From an uncultured Verrucomicrobiota bacterium (lineage in GTDB: Bacteria > Verrucomicrobiota > Verrucomicrobiia > Opitutales > Seribacteraceae): a stretch of 54,354 nt of DNA. Positions 1-54,354 of this stretch are shown in pieces (within the stretch, counting starts at the first letter, position 1; each line of letters starts with the position of its first letter). Both the position numbers and the translations under genes were made by a program. The notes below the pieces were generated by a model. It was given only the letters and a program-made list of their open reading frames with translations, did not search any database and was not told the DNA's origin. Where the stretch lies: contig CACHJU010000014.1 in assembly GCA_902580225.1 (NCBI GenBank), positions 1 through 54,354 on the forward strand. Reading direction: 5' to 3'.

Positions 1-2268
1 ACTTGCCTTAAGAACAGAAGCGGATGCAATTCCACTTGAATCGTGGGTATGAAAATGAATCGGTAATGAAACTTCATTCTTTAAGGCTTTGACCAATTGA
101 TAAGCCGCAATAGGATGACAAATCCCAGCCATATCCTTTATTGCTAGTAGATGAGCACCCATTTTTTCTAGTTCCTTGGCAAGCTCAACATAATATTTGA
201 GAACATACTTTTCTTCTTTTGAATCAGTAAAATCACCGGTAAAACATAGTGCTGCTTCACAAAGTGAATTAGTCCGTTCGCTCACGGTTTCCATGGCAAC
301 TTTTAAATTAGGCAAATAATTCAGAGAGTCAAAAATTCTAAAAATATCCATTCCTGCTTCCGATGAGTGGATCACAAACTCACGAACAACATTATCAGGA
401 TAATTTGCATATCCCACAGCATTGGATCCTCTCAACAACATTTGAAAGAGAACATTCGGGATTTTTTCTCTTAATAAGCGTAAGCGTTCATAAGGGGATT
501 CCCCAAGAAATCTCATACAAGTGTCAAAAGTCGCCCCTCCCCACATTTCAAGACTGAATAAACCAGAAGCACTCCGAGCAATAAAATCTGAAACCGCGAG
601 CATGTCATAGGTCCTCATTCTAGCTGCGAAAAGTGATTGATGAGCATCCCTTAAGGTTGTGTCTGTTACCAAAAGTGGTTTTTGCTCAAGTATCCACTTG
701 GAGAACCTGAGAGGACCTTTTTCAAGAAGAAGGTCTCGCGTTCCCCTTGGCGGACTGACTTTAGCATCGTATTCAGGTTCAATAAGGGGAAGATTTGCTT
801 CCATGCGGGCTCGCCCTTTAACTTGAGGATTACCATTAACAATTATCTCTCCTAAATAGCTCAATAATTTGGAAGCTCGATCCCGCCTTGCTTTAAATCG
901 AAAAAGCTCGGGGGTAACATCAATCATCCGGGTTGTCGCATTGCCACTAACGAAATCCTTATGATTAATTACATTTTCAAGAAAAGGAATATTTGTTTTA
1001 ACTCCCCGAATTCGCATCTCCCGAAGAGCACGATGCATTCGGTCCAAAGCCTGTGATAAGTTTGGACCCGAAGTCGTAAGCTTAACCAAAAGCGAATCAT
1101 AAAAAGGAGTTATAATTGCCCCGGTATCTCCCATAGCTCCATCCAACCTTACTCCAAAGCCAGCAGCAGAGCGATAGCTCAAAATCTTCCCATAATCGGG
1201 AGTAAAATCCTTTTCCGGATCTTCAGTTGTTACTCGACACTGAATCGCACAACCATTGCGGGGAATCTTATCTTGAGAAGGAATTCCAATTTCTTTCCCG
1301 TGCAAAGATTTATTCATTGCAACTAAAATTTGGGATCGAACAATATCAATTCCTGTAATTTGTTCGGTGACTGTATGCTCAACCTGAATCCGCGGATTCA
1401 TCTCTATAAAAAACCACTCGTTAGTGTCTTGATCCAAAAGAAATTCTACTGTTCCAGCATTGTCATAACCGACTTTACGGGCAAGTTCCACTCCAGCCCC
1501 ACAAAGACTTTCCACAACCTCATTCGGCAGACCAATCGAAGGAGCAACCTCAACCACTTTTTGATATCTTCTTTGGACTGAACAATCGCGTTCATGCAAA
1601 TGAACAATATTTCCCTTTCGATCCCCCAAAACCTGAACTTCCAAGTGCTTGGCACGCGCAACATACCTTTCAAGAAAGACCGCAGCGTTTCCAAAAGCCC
1701 GCTCTGCCTCACCTTGAGCTTCCTCAAGCATAGATTTCAATTCACTTTCTTCAGAGACTACTCGCATTCCCCTTCCACCACCACCAAATGCTGCTTTAAT
1801 AATTAAAGGGAAGCCTATTTTACGTCCCCATTTCAGAGCTTCGGAAGGTTTAGAAACGGCCCGAGGGGTTGCTGGCAAAGTTGGAACTCCGGCTTGTTCT
1901 GCCGCTTTCTTTGCAGCCACTTTATCTCCCATACTTTCGAGCAATTCAGCCTGCGGGCCGATAAAGGTTATTCCTGCATCTTCACAGGCTCTGGCAAACT
2001 CTGCATTTTCAGATAAAAAACCATAACCTGGGTGGATCATATCAACTCCTTTTTCCTTGGCCAATGTTATGATTGAATCTATGTCAAGATAGGCAGCGAC
2101 CGGTCCCTTTCCCTTACCCACAAGGTAAGCTTCATCTGCCTTAAAGCGATGAACACCGAAACGATCCTCCTGTGCATAGATTGCAACTGTACGTAAACCT
2201 AATTCTGTGGCGGAGCGAAAAATACGTACCGCAATTTCACTTCGATTGGCGACTAAAAGTTTCTTCAT
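1..2268 (-). CDS. pyc: Pyruvate carboxylase, 3' part cut by window edge
   Basis: Biotin-dependent enzyme that carboxylates pyruvate to oxaloacetate, replenishing the TCA cycle and feeding gluconeogenesis. I translated it from the ATG at 2268 (MKKLLVANRSEIAVRIF); the frame stays open to base 1, giving 756 codons. The biotin carboxylase half is complete: the ATP-grasp glycine loop FGGGGRGM is near residue 161 and the catalytic segment EMNPRIQVEHT near residue 289. The carboxyltransferase domain begins near residue 535 with DTTLRDAHQSL, which separates pyruvate carboxylase from acetyl-CoA or propionyl-CoA carboxylase subunits. The rest of the carboxyltransferase domain and the biotin carrier domain must lie left of the window. 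The gene follows the prepilin peptidase after 64 bases that contain a hairpin, so it may have its own promoter. Confidence 0.95.
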   Translation of the reverse strand, partial: MKKLLVANRSEIAVRIFRSATELGLRTVAIYAQEDRFGVHRFKADEAYLVGKGKGPVAAYLDIDSIITLAKEKGVDMIHPGYGFLSENAEFARACEDAGITFIGPQAELLESMGDKVAAKKAAEQAGVPTLPATPRAVSKPSEALKWGRKIGFPLIIKAAFGGGGRGMRVVSEESELKSMLEEAQGEAERAFGNAAVFLERYVARAKHLEVQVLGDRKGNIVHLHERDCSVQRRYQKVVEVAPSIGLPNEVVESLCGAGVELARKVGYDNAGTVEFLLDQDTNEWFFIEMNPRIQVEHTVTEQITGIDIVRSQILVAMNKSLHGKEIGIPSQDKIPRNGCAIQCRVTTEDPEKDFTPDYGKILSYRSAAGFGVRLDGAMGDTGAIITPFYDSLLVKLTTSGPNLSQALDRMHRALREMRIRGVKTNIPFLENVINHKDFVSGNATTRMIDVTPELFRFKARRDRASKLLSYLGEIIVNGNPQVKGRARMEANLPLIEPEYDAKVSPPRGTRDLLLEKGPLRFSKWILEQKPLLVTDTTLRDAHQSLFAARMRTYDMLAVSDFIARSASGLFSLEMWGGATFDTCMRFLGESPYERLRLLREKIPNVLFQMLLRGSNAVGYANYPDNVVREFVIHSSEAGMDIFRIFDSLNYLPNLKVAMETVSERTNSLCEAALCFTGDFTDSKEEKYVLKYYVELAKELEKMGAHLLAIKDMAGICHPIAAYQLVKALKNEVSLPIHFHTHDSSGIASASVLKAS

Positions 2269-2292
2269 AAATAACAATCAGGGTTAAAATCC

Positions 2293-2326
2293 AAAACTAA
2301 TCCAATGCCGATAACCGATTAGTTTT
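2293..2326 (-). terminator. Inverted repeat, probable intrinsic terminator
   Basis: AAAACTAATC at 2293-2302 is perfectly complementary to GATTAGTTTT at 2317-2326, giving a 10-bp stem with a 14-base loop. Read on the minus strand it follows the prepilin peptidase stop and is trailed by TTTTGGATTTT. The position between two same-strand genes fits a terminator. The AT-rich stem and interrupted T-run keep confidence moderate. Confidence 0.5.
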
Positions 2327-2332
2327 TCAATG

Positions 2333-3247
2333 TTAAAAAGCTTCAACTTCAGAAGTATTATAAAACAACCCTAAAATAGGATCAAACCATGGATCAATTA
2401 CTGAAGATGCTCCGGCAAAATAGATTATTCCTGAAATTGCAAGGTAAGGACCAAAAGGAACTTCCGCACCCCATTGTATTTCAGATTCTGAATTATTTTT
2501 GTCTCCTCTTGGAAGGAATTTCTGAATAAACATGAGTGGAAGAAGCAATATCGTCCCCAAAAACGCTCCACCAAAAATTGAAAAAATAGCACCTTGCCAT
2601 CCGCAAAATGCTCCGATGCAACCTAGCAATTTGACATCGCCCTCGCCTAGTGCTTCACGACCGAAAGCAATTTGAGCCACAACCCCAATCCAATAAAGAA
2701 AGGCAGACCCAACAAGTAATCCGAGGCAAGAATGCATTCCACTCAAAAAATGCAGCCCCCAGGATGGATCTGAATACATTTGATTCAACTCGGGAAAAAT
2801 AAAGCAAAAAAGAACTCCCAATAAAGCTCCACCAATACTCAGTCTGTCCGGAATAATCATAGTTTCAAAATCAATCACCATCACTGCAATCATAATCCAA
2901 GAAAAAATAAGACGGGCAATAAGACTAATCAAATCAAGATCCTGAGAATATAAAAAAGCAAGGTAAGCAAAAACAAGGCCCACGGCAATTTCCACCAACC
3001 AATAACGGATAGGAACCATGAAAGAACAACAACGTGCCTGTCCCTTTTGGTAAAGCCAAGTAAAAACCGGGAAATTTTGAAACCATGGAATATTTGTTCC
3101 ACAATTTGGGCAGTGTGAACGAGGAGCAATTACTGATTTACCAATGGGTATACGATAAGCACATACATTTAAAAAACTGCCAAAAAAAGTACCGAGAATA
3201 AAACCAAGAAGAGGAAGAACCGAGGGATAATGGAGAAGTTCTAACAC
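2333..3247 (-). CDS. Type IV prepilin leader peptidase (A24 family)
   Basis: Inner-membrane aspartic protease that cleaves, and usually N-methylates, type IV pilins or type II secretion pseudopilins. It has 304 residues with several hydrophobic helices. The two catalytic aspartates sit in the expected contexts: D126 in VIDFETMIIPD and D204 in GEGDVKLLG. The N-terminal metal-binding region has C46-x2-C49, but the second pair is C73-C74 followed by SF instead of the usual C-x2-C, so the zinc knuckle is altered. The start is GTG at 3247; no ATG fits upstream. aroE ends 13 bases before it, so the two are probably co-transcribed. No pilus or secretion genes lie nearby, so its substrate is unknown. 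Confidence 0.9.
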   Translation of the reverse strand: MLELLHYPSVLPLLGFILGTFFGSFLNVCAYRIPIGKSVIAPRSHCPNCGTNIPWFQNFPVFTWLYQKGQARCCSFMVPIRYWLVEIAVGLVFAYLAFLYSQDLDLISLIARLIFSWIMIAVMVIDFETMIIPDRLSIGGALLGVLFCFIFPELNQMYSDPSWGLHFLSGMHSCLGLLVGSAFLYWIGVVAQIAFGREALGEGDVKLLGCIGAFCGWQGAIFSIFGGAFLGTILLLPLMFIQKFLPRGDKNNSESEIQWGAEVPFGPYLAISGIIYFAGASSVIDPWFDPILGLFYNTSEVEAF

Positions 3248-3260
3248 GAAATCTTAAAAA

Positions 3261-4166
3261 TTACAGTGCCGTCCGAGCCGCGGCAAACATCGCCTCAGCA
3301 GAGATCTTCTCTTGGGTCCAAATCTCCAATGAACGAACTGCTTGGTACACTAGCATAGACAACCCATTCTCGCAAACCATTCCCATTGACTTCGCTTCCT
3401 TAAGTAAAGGCGTTTCCGCTGGGTTGTATATCATATCATACACCTTCGCTGACTTGGGAAACCCTTTGAGCGAAATCGGAGATGAGTCTTCTCTACTTAA
3501 CCCTAATGAAGTCGCGTTAATGATGACCACTGATTCCTTTTCCAAAATCTCTCGGGGGATCATGGAAATTTCAAAAGGAACCATGCAATCCAAATCAAAT
3601 GACTCTCCTAAAGCTTGCATCATATTTTGAAGACGACCAGAAGAACGATTCCCGATCCAAATACGCTCGCATCCACGGGATAAAGATTGAGCCGCTGCAG
3701 CCCGGGCCGCTCCACCGGCTCCAAGAATTAAAATACTTGCTGAACTTAGGGATATATTAAAATGATTAACCAAGGCACGCTCCAATCCATAACCATCCGA
3801 ATTAAATCCGAGCCACTCTGAGCCATTATTCCATAGCGTATTAACTGCTCCGATATTTCGAGCTTCTTTGTCGATCGAATCAATCATTGAAAAAACTTCA
3901 ACTTTATGAGGGATCGTGAGGTTTAAACCTCGATATCCACATTGGGCCAAATGAGGTAATGCGGAAGCCAGGCTTTGTGCATCCACTTCAACTTTATGAT
4001 AAACCCAATTAGAAAAAGAAGGCAGACGGGAGGCAAGCTCTACGATCGCGGCATTATGCAATTGAGGACTTATTGAATGTTTTATTGGAGATCCCAATAC
4101 AGCCAATCCAACTTGTCCGTCATTAAGCGGTACTACTTCTTCAATTGACAGAGTCGATTCAGGCAT
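3261..4166 (-). CDS. aroE: Shikimate dehydrogenase
   Basis: NADPH-dependent reduction of 3-dehydroshikimate to shikimate, in the cytosolic aromatic amino acid pathway. Family motifs are present in order: the substrate loop ISPQLHN, the catalytic-lysine segment NLTIPHK, the NSDGYG aspartate, the nucleotide-binding loop ILGAGGAARA and NATSLG. I chose the ATG at 4166 (MPESTLSIEEV, 301 residues). It overlaps the upstream stop as ATGCCTGA, an 8-base overlap typical of translational coupling. A longer reading to 4193 would need a TTG codon and overlap the neighbour by 35 bases. Confidence 0.93.
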   Translation of the reverse strand: MPESTLSIEEVVPLNDGQVGLAVLGSPIKHSISPQLHNAAIVELASRLPSFSNWVYHKVEVDAQSLASALPHLAQCGYRGLNLTIPHKVEVFSMIDSIDKEARNIGAVNTLWNNGSEWLGFNSDGYGLERALVNHFNISLSSASILILGAGGAARAAAAQSLSRGCERIWIGNRSSGRLQNMMQALGESFDLDCMVPFEISMIPREILEKESVVIINATSLGLSREDSSPISLKGFPKSAKVYDMIYNPAETPLLKEAKSMGMVCENGLSMLVYQAVRSLEIWTQEKISAEAMFAAARTAL

Positions 4167-5034
4167 TGGCTTCACGCTGTTGTACTCTTTCAAACTCTGA
4201 AATGAATTTTATAAATAAACGAGAGCTTTCCCTATCTCCATTCTTTGCATATTGTTGTACAAGGTTTCTGCATCCGCGGATTAGGGTCTCAGCAACCGTT
4301 ACGGGTAAAAGAAAGGAACCTGAATTCTCGATGGATGCATCTTGAAGAAAATCCGCCATTTGTTCGATTTCCAAAAACTTTCCTCCCGACCAAACATCAA
4401 TGTAAAAGGGCTTTTTCTCTGAAAAGCAACCTACCATAAATCTACCTGGGAGGCCAATGGGATCAAGCTCTAAACCGATTCTTCTGGCAACAAGAATGTA
4501 AACTACAGATAAAGTTATTGGTAATCCCCTTCTTCTTTCCAATACCCGATGTAAGAAACTATTTTGAGGATCATAAAAATCTTTACGGGCTCCTCGAAAA
4601 CCAAATTCATGAAACAACACTCGGTTGATAACCGAACACACCTGTTTGCCATTATGAGGGGGTAAAAGAAGTTCACGAACCCGATCAGCCAGACGATCAA
4701 GAAATATAGTGGATGAAGAAACATCAAATGTTGGCAGGATGGTCCGATCAAGCAAAAACCAACCTGATTCAAGCTCATATCTCTGGGAATTTATAAACTG
4801 GAGAAAACCCTTTACTCCATCTATCCATCCAAGCTCAGACAATAAATTATGAGCATGTTTTGCCAAAAGATGATCTGGTTTACGAACAACTTGCTCTAAA
4901 AAACGAACACCACCTTCCGGACTTCGTGACAGCTCCTTCATCAAAGCCTTGCGAACTATTGGACTCTCATCATCAAGCAGTCGATAAATATGGTTCCACT
5001 TAGCTTCTTTTTTACTTTGAAAACACTTGCTCAT
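4159..5034 (-). CDS. SirB1-like transglutaminase-fold protein
   Basis: A 291-residue cytosolic protein of the SirB1/transglutaminase-core-2 family. The diagnostic stretch is in the middle: NSFLHRVLERRRGLPITL, then SVVYILVARRIGLELDPIGL and PGRFMVG. The N-terminal ~100 residues are helical and HEAT-like (LLDDESPIVRKALMKEL; AKHAHNLLSELG), as in other verrucomicrobial members. The family's biochemical role is not established, and a thiol-protease triad is not obvious. The ATG at 5034 is clear. The 3' end overlaps aroE by 8 bases, which suggests co-expression with it. Confidence 0.8.
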   Translation of the reverse strand: MSKCFQSKKEAKWNHIYRLLDDESPIVRKALMKELSRSPEGGVRFLEQVVRKPDHLLAKHAHNLLSELGWIDGVKGFLQFINSQRYELESGWFLLDRTILPTFDVSSSTIFLDRLADRVRELLLPPHNGKQVCSVINRVLFHEFGFRGARKDFYDPQNSFLHRVLERRRGLPITLSVVYILVARRIGLELDPIGLPGRFMVGCFSEKKPFYIDVWSGGKFLEIEQMADFLQDASIENSGSFLLPVTVAETLIRGCRNLVQQYAKNGDRESSRLFIKFISEFERVQQREANA

Positions 5035-5095
5035 TTGAAACTTAACATTCGCGCCTTATGCATGCCGGGGCAAGCTTAGTTCTATCATAGACCAT

Positions 5096-5788
5096 TCAAT
5101 TCCTCTGCCCAAAAAGGGCTGAACCAACCCGAATCATGGTACTGCCTTCCGCAACCGCCTCCTTTAAATCTCCTGTCATCCCCATCGAAAGTTCAGGCAA
5201 AGAAAGGTTGAATTGAGAAGCCATCTGCTCTTTTAATATTCGCAGCCGGGAAAATGCATTTCGGGCAATCTCAGGAGCATCCGGTGCAAAGGGAGCAATC
5301 GTCATAAGACCCTCGAGAACCAAGGATGAATACCCAAGAGTTTTTTCAATAAACTCCTCGCATTGCTCCTCTAAAATTCCTTTTTTGGCCGGATCTTTTC
5401 CGGTATTTACCTGAATAAGAATGTTTGTTTTCAAGTTTAATTTATCTGAAGCATCGCTTAACTTTGCTAATAACTTAATGGAATCGACAGTCTGGATACG
5501 AGAAAACTTACCAACTACAATCTTTGCCTTGTTACTTTGTAAATGGCCTATTAAATCCCAATTCATATCTTGGACTTCCTTCTGTTTTTCAATTGCTTCC
5601 TGTACTCGATTTTCTCCTACACTCAAAAATCCGGCTCGTTGGGAATAGAGTACTGCTTTTGCACACCAATTTTTAGTAACCGGGAGTATTTTCACCTCTT
5701 CAACAGGACGGTTCGAAGCAGAACAAGCCTCGGCAACTCTCTCATTTAGTATAGACAATTTATTTTGAAATTCCGCTTCCGTGATCAT
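5096..5788 (-). CDS. yggS: YggS-family PLP homeostasis protein
   Basis: A 230-residue, single-domain alanine-racemase-fold protein that binds pyridoxal phosphate and buffers free PLP; no catalytic reaction is firmly assigned. Motifs include LPVTKNW, which carries the PLP lysine, GENRVQEA, LIGHLQSNKAK, and the C-terminal phosphate-binding run GMTGDLKEAVAEGSTMIRVG ahead of SALFGQR. Length matches the family. The ATG at 5788 is preceded by an AT-rich segment without a Shine-Dalgarno. It is divergent from the LysR gene with 66 bases between the starts, and a LysR-type box lies in that gap. Confidence 0.93.
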   Translation of the reverse strand: MITEAEFQNKLSILNERVAEACSASNRPVEEVKILPVTKNWCAKAVLYSQRAGFLSVGENRVQEAIEKQKEVQDMNWDLIGHLQSNKAKIVVGKFSRIQTVDSIKLLAKLSDASDKLNLKTNILIQVNTGKDPAKKGILEEQCEEFIEKTLGYSSLVLEGLMTIAPFAPDAPEIARNAFSRLRILKEQMASQFNLSLPELSMGMTGDLKEAVAEGSTMIRVGSALFGQRN

Positions 5789-5819
5789 GATATGGATATA
5801 AATTTTTCAAATAATAAGA

Positions 5820-5838
5820 TTGAAGTACATAAGATCAA
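5820..5838. promoter_or_regulatory. Candidate LysR-type operator (TTGA-N11-TCAA)
   Basis: A dyad TTGA-N11-TCAA lies between the divergent yggS and lysR starts, matching the T-N11-A rule for LysR-family binding sites. A 7-bp direct repeat, ATAAGAT, also occurs twice here at 15-bp spacing (5814-5820 and 5829-5835). The site is 16 bases before the lysR ATG and 31 before the yggS ATG, suited to autoregulation and perhaps control of yggS. The binding is inferred. Confidence 0.5.
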
Positions 5839-5854
5839 TTAATAACATGCTATT

Positions 5855-6745
5855 ATGCATATTCATAACTTTAAAACTTTTTGCGACCTCGTGGAGACAC
5901 AAAGCTTTTCTAAAGCTGCCCGTTTAAATGTAGTTACTCAATCTGCGGTGAGTCAACAGCTAAAGGCAATGGAATCATACTATGACATGTTAATCATAGA
6001 CCGTAACCAGAAGAAGTTTCGTCTTACCCAACAAGGAATAACTTTGTACAAAACCTTCAAAGAGATTTTAACCCTTTACGAAAAGCTGAATTGTGAAATT
6101 CAGGAAATGCGTAATGTGGTAAGCGGTTCGATTCAAATTTCCACTGTGAATAGTATTGGTCTTCACGAATTACCTCCTTATTTGAAATCCTTTATGAAAG
6201 AATTCCCCTCAGTCAATGCAAGAGTTGAATACAGGCGTGCGAATTTAGTTTACGAGGATGTTTTGCATGGCAATGCCGACTTAGGTCTTGTTGCATTTCC
6301 TATCAAACACAAGGAATTAAATTCCATACCTTTTGCTACCGACGAACTAGTGGTTGCCATGAATCCGAATCATCCATTAGCGGAAAAGGAAAACATATCC
6401 ATAGGAGAGTTGCAAAATCTCGAATTTATTGCTTTTGAAAAAGACATTCCCACCCGAAAAGCAACGGATGAAATTCTGAGAAAAGCTGAAATTGAAATCT
6501 CCATCGTCATGGAATTTGACAATGTGGAAACTGTGAAAAGAGCATTAGAAATTAATGCGGGAATTGCCATAATTCCCCAAAACACCGTATCAAATGAAGC
6601 GGAACGAAAACAATTAGTTACTTGTAGATTAGACAATGGAATTTACATCCGCCCCCTTTCCTTAATTCATAAAAAATCTCGTATGCTGACACCTGCTCTT
6701 CGTTCTTTTATAGAAAAAATGAAACTTCTCCCCGAAGAACTCTGA
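5855..6745 (+). CDS. LysR-family transcriptional regulator
   Basis: A 296-residue DNA-binding regulator. The winged HTH occupies roughly residues 1-62 (FCDLVETQSFSKAARLN, VTQSAVSQQLKAMES). A linker helix and a periplasmic-binding-protein-like effector domain follow to about residue 290. The effector domain resembles CysB/CysL-type regulators only in general outline, so I do not name a ligand. The ATG at 5855 is the natural start: the HTH begins within a few residues. It is divergent from yggS and convergent with the DUF3108 gene, whose stop is 26 bases away. Autoregulation through the upstream box is likely. Confidence 0.92.
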   Translation: MHIHNFKTFCDLVETQSFSKAARLNVVTQSAVSQQLKAMESYYDMLIIDRNQKKFRLTQQGITLYKTFKEILTLYEKLNCEIQEMRNVVSGSIQISTVNSIGLHELPPYLKSFMKEFPSVNARVEYRRANLVYEDVLHGNADLGLVAFPIKHKELNSIPFATDELVVAMNPNHPLAEKENISIGELQNLEFIAFEKDIPTRKATDEILRKAEIEISIVMEFDNVETVKRALEINAGIAIIPQNTVSNEAERKQLVTCRLDNGIYIRPLSLIHKKSRMLTPALRSFIEKMKLLPEEL

Positions 6746-6771
6746 ATTAAATTCGATATAGATCTGAAGGC

Positions 6772-7533
6772 TTATTTTAAACCAGATAAATTTGTTAACT
6801 CAGCATTAAAACTGCCAACGATTACCTTACTACTTATTTTAACAGGAATTCTATTTTTATCCTCTGAATACCAAACCCGCAAAATACTGTTTGGACTTTT
6901 CTTGAAAACCCCACGGAGGTTCTGCATCTCGGGCTTAGTCTCGATTGCATAGAATGTTCCAGCCGGTACGGAAATCTTTTTCTTGGTTCCGGTTTGGATA
7001 ACTATTTTTTTAAAACTCTTTCCATCGCATGTTGGTAAGGTTATTTGATGATTTTGTCTTAATTCATTTAGTCGAAAAAAATAAGCCATGGATAATGGAT
7101 CAAACACTTCACCAGGTATAGAAGTGAGCATACTTAATTTACCATTCTGGAAATATTTTGCTTTGTTTTGCTTATAATCAAAATCAACAAAGATATTTCT
7201 CTTTGTTTTTCCCTCTTCTTGAACCTTTCGATAGCGTATAGATTTTCGAAAATCATAAGAAACGAAACTTTCGACTTTGGTACGAACTTTGTAAAAATTA
7301 TCCGCAAAAGAATTAGTTCTTACAGAAAATCGAATCAAGTAGCAAAGCTCGCCATCTATTTTTTCCAGCGAATGAACTTCCATAGTTGCCTCGCCCACAG
7401 GAAAAAAACCCCAGCTCAAATCATACTCTAATTTTTCTCCGATTTTAAAAGGTAATACAATTTTAGAATCAGCAAACAGCCCAAAGTAAGAACAAGAAAA
7501 AATTAACAGGAATAAAAGAGAACAATTTCGCAT
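6772..7533 (-). CDS. DUF3108 exported protein
   Basis: A 253-residue protein with an N-terminal signal peptide ([20 protein letters not shown], then ADSK), so probably periplasmic. The mature start, FKIGEKLEYDLSWGFFPVG followed by EATMEV, is characteristic of DUF3108, a beta-rich domain of unknown function common in Gram-negative genomes. A later stretch, VPAGTFYAIETKP, and the basic ending also fit the family. Its start codon overlaps the glgP stop by one base, so the two are translated from one transcript. There is no known link to glycogen metabolism, so the pairing may reflect only transcription. Confidence 0.8.
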   Translation of the reverse strand: MRNCSLLFLLIFSCSYFGLFADSKIVLPFKIGEKLEYDLSWGFFPVGEATMEVHSLEKIDGELCYLIRFSVRTNSFADNFYKVRTKVESFVSYDFRKSIRYRKVQEEGKTKRNIFVDFDYKQNKAKYFQNGKLSMLTSIPGEVFDPLSMAYFFRLNELRQNHQITLPTCDGKSFKKIVIQTGTKKKISVPAGTFYAIETKPEMQNLRGVFKKSPNSILRVWYSEDKNRIPVKISSKVIVGSFNAELTNLSGLK

Positions 7534-10025
7534 TAATCATTAATAGGAATACGAACTGGTTTTAACTTCCAAACATCCTCAGAATATTCTCCGATGGTCC
7601 GGTCAGAAGAAAACTTACCTGAACCAGCAATATTTCGAATTGCCATTGCCGCCCATCTATCTTGATCCTGATATGCTCTGCCTGCGAGATCCTGAGCATC
7701 CACATAAGCTCGATAGTCAGCTAAAACAAAAAATGGATCTCCCCATTCGAGTAGGCTATTAGGAAGGTCGGAAAGAACACATCCTTCGTCAGGTGAGAAA
7801 AAATCCGAGGATAACCAATCCAGAACAGCTTTTAATTCCTCGTCTTCATCGTAATATTTACGAGGTTCATAACCGAACTGTTTTAGTTCCTCAATACCTT
7901 CCACTGTCTTGCCAAAAATAAAAATATTATCATCTCCAACCTCTTCAAGAATTTCCACATTTGCTCCATCTAAAGTACCCATTGTAACCGCTCCATTAAG
8001 AGCAAATTTCATATTGCCGGTACCCGAAGCTTCTTTACCTGCCGTAGAAATTTGTTCAGACAAATCTGTCGCAGGAATAATTTTTTCTGCCATAGAGACA
8101 CCGTAGTTAGGTAGATAAGCAACTTTAAGTTTATCCTTTATTCTTGAATCACTATTTATTCGTTCTCCAACTAAGTTAATGGCATGAATAATGACCTTGG
8201 CCAAATGATAACCCGGAGCAGCTTTAGCTCCAAATATAAAAACTCGTGCAGGAATATCTAAATTTGGATTCTTTAAAAGCCTTCTGTAGAGGGTGAGAAT
8301 ATGCAAAAGGTTTAAATGTTGGCGCTTATATTCATGCAAACGTTTGATCTGAGAATCATACATTGCATCTATTGGAATTGATAATCCCATTCTTTCTTCA
8401 ATGACCTCAGCTAAACGAATTTTACACTCCTTTTTAATCACCAAGAATTGTTGCTGAAACGAAGCATCTTCCGCTACTTTTTCCAAAGTTCTTAAATTGC
8501 TTAATTGAGTAACCCATTCCTCACCCGAAACAGAAGTCACCAACTCAGAAAGCTTTGGATTACAACTCAACAACCATCTTCGCGGAGTAATGCCGTTAGT
8601 TTTATTATTAAATCGATCAGGATATAATTCAGCAAAATCCTTAAGCAACCTTTCCTTGAGAAGTTTGGTATGCAATGCGGCAACTCCATTAACGGAATGA
8701 CTACCGACTACGGAAAGAAAAGCCATTCTAATCTGACCATCGGCAAGAATTGACATCCTGTGATGCTTTCCGTGATCGTTTGGCCATTTTACCGCTAATT
8801 CTTTTTCTACAAATCTGCGATTAATCTCTCTTACAATATCAAGGTGACGAGGAAGAACTTTTGAAAACAAACCTTCGCTCCAAGTTTCTAACGCCTCAGG
8901 AAGAAGAGTATGATTTGTATAAGCAAAAGTTTTCTGCACTAGTGCCCAAGAAAAATCCCAACTTAAATGCTCAACATCAAGAAAAATTCTCATCATCTCC
9001 AGAATTGCAACCGCAGGATGAGTGTCATTTAATTGAATAACGGCGAGCTTGGGAAAATCCTTCCATTTTCTTTCTTTCCTACGAAACCTTCTGATTACAT
9101 CCTGAAGAGAACAGGATACAAAAAAATATTGTTGGACTAGGCGTAATTCCTTTCCACTTTCCGTTTCATCATTTGGATACAATACCTTTGATATGGTTTC
9201 ACCCATTGCTTTTTCACGAACAGCTTCAACATAACCCCCTTGGTTAAAAACCTTAAAGTCAAGTTGCTCGGAAGCTTTAGACTCCCACAAGCGTAAAAAA
9301 TTAACGGTTTTTGCACCATAGCCAACAATTGGGAGGTCGTAGGGGATACCTTCCACTTCTTTTGTGTCTACCCATTGTGGAGAATAATTGCCTAAATCAT
9401 CATATCCATGCTCCACCCTTCCGTATAAATGTACCTTTTGTGCATATTGGGGTCGGATAATTTCCCAAGGATTTCCATTTTTTAACCAATCATCAGGCTT
9501 TTCAATTTGTCGACCATTTTCAAATTCTTGTTTAAAAAGTCCAAATTGATAGTGAATGCCATAGCCGACAGCAGGTAAATCCAGAGTTGCCATCGAATCT
9601 AAGAAACAAGCAGCGAGGCGCCCCAACCCCCCATTTCCCAAACCCATATCATGCTCCTCTTCGCAAAGAACACCAAAATCGAAACCAAGCTCATTAAGTG
9701 CTTTCCACACTGCATCTTTTAATCCCAAGTTGGAGAGATTCACATTCAACAAACGACCCATTAAATATTCCAGACTTAGGTAGTACACCCGACGAGTATC
9801 TTGCTTGTTGTGTTCTTTCTGAGTCTCTATAAAACGATCGATCATCATTTCTCGAACCGCGAGCGAAGTCGCCATCCATAACTCGGATTTGGTGGCACTT
9901 GCCAAGTCTCGGGCCAATGTTAATCTGAGTTGATGTTTAATAGCCTCTTTCACATCAGCAACTAATGTCGAATCTGGATTTTGGGTGTTTATGGGATTTG
10001 AACGGGAAAGTATTTTTTGAATCAT
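7533..10025 (-). CDS. glgP: Glycogen/starch/alpha-glucan phosphorylase
   Basis: GT35 phosphorylase that releases glucose 1-phosphate from alpha-1,4-glucans in the cytosol. Its 830 residues match the usual family length. Signatures are [19 protein letters not shown] in the N-terminal half and, in the C-terminal half, the PLP-binding [19 protein letters not shown] followed by TLDGANVEI. The end ([18 protein letters not shown]) is also canonical. The ATG at 10025 has no Shine-Dalgarno. A 97-base gap with a hairpin separates it from the aldose epimerase gene upstream, so it may have its own promoter. No other glycogen gene is in the window. Confidence 0.96.
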
Positions 10026-10097
10026 AGATTAAGAAACGAGTTAATGATACCAACGCACAGTTCGTGCCAACCCTCTTATATTCGCTAGGTTGTTTAA

Positions 10098-10118
10098 AAT
10101 TTCCTTTAAAAGGAAATT
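10098..10118 (-). terminator. Perfect 10-bp inverted repeat after galM
   Basis: AATTTCCTTT and AAAGGAAATT flank one base, forming a perfect palindrome 4 bases after the galM stop codon. On the minus strand it is followed by TTTAAAC. It could act as a weak intrinsic terminator or as a protein-binding dyad upstream of glgP. Confidence 0.4.
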
Positions 10119-10122
10119 AACC

Positions 10123-11394
10123 CTATTCGACGCTGAATTTATGGATTGTTGAATGTCTGTATGTTTCTCCGGGTCTAAGTACACAACTTTTCCAACCTTC
10201 CTCCCCCTGATGATTGGGACTATCGGGGAATACCTGAGTCTCAAGACATAATCCAGAACGTAAAGGATAAAGTTTTCCAGATTGCCCTGAAAAACTTCCG
10301 TCCAAATAGTTACCAGAATAAAACTGTATACCAGGCTGATCAGTATATATATCCATCTTTCTTCCCGAACCTGGATCGCGCAGGGTCGCTGCGTGAATCA
10401 TATTATCAATTTTTTTTCCTCCTTGGCGAATTACCCAAGTGTGATCATAACCTTTACCAAACTTAAGTTGTTCATGATCAAATTCAATTCGATCCCCAAT
10501 TACAAAGGGTTGAGTAAAATCTAAAGGTGTTCCCGAGACATTAGAAATGGAAACTGGAATGTTTGTTTCGTCCGTTGCCACGAATTGATCCGCATACAGA
10601 GTTAACTCGTGATCAAGAATTGTTGGATCACCCTCACCTGCCAGGTTAAAGTAAGTATGATTTGTTAAATTGATAATAGTTGCTTTGTCGGTTGTGGCCG
10701 AGTATTCAACTCTCAATTCATTTTCATTTGTCAATCTGTATGTAACTTTGGATGTTAAATTTCCTGGATAGCCTTCGTTGCCATCAGGGCTTCTCATGGT
10801 AAAAACCACCCCGGTGCCAGTATCTAAAAGTTTAAAATCCCATACAATTTTATCAAAGCCTACTTCTCCACCATGAAGATGATTAGGACCATTGTTGGTA
10901 GCTAATTGATATTCTTCGCCATCTATCGTGAACTTCCCCTTGGCAATTCGATTCGCATAACGACCCGCAATACATCCAAAGTAAGGGCTTTTGTCACAAT
11001 AATCGTCTAAATTCGAGAATCCTAAGGAAACATTAGAAAATTTACCATTTCTATCAGGGATTAAAATATCTTTCACTGTAGCACCATAATCAAGCAAACT
11101 GACCTGCATTTTATTAGCATTTGTAAGTATGAATAGATTAACTTTTTGGCCATCAGGCATTTTACCAAATGATTTCATTTCAACGGTCATTGCTTTGGGG
11201 GGTGTTTTTTTATTTTCGTTTAAGCCCAGTTTTTCCTTACCCGTTTGATAAATTTTTTTACTTTTATCGGAGAGGTAAGACTTACTAGTTGAATAACCGT
11301 CTTTGGTTTTCTGAGAGACTTCTATAAGCGTACATCCCCCACAAAATAGAAACTGGACATAAAAAAGAAAGGAAAGGTAGGAAAATTTATTCAT
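10123..11394 (-). CDS. galM: Aldose 1-epimerase with export signal
   Basis: Galactose mutarotase interconverts alpha and beta anomers of aldoses. Conserved segments are CIAGRYANRIAKG, NNGPNHLHGG (substrate histidine), LTNHTYFNLAGEG (catalytic histidine region) and CLETQVFPDSPNH (catalytic glutamate). The catalytic domain starts near residue 70. In front of it are a hydrophobic N-terminal segment ending FLFCGGC, which resembles a lipobox with C21 as acceptor, and a basic linker of about 45 residues. The enzyme is therefore probably exported or lipid-anchored, unlike the cytosolic E. coli GalM. The total of 423 residues exceeds the usual ~340 because of this extension. It starts 43 bases after the mutL stop. 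Confidence 0.92.
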   Translation of the reverse strand: MNKFSYLSFLFYVQFLFCGGCTLIEVSQKTKDGYSTSKSYLSDKSKKIYQTGKEKLGLNENKKTPPKAMTVEMKSFGKMPDGQKVNLFILTNANKMQVSLLDYGATVKDILIPDRNGKFSNVSLGFSNLDDYCDKSPYFGCIAGRYANRIAKGKFTIDGEEYQLATNNGPNHLHGGEVGFDKIVWDFKLLDTGTGVVFTMRSPDGNEGYPGNLTSKVTYRLTNENELRVEYSATTDKATIINLTNHTYFNLAGEGDPTILDHELTLYADQFVATDETNIPVSISNVSGTPLDFTQPFVIGDRIEFDHEQLKFGKGYDHTWVIRQGGKKIDNMIHAATLRDPGSGRKMDIYTDQPGIQFYSGNYLDGSFSGQSGKLYPLRSGLCLETQVFPDSPNHQGEEGWKSCVLRPGETYRHSTIHKFSVE

Positions 11395-11437
11395 AAAGTA
11401 TGTCTGTCTTGAAAAGACCTATTTTGAAAGAAAAAAA

Positions 11438-13282
11438 TTATAATTTCCTTCGAAATCTATTTTCAAAGTCTCTCACTGGAAGTTCATAATAAATCGGCCT
11501 TCCCTGTGGACAGGTGTATGGATTTCGACAGGAGAGTAGTTGATTGGCCAATTGAATAATCTCATTTTCAGAATAACTCTCTTTTGTACCAAGATTCTTG
11601 GTTGCCTGTTTTATCATTGCCTCCTTCGCATACTTTTCAACCTGGATCATGCCACCAGATTCAGTAGCAATTTCTAAAAAATCACGAAGATAAGAAATGG
11701 CTTCGGCAGGATTTAACCAAGCAGGGCAAGCTTCCACCCGGAAAAAATTTCTGCCAAACTCTTCAATTTCGAAACCTATTGAAGATAATTCTGGTAGACA
11801 CTCTTGTAAGAAGCCAGTTTCGGCTCCACTCAGTTCAATTGACTCTGAAAGAAGAAGGACCTGACCGCTTGTTTTATGGTTTATTGAAAATGAATCTTCA
11901 AGCTCCTCGAGCCGAATTCTCTCGTAGGCTGCCCGGCAATGAAAAACCAGTACCCCCTGTGGGGTTATAAACAAAGCCATATCCCCATGACTGTGATCGA
12001 CCAAACGCCAAGTTGCGTGAAACTCGTCTCGCAAACCAACCACATAATGATTAAGAGAAGCCATTTTCTTACTCTCTAAAAGATCTCTGCTTTTCGGTAG
12101 TTTGAGATTATCTTCTGGCATTCTTTCGGTTGAAAGATTCAGTTCAGGTTTTGCATCCGAAATTTCAAAAGATTCCGAAGGCGCGGTTGATTTAAATCTT
12201 TCTAGTAATTGATCGCTGATCTTAGGTACCATTTCTCCCGAATCCGAATCTTTCTCGAACTCAATTTTCTCTTCCTGCGGGTTGATTTCTCCAGAAATTT
12301 CCTTGACTGACTTCAAGATCGATTCAATTAAAAAATTACGAGTTTTCATCTCATCTCGGAATCTAAGTTCGCTTTTTGCAGGGTGAATATTGATATCTAC
12401 AAGACTTGAATCAATTTTAAGAAATAAAACCGCAGGTGGGAAACGCCCTCTGGGTGCATAGGTATGGTAAGCTTCTAATAAAGCATATGACATTGTTTTA
12501 CTCTCAACAGGGCGTCGATTGACATAAAACAGCATCTCCTTTCGGGTAGGACGGCTGTACCCGGGTTTACCCAATAATCCATCCAAAAACATTCCATCTT
12601 TCTCTATTTGAATAGGTGCGAGACACTCAGATAAAGACTTTCCAAAAATCTCACGCACTCGATCCTGCAAATTTTCACATGCAGGTGAGCGAAATAAAGT
12701 TCGAGTACCTTCGATTAAGGAAAATGTAATTCCCGGATGAGCCAATGCATATAACTTGGACAAATGAATAATATGTGCAGATTCTGTATTCTCTGTTTTA
12801 AGAAACTTTCTTCGACCCGGAACAGAATTAAAAAGATGGGCCACTTCTATCCGGGTTCCCTTTGGCATTCCGCACTCTTTCACGTGTATGATTTTCCCAC
12901 CGTTAATCAAAATCTCATTTCCTGCGGTGCTCAGTTCTGTTCGGGTTCTTAATGTAAACCTGCTGACGCTTGATATTGAAGGAAGAGCCTCTCCTCGAAA
13001 GCCAAAAGTTTGAATCTCATTCAAATCGCTTGCCTTTCGAATTTTACTGGTTGCGTGTCTTTCGAGACAAAGAAGAGCCTGATCTGGGGACATTCCAATC
13101 CCATCATCCTCGACGCGCAAATACGACTTTCCACCGTTGCGAAATTCAATTTCAATTTTTTGAGCTCCTGCATCTATGCTATTTTCAATTAATTCCTTTA
13201 CCACTGCAGCAGGACGCTCAACCACTTCACCAGCGGCAATTTGATTTGCAACCCGATCAGGAAGTATTCGAATTTTTGCCAT
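11438..13282 (-). CDS. mutL: DNA mismatch repair protein MutL
   Basis: GHKL ATPase that links MutS mismatch recognition to strand removal. The N-terminal ATPase motifs are intact: VVKELIENSIDAGA (residues 27-40), DDGIGM and TFGFRGEALPSI. At 614 residues it has a normal C-terminal dimerisation domain with CPQGRPIYYELP. The DQHA(x)2E(x)4E endonuclease motif expected near residue 447 reads FHCRAAYERIRLEELE, so the metal-binding Asp and Gln are missing, and the ACR-type motif is not recognisable. This suggests a MutL without nicking activity. The start MAKIRILPDRVANQIAAGEV is canonical (ATG at 13282). Confidence 0.96.
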   Translation of the reverse strand: MAKIRILPDRVANQIAAGEVVERPAAVVKELIENSIDAGAQKIEIEFRNGGKSYLRVEDDGIGMSPDQALLCLERHATSKIRKASDLNEIQTFGFRGEALPSISSVSRFTLRTRTELSTAGNEILINGGKIIHVKECGMPKGTRIEVAHLFNSVPGRRKFLKTENTESAHIIHLSKLYALAHPGITFSLIEGTRTLFRSPACENLQDRVREIFGKSLSECLAPIQIEKDGMFLDGLLGKPGYSRPTRKEMLFYVNRRPVESKTMSYALLEAYHTYAPRGRFPPAVLFLKIDSSLVDINIHPAKSELRFRDEMKTRNFLIESILKSVKEISGEINPQEEKIEFEKDSDSGEMVPKISDQLLERFKSTAPSESFEISDAKPELNLSTERMPEDNLKLPKSRDLLESKKMASLNHYVVGLRDEFHATWRLVDHSHGDMALFITPQGVLVFHCRAAYERIRLEELEDSFSINHKTSGQVLLLSESIELSGAETGFLQECLPELSSIGFEIEEFGRNFFRVEACPAWLNPAEAISYLRDFLEIATESGGMIQVEKYAKEAMIKQATKNLGTKESYSENEIIQLANQLLSCRNPYTCPQGRPIYYELPVRDFENRFRRKL

Positions 13283-13382
13283 TATCTTTTCGTAAGGCTA
13301 AGGCTCAAATCTGCCAACGGGAAAATACATTTTTTATATTCATGCTTGGGCAAAGCCCTCTTCTCTGACATGAAACAAGTAG

Positions 13383-15389
13383 ATGCAAAATCAATTATCT
13401 GATCAATCAAGTCTTTACCTTAGGCAACATGCCAATCAACCCGTGCAATGGATGCCGTGGACACGGGAGGCCTTTGAATTGGCTAAGAAACTCGATAAAC
13501 CAATCCTATTATCAATTGGATATTCAGCCTGTCATTGGTGCCATGTTATGTCAGTTGAATCTTTTGAAGACTCCTACATAGCCTCGATTATGAACCGACA
13601 CTTTGTCTGCATTAAAGTCGATCGTGAGGAAAGACCCGATGTTGATCAGACATACTTAGATGCGGTGCGAATGTTTAACCAAACAGCAGGTTGGCCACTA
13701 AATGTTTTTTGCCTCCCTGACGGTAGCCCCTTTTGGGGAGGTACTTATTTCCCAAAAGAAGATAAAGGCCAAGAAATTGTTCCCTGGCCTCAAGTATTAA
13801 TGAGGATAGCCGAACATTATAAAAGAGAAAAAGCAGAATTGGAAGAGAATGCCAAGAATGTGGTAAGTAATTTACTTCATGCAAATAACGCTCTTTCCTC
13901 AAATGAGAATGAATGGACCAACGAATTGCTCTTAAGCTCTGCTAAAAGTATCTGCCAAAGCCATGATGATTTGGATGGTGGATTTACACCACCTCCTAAA
14001 TTTCCATCCCCCATGAAAATTGATTTCCTGCTCTCGATTCGAGAAGCACAATCTGTTCGCTTAAATCGGAAGCTAATGGAAAAAATCGACCTTTCAATTT
14101 CCACCACATTATCCAAAATGGCCAGTGGAGGAATCTATGATCAAATTGGTGGTGGTTTTTTCAGGTATAGCATGGATGCTAAATGGCAGGTTCCACACTT
14201 TGAAAAAATGCTATATGATAATGCCTTGCTCATCTCAACATACTCCCGTGCATACCAAAAATTTCCTGATCCAAGCTTCAAAAAAGTTGTGGAACAAACT
14301 ATTGGTTGGCTAAACCATAAAATGATAGACGAGAACGGAGGCTATTTCTCTTCCGTTAATGCGGATAATGACGAAGGAGAGGGCGAATATTATTTTTGGA
14401 CATATCCTGAAATTCAAGAAGTTTTGGGGGAAGCAGATGCGAATAAATTTGCAAGTGCATATGAAATCTTGAAAGAGGGTATTTTTGAAGGAGGCAAATC
14501 TCTTCCAGTTCGCCCAGATAAAACCGGGAAAGAGGCAACTTCATATGAAGAATTAGAGAAAAAACTACTTTTAAACAGAGAAAACAAAATCGAACCAAGC
14601 AAAGATAGGAAAAAAATCACCTCTTGGAATGCACTCTTAATTCGGGGACTGGTCGATGCCGCACGGGCATTCAACCGAAAAGATTGGCTTCAAAATGCCA
14701 TTAATTTAAATGGATGGATGACCCAAAAACTCATTTCCAAGGAATTCGATATTTATTCTATTTTATTTGAGAATAAACGACTTTCCTCCTTTTCATTCTT
14801 AGATGATTATGCATTCTGGGCTGAAAGTCTTATTAACCTTAGCTCCATAAGTGACTGGGTAGAGGAAGGAAGTTCCTCTAAATTTATTCACCAAGCTGAA
14901 CAAATAACTCTTTCTGGAATCCAAAAATTTAAGGATCCGCAATTATGCGGTTTCTATTTCAGTAAAAATGAAAATAACGATCCCGCTCAGGTAAGAAAAA
15001 AGTTTTGGTATGACAACGCAACCCCCTCGGCAAATTCTTCTCTTCTGCGAGTTTTTTCTACCCTCTACGAAATAACAAAAAAAGAAAGTTGGCTTAAAGA
15101 ATATAAGCAAGCTCTTGCCGGATATCCAAATTTATGCCGGCAAGCTCCACAAGGAATTGGGCATGCTCTCGCTTCCATTACCGAAATGGAAGTTGGCATA
15201 TGCTCAATCTGCTGTTCCAAAGAACAAATAGATAACATTTTGAAAAAAATTTCGAAAAGCCCATACCGACCAATTTTTGTAACAATTTCGAAGGATCAAA
15301 AAAAAGATCAAATAAGACTAAAGATTAGGGGCGAATTTGACGAAAAAATGAACAGTGTCAACGAATCTATTGAAAAAATCTTTAAGTAA
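13383..15389 (+). CDS. DUF255 thioredoxin-domain protein (YyaL/SSP411 family)
   Basis: A 668-residue member of the YyaL/spermatogenesis-associated-protein-20 family. The N-terminal thioredoxin fold begins SSLYLRQHANQPVQWMPW and carries the redox-like YSACHWCHVM motif (cysteines at 50 and 53). RPDVDQTYLDAV and GGWPL-like (AGWPLNVFCLPDG) segments follow. The remainder is an alpha/alpha-barrel resembling N-acylglucosamine epimerases or glycoside hydrolases (GGIYDQIGGGFFRYSMD, VPHFEKMLYDNA, TSWNALLIRGL). The cellular role is not settled. It is divergent from mutL (100 bases between starts) and convergent with the next gene, with only 2 bases between stops. The C-terminal third is less conserved and AT-rich. 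Confidence 0.88.
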   Translation: MQNQLSDQSSLYLRQHANQPVQWMPWTREAFELAKKLDKPILLSIGYSACHWCHVMSVESFEDSYIASIMNRHFVCIKVDREERPDVDQTYLDAVRMFNQTAGWPLNVFCLPDGSPFWGGTYFPKEDKGQEIVPWPQVLMRIAEHYKREKAELEENAKNVVSNLLHANNALSSNENEWTNELLLSSAKSICQSHDDLDGGFTPPPKFPSPMKIDFLLSIREAQSVRLNRKLMEKIDLSISTTLSKMASGGIYDQIGGGFFRYSMDAKWQVPHFEKMLYDNALLISTYSRAYQKFPDPSFKKVVEQTIGWLNHKMIDENGGYFSSVNADNDEGEGEYYFWTYPEIQEVLGEADANKFASAYEILKEGIFEGGKSLPVRPDKTGKEATSYEELEKKLLLNRENKIEPSKDRKKITSWNALLIRGLVDAARAFNRKDWLQNAINLNGWMTQKLISKEFDIYSILFENKRLSSFSFLDDYAFWAESLINLSSISDWVEEGSSSKFIHQAEQITLSGIQKFKDPQLCGFYFSKNENNDPAQVRKKFWYDNATPSANSSLLRVFSTLYEITKKESWLKEYKQALAGYPNLCRQAPQGIGHALASITEMEVGICSICCSKEQIDNILKKISKSPYRPIFVTISKDQKKDQIRLKIRGEFDEKMNSVNESIEKIFK

Positions 15390-15407
15390 AATTAAGACTT
15401 TTTTTCC
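15373..15407. terminator. Possible bidirectional AU-rich terminator
   Basis: Around the two facing stop codons an A-run and TCTTTAA (15373-15386) can pair imperfectly with TTAAGA plus a T-run (15392-15405). This leaves A-rich and T-rich arms suitable for termination in both directions. The stem has a bulge and is weak. Confidence 0.35.
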
Positions 15408-15667
15408 TTATCTATTAATCGACTTAATGATCGACCGTCTTCTTTTACCACCTTCTCCGCTATATCCATAATATTATAATTTTCATTCTCTAGGGACGCG
15501 TGAGCAACTTGAATAGCGGCTCTAATCAATTTAGAATCCGTCTTGATCCGCAACCCGGTCTTGGACATAACTCGCTCTATTCCATCTAGCAAAGAGAGAT
15601 CTTCCTGGGTTAAGGTTATTGTTCGAACTACCCTTTTAGGCAGAGTTGACGATGATTTTTCTTCCAT
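15392..15667 (-). CDS. Small hypothetical protein, RHH-like
   Basis: A 91-residue protein from the ATG at 15667 (MEEKSSSTLPKRVVRTI); a longer reading to 15727 would need a TTG start. The segment RVVRTITLTQEDLSLLDGIE, followed by a basic helix and DSKLIRAAIQVAHAS, has the strand-helix-helix pattern of ribbon-helix-helix DNA-binding proteins. This is a pattern match by eye only. The C-terminal part is charged and helical. It lies 81 bases downstream of transaldolase on the same strand and could be the last gene of that transcript. I do not recognise a named family. Confidence 0.6.
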   Translation of the reverse strand: MEEKSSSTLPKRVVRTITLTQEDLSLLDGIERVMSKTGLRIKTDSKLIRAAIQVAHASLENENYNIMDIAEKVVKEDGRSLSRLIDKEKKS

Positions 15668-15748
15668 ATCATAAATTTTTAACCGAAGACTAAATACATG
15701 TAAAACACAAATACTCCAAAACTGCAATTAGCTTAGATAAAAGCTAAT

Positions 15749-16705
15749 TTAGGAAAAGATCAAATCCTTCAACAGTTGTTCTAGAGCTTTCACATCCGCT
15801 GAAAATTTCCTTATACCTTCAGCCAGCTTTTCGGTAGCCATTGCATCTTCATTCAGAATAAAACGAAAACTTGATTCATTAATCTCCATTTTTTCAATGG
15901 TCGAATTCTTCGCTATACTTGCATCTAGCTTTACTTCAATAAGAGAAAAATCATTTTGCATTTCTTCTAGAAGATTCGGGCCTACAGTGAGTAGATCACA
16001 ACCCACTAACTCTTTAATCTCGCCCGTATTCCTAAAACTAGCACCCATAACTTCTGTTGGGTATCCAAATTTTTTATAGTAATTAAATATTTGAATAACC
16101 GATTGAACTCCAGGATCTTCAACACCTAAAAACTCTTTTCCATATTCCTTCCGGTGCCAGTCTAAAATTCGCCCCACAAAAGGTGAAATCAGCTGGGAGC
16201 CAGCCTCCGCACAGGCAACTGCTTGGACTAAAGAAAACAATAAAGTCATATTAGTGTGGATACCTTCCTGTTCCAAAACTTTTGAAACTTCTACACCTTC
16301 CCAGGTCGAGGCCAACTTAATAAGAATACGATCTCGAGAAACCCCATTTTCTTCATAAAGAGAAATAATCGAACGGGCTTTCTCTAAACTAGCATCATAA
16401 TCAAAAGATAACCGCGCATCTACCTCTGTGGATACTCTGCCAGGCACCACATTTAAGATTGAGAGACCAAATTGAACAAGGAGTAGATCCATTATCTGAT
16501 CCACATCATTAATCCCATTTAACTTGGCTGAATTGATTACCTGTTCGACCAAACTAGCATATTCTTGCTGCTTAGATGCTTTTAAAATCAAACTTGGATT
16601 TGTGGTGGCATCCCTAGGGGCGTACTGCTTAATAGACTCAAAATTACCAGTATCAGCAACAACAATTGTATGCTCCTTTAATTGATCTAATACAGATATA
16701 GCCAT
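15749..16705 (-). CDS. tal: Transaldolase
   Basis: Class I Schiff-base enzyme of the non-oxidative pentose phosphate pathway, transferring a dihydroxyacetone unit between sugar phosphates. Its 318 residues match the TalB subfamily. The Schiff-base lysine is K130 in [12 protein letters not shown], and [12 protein letters not shown] and [17 protein letters not shown] are both present. The ATG at 16705 lies 25 bases after the class II aldolase stop, so aldolase and transaldolase form a small central-carbon operon. There is no Shine-Dalgarno. Confidence 0.96.
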
Positions 16706-16730
16706 GTTAAAAAAGCGTAGAGATTATTTG

Positions 16731-17804
16731 TTAAGCAGAATTCCTGTTTAAACAATTCAAGTCATCAAAAGAGCGGGTTAACCTTTCTACAAATGCGGTT
16801 TCTCCACTCCGGAGCCATGCTCGAGGATCATAATATTTCTTGTTAGGCTTGTCGTCTCCGTCAGGATTGCCCAACTGTCCCTGTAAATAGTCCTTTTTGC
16901 CATTATAATATCCATGAACTCCATCCCAAAAAGCCCACTGCATATCGGTATCCAAGTTCATTTTAACCACACCATAACCTATTGCCTCTCGAATTTGCTC
17001 GCGGGAAGAACCGGAACCACCATGAAAAACAAAATGGATAGGTCGGTCAGACAAACCGTGTTTTTCTTTAACATACTCTTGTGAGTTCAGAAGTATTTTG
17101 GGCGTCAGTTCCACATTACCCGGTTTGTAAACCCCATGAACATTTCCAAAAGCTGCGGCTACAGTGAAACGATTACTCACCTCCGACAAAATTTCGTAAG
17201 CTTGGTTTACCTCCTCGGGTTGGGTGTATAAACGAGCTGTATCTATGTCCGTATTATCCACGCCATCCTCTTCTCCCCCGGTTACACCAAGTTCAATTTC
17301 AATTGTCATACCAATTTTGTCCATTCTTTCAAAATAGGTTTTGCAAGTATCCAAATTATCTTCAATCGGTTCCTCCGACAGATCAAGCATGTGTGAACTG
17401 TATAAGGGTTTCCCTTTTGTATTATAAAAATTTTCCCCGGCATCAAGTAAACCATCGATCCATGGCAGTAATTTTCGAGCTGCATGGTCAGTATGAAGAA
17501 TAACTGGCACATCGTATGCCTCTGCCATCGCATGCACATGCATGGCTCCAGAAACGGAACCAGCGATAGCGGCTTGCTGATCATGGTTAGACAAACTTTT
17601 ACCAGCATAGAAAACCCCACCTCCATTCGAAAATTGAATCATAACCGGGGAGTTTAATTCTGCAGCGGTTTCTAGAACAGCGTTAATTGAGTTGGTTCCA
17701 ACCACATTGACTGCGGGCAGTGCGTAACCATTCTTAAGAGCGTCATCGAAAATAGCCTGCACTTCGTCTCCGGTTGCTACTCCACCTTTAAATTTTTTAC
17801 TCAT
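16731..17804 (-). CDS. fbaA: Class II fructose-bisphosphate aldolase
   Basis: Zinc-dependent aldolase that interconverts fructose 1,6-bisphosphate with glyceraldehyde 3-phosphate and dihydroxyacetone phosphate. At 357 residues it belongs to the long FbaA (class IIA) type. VILHTDHAARKLLPWIDG contains the catalytic Asp106 and zinc-ligand His107; IEIELGVTGGEEDGVDN and FVFHGGSGSS supply further metal and phosphate contacts. The ATG at 17804 is preceded by TTGAAA, a 17-base spacer and TAATAT only three bases before the start codon. That would place the transcription start at or near the ATG, if it is a promoter. Confidence 0.96.
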   Translation of the reverse strand: MSKKFKGGVATGDEVQAIFDDALKNGYALPAVNVVGTNSINAVLETAAELNSPVMIQFSNGGGVFYAGKSLSNHDQQAAIAGSVSGAMHVHAMAEAYDVPVILHTDHAARKLLPWIDGLLDAGENFYNTKGKPLYSSHMLDLSEEPIEDNLDTCKTYFERMDKIGMTIEIELGVTGGEEDGVDNTDIDTARLYTQPEEVNQAYEILSEVSNRFTVAAAFGNVHGVYKPGNVELTPKILLNSQEYVKEKHGLSDRPIHFVFHGGSGSSREQIREAIGYGVVKMNLDTDMQWAFWDGVHGYYNGKKDYLQGQLGNPDGDDKPNKKYYDPRAWLRSGETAFVERLTRSFDDLNCLNRNSA

Positions 17805-17909
17805 AATATATTATTTAGATTGTAAATTGATTTCAATTTTTCTCACATCTCACTTATTCAGGCAAAACTAAAAAACTAAGAATATATTTTATTTGTTTCT
17901 GAAATGAAT

Positions 17910-18398
17910 TTATTTGTTAAGTAATTCACTTAAATCGCCGGTTCCAAGTGCCTCTTCAACTTCTTCTAATTTAATGAAAGTGGTTCGGGTGTGGGGCAAT
18001 TTATACCGTTTAAAAACTCCTTTATCCAATAGATAATATAGCTTTCTGGAAGAAATCCTCAACACTTTAGCAGCCTCAGAAATCCTGAGGATTTTTGGGG
18101 TGGGTGGTTTTCTGAGATCGTTTAAAAAACCTTGCTGAGTCCGAACTGAACTTTCAATAACCTCGATTCTTTGATCAATGGCATCCAGGCGATCTTTGAT
18201 TTCATTAAGTGCCAGAAAAATGATCTCATTTTCAAGTTCAGTTGAACCACGAATACCTAATTCCTGCTCTTTTTCATTCCGGAAACGAACCGCATCAATT
18301 CGACTTCGAAAATATTTACGATGCCGTTTTTTACGATAAATCCATGTTATACAATGTGGAGACGCCCGACCGCTTGCCAAAGAATAAGATACTTTCAT
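17910..18398 (-). CDS. Excisionase-like helix-turn-helix protein
   Basis: A 162-residue protein with three parts. The N-terminal ~50 residues are very basic (RKKRHRKYFRSRIDAVRFR) and could contact nucleic acid. A coiled-coil-like middle follows (EIKDRLDAIDQRIEVIESSV). The C-terminal HTH_17/excisionase-type domain has ILRISEAAKVLRISSRKLYY followed by LLDKGVFKRYKLP. Such domains occur in transcription regulators as well as phage excisionases; no phage genes are near, so regulator is more likely. It precedes the aldolase by 105 bases on the same strand and is divergent from the Minf_1886 gene. Confidence 0.7.
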   Translation of the reverse strand: MKVSYSLASGRASPHCITWIYRKKRHRKYFRSRIDAVRFRNEKEQELGIRGSTELENEIIFLALNEIKDRLDAIDQRIEVIESSVRTQQGFLNDLRKPPTPKILRISEAAKVLRISSRKLYYLLDKGVFKRYKLPHTRTTFIKLEEVEEALGTGDLSELLNK

Positions 18399-18482
18399 TT
18401 TAATTTGAGCATTGAATTCATGAAAGGATCTTATAAAACTCTATACTGTTCATCTACTCAACCCTTAAGAATTTAAAATTAA

Positions 18483-18890
18483 ATGAGTGAAAAGAATTTT
18501 CCAGAAGTTATTAAAGAAATACACACCAAAGACGATCGATTTGGAAAAGGAGCCTATTACTTTATTCGCGAAGCTTTGGATCACACTCTCAAAAACTTGG
18601 AAAAAGAAGACCGGAAAAATAAAGGTCATGTTTCAGGAATTGAATTATTAAACGGAATTCGCGATTATGCACTTGATCGTTTTGGACCTATGACAATGAC
18701 TCTGATGGAACACTGGAATATTTCTAAGTGCAGAGACTTTGGAGATATTGTATTCAATCTGGTCGACCATGGAATTTTAGGTAGAACTGAAAATGATTCT
18801 TTAGATGATTTTGAGGGAGGCTATAATTTTAGTGAAGCCTTCGAACATCCATTCCTTCCCAAAGATGAAGAAAGTACAAATTTAAATTAA
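18483..18890 (+). CDS. Minf_1886 family protein
   Basis: A 135-residue cytosolic protein matching the Minf_1886 family, a conserved protein of Verrucomicrobia, Planctomycetes and relatives with unknown function. Recognisable segments are DDRFGKGAYYFIREALDHTL, HVSGIELLNGIRDYALDRFG and WNISKCRDFGDIVFNLV, ending in EAFEHPFLP. It is a useful taxonomic marker for the window. The ATG at 18483 follows an A/T-only stretch without a Shine-Dalgarno. The stop faces the next gene's stop 12 bases away. Confidence 0.85.
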   Translation: MSEKNFPEVIKEIHTKDDRFGKGAYYFIREALDHTLKNLEKEDRKNKGHVSGIELLNGIRDYALDRFGPMTMTLMEHWNISKCRDFGDIVFNLVDHGILGRTENDSLDDFEGGYNFSEAFEHPFLPKDEESTNLN

Positions 18891-18902
18891 ATTTTTCTAA
18901 AA

Positions 18903-19127
18903 TCAGCCAATTATAAAAGCGTAAATTATTAAAACCAAAGCAACTATTCCAATTCCAGCATAAATCTTTTTCATTTGCACAGAATGTCGACCGGTTCCAA
19001 AAGCACCGCCCTGGCTTGGAATAAATTTAATATCATCCTCAATCAGCTTGGCTTTGGAGCAGGCGGGACATCTTTCCCCGTCTTTATGGTGCCATTCAAA
19101 ATCACAATCTGGACAAATTTTAAACAT
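18903..19127 (-). CDS. Small zinc-ribbon membrane protein
   Basis: A 74-residue protein. An N-terminal C-x2-C...C-x2-C zinc ribbon (CPDCDFEWHHKDGERCPAC) is joined by a short linker to one C-terminal transmembrane helix (AGIGIVALVLIIYAFIIG). With so few residues after the helix, the ribbon probably faces the cytosol. No family is recognised. It is divergent from the Sel1-repeat gene, with 97 bases between starts. Confidence 0.65.
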   Translation of the reverse strand: MFKICPDCDFEWHHKDGERCPACSKAKLIEDDIKFIPSQGGAFGTGRHSVQMKKIYAGIGIVALVLIIYAFIIG

Positions 19128-19224
19128 ATAATATACATATGAGGAAGTTACCCTTATTCACAAATGTAGATTAAACTTGCTCAACATGCTTTTTATGGCA
19201 AGAAAAGAAACAATTGCCTAAATT

Positions 19225-20616
19225 ATGAATTTCTTTTGCCCAAAAAAGAACCTAAATAAAATTTACGGAACAAAAATTTTATCATTTTTGTTCATCTCTT
19301 TATTGTGGAATTACTTAAAATTTACTCCCCTTGCTCTGTCTGCTAAAAACCCAATTAGTGAATCGCTCAGCACCATACAATCCAAGGCACTAAGGGGAGA
19401 TGCTCACTATCAGGGCACTTTAGCACTTTACCATAAATATGGTGAGCGTGGACTAGCAATTGACCTACAGGAAGCTGAAAGGTGGGCTAAATTAGCTGCT
19501 GAAAAAGAAGGTGCCATTGGGCTTTGCACACTAGCCGCAATTTCACTTGAAAGTGGAAAAACAAGTAGAGGGCATTTTTTATATGATGAAGCATACCTGC
19601 ATTCAAACCTTCTTCCCTTAGCCAAAAGTAAAGATCCTTTAGCTTTGTATTGCCTTGGAATGATTGAAATGGATAATCCACCCAGAAATTTCACCAAGGC
19701 CATTAGGCATTTGGAGGCTTCAGCAGAAAGAGGCTTTGCCACTGCACAAGCAACTTTGGGGATGATTTATTTCACTGGCATTGGAGTTAAAAAGGACTCC
19801 AAGTTGGCAGTCAAGTGGTGTTCAAGAGCAGCGAAAGAAAAGCTTCCCTTGGGTATGTTTTATCTAGGAATGGCATATTCAATTGGCGATGGAGTCGAAA
19901 AAAACGATGATTATTCCCTTCGCTGGATTCGAACGGCTGCAGACCGAGAATTAGTTATGGCTCAATTTACCTTGGGAATGAAATACGCAACCGGTGACGG
20001 AGTTGAAAAAGATCTGGAAACTGCAGTCAGTTGGTTGCACCGTGCATCTATTGGCGGTTCTTTAGAAGCAAAACTTCAACTTAGAAAGTATGAAAATCAT
20101 CTGGAGAGATTAAGAAACCCCCCCGCAGTTTATGTACCAGATAATCAGAAAAATTCTGTTTCCAAATTAGCTGAAACCAATATTCATTCCGCAGAAAAGA
20201 AACCAAATGAAATGATTCAGCCAAGCATGGAAGTACTTCAACCTGAAATTACAGAGGAAGATAAAATTGGATTCGATGCCGTCGAGGCTGCAATGACTGT
20301 ACTAACAGTTGAAAAAAATCGGGAAAAAGCCAAACTCCTCCTCGAAAAACCTGCTCAAGAAGGAAGCTATATCGCCTGCAGGCAATTGGGTAAAATTTTT
20401 TACAAAGAAGAAAATTATAAATATGCTTTGAAATGGTTTGAAAAGGCATCCACAAAAAATGATCCGGAATCTCTCAGGTATCTTGGAATACTCTTCTTTT
20501 TAGGACAGGGAGTGGAACAGGATTACACAAAAGCAGATTTTTGGTTAACCAAAGCGGCTCAACTCGGTGATCTTGAATCATCAAGATACCTAAGAGTAAT
20601 CAAACAATTTCAATAA
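19225..20616 (+). CDS. Exported Sel1-repeat (TPR-like) protein
   Basis: A 463-residue protein with an N-terminal hydrophobic signal (ILSFLFISLLWNYLKF), so likely periplasmic or membrane-anchored. Sel1 repeats of about 36 residues cover residues ~55-290, for example ATAQATLGMIYFTGIGVKKD, LGMAYSIGDGVEKN and LGMKYATGDGVEKD. After a polar linker (~295-350) two more close the C-terminus (LGKIFYKEENYKYALKWFEK; LGILFFLGQGVEQDYTKADF). Sel1 proteins are protein-interaction scaffolds; no partner is indicated. The ATG at 19225 is the only reasonable start. The gene is convergent with the coiled-coil protein. Confidence 0.85.
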   Translation: MNFFCPKKNLNKIYGTKILSFLFISLLWNYLKFTPLALSAKNPISESLSTIQSKALRGDAHYQGTLALYHKYGERGLAIDLQEAERWAKLAAEKEGAIGLCTLAAISLESGKTSRGHFLYDEAYLHSNLLPLAKSKDPLALYCLGMIEMDNPPRNFTKAIRHLEASAERGFATAQATLGMIYFTGIGVKKDSKLAVKWCSRAAKEKLPLGMFYLGMAYSIGDGVEKNDDYSLRWIRTAADRELVMAQFTLGMKYATGDGVEKDLETAVSWLHRASIGGSLEAKLQLRKYENHLERLRNPPAVYVPDNQKNSVSKLAETNIHSAEKKPNEMIQPSMEVLQPEITEEDKIGFDAVEAAMTVLTVEKNREKAKLLLEKPAQEGSYIACRQLGKIFYKEENYKYALKWFEKASTKNDPESLRYLGILFFLGQGVEQDYTKADFWLTKAAQLGDLESSRYLRVIKQFQ

Positions 20617-20645
20617 AAACCCAACACACTTTTTTGATAACTGGT

Positions 20646-20674
20646 AAACTAGGGTATTTCGAGATCTTAGTTTT
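20646..20674. terminator. Hairpin between convergent genes, possible terminator
   Basis: AAACTA and TAGTTT with inner G-T and G-C pairs make a stem of about 10 bp and an 8-base loop, followed by TTTT on the plus strand and preceded by A-rich sequence. It sits between the facing stops of the Sel1 and coiled-coil genes, where a bidirectional terminator would be expected. It has two wobble pairs and a short T-run. Confidence 0.35.
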
Positions 20675-20720
20675 GGTTAATTTAAACAAAAAAATATCAA
20701 GTCTTATTGTTCAGATTGAT

Positions 20721-23700
20721 TTACTCAGCCCAAGCAGAATCCCTTAAATCTAAGACTATACTGTTAGTTCCAGGTTTAAGGTCTATTTGTTTTGACCAAA
20801 CAACACCAACTTGTCCCAGAGGGGAGGAACCCACAATGTAATAATCTCCAGCTTCAATATTATCTAAGTTGGCTTCACCCATTGAATTTGTCTTGATTCG
20901 AGCAAGACTATTTGTAGCCAACGCATTTCTAATTGCCGAGGCGACACCAGGGAAACGGTATCCCCGCTGAACGGAACGAGCCCAAAGTTCAGCACCTGAT
21001 TCAATGCCCTCTCCCGATGGTATTCGAACCCTTGAACTATTTAAAAGTGACTCTAAATCATTCTTAACAAGAAAAAACTCGGAAAAACCTGCCGGCCTAT
21101 TTTTATTATTTAAAAACTGAACCTGTGCACGGAGTTGGATACTTGCATCACCTTCAGGGATTTTTTGAATTCCAGGGGATATAACCGATGAGTTGGGTAA
21201 AATACTACTAACAGGACTTGAAGATCGGAAAGAGGGTGAAGGAAGAGGTCTTGGATTAGAGTATTGTCTAGGTAAAGATCTTGGGGAAACTGGCCTACTT
21301 ATTCCAGAAGGTGATGAATTGTAGCTTCCTGATCTTCGAGAAGAATTGGGGATAGAAACTTTCATAGTGGAGGCATTACCCCCTCCCTTCTTGAGGACAC
21401 GAATAGCTTCTCTTGCAGCAACTAAAGCGTTTTCCAAAGAAGCAATACGATTTTGTGCATCAGATAATTCACTATTCAGAAGACTCACTTTCATATTTGC
21501 GGATTGTCCACGTTCAACTACTTCCTGCTTAATATCTCTGGCTTCAGAAAGTTGACGTCGCAAATCTTCAACACGAGAGCGTTCCTGATCAAGCTGGATT
21601 TGTGCAGTCAGGTTCTTTTGATTGAGATCTCTTACTTTTCGATCCAATTGATCTCTCTGTGGAATTGTATTAGATGCAAGTAACTGGTTTTGTAACCGCT
21701 GGTTTTGCTCCCTCAACCGTAAAATTTCAGCACCATCAGCGGCATTAGGAATATTGCTTACAACAACTTGAGGTGGAGTATAACTGGGCACAGATGAAGG
21801 TATTCCTCGGCTTTGTGATTGTGCCTGTCTCAATGACTCTTCAAGCAAAGCAACTTTTTGATTCAGTGCTTGTATATCGCCCATAGCACGTTGTGCTTCG
21901 ATTTTAGCACGAGTTTCACCATCACGGGCAGATTCTGCAGTTCCTTCTAATCGAACAATTTGAGCACGAAGTAAAGCATTATCGGGCTTAATTCCGGGAA
22001 CCGACATCTGAGCTCTGGCCAATTCCTCCCTTAATCCCGTAACTCGATTATCACGCTCCCCCACCTGCATCCTCAGGTTGGCATTTTCCTTGGAAAGATC
22101 GTTAACTCTGTTTTGCAGTGAAGCTTTCAGTTCACGGTCTTGATTAGAAATTGGTGAGGAAGCTACTTTTTGCAACCTTCGGTTTTCTTCTTCTAAAATG
22201 GCAACTTGTTCTTTAAATCTAGCAAATTCTTGCATCGCATTCTTAAATTCGTCATTCAATCGTAAACTGTCATTTTGACTCGCATTCAGTTTCATTTCTA
22301 AAGCTTGGACGCGAGGTTCTTCAATTTCTCGAGCAGCCAGAAGATCCTGTTGCAAAAGCAAAAGCTCTTTTTGAAGTTCGATAAAACGAGGATCGCTAGC
22401 AAGATTGGGGCTCTCTGTTATAATGCTAGGTTGTTGTCCAGCTTCTAGGAGCAAGGCTTCCATTTCCTTCCTTAATTCCTCCGAATTACGAAGAGCAGTG
22501 GTTAAATTACCAATCCGTGAAATTGCCTGATTTTCTGCCTGCCTTGCACTCACTAAAATTTTGTCTAGTTCAGAGGAATTAATCCCGGGTTGTGCATTGG
22601 ATTCCAAAAGGGAAAGTCTGGACTTAGTCTCTTCCAATTCAGTTTGCATTTCAACACTTTCAGCAACTGCGTCTTGTAATTGTTGATGAAGCTCAGCAAC
22701 TATTTTTTCGTCCTGTATTGCTGGAGGGCTTTCTGTTCGTGCGGCCAACAACTCTGTCCGTAATTGATCAATTTCACTCTGAAGAATCTCTCTCTCACTT
22801 TCAGTCATAGGAGGAACAGATGAGTCTGTCGATATTTCTGTCGGATTGGTGCCTATATTGATAAGTGACTGTTCAGCACTAGCTAATTTATCTGCCAATT
22901 TTTCCATGTCTTCTTGAATACCTGCGGCAATTTCAAGCTCAGCTTCCTTTTCTGTCATTTCAACTATAGCCATACTCAATTCCTCCTCCAATTCATTGAG
23001 CCTTTTATCCTTTGATGCCAAAAGAGACTTCAATTCTTCGACGACTTCAGTATCTTCAGGAAGAGGTACAGTATGTGTACTTGGAATTTGACTATTTTCA
23101 ATTTTATCAATGCTTTGCATTGCGGTAGCTAATTGATTCTCAAGATTCACTCTCTCTTCTTCCTCGGATTTTGTCTTAACAATCAATTCATCAATTGTTT
23201 TTTGTGCATCTAAAAGCTCGTTTTCCATGCGGATAAAATCCTCCGCTTGATTAATTTCCAGTGAATTATCTTTTTTACCTGAAGCAATCGAACCCTGGGC
23301 TAAACCGTCTAATTTTTTCATCGCTTCAGCAAGGTCATTTTCAAGGTTTTGTATGGCTTCATTACCTTCCATTACTATGGGCGATTCTTTGGGCAGGCTT
23401 TCTAATTTAGAGAGCCTATTTTGAGCTTCCATTAATTGATCCTCCAATTGTGAAACCATAGCAATTTGATTATCATCCATCATTGATTCATCCTTTGGCT
23501 CAGCTTCAATCAATAATTTCGTCTGTGATATTTCTTTTTCTAATTTGGCAATTTGTTCTTCTCTTGCTCTGTCCTCAATCTCAATATCATCAAGCTTTTT
23601 TAAAGCAGCCGCCAATTCAGTCTCCAATAATTCCACCGTTTTGCTTCTGCCAAAAGCTTTTTGAGACAATTCCTGTTGAAGTTCCTGATTCCGGTTTTTT

Positions 23701-26477
23701 TCCTCCGCTAATTCCTCTTCTAAATTAATTAAGGATAAAACCTCGCTATCCTCAGTCATTCCGGCTCTTTTCTCCAATTCAAGAATTCGAGACTTAGAAA
23801 CTTCTAATTCCTCCATTAAAGCTGCATTCGATTTTTGAAATTGCACTCCGGCACCAAGTCCCTGACTTCGTAGCAAAGCAATCTCAGATTCTAAATCTTC
23901 TGACTGTTTTCTTAGTACATTTTTTTCATCATCTGCCCTTTGAAGCTCTAGTAATTGAGACTCCATAGTATTTGCCAATTCAGTTCGTAAATTATCGACC
24001 TCAAGATTTACCTTTTCAGACTCTTCCAAACTTTCTTGCAAAATCCTTATTGTCCCAAGAGCCTCCTGAAGTTGAGAGACTGCTTGTTTAGTTTCAACCG
24101 AATCACCCAGCCCAGCAGTTTTCATGCGGGAAATTTCCGATCGAGCAAGATCGAGTTCACTTTTCAAGTCCAACACAAGCTCTTTGGATTCATTCGCCTG
24201 ATCTGCCTGATTTTCTTGTTCAGCCAGTAATTGATTACGGGTATTTTCTAGTTGAAATTCAAGCGAACTAATTATTTTGGCTGAGTCTTTTTTAAACTTA
24301 TCATTATCCTCTAGGGCAAAAACCAATTCAACCTTGGCTTGATTGAGTTCCTCACGAAGAGATTCAACTGTTTGGTCCAGCGTCCCAGATTGAGAAATCT
24401 GTGTTCTTTTAGTTTGCTCCAGTACCGTGTTTAAATCTTCAAGTTGCCCAGCAATTACTTTTACCACTTCGAGTTCTTCCTTAAGTTTTTTCGAGTCTGC
24501 TTTAGCTTGCTTTAGCTCCAGGTCTTTTCCTTCCAGTTCAAGCTCTCTCTTGGCCAACTGATCCAAAGCCCGTTTCTGCCGAACCACAGCGGCATCCAAT
24601 TCAACCTGTAAACCTTCGATCAATTCAGTTGCTTTACTTTGCTCGGCTTCAAATCGATCTGATAATTTTTGTATACGAGCCTCTGAATCTGCAAGATTTC
24701 TCTCCATCTCATCCACAAAAGGAATGGCCGGTAATTTACCCAGTGAAGCATCCCTCAATGAATCCTGTGCTAATTGAGCATCCTCTTCCAACCGCTGGAT
24801 TGTTGATGCATACTCAAATTCTCTTCTGGCAATTTTTTCTTGGGAAGCATCGAATTCTGCCTGGGTTTTCTTTAAGGCAATATTTGAAATTTTAAGATCA
24901 TTTTCCAGTGATGCAACTCGTTCAACAAGATCTTGACGACCAGCACGATTAAGAGATTTTGCTTTTTCGACCTCACTTTTAGCGGCGTTTAAATCGATCA
25001 AAAGTTTATTCACATATTCGGGACTTGCACTGCGGCCAGAAGAATCCCCAAAATCTTCCATAGAGCTTCGAAGTTTAACTAGCTGAGCTTCCAACTCATC
25101 TTTTTCATTAAGTTCAACCTGCATCCTAGTTATTTCTCCTAAGGCTTTTCTAAGTTCATCTTGAAGAGTCAGGTAAGATTCCTTGGTCGAATCCATTGGT
25201 GCCATCTGTGCCATTTGTAAAGCACGCCTTGCCTGATTAAGTTCACGCTCTAAAGAAGCAAGTCGCATAGAATCAGCCTTTGAACTGGTTGTGGCTGTTC
25301 TTGCAGAGTCAAGTTCTTTTCGGGTTCTTTCAAGTTCATTAGTTACGGAACGAAGCATTGAATTGGATCGTTCCTGCTCAAGTATAAGAGTTTGTCTTGA
25401 AGATCGAAGATCTTCACGGGCAAGTTGTAAATCGCTCTCTAAACGATTGATTTTTCCACTGACACTCTGAGCGGTGGGTCGGCCTCCTCCTTCATTTTGC
25501 CAGAGTGAATTTTTGGACTGTTCCAACTCCCTCGCCAACATTTGAGTTTCTTTTAGATTGGTTTGCAAAGAAACAATTTCTCGGTACGCCTTCCTCAGAT
25601 CCCCTTGCAAATCTGAAGTGTCAGCGGATAATTCATTTTGAACAGATTTAGAAACCGCAAGTTCAGTTTTCAATCGATCAATAATCTGAGATGAATCTCC
25701 ATTGTTTTCTTCGTTTTCTTTACCGTAAACAAACCCAGCGTCTGTATTGATGGAGGGAGAAAAACGACTTGATGAGCCAAGGGGAATGGCCTCTTTGGCA
25801 TTTATTACATTAGCAACTTGATTTGCCTTTGGGGTGTAACCTATGGAAGCCGGATTTTGAGAGGGAGCAGCTGGTACAGCCTTGACTGCCAATTGATTGC
25901 TTTCATTTTCGATAACTGAATAAGCCTGAGTCGCATCAACTATTGCATTTTTAGATAAGTTACTCAGGGCATCAACCTCAGTTTCTGTTCGAGTTAAATT
26001 TTCTCGTAGTACATCCAGGGCAGGACCTGCTTCCTCTAGCCTGCCGGCGAAATTTTCACTGAGATCATTAAGAATTAGGCTGGCTTCGCTTAGACGAGAA
26101 TCAACCGATGAAACAACCTGGTCAATTTCGCCGGAGCGGGACTCCCAGGTTTGATCGGCTTGTTCAATCATTCCTTGAATGGATAAAGCATTCGAATCTT
26201 TTTCTCCATAGACAGAAATCAATTGTTGCAAATTTCCGATTGCAGATTGTCTTTTCAAAAGAAATTGATCTCCGGATTGGCTATTCTCAACAACTTTTAA
26301 ACGACTTTTTAAATCCTTTAATTTAGACTCTATAAATTGAACTTGCTGATCGGGCGGCAAAGATTCAATTTCAGCTTCTTGGACAAGTTGACTGAAAGCA
26401 AGGCTAGCGATCCCAAGAAAAAATAATGGAACACCAAACCAACCTTGTTTGCATAATGATAAACAGGTGGATTTCAT
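20721..26477 (-). CDS. Giant exported coiled-coil protein
   Basis: About 1918 residues from the ATG at 26477 (MKSTCLSLCKQGW); the open frame reaches 26501 only through a TTG codon. A signal peptide ends around LAFSQ, so the bulk is periplasmic or surface. From about residue 60 to 1700 it is almost entirely heptad-rich, high in Glu, Leu, Gln and Lys, with frequent LEEEL- and LRxEL-type runs, as in SMC, myosin or tropomyosin-like rods. A Ser/Pro/Arg-rich linker follows (RRSGSYNSSPSGISRP). The last ~140 residues are globular; the end (NSMGEANLDNIEAGDYYIVG) looks like a Cna-B/carboxypeptidase-regulatory beta-sandwich. There is no ATPase motif, so it is not an SMC protein. Function is unknown; a structural or envelope-spacing role is speculative. 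Confidence 0.85.
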   Translation of the reverse strand: MKSTCLSLCKQGWFGVPLFFLGIASLAFSQLVQEAEIESLPPDQQVQFIESKLKDLKSRLKVVENSQSGDQFLLKRQSAIGNLQQLISVYGEKDSNALSIQGMIEQADQTWESRSGEIDQVVSSVDSRLSEASLILNDLSENFAGRLEEAGPALDVLRENLTRTETEVDALSNLSKNAIVDATQAYSVIENESNQLAVKAVPAAPSQNPASIGYTPKANQVANVINAKEAIPLGSSSRFSPSINTDAGFVYGKENEENNGDSSQIIDRLKTELAVSKSVQNELSADTSDLQGDLRKAYREIVSLQTNLKETQMLARELEQSKNSLWQNEGGGRPTAQSVSGKINRLESDLQLAREDLRSSRQTLILEQERSNSMLRSVTNELERTRKELDSARTATTSSKADSMRLASLERELNQARRALQMAQMAPMDSTKESYLTLQDELRKALGEITRMQVELNEKDELEAQLVKLRSSMEDFGDSSGRSASPEYVNKLLIDLNAAKSEVEKAKSLNRAGRQDLVERVASLENDLKISNIALKKTQAEFDASQEKIARREFEYASTIQRLEEDAQLAQDSLRDASLGKLPAIPFVDEMERNLADSEARIQKLSDRFEAEQSKATELIEGLQVELDAAVVRQKRALDQLAKRELELEGKDLELKQAKADSKKLKEELEVVKVIAGQLEDLNTVLEQTKRTQISQSGTLDQTVESLREELNQAKVELVFALEDNDKFKKDSAKIISSLEFQLENTRNQLLAEQENQADQANESKELVLDLKSELDLARSEISRMKTAGLGDSVETKQAVSQLQEALGTIRILQESLEESEKVNLEVDNLRTELANTMESQLLELQRADDEKNVLRKQSEDLESEIALLRSQGLGAGVQFQKSNAALMEELEVSKSRILELEKRAGMTEDSEVLSLINLEEELAEEKNRNQELQQELSQKAFGRSKTVELLETELAAALKKLDDIEIEDRAREEQIAKLEKEISQTKLLIEAEPKDESMMDDNQIAMVSQLEDQLMEAQNRLSKLESLPKESPIVMEGNEAIQNLENDLAEAMKKLDGLAQGSIASGKKDNSLEINQAEDFIRMENELLDAQKTIDELIVKTKSEEEERVNLENQLATAMQSIDKIENSQIPSTHTVPLPEDTEVVEELKSLLASKDKRLNELEEELSMAIVEMTEKEAELEIAAGIQEDMEKLADKLASAEQSLINIGTNPTEISTDSSVPPMTESEREILQSEIDQLRTELLAARTESPPAIQDEKIVAELHQQLQDAVAESVEMQTELEETKSRLSLLESNAQPGINSSELDKILVSARQAENQAISRIGNLTTALRNSEELRKEMEALLLEAGQQPSIITESPNLASDPRFIELQKELLLLQQDLLAAREIEEPRVQALEMKLNASQNDSLRLNDEFKNAMQEFARFKEQVAILEEENRRLQKVASSPISNQDRELKASLQNRVNDLSKENANLRMQVGERDNRVTGLREELARAQMSVPGIKPDNALLRAQIVRLEGTAESARDGETRAKIEAQRAMGDIQALNQKVALLEESLRQAQSQSRGIPSSVPSYTPPQVVVSNIPNAADGAEILRLREQNQRLQNQLLASNTIPQRDQLDRKVRDLNQKNLTAQIQLDQERSRVEDLRRQLSEARDIKQEVVERGQSANMKVSLLNSELSDAQNRIASLENALVAAREAIRVLKKGGGNASTMKVSIPNSSRRSGSYNSSPSGISRPVSPRSLPRQYSNPRPLPSPSFRSSSPVSSILPNSSVISPGIQKIPEGDASIQLRAQVQFLNNKNRPAGFSEFFLVKNDLESLLNSSRVRIPSGEGIESGAELWARSVQRGYRFPGVASAIRNALATNSLARIKTNSMGEANLDNIEAGDYYIVGSSPLGQVGVVWSKQIDLKPGTNSIVLDLRDSAWAE

Positions 26478-26555
26478 GTTAGGAATTATGCTAAGCAACA
26501 ACCGAGTGGCAAGACCTGATTTTTTTTAATCTTTCCGAGAAAATGTAATATAGAA

Positions 26556-26584
26556 TTGAGTTCATTTGAGAAATCACCTATAAA
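26556..26584 (+). promoter_or_regulatory. Sigma70-type promoter of tRNA-Leu
   Basis: TTGAGT at 26556-26561 and TATAAA at 26579-26584 are separated by exactly 17 bases. The -10 box ends 10 bases before the first tRNA base, giving an expected start at about 26591. Both boxes match the sigma70 consensus well. Confidence 0.75.
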
Positions 26585-26594
26585 ATATCTTCAG

Positions 26595-26679
26595 GCCCGG
26601 GTGGCGGAATTGGTAGACGCGATAGATTTAGGATCTATTGTCTTAGGGCGTGCGAGTTCGAGTCTCGCCCCGGGCACCA
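26595..26679 (+). tRNA. tRNA-Leu (anticodon UAG)
   Basis: An 85-base class II tRNA with encoded CCA. The acceptor arm GCCCGGG pairs with CCCGGGC at 26669-26675. The anticodon stem ATAGA/TCTAT encloses TTTAGGA, giving anticodon TAG, which reads CUA and other CUN codons. The D-arm (TGGTAGACGC), a long variable arm and the T-arm (GTTCGAGTC) are all present. Its 3' end is 9 bases from the nuoN stop on the opposite strand. Confidence 0.97.
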
Positions 26680-26688
26680 CTGTTAAAG

Positions 26689-28233
26689 TTAAAACGCGTC
26701 CCCAAATGGACCCTGCCAAAGGCCCAAAATAATTGAAATAACGGCAAGGGAAAGCATACATAACTTGAAAATTCCGATTCGGGAAAGTTGTAACCAGGGA
26801 TCCTTCGCATGAACATTTTCATCATCTTTAAAGCTTGGTCTAGGATGAAAGGTAATTTCGCGAATCCAGCCGAAATAATAGTAAATTGAAATTGCCACCC
26901 CAATCACCAAAGCAGCTAAGGAAAAGTAGAGATTTGCCTCGTAAGCAACAGAGATTAGAAGCAATTTAGCAACAAAACCGGCAAAAGGTGGAATTCCAGC
27001 CAAGGAACCAATTCCGGACACTAATACAAATCCCATCCAAGGATGCTTTTTGGCCAAGTTTTCATAATGTGAAAATTCGTGCTCTGTATCATCTTCCAAC
27101 TGAGCAAGTCCCATAACTCCAAAAACAGAAAATGAAGCAAAGAGATAAATAAAGAGATAAAAGAAAAGCACCCAAATCGCACGGTCGCTATCCCCTGCAA
27201 AATGCATAGAAGCCATTACGGCAACTAAAAGATAACCGGCATGTGCAACTCCAGACAGTCCAAGCATTCTCTTGATATTGCGTTGCCCACAAGCAGCCAA
27301 ATTCCCGAAGAAAATAGTAAAAGTTGCGACAAATCCGAATAAGGGGAGTAAAAAATCAGCCATACCCAAAAATGGACCATTAACCAAGTTAATAAGAACA
27401 AAAAAACCAGCGGCCTTGGAAGAAACTGCAAGGAATGCGGTAACTGGCATGGGCGATCCATGATAAACATCTGGAACCCATATTTGAAAAGGGGCAGCTC
27501 CAATCTTAAAAGCGATTCCTGATATGATTAAAACCACACCTGCACGCAACAAGATATGATCTGGATTTGCCTCCAATAAATTTCCCAAATATTGAAAACC
27601 CAATGGATCTTGCCCTACATAATACTCATAATTTGCTCCCCATACCTCCGGGCTTGAAGCGACTCCATAAAGAAGAACAATACCAAAAAGAAGGAGCGAT
27701 GAACTCAGGGCTCCAAAAATAAGATACTTGATGCCCGCTTCAAGGGATTTGGCAGATTCTCGATTGTAAGCAACCAGCGTGTAAAAACAGACTGCCACCG
27801 TTTCAAGAGCTACAAAAAGCATCAGGAAATGATTGCTTTGGACCAAAATCATTAAACCCGCAGTTGCAAGCATGGTGAGATGGTGAAACTCACCTGAGCG
27901 TAATTTCCTACCCTTTAGGTATTGATGCCCGAGAATCGAAACTAAGAGCGAGGATAGTAAAAAGAAACTTCTCATGATATCCTCTTGAATACCATGGTTT
28001 AACATTCCCGCAAAAGTATCGCGATCAAAAGTATGATGCCACGCAAGGTAATCAAATAGGTGAATGAACAAAAGAGCTGCCTGCAGAATAATGGCGAGAA
28101 TTCCAGAGGAGGAGGAATTATTTTTTCGAAAAAGATCAAATCCAAGTATAAAAAGAGCTCCCAAAGCAAGAACGATTTCTGGCCAGATTTCCAACCAAAT
28201 ATTTGAATTTGAAAAGTTTAAATAGGCTTCCAT
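26689..28233 (-). CDS. nuoN: NADH-quinone oxidoreductase subunit N
   Basis: A 514-residue antiporter-like, proton-pumping membrane subunit of respiratory complex I, with about 14 transmembrane helices. Family features are FALETVAVCFYTLVAYNR (TM5 glutamate region), GIKYLIFGALSSSLLLFG, FKIGAAPFQIWVPDVYHG (TM8 area) and a lysine-containing KRMLGLSGVAHAGYLL. The ATG at 28233 is one base after the nuoM stop, so the genes are coupled. It is the last gene of the nuo operon, and the downstream tRNA-Leu faces it. Confidence 0.96.
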   Translation of the reverse strand: MEAYLNFSNSNIWLEIWPEIVLALGALFILGFDLFRKNNSSSSGILAIILQAALLFIHLFDYLAWHHTFDRDTFAGMLNHGIQEDIMRSFFLLSSLLVSILGHQYLKGRKLRSGEFHHLTMLATAGLMILVQSNHFLMLFVALETVAVCFYTLVAYNRESAKSLEAGIKYLIFGALSSSLLLFGIVLLYGVASSPEVWGANYEYYVGQDPLGFQYLGNLLEANPDHILLRAGVVLIISGIAFKIGAAPFQIWVPDVYHGSPMPVTAFLAVSSKAAGFFVLINLVNGPFLGMADFLLPLFGFVATFTIFFGNLAACGQRNIKRMLGLSGVAHAGYLLVAVMASMHFAGDSDRAIWVLFFYLFIYLFASFSVFGVMGLAQLEDDTEHEFSHYENLAKKHPWMGFVLVSGIGSLAGIPPFAGFVAKLLLISVAYEANLYFSLAALVIGVAISIYYYFGWIREITFHPRPSFKDDENVHAKDPWLQLSRIGIFKLCMLSLAVISIILGLWQGPFGDAF

Positions 28234-28234
28234 C

Positions 28235-29866
28235 TTATTCGTCGGCAGAAGATTTACTTACCGGGGACTTTTCCTGAAATAAAGATAAAGTCTGGTTATT
28301 TTCTTGTCCGCCCTGTTTCACAAGACAGCAGGGAGGAAGAGACATTGATTGAGAAGAGTTAAAGTGATAATATCTTGAATAGATCTCATAATCAATTCGA
28401 TCAGAAATTCCCCTTGGCCAAAGACCAAGAAATAAAAGAGCAGATAAAATGACCGCTGCCGGAAAAATTTCAGAAAGACTTAAATCGCAAATAGTATGTT
28501 CTTTCTCGTGTTCAATAAGACTGTTGGAGCTTTTGCCGTAAAAGATTTTGGCTACTGCTCGCAATCCAAAAACTGCGGAAAGAATAATTCCCAGTGCAGC
28601 TAGGAATAAGAATAAATGATGGTCTGAATTTTGACCTAGGGAAAGAAAAACCCCAAACTCTCCCCAAAAATTACCAAAGCCAGGCAGACCAATGGTTGCT
28701 AAAGTTGCAGCCACAAAAAAACATGACAAAACGGGAGTCTTTTTTCCAAGACCACCCATCTCATCCATTTCAAAAGTACCACTCCTTTTGTAAACATAGG
28801 TTGAAAGTAAAAACATTAATGAAACTGATAATCCATGGGCAACCATCAACATGACTCCGGATCCAGCTCCGAGCGGTGAACAAACAGCAACTCCTAAAAA
28901 GCAATAACCCATATGCATAACTGATCCATAACCAACCATGGATTTCAGATTATTTTGGGCAATAGCAACAAAACCAACAATGATCACATTGCCTAAGGCA
29001 AGCCATAATAAATAGGGACTCCATGCAAGGGCTCCATCGGGCAAGAGGGGGGAAGCAATTTGGATCAATCCGTAGAGGCCAAACTTTTTAAGCACACCGG
29101 CATGTAGCATAGATACGGAGGTTGGGGCACATTGATAACCTTTAGCCGCCCAGGTGTGAAACGGAAATAAAGCCACTAGGATTCCAAAACCAAAAAGTAA
29201 CAACCCAAAAATCTTGAATTGAGTTGAATCAGCCAAGGCAAAATCAGAAAGTGCTAAGGAAAGAGAAGGGAAGTCAAACTTTTCTGCATCAACCATTACA
29301 TTCAGAGCAACCAATCCACCAAGGGAGATCAAAGCACCTAAAGTAAGATAAATAGTAATCTCCAGAGCAATGCTGCGACGATCCCGCCCACCCCACAATC
29401 CAATCATGATAAAAGTTGGAATTAAGGCAAATTCATGAAAAAGGTAGTAGAAAAACAAATCTATACTTGCAAACAGACCCATTAAACCAGCCTGCATAGT
29501 CAATAAAAGAGCAAGGTACAGTCGAAGCCTTTCTGCCCCTGAATGAATTGCGGTTAATCCAGCTGCCAATCCTACCACTCCAGCCATAGCAAATAAAGGA
29601 GAAGACACTCCATTTAATCCGAGATGAAAAGTAATCTTTAATTTCTGAAGCCCCATTCTAGGCTGGAAAATTTCGAAACAATAGGCTCCATTTGAGCCGT
29701 CGAAACTTAAAAATAAAACAATGCCTGCTATGAAAGGAAACCCAAATCCAAAGTAAGCTAATTTCTTCAGTATTAATTCATCTCGCCCAATTCCGGAATA
29801 AAAAACAATCGAAACCATTGCGGGAACTACAATTGAGCCAAGAAGTAAAATTTGATATATTGACAT
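28235..29866 (-). CDS. nuoM: NADH-quinone oxidoreductase subunit M
   Basis: Antiporter-like proton-pumping membrane subunit of complex I, 543 residues from the ATG at 29866 (MSIYQILLLGSIVVPAM). An upstream ATG at 29905 would add 13 residues and overlap nuoL by 26 bases. I prefer the shorter start because it gives the usual hydrophobic N-terminus and a 13-base gap. Signatures include FHEFALIPTFIMIGLWGG, FPFHTWAAKGYQCAPTSVS and VGYGSVMHMGYC. The C-terminal tail beyond the last helix is polar and slightly long (about 45 residues). Confidence 0.94.
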   Translation of the reverse strand: MSIYQILLLGSIVVPAMVSIVFYSGIGRDELILKKLAYFGFGFPFIAGIVLFLSFDGSNGAYCFEIFQPRMGLQKLKITFHLGLNGVSSPLFAMAGVVGLAAGLTAIHSGAERLRLYLALLLTMQAGLMGLFASIDLFFYYLFHEFALIPTFIMIGLWGGRDRRSIALEITIYLTLGALISLGGLVALNVMVDAEKFDFPSLSLALSDFALADSTQFKIFGLLLFGFGILVALFPFHTWAAKGYQCAPTSVSMLHAGVLKKFGLYGLIQIASPLLPDGALAWSPYLLWLALGNVIIVGFVAIAQNNLKSMVGYGSVMHMGYCFLGVAVCSPLGAGSGVMLMVAHGLSVSLMFLLSTYVYKRSGTFEMDEMGGLGKKTPVLSCFFVAATLATIGLPGFGNFWGEFGVFLSLGQNSDHHLFLFLAALGIILSAVFGLRAVAKIFYGKSSNSLIEHEKEHTICDLSLSEIFPAAVILSALLFLGLWPRGISDRIDYEIYSRYYHFNSSQSMSLPPCCLVKQGGQENNQTLSLFQEKSPVSKSSADE

Positions 29867-29879
29867 TTGAATCAAATTA

Positions 29880-31724
29880 TCAGTTCCCAAAAAGACCAAC
29901 TGCATACGCTAGAAATCCTATTGTTCCAGCTACAAACCAAAAAGCGTAAGCATGAATTTTACCAACATAAAAAGCTTTTCCAATCAGAGCAAAAAGACCG
30001 GCAACACCGGCAGAGCCGCGAACCAATAAACCGGAAATGAACAACAATTCCATCACTTCGATAAAACGGACGAAGGGCTCCTGAATTCTTTTGACATAAA
30101 ATTCATAAATTTCGTCGATGAAAAGCTTACTTTTACAGAGAGCAAAAAAGATCGGCAATTTTTGTTCAAGCGGATCTTGATCCCCCACCCTTCCAAATAA
30201 ATTTTTAGCGGCTATTGCACCGATAACCCATGCAAAAGTTCCAAGTACAATCATCCATAAATGGTTCGACATCTCGGCTACCATTTCTATGTCGGGTATT
30301 AATGATTCAACAATGGCAATGGGAAATAGACTATGGTATCCTCCGAAAACTGAAAGAATCGAGAGAAGAATGAGAGGACCAGTCATTAAAGCTCCATTTT
30401 CATGGGCGTTGGAAGCTGAATCGGAACGGGATTCTCCCTCAAAAGTTATGAAGTAAAGCCGGAACATGTAAAACGCAGTTAAAATCGCACCAGAATACAG
30501 TAAGAAAAATAGAGGCATATTGGTATTATAGGCCGTTAGTAAAATAGCATCCTTGCTAAAGTAACCTGATAGAAAATTCACTCCGGAAATCGCCAATACA
30601 CCAACTAAAAAAGTGAGTGCAGTGACTGGCATTTTTTTTCTTAGTCCACCATACTTAAAGATATCTTGTTCATGATGACATGCATGAATGACCGAACCGG
30701 ATCCTAAAAACATGAGAGCTTTAAAAAATGCATGAGTCATCAAATGAAAAAGAGCAATTCCCGGTATACCAAGCCCAAATGCAGCAGTCATATAACCAAG
30801 TTGGGAAAGAGTGGAGTAGGCAAGGATTTTCTTAATGTCTCTTTGAACAAGAGCACAGAAACCGGCATACAAGCCCATTACTCCGCCGAGCACTCCAAAA
30901 AAGGAAAGGGCTTGCACAGTAAACATAAATTCAATTCGAATTAGAAGATAAATACCTGCGGCCACCATAGTTGCAGCATGAATTAAGGCGGAAACTGGAG
31001 TCGGTCCAGCCATGGCGTCAGGTAGCCAGACATGAAGGGGGAACTGGGCTGATTTACCAATAAAACCACAGGCTAAAGCCAAACCTAAAACGGTAGAAAC
31101 AATAGTCGGGTCAAAATCAACCAGGTCGGCTAATTCAACCAGATTTACAGTACCGGCAGCCCAATATGTCAGAACTATACCAATCAAAAATCCAAAGTCT
31201 CCCACACGGTTTACAATAAAGGCTTTCTTTGAAGCCTGAGCCGCTTCTTCGGTGGTAAAATAATGGGCAATTAGAAGATAGGAACTAAAACCAACTAATT
31301 CCCAAAAAACAAAAATCATAATCAGATTGTCTGCAATAGTAATTCCGATCATGGAAAACATGAACATCGACAATCCACCAAAATACCTGGCTTTGGACTC
31401 GTCATCAGCCATGTAACCAAGACTGAAGATATGTATGAGAAATCCTACAAAGGAGACCACAAAAAGAAGTAGACGGGCTGGGGCATCAATTAAGAAACCA
31501 AATCCCAACTCCCACTCAGACATTTTCAGCCAAGTAGTCTGCCAGTGAAAAACTTCATTTTCTCCATTAAAAATAATGAAAAGGGAAAAGACTAAAATTC
31601 CCCCGGAAGTGGCAACCGATAAAAGGGAAGCAATATTTCCACGTTTGCGAAAGAAAAACAGGGTGACCAATGCTGAAAGTAAAGGGAGAAGAAGCAGGCT
31701 AAATAGAACAGTCTCGGTTTCCAT
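29880..31724 (-). CDS. nuoL: NADH-quinone oxidoreductase subunit L
   Basis: The largest antiporter-like subunit of complex I, 614 residues, close to E. coli NuoL (613). Motifs are VFWELVGFSSYLLIAHYF (conserved glutamate), QFPLHVWLPDAMAGPTPVSA, LIHAATMVAAGIYLL and KKILAYSTLSQLGYM, followed by the FHLMTHAFFKALMFLGSG lysine helix. The C-terminus, with a long segment then a final hydrophobic helix, fits the lateral helix HL and its anchor. The start is 4 bases after the nuoK stop. Confidence 0.97.
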   Translation of the reverse strand: METETVLFSLLLLPLLSALVTLFFFRKRGNIASLLSVATSGGILVFSLFIIFNGENEVFHWQTTWLKMSEWELGFGFLIDAPARLLLFVVSFVGFLIHIFSLGYMADDESKARYFGGLSMFMFSMIGITIADNLIMIFVFWELVGFSSYLLIAHYFTTEEAAQASKKAFIVNRVGDFGFLIGIVLTYWAAGTVNLVELADLVDFDPTIVSTVLGLALACGFIGKSAQFPLHVWLPDAMAGPTPVSALIHAATMVAAGIYLLIRIEFMFTVQALSFFGVLGGVMGLYAGFCALVQRDIKKILAYSTLSQLGYMTAAFGLGIPGIALFHLMTHAFFKALMFLGSGSVIHACHHEQDIFKYGGLRKKMPVTALTFLVGVLAISGVNFLSGYFSKDAILLTAYNTNMPLFFLLYSGAILTAFYMFRLYFITFEGESRSDSASNAHENGALMTGPLILLSILSVFGGYHSLFPIAIVESLIPDIEMVAEMSNHLWMIVLGTFAWVIGAIAAKNLFGRVGDQDPLEQKLPIFFALCKSKLFIDEIYEFYVKRIQEPFVRFIEVMELLFISGLLVRGSAGVAGLFALIGKAFYVGKIHAYAFWFVAGTIGFLAYAVGLFGN

Positions 31725-31728
31725 GATT

Positions 31729-32037
31729 CTAATTTTTCAGGAGGGAAATATCTTCAGAGAAAACGCTCTGCCTTTTCTTGAATAACGCAACTAAAAGAGC
31801 CAGACCAACCGCCACTTCGGTTGCAGCCACAGTCATAATAAAAAAAACAAAAAGACTACCATCTAAATTCAGACTCGTTCTGGAGAAAGAAACCAAAGCC
31901 ACATTGACTCCGTTCAGCATGAGTTCAAGGGACATCAAAACCAGTAATAAATTACGACGAAGAACCACGCCCAGAAAACCGACCCCAAAAAGAAGAAAAG
32001 CTAAAACTAAAAAATGCTGTGGGGTTACAGATTCCAT
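31729..32037 (-). CDS. nuoK: NADH-quinone oxidoreductase subunit K
   Basis: A 102-residue, three-helix membrane subunit of complex I. Diagnostic sequence: FLLFGVGFLGVVLRRNLLLV followed by LMSLELMLNGVNVALVSF, containing the two membrane glutamate positions of the family (one clear in SLELML), then VAATEVAVGLALLVALFKK with the second conserved Glu. Length is standard. The ATG at 32037 is one base after the nuoJ stop. Confidence 0.96.
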   Translation of the reverse strand: MESVTPQHFLVLAFLLFGVGFLGVVLRRNLLLVLMSLELMLNGVNVALVSFSRTSLNLDGSLFVFFIMTVAATEVAVGLALLVALFKKRQSVFSEDISLLKN

Positions 32038-32038
32038 T

Positions 32039-32593
32039 TTAGGCGTCTAAATCCGGAGTGGACTTCTTACTCAATACAATCACTCCAACCATTGCCGCTA
32101 AAAGTAAAAATCCGGCCACCTGTAGAGGAAGCATGTACTTTGTGAATAATCCATAACCAAAGTTTTTCAAGGAAGTTGAAAAAACCAAAGAGTCCCCGGT
32201 AACCGATTCAGTAGATTGAATAGCCTTCCAATTCGAAAGGGATGCATCTCCAATTCCAGAAAATTGCAAAAGTAAAATAACCAAAATCCCCACCGATAAA
32301 CAACTGGCCAAACCCGATAGCATTTTGACCCTCGAAACTTTGCCACCCTCCGGACCGACATCAAGTAGCATAATAATAAAAAGGAAAAGTACCATGACTG
32401 CACCCGCATAGACCAAAACCTGCAAGATAGCCAAAAAGAAAGATTCAAGTAAAACAAAAAGGGCAGCCACACTGACGAGAGAAATAATCATGAACATAGC
32501 AGCAGAAACTGGATGGCGGGATATAACCATTAACAAACCGCCGCCAACCGAAAGGGTGGCAAAGAAATAAAAAAGTAAATCAACTGTATTCAC
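32039..32593 (-). CDS. nuoJ: NADH-quinone oxidoreductase subunit J
   Basis: A 184-residue, five-helix membrane subunit of complex I. Recognised by VISRHPVSAAMFMIISLVSV, FLAILQVLVYAGAVMVLFLF and IIMLLDVG, containing the conserved tyrosine/pi-bulge helix. The start is GTG at 32593; the first ATG downstream would remove the first helix. A 62-base gap to nuoI is the largest in this operon and shows no obvious terminator. Confidence 0.94.
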   Translation of the reverse strand: MNTVDLLFYFFATLSVGGGLLMVISRHPVSAAMFMIISLVSVAALFVLLESFFLAILQVLVYAGAVMVLFLFIIMLLDVGPEGGKVSRVKMLSGLASCLSVGILVILLLQFSGIGDASLSNWKAIQSTESVTGDSLVFSTSLKNFGYGLFTKYMLPLQVAGFLLLAAMVGVIVLSKKSTPDLDA

Positions 32594-32655
32594 AAATAAG
32601 AAATCAACTTTCCTGTCATAAAGGAAATCGTCAATAATAACATAGATTAATATGA

Positions 32656-33201
32656 CTAGTGATCATTGCCTTCGTCTTCAGCATTCTTCTTTTTATCCCA
32701 TTTATAGTGTTGATCAGGTAATGTGCCCCCAAGTTCATAGAGCTTTTCTTTTTTGTTAATCATCTCGTCTCGTGAATATCCCGATAAGGAATATTCATCC
32801 TGTAAGTAGATCGCTTCTTCAGGACAAACTTCCTGGCAATAACCACAATAAATGCAACGCAACATGTTGATCTCAAATTCTTGCGGGGCTTTTTCAACAT
32901 GCTCCCGATCATCTTCGCTCTCCGGAACTGCACCTGGGGTAATCCGAATTGCTTTTGGGGGACAAACAAATTCACACAATTGGCAAGAAACACATTTTTC
33001 CCGTCCATTCGGATCTTTAACCAAAGTTGGAATCCCCCTGTAATTCTTAGGAATATTTGGTTTTTCTTCCGGATACTGCAAAGTCACCTTTCCTTTGAAC
33101 ATATTTGAGAAAGTTGTTTTCAGTCCGGTTACAATTTGAGGAAGATAAGTCCTTTCCGAGAGAGAAAGGGGTTTGCGTTGAAGAACTACAGTTTTGGCCA
33201 T
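32656..33201 (-). CDS. nuoI: NADH-quinone oxidoreductase subunit I
   Basis: A 181-residue peripheral-arm subunit carrying the two [4Fe-4S] clusters N6a and N6b. Two ferredoxin motifs are visible: CVSCQLCEFVCPPKAI and CIYCGYCQEVCPEEAI. The N-terminal amphipathic region (FSNMFKGKVTLQYPEE) and the interval between motifs are typical. The ATG at 33201 lies 7 bases after the nuoH stop. Confidence 0.97.
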   Translation of the reverse strand: MAKTVVLQRKPLSLSERTYLPQIVTGLKTTFSNMFKGKVTLQYPEEKPNIPKNYRGIPTLVKDPNGREKCVSCQLCEFVCPPKAIRITPGAVPESEDDREHVEKAPQEFEINMLRCIYCGYCQEVCPEEAIYLQDEYSLSGYSRDEMINKKEKLYELGGTLPDQHYKWDKKKNAEDEGNDH

Positions 33202-33208
33202 GATAAGT

Positions 33209-34327
33209 TTATGCGGGCGGTTGATCTAACCAGGTTACCAAACAAACATAAAATATTAGATTGATCAAAGCGAGGGGAAGCAGCTTTGTCCAACCCAGAT
33301 TCATGACTTGATCGTACCGAAATCGTGGAAGTGTCCATCGTATCCATATAAAGAAAAAGATTAAAAAAATAGTTTTAGCTAAAAACCAGCCCACCCCGAT
33401 TAAACTACCAATCCATGTAGCTGGCCATGGATCACTCATCCAAGGCATAAAGTGCCATCCACCCAAAAAAACAATGGTGAAGATTGCTGAACCTACAACA
33501 ATGTGAGCGTATTCAGCAACAAAGAAAATTCCGAATTTGAAACCACCATATTCAGTGTGAAAACCACCAACTAAATCAGTTTCAGATTCTGGCATATCAA
33601 AAGGCAAACGATTGGTCTCCGCAAATAAAGCGATCAGGAAAATCAATGCAGATAATGGCTGGACTAGTAATAACCATGGGCTCTGTTTTTGAGAATCTAC
33701 AATATCAACTAGGCTTAAACCCATTGCTCCTGTGCCCGGTTCACTCACCCACAAAAAAATCGGAAGCAAAGACAAGCCCATCGCAAGTTCATAAGAGATC
33801 ATTTGAGCTGATGAGCGAATTCCACCAAGAAATGGATATTTACTATTCGATGACCAACCAGCCAGAACAATACCATAAACTCCGAGGGAGGAAACCGCCA
33901 AAATAAAAAGAATACCCACCTCCAAATTAGCGAGCATTAAAGGAAAAGATTCTCCATTGTCGGCAAAAAATTCTCCAAATGGAAGAACTGTCATTGTAGT
34001 CAAAGCAGGAACCAGAGCTACAATAGGAGCAAGATTGTAATAAAATTTGTTTACATGCCCGGGTATGATTTCTTCCTTGAATAAAAATTTTAGTCCATCT
34101 GCAAGAGGTTGAAACATACCCATCCCTTTTAAAAATTTTCCAGCAAAAGGTACATATCCGACAAGAGGCAAAACAGTACGGTTAGGCCCGACTCGACCTT
34201 GCATCCAGGCACTGACTTTTCTTTCCGCCAATACAGAGTAACCAGCCATGGTCATAACCGCTCCGATCATAAGTAAGGCAAATAAGACCTTTAATCCAAT
34301 CATGAACAGCATTTCAAAATCAAACAT
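33209..34327 (-). CDS. nuoH: NADH-quinone oxidoreductase subunit H
   Basis: A 372-residue, eight- to nine-helix membrane subunit next to the quinone chamber. Signatures are LAERKVSAWMQGRVGPNRT, GWSSNSKYPFLGGIRSSAQM, FAETNRLPFDMPESETDLVG and GFHTEYGGFKFGIFF. Its ATG follows the nuoG stop with no gap. Slightly longer than E. coli NuoH (325) through loops in the N-terminal half. Confidence 0.97.
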   Translation of the reverse strand: MFDFEMLFMIGLKVLFALLMIGAVMTMAGYSVLAERKVSAWMQGRVGPNRTVLPLVGYVPFAGKFLKGMGMFQPLADGLKFLFKEEIIPGHVNKFYYNLAPIVALVPALTTMTVLPFGEFFADNGESFPLMLANLEVGILFILAVSSLGVYGIVLAGWSSNSKYPFLGGIRSSAQMISYELAMGLSLLPIFLWVSEPGTGAMGLSLVDIVDSQKQSPWLLLVQPLSALIFLIALFAETNRLPFDMPESETDLVGGFHTEYGGFKFGIFFVAEYAHIVVGSAIFTIVFLGGWHFMPWMSDPWPATWIGSLIGVGWFLAKTIFLIFFFIWIRWTLPRFRYDQVMNLGWTKLLPLALINLIFYVCLVTWLDQPPA

Positions 34328-36034
34328 TTAAATCTTACTTTTCTGAAGTTGTTTAAGAGGAGAAAAATGCATAGCTTTTTTTTCTATAAAAGGAAGGGAA
34401 TTCCATTTTGATCCATCTAATTGGAGACCATCCCCGGGTATTTTTGAAAAGATTAATCCGTGCAATGGGTTGGTTCTTGATTTGCTCATTTGTTTCCAAA
34501 TTGATGCCAGATCGGAAGATTGTTCTGCGTCCTCACATAAAGCATTAATAAGCGAAGCAATAACATGAAGATCAGGAAGTAGTCCAACCGGACCTGGTAT
34601 TGCCTGTTTGAAAGACTGTAAACGAAAACTTCGGTTGATGAAAGAACCGGATTTTTCAAAAGAAGTGAGGGTTGGTATGACTACATCGGAAAAATCTGCG
34701 GTTGCATTTTGATGAGTACCTAAAAAGACAATCGGAATGGATTTTAGATCTTCCAGATCAACACCTGATTCGGACAAATCCTCCCCAATGACAAGGAGCG
34801 CATTAACTTGTTTTTTCTGTATCGAGATGGAAAGATCAGATAACTGATCCGATGGATACTTATTCGAAAAGCCAGTCACCAGATTACCCCGCAGGTTTGG
34901 AGTCCGGTCAGCAGAAAGAAGAATTCCATCATCTTTTCCAAAATGGCCTCTTAAAAACTTTTTTGCTTTAAGATTTTTGGAAAGTTTATTAAGCAAATAC
35001 TGCTCTTCAACTGAAGATTTACAAGAACCAACCACCCCAAGCTTTTTATCTTTAAACATTTCACTTGCGGCTGAAATAGCTTCGGTCAGACTAGAGGCGT
35101 TTCCAGAAACTGAAGCAGATAACAGACGGCTATCGGAACTAACTTTTTTGTACAACACACGACCACTATCAGTCATCCAGCTATCGTTAACCGAATCATT
35201 CCTCCGTGGAGTGATACGATGAATTTTACCTTCGCGACTGGAGACCAAAATATTGGACCCCGCACTACTCTCCACACAAATACTGGGAGATTCCTTTAGA
35301 AACCAAACCCTCATTTTGAACCTGAAATCAGTACTGGTAAGAGCCCCAACCGGACAAAGGTCAACCGTATTGAGAGAGTAATTATTGGACAATTCCTTTC
35401 CCGGAAAACAGGTCAGCGTGGAAAAACTTCCACGATCGACAAAGCCAAGCACATCATCATCAACCACTTCTTGGCAAAAACGAATACAACGGGAACATAA
35501 AATGCATCTTTCGTCATCTAATGTCACTCTAGGTCCAAGCTTCGTTCTTTTGGGTTTAACATTTTTGCGTTCAACATAGCGGCTGTACCCACGACCGTAA
35601 TCAGTAGCAAATTCCTGCAAACGACATTCACCAGCCTGATCACATATGGGACAGTCAAGAGGATGATTCACCAAAAGAAATTCCATAATTCCCTCCCTTG
35701 ATTCAGTCACCATTGAAGACTTGGTTTTCACATGCATACCTGGAGAAACATTAGTCCCGCATCCTATTACTGGCTTTGGAACCCAACCAATTTTTTGTAT
35801 CCCATTCTCATCTAAAACCGCTTCTCCAGTGGCCCGGTCTCTCATGGGCGTACCCATTTCAACAAGACACATACGACAATTCCCGGCCACGCTTAGTTGT
35901 GGATGATAACAGTAATGAGGTACTTCAGTACCATGAATTCCAGCAGCTTCAACTAGATTAATACCTGCCGGGACTTCAACTTCTTTTCCGTCAAGAATTA
36001 TATTTATCGTAGATGGTTTTCCGTTACTGATCAT
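34328..36034 (-). CDS. nuoG: NADH-quinone oxidoreductase subunit G (short)
   Basis: A 568-residue iron-sulfur subunit of the NADH-oxidising arm. The N-terminal [2Fe-2S] ferredoxin has HYCYHPQLSVAGNCRMC; the His/Cys [4Fe-4S] N5 site is around HPLDCPICDQAGECRLQ; the N4 site is in CILCSRCIRFCQEV with CPVGAL. At the place of the extra N7 cluster of E. coli and Thermus only one Cys remains (SPSICVESSAGS), so N7 is absent. The C-terminal molybdopterin-oxidoreductase-like domain is much shorter than in E. coli NuoG (908 residues) and weakly conserved. The ATG at 36034 is 9 bases after nuoF. Confidence 0.93.
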   Translation of the reverse strand: MISNGKPSTINIILDGKEVEVPAGINLVEAAGIHGTEVPHYCYHPQLSVAGNCRMCLVEMGTPMRDRATGEAVLDENGIQKIGWVPKPVIGCGTNVSPGMHVKTKSSMVTESREGIMEFLLVNHPLDCPICDQAGECRLQEFATDYGRGYSRYVERKNVKPKRTKLGPRVTLDDERCILCSRCIRFCQEVVDDDVLGFVDRGSFSTLTCFPGKELSNNYSLNTVDLCPVGALTSTDFRFKMRVWFLKESPSICVESSAGSNILVSSREGKIHRITPRRNDSVNDSWMTDSGRVLYKKVSSDSRLLSASVSGNASSLTEAISAASEMFKDKKLGVVGSCKSSVEEQYLLNKLSKNLKAKKFLRGHFGKDDGILLSADRTPNLRGNLVTGFSNKYPSDQLSDLSISIQKKQVNALLVIGEDLSESGVDLEDLKSIPIVFLGTHQNATADFSDVVIPTLTSFEKSGSFINRSFRLQSFKQAIPGPVGLLPDLHVIASLINALCEDAEQSSDLASIWKQMSKSRTNPLHGLIFSKIPGDGLQLDGSKWNSLPFIEKKAMHFSPLKQLQKSKI

Positions 36035-36043
36035 AAAGAAAAA

Positions 36044-37396
36044 TTATATTAGCTGCAATTTCGGTTTACTGCTTCCGTGTTTGGCTTTGTCTTGAAATTC
36101 ACCCCTAAATTTGGCAATGAAACTTTGAGTCGGCCAGGAAGCCGCTTCCCCAAAAGCACAGATGGTTCGTCCTTCAATTTGATTAGCCACGGAAAGAAGT
36201 AAGTCCGCATCTTCTTTTCTGGCATCTCCGGAACACATACGCTTAGTAATTTTTCTCATCCATAAGGAGCCCTCCCGACATGGGGTACATTGACCGCACG
36301 ATTCGTGAGCATAAAAAGCATTAATGTTAGCCATGGCCTCAACCATGTCAACCGTGTCGTCCATAACTATAATACCTCCAGAACCCGACATACTACCCAC
36401 TGAGGCGGGGCCATCAAAATCGAGTGGAATATCATCGATCCCCCAATCAAATTCAGTTCCATCTTTCAATTTACCTGTGAACCTTTCATCAGCCCGTAAA
36501 ACTTTAGAGGATGACCCACCAGGGATAACTGCTTTTAATGTACGTCCGGGCAGTAAACCACCACATATATCATAAATCATCTCGCCCAATGTCAGGGCCC
36601 CACACTCAAATTCGTAATAACCAGGTTTTTTTACATGTCCAGAGACACACCAAATCCGCGTACCAGTATTATTGGGTTTGCCAATTTTAGAAAACGCTTC
36701 CCCTCCCATTTGCATAATGTGTTTAACATTACAAAGGGTTTCAACATTATTAACGATTGTAGGACATTGGTAAAGACCGAGCACAGCTGGAAAATAAGGA
36801 GGCTTAATTCTAGGATTTGGTCTTTTTCCCTCCAGAGACTCAATAAGACCGGTTTCCTCACCGCAAATATATGCACCCGCCCCCCTGTGAACAATTAAAT
36901 CACAAGAGTAAGAAGATCCTAAGATTTTATCTCCACAGAACTTTTTGGCTTTTGCTTCAGCAATGGCTTCTTCCAAAATACGTGCACCTTCAAAAAATTC
37001 CGCACGAATGTAAATAAAAGCCTGTTTTGCCTGAATTGCATATGCTGCAATCATCATACCCTCGATTAACTGATGAGGATCTTTGTACATGATTTGTCTG
37101 TCTTTAAATGTCCCAGGTTCGGATTCATCTGCATTGCAAATCAAGTAAATGGGCTTTCCCGACTTACGATCGAGAAACTTCCACTTCATACCGGCAGGGA
37201 AACCAGCTCCTCCCCTCCCCCGAACGCCCGACTTTAAGACCTCTTCGCCAATTTCATCAGGCTTCATTTTAATAGCCTTTTTCAACATTTTATAACCGCC
37301 ATTTTTTAAATAACAGTTCATTTTATTAGAATAACCGGGATCGTCGGCATATTTTAAAATGATCCGTCTCTCTTTAGGTATATTTTTTTTGATCAT
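36044..37396 (-). CDS. nuoF: NADH-quinone oxidoreductase subunit F
   Basis: A 450-residue subunit that binds NADH and FMN and carries the [4Fe-4S] cluster N3. SGVRGRGGAGFPAGMKW is the FMN/NADH glycine loop; YICGEETGLIESLEGKRPNP and the cluster motif ESCGQCTPCREGSLWM with its distant fourth Cys in GRTICAFGEAASWP are intact. The start overlaps the nuoE stop as ATGA. Two forms are known in bacteria; this one resembles the standard complex I type rather than a hydrogenase-linked type because of its operon. Confidence 0.97.
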   Translation of the reverse strand: MIKKNIPKERRIILKYADDPGYSNKMNCYLKNGGYKMLKKAIKMKPDEIGEEVLKSGVRGRGGAGFPAGMKWKFLDRKSGKPIYLICNADESEPGTFKDRQIMYKDPHQLIEGMMIAAYAIQAKQAFIYIRAEFFEGARILEEAIAEAKAKKFCGDKILGSSYSCDLIVHRGAGAYICGEETGLIESLEGKRPNPRIKPPYFPAVLGLYQCPTIVNNVETLCNVKHIMQMGGEAFSKIGKPNNTGTRIWCVSGHVKKPGYYEFECGALTLGEMIYDICGGLLPGRTLKAVIPGGSSSKVLRADERFTGKLKDGTEFDWGIDDIPLDFDGPASVGSMSGSGGIIVMDDTVDMVEAMANINAFYAHESCGQCTPCREGSLWMRKITKRMCSGDARKEDADLLLSVANQIEGRTICAFGEAASWPTQSFIAKFRGEFQDKAKHGSSKPKLQLI

Positions 37397-37950
37397 TTTT
37401 TCTTAGTTGTTTTGGTTATTGGTAAGTCGGTCACCAAACCATTTTCATAACTTACAAATTCTTTAGATGTGTTTAACTTTTCCTTAACCAACAAGTCAGC
37501 AAATTTTTCTGCCTTTTTACCTTCTACATTTTCATAGGTTTCTTCCCCAACCATAACCACCGGTCCTTCTCCACAATCCGCAAGGCATTCCATGAACTCA
37601 ATTGAAAACTCACCGTCCTCTCGGACATGTCCTTCTTTCACACCTAATCTTTCTTCCAATACCTTACAGGTTCCATAGGATCCTCGAAGTGCACAGGGTA
37701 AAGTCCGACAAACCCGTACATGCTTTTTACCCCAAGGAGTTTCACGAAGCATCGGATAAAAAGTAATTAATTCCTTAATATTAATAGGCTCAAGTTCTAG
37801 TTTTTCCGCAATCCATGTGCAGGAATCATCCGAGATTGCGCCTAGTTCATCCTGAACTAAATGAATGACCATCAGTGCAGCACTTCGTTTTTCAGGATAT
37901 TTGGGAATTAAATCCTCAATTTTAGAAAGAGTGTGTTCTGTAAGTTCCAT
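37393..37950 (-). CDS. nuoE: NADH-quinone oxidoreductase subunit E
   Basis: A 185-residue thioredoxin-like subunit holding the [2Fe-2S] cluster N1a. The four cysteines are in VCRTLPCALRG (C-x4-C) and ECLADCGEGP (C-x3-C). I set the start at the ATG at 37950 (MELTEHTLSKIEDLI), 7 bases after the nuoD stop. The longer frame to 37983 would need TTG and overlap nuoD. A Lys-rich tail (KTTKKK) ends the protein. Confidence 0.95.
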   Translation of the reverse strand: MELTEHTLSKIEDLIPKYPEKRSAALMVIHLVQDELGAISDDSCTWIAEKLELEPINIKELITFYPMLRETPWGKKHVRVCRTLPCALRGSYGTCKVLEERLGVKEGHVREDGEFSIEFMECLADCGEGPVVMVGEETYENVEGKKAEKFADLLVKEKLNTSKEFVSYENGLVTDLPITKTTKKK

Positions 37951-37957
37951 ACGATAA

Positions 37958-39199
37958 CTAACGATCACATTCGCCCATAACAAAATCCAGACTTCCTAAA
38001 ATTACGGTAATGTCGGAAAGAAAATGTCCGGGGGCGAGTTTTTCTAGAATACTGAGGTTACAAAAACTGGGAGCCCGAATTTTCATTCGATAGGGAACCC
38101 CACCACCCTTTGAGACAACATAAAATCCAAGTGCTCCTTTTGGATTTTCCGCCTCGAAATACACTTCACCGGCAGGAATTTGAGGACCCTCAGTAACGAT
38201 CATAAAGTTTTGAATCAATTCTTCCATACTGGTTAGAATTTTATCTTTGGGCGGAGCAAAAATTTTCTTTGCGTCTTCAGCATACCAAGCACCAGATGGA
38301 AAATCTTTAATAACCTGTTTAATAATACGAATGCTCTGAGAAACCTCTTCGATACGAACGAGGTATCTGTCGTAGCAATCACCTCGGGTGCCTATAGGAA
38401 CATCAAATTCATACTGTTCATATCCCGAGTAGGGCTTGTCTTTTCGTAAGTCTAGATCAATTCCAGTTGCCCGCAAATTAGGCCCGGTCAAACCGTAAGC
38501 GAGTGCATCCTCCTTGGAAATTTCTCCTATCCCTTCAGTCCGGTCAAGAAAGATTCGATTGCGGGTAAGCAATTTTTCAACCTCTCCAATTGCCTTTGGT
38601 AATTCATCCACAAATTTCTCTACCCGCTCAAGCCAACCATCAGGAATATCACGGGCAACCCCACCGATGCGGGTGTAACTAGTTGTAAAACGGGCTCCAG
38701 TTAGTTCTTCAAAAAGAGTATATAGCTTTTCACGCTCGGTGAAAGTGTACATAAAAGGAGTCCATGCACCAGCATCCATTCCAAATACACCCATGCCTAA
38801 CAAATGACTTGATATGCGGGCCATTTCACAAACCAACACACGAATGGCCTGACAACGGGGAGGAATTTCAATGTTAGTCAATTTCTCGACAGTTAAAGCA
38901 TATGCGACATTGTTAGCCAAGGGTGCCAAATAATCCAATCGATCAGTGTAAGGAACAAACTGATTGTATGTCATATTTTCAGCAATTTTTTCATCACCTC
39001 GATGGAGATAGCCAAGAACAGGTTCACATTTTTCAATCAAGTCACCGTTTAATTCCATGATTAGACGAAGCACTCCGTGAGTGGTTGGGTGAGAAGGACC
39101 TACATTTAGGGCCATTTTATCACCATTTATCTGACTTTTAGCCTCGGCACCCCGGGCTCCAATATCCCCGACAGAAATTTCTTTGGTTGTTGTGCTCAT
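37958..39199 (-). CDS. nuoD: NADH-quinone oxidoreductase subunit D
   Basis: A 413-residue, 49-kDa-type subunit forming part of the quinone-binding site. Motifs are NVGPSHPTTHGVLRLIMELN, GYLHRGDEKIAENMTYNQF and the C-terminal LGSLDFVMGECDR, which ends in the family's usual DxxxGExDR form. The start is the ATG at 39199 (MSTTTKEISVGDIG), overlapping the nuoC stop as ATGA. The longer TTG alternative at 39226 is unlikely. nuoC and nuoD are separate here, not fused as in E. coli. Confidence 0.96.
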   Translation of the reverse strand: MSTTTKEISVGDIGARGAEAKSQINGDKMALNVGPSHPTTHGVLRLIMELNGDLIEKCEPVLGYLHRGDEKIAENMTYNQFVPYTDRLDYLAPLANNVAYALTVEKLTNIEIPPRCQAIRVLVCEMARISSHLLGMGVFGMDAGAWTPFMYTFTEREKLYTLFEELTGARFTTSYTRIGGVARDIPDGWLERVEKFVDELPKAIGEVEKLLTRNRIFLDRTEGIGEISKEDALAYGLTGPNLRATGIDLDLRKDKPYSGYEQYEFDVPIGTRGDCYDRYLVRIEEVSQSIRIIKQVIKDFPSGAWYAEDAKKIFAPPKDKILTSMEELIQNFMIVTEGPQIPAGEVYFEAENPKGALGFYVVSKGGGVPYRMKIRAPSFCNLSILEKLAPGHFLSDITVILGSLDFVMGECDR

Positions 39200-39813
39200 A
39201 GAGGTTTTTCCTTTCTTTCCGTCCAACTCTCATCTTTTGCCCTCGGTTCAGAATCACTAATGGGACCCGAACTGGCGGAAACAAAAGGTCCACCCATCAT
39301 GGGAGCCGGTTCTACTGACGCCTGAGTAACTTCAACCACATCATCTGCAGGCAAAGGCGTGTCAATCCCAGCTAAAGGAAATTCCTTGCGCAGAGGGAAG
39401 TAAGGATACTCATCCCACATCAAAATACGCTTGAGATTGGGATGATTTGTAAAGTGGATTCCGAACATATCGAAAGTCTCTCTTTCATGCCAGTTGGCGG
39501 CCGGGTAAATTTCAGAAATCGATGGCATAAAGGGCTTATCATTATCTGTGCAAAGAGAGTGAAGACGGACGTAGCCGCGATGAACGAGAGAATACAAGTG
39601 CATAACCGTTGAAAATCGGCATTCCTCCCCCTCTCCATGATCAATAGCGGTTAAATCAATTAAAAGTTCAAACCCTTGATTATCTCGCATTGATTTACAA
39701 AAAGAAACCAAATCTTTGCTCGGACACTCAACAGTAAACCAGTCAACAGAATCCCGTTGGACGAGGTAAGAATGCTCTTTCAACAAACTCTTTTTGAAAT
39801 CCTCGTCGATCAT
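39196..39813 (-). CDS. nuoC: NADH-quinone oxidoreductase subunit C
   Basis: A 205-residue, 30-kDa-type peripheral subunit. Family core: IYPAANWHERETFDMFGIHF, then NHPNLKRILMWDEYPYFPLR and KEFPLAG. After the core, a tail of about 45 residues is rich in Pro, Ser and acidic residues (EPAPMMGGPFVSASSGPISD) and looks disordered. The ATG at 39813 is 4 bases after the nuoB stop. Confidence 0.95.
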   Translation of the reverse strand: MIDEDFKKSLLKEHSYLVQRDSVDWFTVECPSKDLVSFCKSMRDNQGFELLIDLTAIDHGEGEECRFSTVMHLYSLVHRGYVRLHSLCTDNDKPFMPSISEIYPAANWHERETFDMFGIHFTNHPNLKRILMWDEYPYFPLRKEFPLAGIDTPLPADDVVEVTQASVEPAPMMGGPFVSASSGPISDSEPRAKDESWTERKEKPL

Positions 39814-39817
39814 AAAA

Positions 39818-40345
39818 TCAACCCGTTGCTACTGTATCTGTCTTTCGGAGATTTCGAACCGAGGGTTCACTTCCAATTTTATCCTGCAATTTCATCATTG
39901 CGTCAAGCAAAGCTTCAGGCCTGGGAGGACAACCGCTCACATATACATCAACCGGTACAATATTATCTACTCCCTGCATCACTGCGTAAGAGCGATACAT
40001 CCCACCGGTGGAAGCACAAGCACCCATTGCAACTACCCACTTGGGATCGCCCATTTGATCATAAATTCTTCGGACTACCTCAGCCATTTTGTAAGTAACC
40101 GTGCCCGCTACAATCATACAGTCCGATTGGCGCGGAGAAAACCTCATCACTTCCATTCCAAACCGAGAAATATCATAACGGGAAGCTGCTGATGCCATTA
40201 ACTCGATCGCACAACATGCAAGTCCCATAGGCATTGGCCATACGGAGTGTTTACGAATCCAATTTATAACCGCATCCGCACGGGTAATAATCACATCACC
40301 CTCTACTTTTCCGTTATACGCAACATCGTTAGCTGTCATATGCAT
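39818..40345 (-). CDS. nuoB: NADH-quinone oxidoreductase subunit B
   Basis: A 175-residue subunit carrying the terminal [4Fe-4S] cluster N2. Ligands are visible in [10 protein letters not shown] (tandem cysteines), [11 protein letters not shown] and [11 protein letters not shown]. It is the first gene of the operon in this window: no nuoA precedes it, and the upstream 160 bases to tRNA-Ser contain no ORF that could encode NuoA. Start ATG at 40345; an ATG two codons later is equally possible. The leader is strongly AT-rich and lacks a Shine-Dalgarno. Confidence 0.96.
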
Positions 40346-40453
40346 TTGTTATATATTTAACAAATCTTTCCAAACAAGCAAACCTCAAAAAAAAAACCTT
40401 TAAAAAAAGCTATTTAAAATTAAATCAATTCAAATCTATCCCATTTTTGATCA

Positions 40454-40482
40454 TTGACGAATCTCTCATATCTTGCCATTAG
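40454..40482 (+). promoter_or_regulatory. Candidate promoter of tRNA-Ser
   Basis: TTGACG at 40454-40459 is a strong -35 match. CATTAG follows after 17 bases and is a poor -10 (3 of 6). The expected start, near 40489, would leave a short 5' leader before the tRNA at 40506. Confidence 0.45.
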
Positions 40483-40505
40483 ATTGTTCTTGTTTTCGGG
40501 TCCTC

Positions 40506-40593
<88 letters not shown>

Positions 40594-40648
40594 CTTTCCC
40601 CAATCCTTAAATTAGAAAACTCGAAAGAATCCGGGAAGGTCGGTTACA

Positions 40649-43600
40649 TTATGCCTCCCGTACAAATACTTTGGCGTTGTCGGAAAAAGTGGCTTCGGCA
40701 AGATCCAAGAGTGCGGGTGCGGTAATCGGTTCAGCACTAGAGGAAGCAGATGCCTGTCCGGCGACCAAAATTGCCACTTTGCCGTAAAGGTTAAGTGATT
40801 CGCCATCTGCGGGTGCATTCACTTCTCCCTCATTTAACCATCTACGTAGCCTCATTTGATCCCATGCATTATAAGGAGACTTTGCACCAATCAGGTTTTC
40901 AGCGAAACGTAGGGCAGCTGTCTTCCATAAACTACCCGATAATTCGGGAGACTCAGCCATAATAGCCTGCATAGATTCTGTAGTAAGCCAAAGGGCAGTC
41001 ACCGAAGAATCTGAGACTACATTTGCGGTTCGAGGAACTCCGGCAAGAACAGCCATTTCACCAATTACCGCTCCGCGACCCATAATATCAACCACAATAT
41101 CACCTATGGAAACTTTGACGCTTCCCCGGGTGATAACTATCATTCCATCTCCGTCTCCACCTTGTTTCATAATGGTGTCTCCAGCATTATAAACCTTGGA
41201 TTCGGATGCAGTTACAATTTTGGATATCAGGGCATCTGGCATTCCCTTCAACCAGTTTACTTCACGGAGAACTTCTTCCGGTTCGGGTAAACGAAGATCA
41301 AGGGAACTTTCCATTACTTCCTTCATGCGTTCCTCTACCGCAATGATTAATCTACCCGCCTCATCCGCTTCAAGCATACCGTCGGACTTTAATTTTTTAA
41401 TGGTATTTCGCTCGTGATTAAGAACCGAACGAATAGCATCCTTGGTTTCAATCCCAACCGTTGCCTCCGGATAATTTTCATGCATATTCCGAATAAAATT
41501 GAGGCCTTTTAGACGATTTTGTCGGATTTCATCCTTTAACATACGGCAGGTTTTATCTAGCTTTTCAGCATCTCCACTCTCATCCAGTTCCTTCGCCAAA
41601 CTGTCGACCATTTTGGCCATATCCTGCTGAGCAACCACAAAGCCTTTGGCTGCATCATAACTCACAGTAATTCGGTCGGTGAAATGATTTTTCAAAAAAG
41701 GTAAATCTTTAAAAGCCTCAGTTAACTTGCTCACACCGCAGACTTTTTCAAGGTAACCTCGATCTGTCATCGGCACCTTTCCCTGCAAATCAAGGAATTC
41801 GCTCAGGTTGTTATCCAATTGGGCTACCGCCTGAGCACTAAGTAAGCCTGCCCGGAATTGTGCCCAGTAACTACTTCTTTCCCTCTCCAGTAACCGTCTC
41901 CTGGTTTCTGCCATAGTATCCATCCCGGCCAATTCGTCCGCAGTTAATGGATAAGCCACCGGATCGGGTAAATACTTCCTCACTTCCCCCCAATTTGCCC
42001 CGCTTAGAAAACGGTCATCTTTAAGGAGATCCATTTCCTGTTCGCAACCTTTGGCTACATTTCCAGATGCGTTGGAAAACATCAATTTCTTGACCGCGGG
42101 TAACTTGGTTAGGCCAAGATAATTGACCAGTGGTCCGACAGTCGTGGCATTGACCAACAGGGTTAAAAGAACGATACCGGATATCAGAAAAAGGAACTGA
42201 TCCCGAACCCGTGAGGAAATTCCAACCAGAGAAGCCTTGGCAATTGCACCCGTCCCCTCCCCTAAAACCAATACAACTTTTTCTCCGCTGGCCAGACCCT
42301 CGCGAATCTTAGCCGCTTCCTGAGATGTCTCTTTACCCAGTGTCTTGCTTGCAGTTTCCTCACTCTGAGCGATACCAACCACTTTGCCACCCTGTATAAC
42401 CGCTTCAGCATGAGCCAAAGAAGTCGCTTGGTACCAGTTTAAGTCTCTGCTGCTTTCAAGTTTGGACGCCTTTGCTTTATCTAGAATAAAAACTGATGTG
42501 GTTGATTCTTCATATCCGGAGCCCCCATCTTCAACTGTAAATTCATAACGAAAATGCTCGGTGTACACAACTAGGGCCAGGGCGAGTCCAATCGCTCCCC
42601 GCAACGCTCCCCACCAAACCACTATGGCGTCCTTTCCTGGAAGACCGTAACCAGCTTTTCTCATAAATGGGTAAAAAGTACCCATATTGATCGCACGGAC
42701 TAAATGGATACCAACATAAACAAGACCAAGGATCAGAAAATCCATTCCGGTCGGATTCGCGTTTTGGGCAATCACCACACCAACCACAATAAATATGATC
42801 ACATTGGCAACAAAAGCGATCAGTTCCCAGAATTCATGCATAAAATGCTCAACTTCCGGACTGATTCGAGTCCTTCCAATCCCAGCCATAACAATTCCCA
42901 AGGCAACTAAACCAAGAACACCGGAAACATGGAAAAAATGTTCGCAAATAAAGAAAACGGCATAAGAGGTAACCAAAACTACCGTGATCTCAATCATTGG
43001 GTCATTGAATACTTTTCTTACCCACAAAATCGCAATCAGGCCCAGAAAAACCCCGATCAAACCACCGGCCGCTCCAATTTTCCCAAAGCCAATTGCCGCA
43101 GTGCCAAGAAAACTTCCGGTTCCCGCGAAAACCTCGGCTCCGGTCACCACTCCGATCAACAGAACGAAGGCCACAATGGCGGTTCCATCATTTAACAGAG
43201 ATTCTCCCTCGATCAGAGTACCCAGTTTTTTACTCGCACCCAATTCCTTGAGTAATGCCACCACTGCCACCGGGTCGGTGGCACTGACAACCGCCCCAAA
43301 AAGCATCGAGGAAAGCCATATAAAGGCCCCGGCCTCGGAATTCCATTGGGACAAAACGCCCCCATCTCCACCAAAAATCTGTATCAATCCCCAAAAAGCC
43401 AGACCGGACATCACCGTGGCAGTTACAATCCCAGGCCCTGCCAGATAGAATGCATTCATAAAAGACTTTTTGAATGTATGTACATCCAAAGCAAATCCCG
43501 CCTCAAAAATCAGAATGGGGAGAAACACATACAAAATTAAGTGACCGTCCAGATTACCTCCCCAGGTAATTGCTCCGCTTAAAGTGTCCACAAATTTACC

Positions 43601-43849
43601 CATAAGACCTTCCACATGGGAGGCATGGTCACCATTCTCAGAATGCCCGCCGTGCGGACCATAAGCACGATTTAATGCCCCCATCGCCAACCCAATCAAA
43701 AGAAGTAGGACAGTGAAAGGAAGAGGTATGCGCTGTAAAAAATGCCGGGTTGCAGCTCCAATGACCAGAGCAACGATTAAAAAGAAAATACCATACAGGT
43801 AGTCGTGACTACCTGAGGAAGCTAAGATTAACGGTGTAAATGAATTCAT
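40649..43849 (-). CDS. CPA1-type Na+/H+ antiporter with cyclic-nucleotide-binding domain
   Basis: A 1066-residue inner-membrane cation/proton antiporter. The transport domain (residues ~15-570) has the CPA1 signatures FLPILIFEAGFALD, SATDPVAVVALLKELGA, LIEGESLLNDGTAIV and WWGALRGAIGLALALVVY. Between that last helix and the next (FLFLISGIVLLTLLVNATTV) a hydrophilic insert of about 110 residues interrupts the core (about 430-540). A long cytosolic region follows. At ~862-980 is a cyclic-nucleotide-binding domain, with AGDTIMKQGGDGDGMIVI and MGRGAVIGEMAVLAGVPRTA, the phosphate-binding cassette. The layout resembles plant SOS1 or sperm NHE. It begins 23 bases after the FecR gene stop, so it is probably the last gene of that operon. 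Confidence 0.9.
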   Translation of the reverse strand: MNSFTPLILASSGSHDYLYGIFFLIVALVIGAATRHFLQRIPLPFTVLLLLIGLAMGALNRAYGPHGGHSENGDHASHVEGLMGKFVDTLSGAITWGGNLDGHLILYVFLPILIFEAGFALDVHTFKKSFMNAFYLAGPGIVTATVMSGLAFWGLIQIFGGDGGVLSQWNSEAGAFIWLSSMLFGAVVSATDPVAVVALLKELGASKKLGTLIEGESLLNDGTAIVAFVLLIGVVTGAEVFAGTGSFLGTAAIGFGKIGAAGGLIGVFLGLIAILWVRKVFNDPMIEITVVLVTSYAVFFICEHFFHVSGVLGLVALGIVMAGIGRTRISPEVEHFMHEFWELIAFVANVIIFIVVGVVIAQNANPTGMDFLILGLVYVGIHLVRAINMGTFYPFMRKAGYGLPGKDAIVVWWGALRGAIGLALALVVYTEHFRYEFTVEDGGSGYEESTTSVFILDKAKASKLESSRDLNWYQATSLAHAEAVIQGGKVVGIAQSEETASKTLGKETSQEAAKIREGLASGEKVVLVLGEGTGAIAKASLVGISSRVRDQFLFLISGIVLLTLLVNATTVGPLVNYLGLTKLPAVKKLMFSNASGNVAKGCEQEMDLLKDDRFLSGANWGEVRKYLPDPVAYPLTADELAGMDTMAETRRRLLERERSSYWAQFRAGLLSAQAVAQLDNNLSEFLDLQGKVPMTDRGYLEKVCGVSKLTEAFKDLPFLKNHFTDRITVSYDAAKGFVVAQQDMAKMVDSLAKELDESGDAEKLDKTCRMLKDEIRQNRLKGLNFIRNMHENYPEATVGIETKDAIRSVLNHERNTIKKLKSDGMLEADEAGRLIIAVEERMKEVMESSLDLRLPEPEEVLREVNWLKGMPDALISKIVTASESKVYNAGDTIMKQGGDGDGMIVITRGSVKVSIGDIVVDIMGRGAVIGEMAVLAGVPRTANVVSDSSVTALWLTTESMQAIMAESPELSGSLWKTAALRFAENLIGAKSPYNAWDQMRLRRWLNEGEVNAPADGESLNLYGKVAILVAGQASASSSAEPITAPALLDLAEATFSDNAKVFVREA

Positions 43850-43872
43850 ATTTTGAAGCGATTAATTCTGGA

Positions 43873-44805
43873 TTAATTTTTTTTTCTTAATAGGGTTCCC
43901 GGTAAAGGTCTTGGATTACTAGTCAATGGAATAACTTCTTTTTCAGAAGTTTCAGGTTTGGTTCGTTGAGGAGCTCGTCCTAAAAGTTCGAATAATGGGT
44001 CAGTTGCCGGTATTTCATAAGACGAACGATTTTGGATCAAAGAATCTTCAGTAAGCTTTTCCACAGCGGGTTGGGACGGTTCCTTATTTTCTTCCGCCAA
44101 AGTGATAATTTCAAATGTATCCGATTCCTTGGCATCCCCGACTTCTGCCCGATAGGTCTTTCCAATGGATTCCTGCTGTGCCCGGACAACCGATGAAAGA
44201 GAGCCTTGAAAACTCGTTCCGTTTTGAAAACCGGAAAGAAGAAATGAAGTTTCAACCAGTTTTTCAAGATTAACATTGATTTTATCACCAAGACCGGCAT
44301 TTCCCGGTTTCACAAAAACCAGTTCACCGGCGAGTAAATCCTCTTCCTTTCCTCCTTCTCCAAACCCGACATTCAACCGTCCCAAAATTCCGATAATTTT
44401 AAGTCCTCCATTGGTCTCTACTTCAAGCATACAGGTTCCAATCCCGGAAATACGAAGCGAAGACTCTGGGCTTTTAATCACAATCCGATTTCCAATTTTT
44501 CGGGACTGGATCATAATCGAACCCTCGTGCAAAAGAAGTGCCTCCTTTGAAAGGGTGAAACGGGTATCCGCACCGAATCTGAATTGATATCCTGCGGACA
44601 TGGTTTCAATTCCACTGCGAGCACGCACCGAAATGCGGGTATCCTTGGGTAAAAAGCTTGCCCGACGAAGCGGTTCACTTGTTCCTTTTTCTAAAGACAC
44701 AAATCCACCCTCTCCAATCTGAGTCATAATTAAATGCATGCCCTTTCCATTTATCATGGACATAAAAGAAAAGAAAAAAAGAAAACTGCAAAAATATTTT
44801 AGCAT
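43873..44805 (-). CDS. Exported FecR-domain protein (small)
   Basis: A 310-residue protein with a hydrophobic N-terminal signal (YFCSFLFFFSFMSMI) and a FecR-like beta-rich domain at about 45-165: RARSGIETMSAGYQFRFGAD, LLLHEGSIMIQSRKIG, VIKSPESSLRISGIGTCMLE. Classical FecR is an anti-sigma regulator, but there is no sigma-factor gene here and no cytosolic helix for binding one, so a structural role in the periplasm is more likely. The C-terminal half is charged and low in complexity. It lies between the antiporter gene (23 bases) and the beta-barrel gene (41 bases). Confidence 0.7.
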   Translation of the reverse strand: MLKYFCSFLFFFSFMSMINGKGMHLIMTQIGEGGFVSLEKGTSEPLRRASFLPKDTRISVRARSGIETMSAGYQFRFGADTRFTLSKEALLLHEGSIMIQSRKIGNRIVIKSPESSLRISGIGTCMLEVETNGGLKIIGILGRLNVGFGEGGKEEDLLAGELVFVKPGNAGLGDKINVNLEKLVETSFLLSGFQNGTSFQGSLSSVVRAQQESIGKTYRAEVGDAKESDTFEIITLAEENKEPSQPAVEKLTEDSLIQNRSSYEIPATDPLFELLGRAPQRTKPETSEKEVIPLTSNPRPLPGTLLRKKN

Positions 44806-44846
44806 GTTCTATGATCAAAAAGGAGGATATCCTTTAGGTCAAACCT

Positions 44847-46031
44847 TCAAAATTGATAATTTCCGGTAACCGCAACTCCAATATCAATGGTTTTAGACTT
44901 CGATGAAGATAATAATAACGACTCTCCCTTTGTATTGGTGGACATATTGGTGTAATTAATAAAAGTCTGAAAACCAATCCATGGTTTCCATTGATAAATA
45001 CCGGTAACGCCCAAATTGACTAAATAATCTGTTCTGCCATCATGGATATTTTTCAGGTATGCGGAACGGGTTACCCCCATGCTAGGCATTAACATCCATT
45101 GGTTTTCATCTCCGAATAATTTGATATAGGTAAGATTGAGGGAATATTGAAAATTGTCTCCATCATCGGCGAATACTCCAGGAGCTTCAAAGGCTACTAC
45201 TTTATCAGTTTTATTATGTTTGAAAGTCACATCGTATAATAAAATAGACTTCTCGTTAAACACTTTGGCTTTTTGTAAATTAATTGAAGGTGCAATTGCA
45301 TCAAACATCCGGTCCCCACTCGACTGACTGTTTAGAAGGTTATATTCAATCCCCGGGGTGATCGTCCAGTCCTTGGGGAAAGCAAATGCAAAACTTCCCT
45401 TAGCTAATGTAAAACGATAATCCAATAGATTACTAACTGTATCTTCTCCATAATTCGCCCATTGCATCATCACATCCAGACGGGGAATCATGGTCACATA
45501 CTCACCCACCTGTACGCTCGGTCGGGTAACCGCACCTCCAATATTACTTTCCAATACACTGGATTTCTGTTCGCCTGAATTAACCCGCAATACATTGGAT
45601 GTTTGATAAGCCCGTAAACCGGCACTGGCCGAAAAATCCATCCCGGATAAACTGGTGGAATCCTGAACCGGAACTTCTTCAGGCACAGGCTCGGCAACAG
45701 GACTTGAATCTGATCCCACTTCACTTTTGGGAAACCATCCCGGATGGATATTCAGATCCGACTTCGGAGGTACCAATTCAGTCTCCTTACCCTCCCTCTC
45801 CCCAAGTCCAATCGATTTGGGCAATTCCAACACATCGGGTTGAGAAATTTGTCCCGCCTTGACCGGCACACCGACCTCAATAATTTCCTGTAAACCAAGA
45901 TTGGAATGAAAATTCGCATAGCCCGGACGACTGGGCTGGCCTTTTAATGAATTGATTGCCTGTCCATAAAGCGTTGAATACTGCCCCATGATGCCCAAAA
46001 AAAGAGCCGTTAAAAAAGATGATCTCATCAT
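44847..46031 (-). CDS. Predicted outer-membrane beta-barrel protein
   Basis: A 394-residue protein with a signal peptide (MMRSSFLTALFLGIMGQYST). A Pro/Glu-rich periplasmic segment of about 100 residues (PVAEPVPEEVPVQDS) follows. From about residue 130 it has alternating beta strands with aromatic girdles (WTITPGIEYNLLNS, YSLNLTYIKLFGDENQWMLM, WKPWIGFQTFINYTNMS). It ends in GVAVTGNYQF with a terminal Phe, the usual BAM-recognition signal. It resembles surface barrels encoded beside FecR proteins in Verrucomicrobia, but I cannot name a family. Start ATG at 46031; a second in-frame ATG is one codon later. Confidence 0.75.
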   Translation of the reverse strand: MMRSSFLTALFLGIMGQYSTLYGQAINSLKGQPSRPGYANFHSNLGLQEIIEVGVPVKAGQISQPDVLELPKSIGLGEREGKETELVPPKSDLNIHPGWFPKSEVGSDSSPVAEPVPEEVPVQDSTSLSGMDFSASAGLRAYQTSNVLRVNSGEQKSSVLESNIGGAVTRPSVQVGEYVTMIPRLDVMMQWANYGEDTVSNLLDYRFTLAKGSFAFAFPKDWTITPGIEYNLLNSQSSGDRMFDAIAPSINLQKAKVFNEKSILLYDVTFKHNKTDKVVAFEAPGVFADDGDNFQYSLNLTYIKLFGDENQWMLMPSMGVTRSAYLKNIHDGRTDYLVNLGVTGIYQWKPWIGFQTFINYTNMSTNTKGESLLLSSSKSKTIDIGVAVTGNYQF

Positions 46032-46055
46032 GGTATCAATATTTTAGGATTATTT

Positions 46056-48449
46056 TCAGGGAAGAGCAACCTTACCTATTGAAATATTTCCACCGTATTG
46101 ATCGAAGGCCGATCGGTTGTTTAGTAAATTGCCACCCGAGGAAACATTCTTAATAAAATTGACCCGGCCAATCTGCTCGGCATTTGGAATTGAAGTTCCA
46201 AAATTCGGATATTTTCCATCGATTGCCCCCTTTAAGCTGTTTAAACGAACCATCGAGGAAGCCGGGAAATTCACCTCAGACAATCGAATTGTGGTTGCTT
46301 CCATAAGGATGGATGGAATTTCCCGGCTGAATTTCAACCCATTCACATTCAAATCCCGGGTCGCACGAACCGTTGCCAATTGACTCGCCCCGATAGTGGC
46401 ATTGGTCAAACTCACATCCCGTAAACTGCGCAAGGCCACTTCTCGGGAACTCTCCAATTGAACATCCTCCAACAGTATGTCCTTCCGGGCCGCCAGGACT
46501 AAATCGCTGGTTGCTGATTTAAAATTCAATCCCTTCTCAGATTCAAGATTTTCACCACTCATTAAAACCACTCGAGTCGAAGTAGCCGAAGACCCAGTCA
46601 ATTCCACGCTACTGGATAACTTAAACAACTCGGATCCACTCAACGCAACCGAACCGGTACCAATTACATTTGAAAGATCCAATTTACTAACATCCACCGT
46701 CAACTTTCGACCCGCAATAAAGGATGGCTTGCCCGCAACCAAAGACTCGGTCTCAAGTTGACCGTATAAAGAAGTGATTTCCAGGTAAAAAGGATTACTC
46801 AAAACCTGTTCTCCGGATAATACCAGACTGGATATCGGATTCACTGAGAGCGAGTAATCCTGGGCAAGCACATTTGCCACTTCGCCCACCTTGATCCATT
46901 CATCGGTCAGGGAACCTCCCGATAAAGTTTTCAATTCATCCATTAAATCAGAATTACCAGATTGCTTGAGCTTCTCTCCAAGAGCAAGCAGATTGGAATC
47001 GGTGGATACCGCTGCTGCCGGAACATTTTGAGAAGCCGAGGCTGAAACTTTGCCTGTAGTCAAAGTATCCACTATTACAGACTCACTTATCCTCTGATCA
47101 AGCAGGCTGACCAATGCCTTGTCTTCCAGTCCAAGAATAAGAGTTCGTGACTTATTGGAATAGCTAAAGAATATATTCGCCTGCTCAGCCTGAAAATAAG
47201 CAATATTTAAAATTCTTTTCAAGTCTGCTGAATCCATTGACATCAAGCGGGTCTGCAACGATTCGGGAAATTCATTGAACCTCTTGGTTTCATTGGTGGA
47301 CAAACCAAACTTCACCAAAGCCTTCGAATGAACCGAAACTTTTCCTGTCTTCCTCACTTCCTTGATCTCCGCGTTATTTTCCAACACTTGGGCTTGCAAA
47401 TTATTGGACGAAGGACTGTTTTGCATCGAGGAAGCACCAGCCGGACTTTGTTCAACCGCAGGAGCAGATTGCGAAGGTGCTTCTCCACTCTGGACCTCGC
47501 CGCCTCCATCCGTACCCTCCGAAGCCGGTGCCGACCCTTCACCCTGACTATCCGAGGAGTCACCGGATTCCGAAGATTCGCCCGCCCCATCCGAAGATTC
47601 ACCGGAATCGGAAGATTCAGATTCAGTGGAACCCTCATCAGCGGGTTCAGCCGAGTCGGCCCCCGAAGACTCTACACTAGCGGTTGCTTCGCTCATTGCC
47701 TCGGAAACCGTACCCAGTGAAATATCATTGGTCGACTGAGTAGCCGCCTGATTAGTCGCCCCAATATTCTGGGCAACCGCCGGATTGACCGGTCGTGGAG
47801 CAGGTACCCCCGAGCTGGAAACATCTAATCCGTTCCCTTGGCTCACTGGCATGGGAGCTCCTCCCGGCGGAGTAAATGCAACCGTGGACTCAGTCACATC
47901 CAATTGAACACCCGTACCCGGATTTTGGGACATTTGAAATTCCGTACCCCGGATCCCCGCTGTACCCACCGGAGAATTAATATCAAAACTTGATTTCTTA
48001 TTCAACTTCTTGGTCTTCACCACCATGGATCCCAAATCCAAATCAATGATTACCTTAGACTCACTCGGTTCTTCCTCTAAATCCGCCACCTTCTTATCCC
48101 CTGCCTCAAAGGGAACCTGATCAAACACGCCAATCTTAATCTTTGTGTCGGACTGCAGGGTGGAAATCGTTCCGTTGGAAAATAACAAAACTAACTTTCC
48201 GTCAATCCCAACTTCAATTGTCTGACCCTCGGTAATAACTTCCCCTCTCAACTCATCCCCAAAATTAATAATCTGCCCCGCCTGATCTAGGAAACGAACC
48301 GGTTCCTTAAAGTCTGCAATGATTACCGCACCCTTAGTACTCTGCTTCTCCGATTGTGCTTCCAACAGCAAACCAAAGATGGCCAGGAACATAAAAACAG
48401 TGGTTCCCAATTTGATCGTATTGCTCATGATTCTAATGTGACTATTCAT
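46056..48449 (-). CDS. Exported FecR-domain protein with beta-helix-like C-terminus
   Basis: A 797-residue protein. A signal segment (TVFMFLAIFGLLLEA) precedes a FecR domain at roughly 70-200, with INFGDELRGEVITEGQTIEV, KLVLLFSNGTISTLQ and SPVGTAGIRGTEFQM. A low-complexity Ser/Glu/Asp/Gly region follows at about 240-330 (STESESSDSGESSDGAGE), then a helical stretch. From about 600 the sequence has short regular beta repeats (LVLAARKDILLEDVQLES, VALRSLRDVSLTNATIGA, LATVRATRDLNVNGLKF), like filamentous haemagglutinin or other beta-helices. The ending (NRSAFDQYGGNISIGKV) recurs in verrucomicrobial FecR proteins, from memory. Start ATG at 48449; an ATG at 48428 also gives a plausible signal peptide. 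It lies 38 bases after the giant gene. Confidence 0.75.
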   Translation of the reverse strand: MNSHIRIMSNTIKLGTTVFMFLAIFGLLLEAQSEKQSTKGAVIIADFKEPVRFLDQAGQIINFGDELRGEVITEGQTIEVGIDGKLVLLFSNGTISTLQSDTKIKIGVFDQVPFEAGDKKVADLEEEPSESKVIIDLDLGSMVVKTKKLNKKSSFDINSPVGTAGIRGTEFQMSQNPGTGVQLDVTESTVAFTPPGGAPMPVSQGNGLDVSSSGVPAPRPVNPAVAQNIGATNQAATQSTNDISLGTVSEAMSEATASVESSGADSAEPADEGSTESESSDSGESSDGAGESSESGDSSDSQGEGSAPASEGTDGGGEVQSGEAPSQSAPAVEQSPAGASSMQNSPSSNNLQAQVLENNAEIKEVRKTGKVSVHSKALVKFGLSTNETKRFNEFPESLQTRLMSMDSADLKRILNIAYFQAEQANIFFSYSNKSRTLILGLEDKALVSLLDQRISESVIVDTLTTGKVSASASQNVPAAAVSTDSNLLALGEKLKQSGNSDLMDELKTLSGGSLTDEWIKVGEVANVLAQDYSLSVNPISSLVLSGEQVLSNPFYLEITSLYGQLETESLVAGKPSFIAGRKLTVDVSKLDLSNVIGTGSVALSGSELFKLSSSVELTGSSATSTRVVLMSGENLESEKGLNFKSATSDLVLAARKDILLEDVQLESSREVALRSLRDVSLTNATIGASQLATVRATRDLNVNGLKFSREIPSILMEATTIRLSEVNFPASSMVRLNSLKGAIDGKYPNFGTSIPNAEQIGRVNFIKNVSSGGNLLNNRSAFDQYGGNISIGKVALP

Positions 48450-48487
48450 AAATTTAATATATTATATAATAAAATGGAATAATTAAC

Positions 48488-51400
48488 TCAGTTTGACATT
48501 CCTTCCCTGACGATCTGCAACCAACGTTCATCCCGGTAATGATAAAAGAGTATTGTTTCCTGACTTGCCCCGTAAAAATAAAGCCAGCCCGCAGAAGTAT
48601 TCTGATATAAAAATGGATAAAATATTTCATCGGTCCAGAGCCAGCCCAGTTGTTCTTTCCAAAACCAGACCCCGTTCTTTCCACTTGCCATTGGATACAA
48701 CCACCCCAGTTCGGAATGCATAATCCAGGATCCATTGGCATCATTTATATAAAACGAGCCAAACCACGGACTGGTCCACCAGTTCGCGGCATTACCGGGT
48801 TGAGCCTTGGCCCAGGTGGGTCCGCGGGCATGCACTTGAGTCACAAAATCCTTCACCAACCCATAACCCACTCCCTCATCATTAATCGCATAAGTTCGGT
48901 AAAAATATTTCTTATCTTTTTCCAGTTCCATCATCATGGCCTCAAAACTATCATAAGCATCCAAAAATCCTCGCTCCCGAATGACCCCTCTTGTATTTAA
49001 ATTCGGATTTGGATCCGTGGATACAAGCATACCAATTTGTATAAGATCAATGCTCGAACCCTTATCCAATAATTTACCCGGCAGAATAGCCTCCTGAAAT
49101 CCAACATCCACCGGATCGCCCGTCTCCACAATGGGAATGAAGGCATCCACGACCTGAATAGTAATGTTTTGGTCGAGATAAGCACCCAAATGATCAGTAA
49201 CCCGAAGCCCAACTGTATGGCTGGAATTACTTTCAAAATCAAATTCCTGCTTTGTGAGCATGGTACCGTTAGGATCAATAGAGAAGAACTCTGCTCCCGT
49301 CGCATTAGTGATAAAGGAATATTGATAAATCCCGGTACCATTTGGATCATCAAAATCGATCGTTTTTAAATGCCCCACCACCGTTCCGACCGGAAGGTTT
49401 TCTTCCACCCGATTTGGAAAAAGGGAGATTTGAGTGGGTGCCCGGTTAGGCAATGAATTCGGATCCAGCGGATCAGAACCGTAGGCAATCTCATCATTAT
49501 CTGAGAAACCATCATTATCATCATCAGGGTCATAGGAATTTTCTAAACCGTCCCCGTCCGGATCCTCCCATTGATTAAAGACCTGTATATTTAAGACTTC
49601 CTCCCGGCTTCCATTGAAATCATCCATCACCCTCGCCCGGATGGAATGACTCGCATTTTGTTCAAAATCGAAAACCACCGCGGTTCGCAAGACACCCCTT
49701 ACATCAACCGTAAAGAATTGATTCCCACTCGATCCCACCCCGTTAATTAAAGAGTAGTGTACTACATCACCCTCCGGATCGACCGCATTCAATTTCCCCA
49801 CCACGGTTCCAATCGGTTGATTCTCAGTCAAACTGGCAAACTGAATGGTGATAGCCCCTGGAACTTGATTATCAAACACATCAATCAAAGTCACCGTGAA
49901 GTTACCCTCCACAGTCGCGCTATATTCATCTCGGGCTTGCACCCGGATAGAATAGGTCGAGGCATTGGTCTCATAGTCGAAAGTGGTTGCGGTCTTGAGC
50001 GTACCGTTGGTCTCGAGAATAAAGAGGGAATTGTTTCCGTCTCCTACCCCGCTTACCAAGTGGTAGGTCAGTGTGGAGTTGGCATCGGATTCGGTCGCAA
50101 AGAATTGACCAACCACCGTGCCAATGAGTTGGTTTTCTGGAATGGTCAGAGGAGCGGACGAATTTAAATCACTCAAAGAAGAAGCCTCGGCCAAAAGGGT
50201 AATTTCAATATTCCCGTGATTTAAATGATGTCCTGCAATGCCCATTGGATCGAAACCGATATTGTAAGAACCACCGCCTCCTCCAGTGTTACTTACTCCA
50301 CCGGCACCTCCGGAATATCCCCCTCCTCCACCACCATCGTGTAAAGAGCCATATAAATTTCCATCCTTGTATTTTCCACCGCCTCCGCCACCAAAACCAC
50401 CATCTCCACCATATGTTCCGGCAGTCTTGTATCCACCCTGCGCACCATTTACAAAGCTCTTTCCTCCGGTTGCCTGTCCACCATTTTGCCCATCGGTTAG
50501 AAAACCGCCTCCACCACCGGCATCAGCTCCGTTTCCACCATTACCCTGCATGCCACCTTGGTAAGAATTATTGGATGTTAAACCATTTCCTGTGATTGGA
50601 GCATGAGCTGCACTGTTCAAGGAATCTTTATTCCCTCCATGTCCACCCCCACCACCTGCAATCAACATGGGCACACCGTTTATCACGAAGAAACTTCCAC
50701 CGCCTCCTCCTCCACCGGGTCCAGCGGTACTTGTTCCCATCTGACCAATCGCCATGGTAACCGTATCATTTTGCTCGAGGGTAAATTTACCCGCTACCAT
50801 AGCCCCTTTTCCACGATTCCCTGACGACAAACTTCCTGCTGCTCCAAAAGCTCTTACATAATAATCACCCCTAAACGGTGGAGTCCATTGCTGGATTCCC
50901 TGAAGGGAGGTAACCTTACCCGCCAAAGGTGTGTTTGCGTAAGCTGAATCCAATTGTGCCTGCGTTGGACCATTCTGCCCGGTAGCTGAAGCATTGGTGA
51001 AAGTCCAACTCGTTTCATTTGCATCCACAACCTGTACAGAATTCAGTCTACTTGTACTCAAATTATTTGAATAGGATGCAGTTAAATTTAAATTATAAAT
51101 ATTATCCCCACCCTGATCCAATGGGAGTTCAAAATCTGGAAGGCCAATAAAACGAAAACCCTGATTTCCAACCAGTTCAAACCACGAAGCGTCCGAGCCT
51201 CCAATCGTAAAGGTGAGGTTGCCATCCGATTGCTGACTAAAAGGCATCGGTATGACATTCCGGGTATTTTCAGTTACTATCGTCTGAGTTGAACCATTTC
51301 CATCAAATCCCAGATAAATCGGATATTCCAGCACATCGGTCAGCGTCACCGTAAAATTACCCTCGACGGTGGCGTTAAACTCATCCTCGGCTTGGACCCG

Positions 51401-54354
51401 AATGGTGTAAGTCGAGGCATTGGTTTCGTAATTGAAAGTGGTGGCGGTCTTGAGGGTGCCGTTGGACTCGAGGTTGAAGAGTGAATTGTTCCCGTCCCCT
51501 ACCCCGCTTACCAAGTGGTAAGTCAAAGTGGCGTTGGCATCGGGATCAGTGGCGTTGAAATCGGCTACCAGAGAGCCGATTGCTTGGTTTTCTGCGATGG
51601 TCAGGGGAGTAAGTGCATTGAGGTTGGTGGGCGGAATATTAACTTGTTGGTAACCGACACGAAAGCCAAGATTAAGGTAGCGGTCATTGGGAGAATAACC
51701 CGCACCGCCCATTCTTTTAGCCGACCTCAGAGCTTCCGCGGGATAATTAAAGCCACCACCCCGTCTAATTTTGGAAGAACCCGAGCTAGGTCCAGTGGGA
51801 TCCGAAACACTGGCTCCACTGGAGGCTCCACCCCACCAATCACGAATCCATTCCGAAACGTTTCCGTGCATATCATAAAAGCCCCATGGATTAGCCGCGT
51901 ACTTCCCAACTTGGCGGCTATTGCCAATACCGCTTTGGTCATAGTTGGCGTTCGAAGCGGCGATGCTGTTACCCCACGAATAGATTGTTACCGTTCCCGC
52001 CCGGCAGGCGTATTCCCATTGCGACTCCGTCGGTAAAACATAACTCCAACCAGCGGGTAGGCGGCCTGCCATATGCTCGAACGAGTTCAGCCGGGATAGA
52101 AAAATCTGGGCATCATTCCAGGAAACTTTCTCCACCGGATGGTTCGGGTTACCTGAATATATACTCGGTGTTGCACTCAAACCATTGCCATAACCCGTCA
52201 TCACCGATTGGTACTGAGCTTGCGTTACCTCGTACTTGCCCAAGTAAAAACCTTTGGTCAGGGTCACATTGTGCTCGGTCTCGATCGGGTCGCGGTTCGC
52301 TTCGCTAGTCGGGCTTCCCATCGTAAAAGTTCCCGGTTCCACCCAGATCATTTCGAGATTGGCGGCGGAGGAAGCGAAATGTGGGGGTCTAGATGGCTGG
52401 TACATTGCATTGACATTCGCCGTGGGAGAGGAAGAAAGGCTTTCGGAATAGCCTCCACCATCTGTGTAAGAAACCTGCAAGCTGATGGCGGCACCTTGAT
52501 CGGCAGTTGAAAGAAGGTGGCTTGTTCCGCCGGTCGTTCCACGAAGAAGCTCGCCAAGTATCCCATCTCTTACAAACCAGGCGACACTCGAATAATGGGA
52601 GGAACTCGCATACAAATTACGCCCATCAGGAGATAATGAAAAACTCCAAATTCCATTCAATAAATTGTCTCCATTCTTGAGGGCCACATAGGAATTCCTG
52701 TGAACCAGGCCACCGGTGGAAGAATTAATATCAAACAAATTAACAGAGGAGTTTCCGTCGGTCCGTCCGCCTGTGCAGTAGAGGTGTTTCCCGTCTGGGC
52801 TGGTTTCCAAGCTACTGGTTATGTTAAGGCTGTTGATTCCCGGGTCTCCGTTTCTAATGATGTTGACATAGGTCAAGCTTCCGGTGCTGGCGTTTCGGTC
52901 GAACCAGGTAACTGAATGATCATGCTGACTGCTCGCATAAAGAGTGGAACCGCTGGGATTCGATGCGATCGAAGTGACCGCCCCGAGTCCGTCCACGCCG
53001 TTGGCTCCGTCACGAACCAAGCCCAGGTAGGCCAAGGCTCCGGTTGACTCGTTCCGGTCGAACCAGGCGATGGACGAATCCACGGCTCCGCTGACATAGA
53101 GAAACTCACCATCGTTAGACAATAGAAGATCTCTTGCTCCATCCAAGCCATCGACTCCGTTGACTCCGTCTTTCAGGAAGCCCAACCAAGTCAAGGCACC
53201 GGAAACGGGGTCTCGCTGGTACCAACTTAGGGCGTCGTCATCATAAGCGGTGATGTAAATGTGCGTGCCCTCGGGAGAAACCACCAATTTTCCTGCACTG
53301 TACAAACCATCTGCTCCTCCTTGGTCATCTTTGATCACACCCTGCCAAGTGAGAGCTCCGGAACTGGCGTTGCGATCATACCAACTGATGGCATTGCCTC
53401 CCCAACCGGATGAAATATAGACATGCTCGCCACCCGGAGAAAAGCCAAATCCGGCGACCGAAGTCAAACCATCCACTCCGTTCACTCCCTGTGTCAATTT
53501 CCCACCAAATTGTAGATTACCCGAGTGGGGGTCGCGTTTGAACCAACTGATCGTACCATCCGAATATCCGCCGACATAAACATGGTAACCGTCCGGGGAT
53601 ACGGCCGAATTCCTGGATCCGACCATTCCAGAAACTCCATTCTCCCCGCTTTTCAGATCTCCACCCAATACAATCGGGCTTCCATTCCGTTGCCATTGGT
53701 AAGATATAATCCCCATTCCGTCCGGGTCAGTTAGTGTATTCGATGCAGTCAGGGTCTGACCCACAATTGGCGAACCAATAAGGGTGACCGACCCGGTGGC
53801 CGATTCATTCAAGTTCGTTAAGGTCACCGTGAAATTACCCTCGACCGTGGCGTTGTGCTCGTCCCTGGCTTGCACCCGGATGGAATAAGTCGAGGCGTTG
53901 GTTTCGTAATCGAAAGTGGTGGCGGTCTTGAGCGAACCATTGGTCTCAAGGGTAAAGTGGGAATTGTTACCATCCCCTGCCCCGCTTACCAAGTGGTAAG
54001 TCAGGATGGCATTGGCATCGGGATCGGTGGCGTTGAAATCGGCTACCAGGGAACCCACGGGTTGATTCTCGGCAAAGGTCAACGGGGCGGTAACATTAAG
54101 ATCGGTGGGATAGGAATTACTAGACTGCACAAGCGAAGTTCCCGCCGAGCTTATGTTGTGATCAAAGTTTCCCCCATCCGTGTAACTAGCGACCACGGTA
54201 ATCACGGAACCGACATCGGCGGCAGTCATGATGTAATTGGCATCCGTCGCGAGGCCATAGAACAAAGCACCAGTAATCGAGTTGCGGGTGAACCAACTCA
54301 CCGCATGGTCATTAGCAGCCGTGACATACGCGTAATTTCGGTCCGCGGAGAGAG
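48488..54354 (-). CDS. Giant multi-domain surface protein, 5' end beyond window
   Basis: At least 1954 residues; the frame is open to the right edge, so the start lies outside. Reading N to C in minus-strand coordinates: last blade of a beta-propeller and the second half of an Ig-like repeat (54354-54130); cadherin-like repeat (54110-53823); first half of an Ig-like repeat, a seven-bladed propeller (53672-52550) and the second half of that repeat (to ~52395); FGE/SUMF1-fold domain (52350-51650); cadherin-like repeat (51631-51345) and a beta-rich segment; ALK/LTK-type Gly-rich domain (50880-50230); cadherin-like repeats (50174-49570); calcium-binding DPDGDGLENSYDPDDDNDG (49560-49450); another cadherin-like repeat (to ~49140); fibronectin-III-like segment; Trp-rich C-terminus (48830-48488). 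It is probably an extracellular calcium-dependent adhesin or matrix protein. Confidence 0.85.
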   Translation of the reverse strand, partial: LSADRNYAYVTAANDHAVSWFTRNSITGALFYGLATDANYIMTAADVGSVITVVASYTDGGNFDHNISSAGTSLVQSSNSYPTDLNVTAPLTFAENQPVGSLVADFNATDPDANAILTYHLVSGAGDGNNSHFTLETNGSLKTATTFDYETNASTYSIRVQARDEHNATVEGNFTVTLTNLNESATGSVTLIGSPIVGQTLTASNTLTDPDGMGIISYQWQRNGSPIVLGGDLKSGENGVSGMVGSRNSAVSPDGYHVYVGGYSDGTISWFKRDPHSGNLQFGGKLTQGVNGVDGLTSVAGFGFSPGGEHVYISSGWGGNAISWYDRNASSGALTWQGVIKDDQGGADGLYSAGKLVVSPEGTHIYITAYDDDALSWYQRDPVSGALTWLGFLKDGVNGVDGLDGARDLLLSNDGEFLYVSGAVDSSIAWFDRNESTGALAYLGLVRDGANGVDGLGAVTSIASNPSGSTLYASSQHDHSVTWFDRNASTGSLTYVNIIRNGDPGINSLNITSSLETSPDGKHLYCTGGRTDGNSSVNLFDINSSTGGLVHRNSYVALKNGDNLLNGIWSFSLSPDGRNLYASSSHYSSVAWFVRDGILGELLRGTTGGTSHLLSTADQGAAISLQVSYTDGGGYSESLSSSPTANVNAMYQPSRPPHFASSAANLEMIWVEPGTFTMGSPTSEANRDPIETEHNVTLTKGFYLGKYEVTQAQYQSVMTGYGNGLSATPSIYSGNPNHPVEKVSWNDAQIFLSRLNSFEHMAGRLPAGWSYVLPTESQWEYACRAGTVTIYSWGNSIAASNANYDQSGIGNSRQVGKYAANPWGFYDMHGNVSEWIRDWWGGASSGASVSDPTGPSSGSSKIRRGGGFNYPAEALRSAKRMGGAGYSPNDRYLNLGFRVGYQQVNIPPTNLNALTPLTIAENQAIGSLVADFNATDPDANATLTYHLVSGVGDGNNSLFNLESNGTLKTATTFNYETNASTYTIRVQAEDEFNATVEGNFTVTLTDVLEYPIYLGFDGNGSTQTIVTENTRNVIPMPFSQQSDGNLTFTIGGSDASWFELVGNQGFRFIGLPDFELPLDQGGDNIYNLNLTASYSNNLSTSRLNSVQVVDANETSWTFTNASATGQNGPTQAQLDSAYANTPLAGKVTSLQGIQQWTPPFRGDYYVRAFGAAGSLSSGNRGKGAMVAGKFTLEQNDTVTMAIGQMGTSTAGPGGGGGGGSFFVINGVPMLIAGGGGGHGGNKDSLNSAAHAPITGNGLTSNNSYQGGMQGNGGNGADAGGGGGFLTDGQNGGQATGGKSFVNGAQGGYKTAGTYGGDGGFGGGGGGKYKDGNLYGSLHDGGGGGGYSGGAGGVSNTGGGGGSYNIGFDPMGIAGHHLNHGNIEITLLAEASSLSDLNSSAPLTIPENQLIGTVVGQFFATESDANSTLTYHLVSGVGDGNNSLFILETNGTLKTATTFDYETNASTYSIRVQARDEYSATVEGNFTVTLIDVFDNQVPGAITIQFASLTENQPIGTVVGKLNAVDPEGDVVHYSLINGVGSSGNQFFTVDVRGVLRTAVVFDFEQNASHSIRARVMDDFNGSREEVLNIQVFNQWEDPDGDGLENSYDPDDDNDGFSDNDEIAYGSDPLDPNSLPNRAPTQISLFPNRVEENLPVGTVVGHLKTIDFDDPNGTGIYQYSFITNATGAEFFSIDPNGTMLTKQEFDFESNSSHTVGLRVTDHLGAYLDQNITIQVVDAFIPIVETGDPVDVGFQEAILPGKLLDKGSSIDLIQIGMLVSTDPNPNLNTRGVIRERGFLDAYDSFEAMMMELEKDKKYFYRTYAINDEGVGYGLVKDFVTQVHARGPTWAKAQPGNAANWWTSPWFGSFYINDANGSWIMHSELGWLYPMASGKNGVWFWKEQLGWLWTDEIFYPFLYQNTSAGWLYFYGASQETILFYHYRDERWLQIVREGMSN
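49890..50174 (-). repeat. Cadherin-like repeat unit, copy C
   Basis: About 285 bases encoding a cadherin-like module with core TYHLVSGVGDGNNSLFILET, FDYETNASTYSIRVQARDEY and EGNFTVTLIDV. It is near-identical at the nucleotide level to copies at 51345-51631 and 53823-54110. Confidence 0.85.
51345..51631 (-). repeat. Cadherin-like repeat unit, copy B
   Basis: The second of three near-identical copies. It differs mainly at third codon positions and a few substitutions (FNYETNASTYTIRVQAEDEF). It directly follows the FGE-fold domain in the protein. Confidence 0.85.
52550..53672 (-). repeat. Seven tandem beta-propeller blades
   Basis: Seven repeats of about 50-54 residues share the pattern xxSPDGxxxYV...S-hydrophobic-xWFDRNxSTGxLxxLG...DGxNGVDGL, as in lactonase/YVTN-type propellers. 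Examples: LLLSNDGEFLYVSG, SSIAWFDRNESTGALAYLG. Seven blades would close a ring without outside strands. Confidence 0.8.
53823..54110 (-). repeat. Cadherin-like repeat unit, copy A
   Basis: The rightmost of three near-identical copies (TYHLVSGAGDGNNSHFTLET, FDYETNASTYSIRVQARDEH). It lies between the truncated propeller at the window edge and the second propeller. Confidence 0.85.

Follow-up and report, generated by a model that had tools for sequence, protein, structure and literature searches.

A seven-bladed beta-propeller nested within one Ig-like domain of a probable surface protein from an uncultured Verrucomicrobiota bacterium

Domain organization of the locus

The window, that is, the whole stretch of 54,354 nucleotides analyzed here, belongs to an assembly of 115 contigs (66.6% complete) and closes inside a long open reading frame. 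Its product is probably a large, secreted protein, presumably displayed at the cell surface, with a stalk that is probably built from cadherin and Ig-like domains. The features are listed below from the N-terminal to the C-terminal side.

48488..54352, minus strand: ORF of the surface-type protein, 1954 AA, 5' end open, N-terminus lost at the contig end (54354)
54257..54352, minus strand: partial last propeller blade of the likely second cassette (AA 1-32, blade profile)
54128..54256, minus strand: Ig C-half of the likely second cassette (AA 33-75; profile positions 43-84, 27.5 bits)
53813..54100, minus strand: cadherin domain separating the inner and right-edge cassettes (AA 85-180)
53672..53794, minus strand: N-half of the Ig-like domain (AA 187-227, profile positions 1-41)
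52535..53671, minus strand: seven-bladed lactonase-type beta-propeller insert (AA 228-606; blade profile, PF10282, AlphaFold2)
52409..52534, minus strand: C-half of the Ig-like domain (AA 607-648, profile positions about 43-84)
51656..52354, minus strand: FGE-sulfatase / SUMF1-like domain, C-terminal of the inner cassette (AA 667-899)
51332..51622, minus strand: cadherin domain (AA 911-1007)
49877..50167, minus strand: cadherin domain (AA 1396-1492)
49574..49834, minus strand: cadherin domain (AA 1507-1593)
49145..49417, minus strand: cadherin domain (AA 1646-1736)
48491..48820, minus strand: aromatic-rich C-terminal domain (24 matches in its own genome, itself counted)

The aromatic-rich domain is a candidate anchor or sorting domain. 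The inner Ig-like domain is discontinuous in sequence, and the propeller lies between its halves. The peptides quoted in an earlier, sequence-only reading lie where it had placed them, all on the minus strand: GSVTLIGSP (53768-53794) and ISYQWQRNG (53681-53707) in the N-half, HLLSTADQG (52493-52519) in the C-half, and AVSWFTRNS (54278-54304) and YIMTAADVG (54209-54235) at the right edge. The same reading had placed seven blades between the Ig halves, and seven is also the count given by the blade profile (AA 236-286, 288-341, 342-394, 395-447, 448-500, 501-554 and 560-602).

Relationships of the inserted propeller

The insert matches PF10282 with 84.8 bits against a curated cut-off of 21.7, and the best fold matches among those listed are 6-phosphogluconolactonases, while its sequence resembles those of solved lactonases only weakly (best E 1e-5). 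A 22-row tree placed the inserted propellers apart from 16 standalone lactonase-like proteins of the relatives (100/100), a separation that leaves the recent capture of a housekeeping lactonase unsupported. The inserted group is not exclusive to Ig-nested propellers, since a propeller located outside this Ig type, in a long protein of genome G017 (L041), falls inside it.

Most likely, the nested unit displays the propeller as a putative head for ligand binding; glycans or some other surface polymer are possible ligands, and a role in attachment to particles or cells is proposed. An active lactonase, or another enzyme displayed on the stalk, would agree with the PF10282 score and with the fold matches, but the distance from the standalone proteins in the tree and the weak resemblance to solved lactonases make such an activity improbable in our view.

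The flanking halves as a single Ig domain

A profile built from complete Ig repeats and run against the whole protein matched the N-half at AA 187-227 (model positions 1-41, 46.9 bits) and the C-half at AA 595-647 (model positions 37-84, 28.0 bits); the second match also takes in a little of the last blade, and once trimmed the C-half by itself aligns at 45-84. No complete Ig domain was found by this profile between the halves, which are 368 AA apart. A full-length match was reached in the window only with both halves together: joined without the propeller they gave 90.5 bits over profile positions 1-84, in agreement with the earlier proposal that they make up one Ig repeat. As a control, the window N-half was joined to 200 random stretches of 48 AA from the same protein, giving a median of 54.8 bits (the N-half alone scores 55.7 bits); only two joins exceeded 63 bits (89.1 and 86.5), and in both the random stretch coincided with the Ig C-half of the right edge. 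A pair of other controls, each taken from AA 1698, reached positions 1-77 with 56.0 bits, level with the N-half alone.

When 16 complete Ig repeats chosen from other contigs were aligned with MAFFT in three modes, all 16 rows split onto both halves, leaving one long gap of 377-380 columns. Moreover, among complete Ig domains (113 distinct ones), 17 carry the longest natural insertions, of up to 15 residues, after model position 37, beside the break. The AIR9 A9 Ig domain (PF23197), where listed for the window protein, its relatives and single repeats, scored 12.9-19.0 bits against a cut-off of 27.5. Pfam-type annotation labels the propeller and misses the broken Ig domain around it, and such proteins can therefore be mis-drawn as simple domain chains.

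With complete Ig rows in the alignment, AlphaFold2 modelled both folds together (mean pLDDT 91.8, pTM 0.87), the Ig halves reaching block means of 77-93 with strands that flank the propeller on both sides; the input alignment already encodes homology to complete Ig domains, and the pairing of the halves was judged from strand pattern, pLDDT and pTM alone. Given those rows, the prediction is confident that the two folds would form together, as had been expected of a cut in a surface loop. Three nested sequences used without complete Ig rows gave Ig-half block means of 38-67. The modelled propeller displays a repeating strand pattern that weakens at model residues 376-379, and none of the 50 matches listed (of 1753 and 1672 solved-structure matches) exceeded a TM-score of 0.60 over the whole model.

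The right-edge cassette

A [half Ig - propeller - half Ig] cassette had been suggested to be duplicated in this gene. Two cassettes are indeed indicated, a last blade followed by an Ig C-half making a second one likely at the right edge, but a recent copy is unsupported: the right-edge piece is only 34% identical to the inner cassette, compared with 61% to G008, 63% to G019 and 39% to G025. The N-half of this second cassette is not visible because the contig ends at 54354 and no match was found elsewhere in the genome, the rest of the 66.6%-complete assembly yielding no further cassette. Contig C67 (L144) starts within a cadherin of similar kind and might belong upstream; nothing connects it to the window.

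Identities of the right-edge C-half bear on the reading that the flanks are degenerate half-domains lacking an Ig fold, remnants next to an ordinary tandem propeller. That C-half shares just 33% and 26% identity with those of the inner cassette and G025, which are also the most diverged C-halves by profile (28.0 and 16.1 bits, whole proteins), and together with the low flank pLDDT of the first AlphaFold2 model these values would suit such remnants. Against this, it is 71% and 67% identical to the C-halves of G019 and G008, no less conserved than the adjoining blade (55% and 52%), and the model with Ig rows is confident. Furthermore, the joined halves gave a single alignment over most of the Ig profile in six of six units, at 90.5, 100.3, 94.3 and 77.0 bits for those with propellers and 100.7 and 104.0 bits for two with LamG-like inserts (see below). 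We thus give the remnant reading very little weight.

Recurrence in related genomes

The propeller-in-Ig layout is also present in three related genomes, G008, G019 and G025, and a nested layout was found in 6 of the 42 genomes of the family. For the window, G019 and G025 units the break falls at model position 41-42/43, and the halves enclose no complete Ig domain. Of the propeller units in the window and the three relatives, three have 7 blades and one, in a relative, has 14 (2 x 7). In G008 the trimmed halves scored 51.9 and 40.1 bits; there the profile carried the C-half match further upstream, so that the automatic pair filter missed it. When the nested units of the window, G019 and G008 were combined into one profile spanning the entire unit, that profile covered positions 1-458 in G008.

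Three of 20 loci are nested (L044, L045 and L047, whose contigs are those of the G019, G008 and G025 units), and in the DNA covered of the other 17 no split was detected by the pair filter, the same one that missed G008. A search across 372 genomes of the order (E<=1e-6, up to 14 candidates scored per genome) gave, among the matches below E 1e-10 listed outside the family (G309, G291, G094 and G308), near-complete domains in every case, beside many weaker matches of partial length. An overlapping phylum set of 387 genomes (E<=1e-9) had matches in three, split only in that of the window, and no split was found in the plasmid matches from Methylosinus and Bradyrhizobium.

Since a single cadherin separates the right-edge C-half from the inner N-half in the window, these three pieces could also be drawn as a circularly permuted Ig domain holding a cadherin, with the propellers free between units. 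Domain order in the relatives contradicts this, leaving it a very slight chance: the split unit of G025 (L038) and of G034 (L042) comes first among the domains, directly past an N-terminal hydrophobic segment recognized by eye, its N-half leading and no C-half ahead of it. In G008 (L045, open 5' end) it is kelch repeats and a cadherin that precede the split unit, and L038 has its complete repeats in N-to-C order. An assembly chimera joining a propeller gene to an Ig gene, which a fragmented assembly and a contig ending inside a repeated unit might bring to mind, is ruled out by the identical break in other assemblies (G008, G019 and G025), the reading frame being continuous and the G+C content even (51.2, 51.8 and 53.2%) over both junctions, and this recurrence makes chance unlikely as well.

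The claim that a propeller is nested in an Ig-like repeat is thus backed by profiles, alignment, model and relatives. We consider it highly probable that one Ig-like domain hosts an entire seven-bladed propeller, presumably held as a side branch of the stalk and likely a ligand-binding head.

LamG-like inserts at a neighbouring turn

Two close relatives, G034 and G036, carry a LamG-like insert in the adjacent turn of that Ig domain; being 83% identical, they count as one case. Against a Laminin_G_3 cut-off of 27.6, the insert of G036 scores 27.9 and the G034 unit 24.0, above and below it respectively; when more of that G034 protein was taken, no Laminin_G_3 match appeared at E<=1. Natural inserts at the Ig site range from about 210 to 750 residues.

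Stalk domains of this family may be general sockets, with unrelated folds plugged into fixed host loops and heads exchangeable without disturbing the stalk, a suggestion that we make tentatively and rate somewhat short of an even chance. The inserts brought together under it are a propeller, two consecutive propellers, a LamG-like domain and an FGE/SUMF1-like domain in one cadherin. If true, these would be branched surface proteins whose heads are swapped in evolution while the stalk remains undisturbed.

Proposed arrangement of the nested unit

The insertion point would be the connection following edge strand C' of the Ig domain (strand names inferred). The chain would build the first Ig strands, exit through the propeller and re-enter for the remaining ones; as the two ends of the propeller would lie side by side, both folds could form. 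Anchored at two points, the propeller would presumably project from the stalk as a side branch. The insertion site may be useful for protein engineering and in the hunt for binding heads in uncultured bacteria.

Comparison with known systems

Sequence relatives of the uninterrupted Ig repeat include phage Ig-like domains (5vf3 Hoc, the 5lxk and 8zvi decoration proteins and the 9c2d tail protein), which differ in being uninterrupted in the three alignments listed. The archaeal surface-layer protein 1l0q, among the Foldseek matches listed, likewise joins a YVTN propeller to PKD sandwich domains, but according to its title in tandem rather than nested (TM-score 0.51-0.52 on the whole model). BapP of Pseudoalteromonas tunicata is described, in the parts of the source consulted, as an adhesin combining a predicted propeller with cadherin-like and bacterial Ig repeats, its five-bladed propeller being N-terminal and ahead of the repeats, not within one (PMC12153261). 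In the pilus adhesins RrgA and GBS104 a vWA-type D3 domain is inserted between the parts of non-contiguous D1 and D2, going by the portions seen of PMC7893114; these are Gram-positive pili, and the insert is a vWA domain instead of a propeller.

A close parallel is found in the RTX adhesins. The sequence-only reading knew of no described domain with this nesting, which does not hold for the split itself: Ig-like domains interrupted by a binding domain have been described in RTX adhesins, in the text seen of PMC10865825 and PMC12077191, where FrhA (Vibrio cholerae), AhLap (Aeromonas hydrophila) and MpIBP (M. primoryensis) project ligand-binding domains in this way. It may hold for the insert, a propeller within a split Ig domain not being found in the titles and abstract openings searched; the word "propeller" is absent from the main text of PMC12077191, and the inserts named in the parts seen are carbohydrate-binding (PA14/CBM), peptide-binding, sugar-binding and RTX-roll domains. 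The window protein also differs in its C-terminal domain and in the strict RTX nonapeptide GGxGxDx[LIFYV], absent from the 1954 AA, whose N-terminus is missing (two loose matches, AA 1236 and 1272). With the complete-repeat profile, 7 PDB sequences matched at E<=1, none bearing an RTX adhesin name, a comparison by names and not a direct one.

As in the RTX adhesins, to judge from what was seen of PMC10865825 and PMC12077191, a very long multi-domain surface protein contains a sequence-discontinuous Ig domain, and a whole folded domain from between its halves would project off-axis; by analogy, the nested unit may work like their split domains. The layout is thus met in Verrucomicrobiota with a different type of Ig repeat and a propeller as insert and, if the two kinds of split domain are unrelated, the splitting of a stalk domain to hold a head would have arisen more than once.

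Host gene and its protein

The minus-strand open reading frame at 48488-54352 (1954 aa) extends past the right edge of the window, which is an entire contig (G000:C14, 54354 nt) from a genome of 115 contigs that is 66.6% complete. Pfam searches on this protein detected cadherin domains in five stretches, a TSP3 repeat and a PF10282 lactonase propeller split into three pieces, and no Ig family above its cut-off. Its domains suggest a surface adhesin, in which the following features were considered:

53672-53794, minus strand, N-terminal half of an Ig domain (inner cassette)
52535-53671, minus strand, propeller (inner cassette)
52409-52534, minus strand, C-terminal half of the Ig domain (inner cassette)
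54257-54352, minus strand, partial last blade (right-edge cassette)
54128-54256, minus strand, C-terminal Ig half (right-edge cassette)
aa 667-899 of the 1954-aa protein, minus strand, FGE-sulfatase/SUMF1-like domain (Pfam)
aa 1200-1380 (about 50213-50755), minus strand, glycine-rich segment between cadherin domains
48491-48820, minus strand, aromatic-rich C-terminal domain, about 95-110 aa

No family was listed on the aromatic-rich domain in the domain searches, Pfam included. It has 24 matches, its own copy among them, in the 2.36 Mb source genome; their E values span 6.5e-77 to 9.8e-8, the frames that carry them are 39 to 3222 aa long, and two of the 24 contain internal stops. The domain may be a lineage-specific anchor or secretion tag. 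Elsewhere in that genome, locus L144 (G000:C67:1-5741) encodes a protein that shows, by eye, many RCC1-like repeats and an FGE-like domain; its cadherin is truncated where the contig begins. The locus might represent upstream sequence of the window gene. The window also holds respiratory complex I genes at 28235-39226, minus strand (assigned by Pfam for six of them), with no relation to the surface-type protein, and a 1926-aa protein, largely coiled-coil in appearance by eye (20721-26501, minus strand).

An Ig domain split by a propeller

The peptides quoted in the sequence-only reading were found at the positions it gave. An Ig profile of 84 positions, iterated from complete repeats in the fetched loci, matched aa 187-227 (model 1-41, 46.9 bits) and aa 595-647 (model 37-84, 28.0 bits) of the window protein, with no complete domain between these inner halves. 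Joined without the propeller they scored 90.5 bits over 1-84, bearing out the proposal that they are halves of one domain, and joined halves scored 77-104 bits in all six units having both. In a control experiment the N-half of the window unit was fused to 48-aa stretches drawn at random from this protein (200 in all): the median was 54.8 bits and only two fusions exceeded 63 bits (89.1 and 86.5), both on the right-edge C-half; two others, each taken from aa 1698, covered positions 1-77 at 56.0 bits versus 55.7 for the N-half alone. MAFFT, in three modes, aligned 16 of 16 complete repeats (chosen from bacterial and viral contigs) to both halves, leaving a single long gap, 377-380 columns wide, in between.

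AlphaFold2 models were judged from strand pattern, pLDDT and pTM. With an alignment of three nested sequences the propeller was confident and the Ig halves weak (mean pLDDT 83.0, pTM 0.81, flanking blocks 38-67). Adding the 16 complete Ig rows gave a mean pLDDT of 91.8 and a pTM of 0.87, the latter dominated by the propeller, with block means of 77-93 in the Ig halves, a run thus aided by homology supplied via the alignment; propeller residues 376-379 remained below 50. In this second model strands lie at 7-10, 18-23 and 35-40 before the propeller and at 429-431, 440-449, 454-458 and 464-466 after it. Taken with the likeness to Ig-like domains of phages, this order of strands would place the propeller between strands C' and E.

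The inserted propeller

A blade profile found seven blades in the window insert, the number originally read there, seven each in those of G019 (L044, omitting two weak short matches within cadherin domains) and G008 (L045), and fourteen in that of G025 (L047), a count consistent with two propellers in tandem; it also matched the partial blade at the right edge. Six inserted propellers, of which G025 contributes two, fall apart from 16 standalone lactonase-like proteins in a tree (support 100/100); the inserted set includes the propeller of L041 (genome G017), located outside a window-type Ig. L041 (G017:C11) has a 4535-aa frame in which the host surroundings of this inserted-type propeller differ, with GxGY-type repeats nearby. 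G+C is even over both propeller junctions, and thus gives no sign of recent foreign insertion there.

A probable right-edge cassette

The Ig profile also matched aa 33-75 (model 43-84, 27.5 bits), and a second cassette is likely at the right edge; its N-half would lie outside the contig. The 76-aa edge segment shares 63% identity with the cassette end of G019, 61% with that of G008, 39% with G025's and 34% with the inner cassette; the cassette duplication suggested earlier therefore holds as to a probable second cassette, but the two did not arise by recent copying.

Recurrence in relatives and insertion sites

Among 57 related genomes the nested unit occurs, besides the window, in G008, G019 and G025, whose contigs as a set correspond by sequence identity to an Opitutales MAG, an Opitutia MAG and Verrucomicrobia bacterium TMED56. 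Six of 42 genomes of the window's family had paired Ig half-matches; the insert is a propeller in four of them and a stretch of about 210 aa in the other two, G034 and G036. Five further matches in that search were comparably strong and near-complete (four of them in G025, one in G031); many others were weak and short. No further half-pair appeared among the strong matches listed for 372 order and 387 phylum genomes (overlapping sets, the phylum search being strict).

The inserts of G034 (L042:7036-7923) and G036 (L017) lie near the protein start in the same Ig family, and being 83% identical are counted as one event. Against Laminin_G_3 they scored 24.0 and 27.9 respectively, just under and just over the cut-off of 27.6, and on these scores we term them LamG-like. 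They break the Ig domain at model 37/39, in the turn preceding strand C', and the propellers at 41-42/43, after it; with two neighbouring break sites, the insertions are probably separate. Complete Ig domains, 113 distinct ones in all, have their longest natural insertions, of up to 15 residues, after model position 37 (17/113).

A cadherin profile identified one split cadherin at aa 154-519 of L044 (G019:C48), its parts (model 1-40, 24.4 bits; 44-95, 54.8 bits) 274 aa apart around an FGE-sulfatase/SUMF1-like domain (match aa 198-463); it was the sole such pair reported by the filter in 425 ORFs.

Proposed working and comparison with known systems

We consider it highly probable that the window encodes a surface-type protein whose seven-bladed propeller, nested in a stalk Ig domain, is likely a ligand-binding head. 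A propeller's two ends lie together, so that it could be attached to a loop without disturbing the host domain; suspended from the Ig loop and fixed at two points, it would project from the stalk. In RTX adhesins, Ig-like domains interrupted in sequence by a whole domain that is held out from the protein's axis are described (PMC10865825, PMC12077191). That stalk domains of this family accept unrelated whole domains in fixed loops is a tentative extension, slightly short of an even chance: since the LamG-like cases are near copies, we lowered it from even, and the nested-head explanation from a marginally higher standing. An enzymatic role in place of a binding head appears improbable. The best fold matches of the models are 6-phosphogluconolactonases; sequence similarity to solved structures is remote (best E 1e-5).

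A general paper on domain splitting, cited in PMC12077191, may describe other inserts. Among the matches listed in our searches of open-licence papers, a propeller in a split Ig-like domain was not found. Split Ig-like domains are already known; the propeller as the insert would be the new element here.
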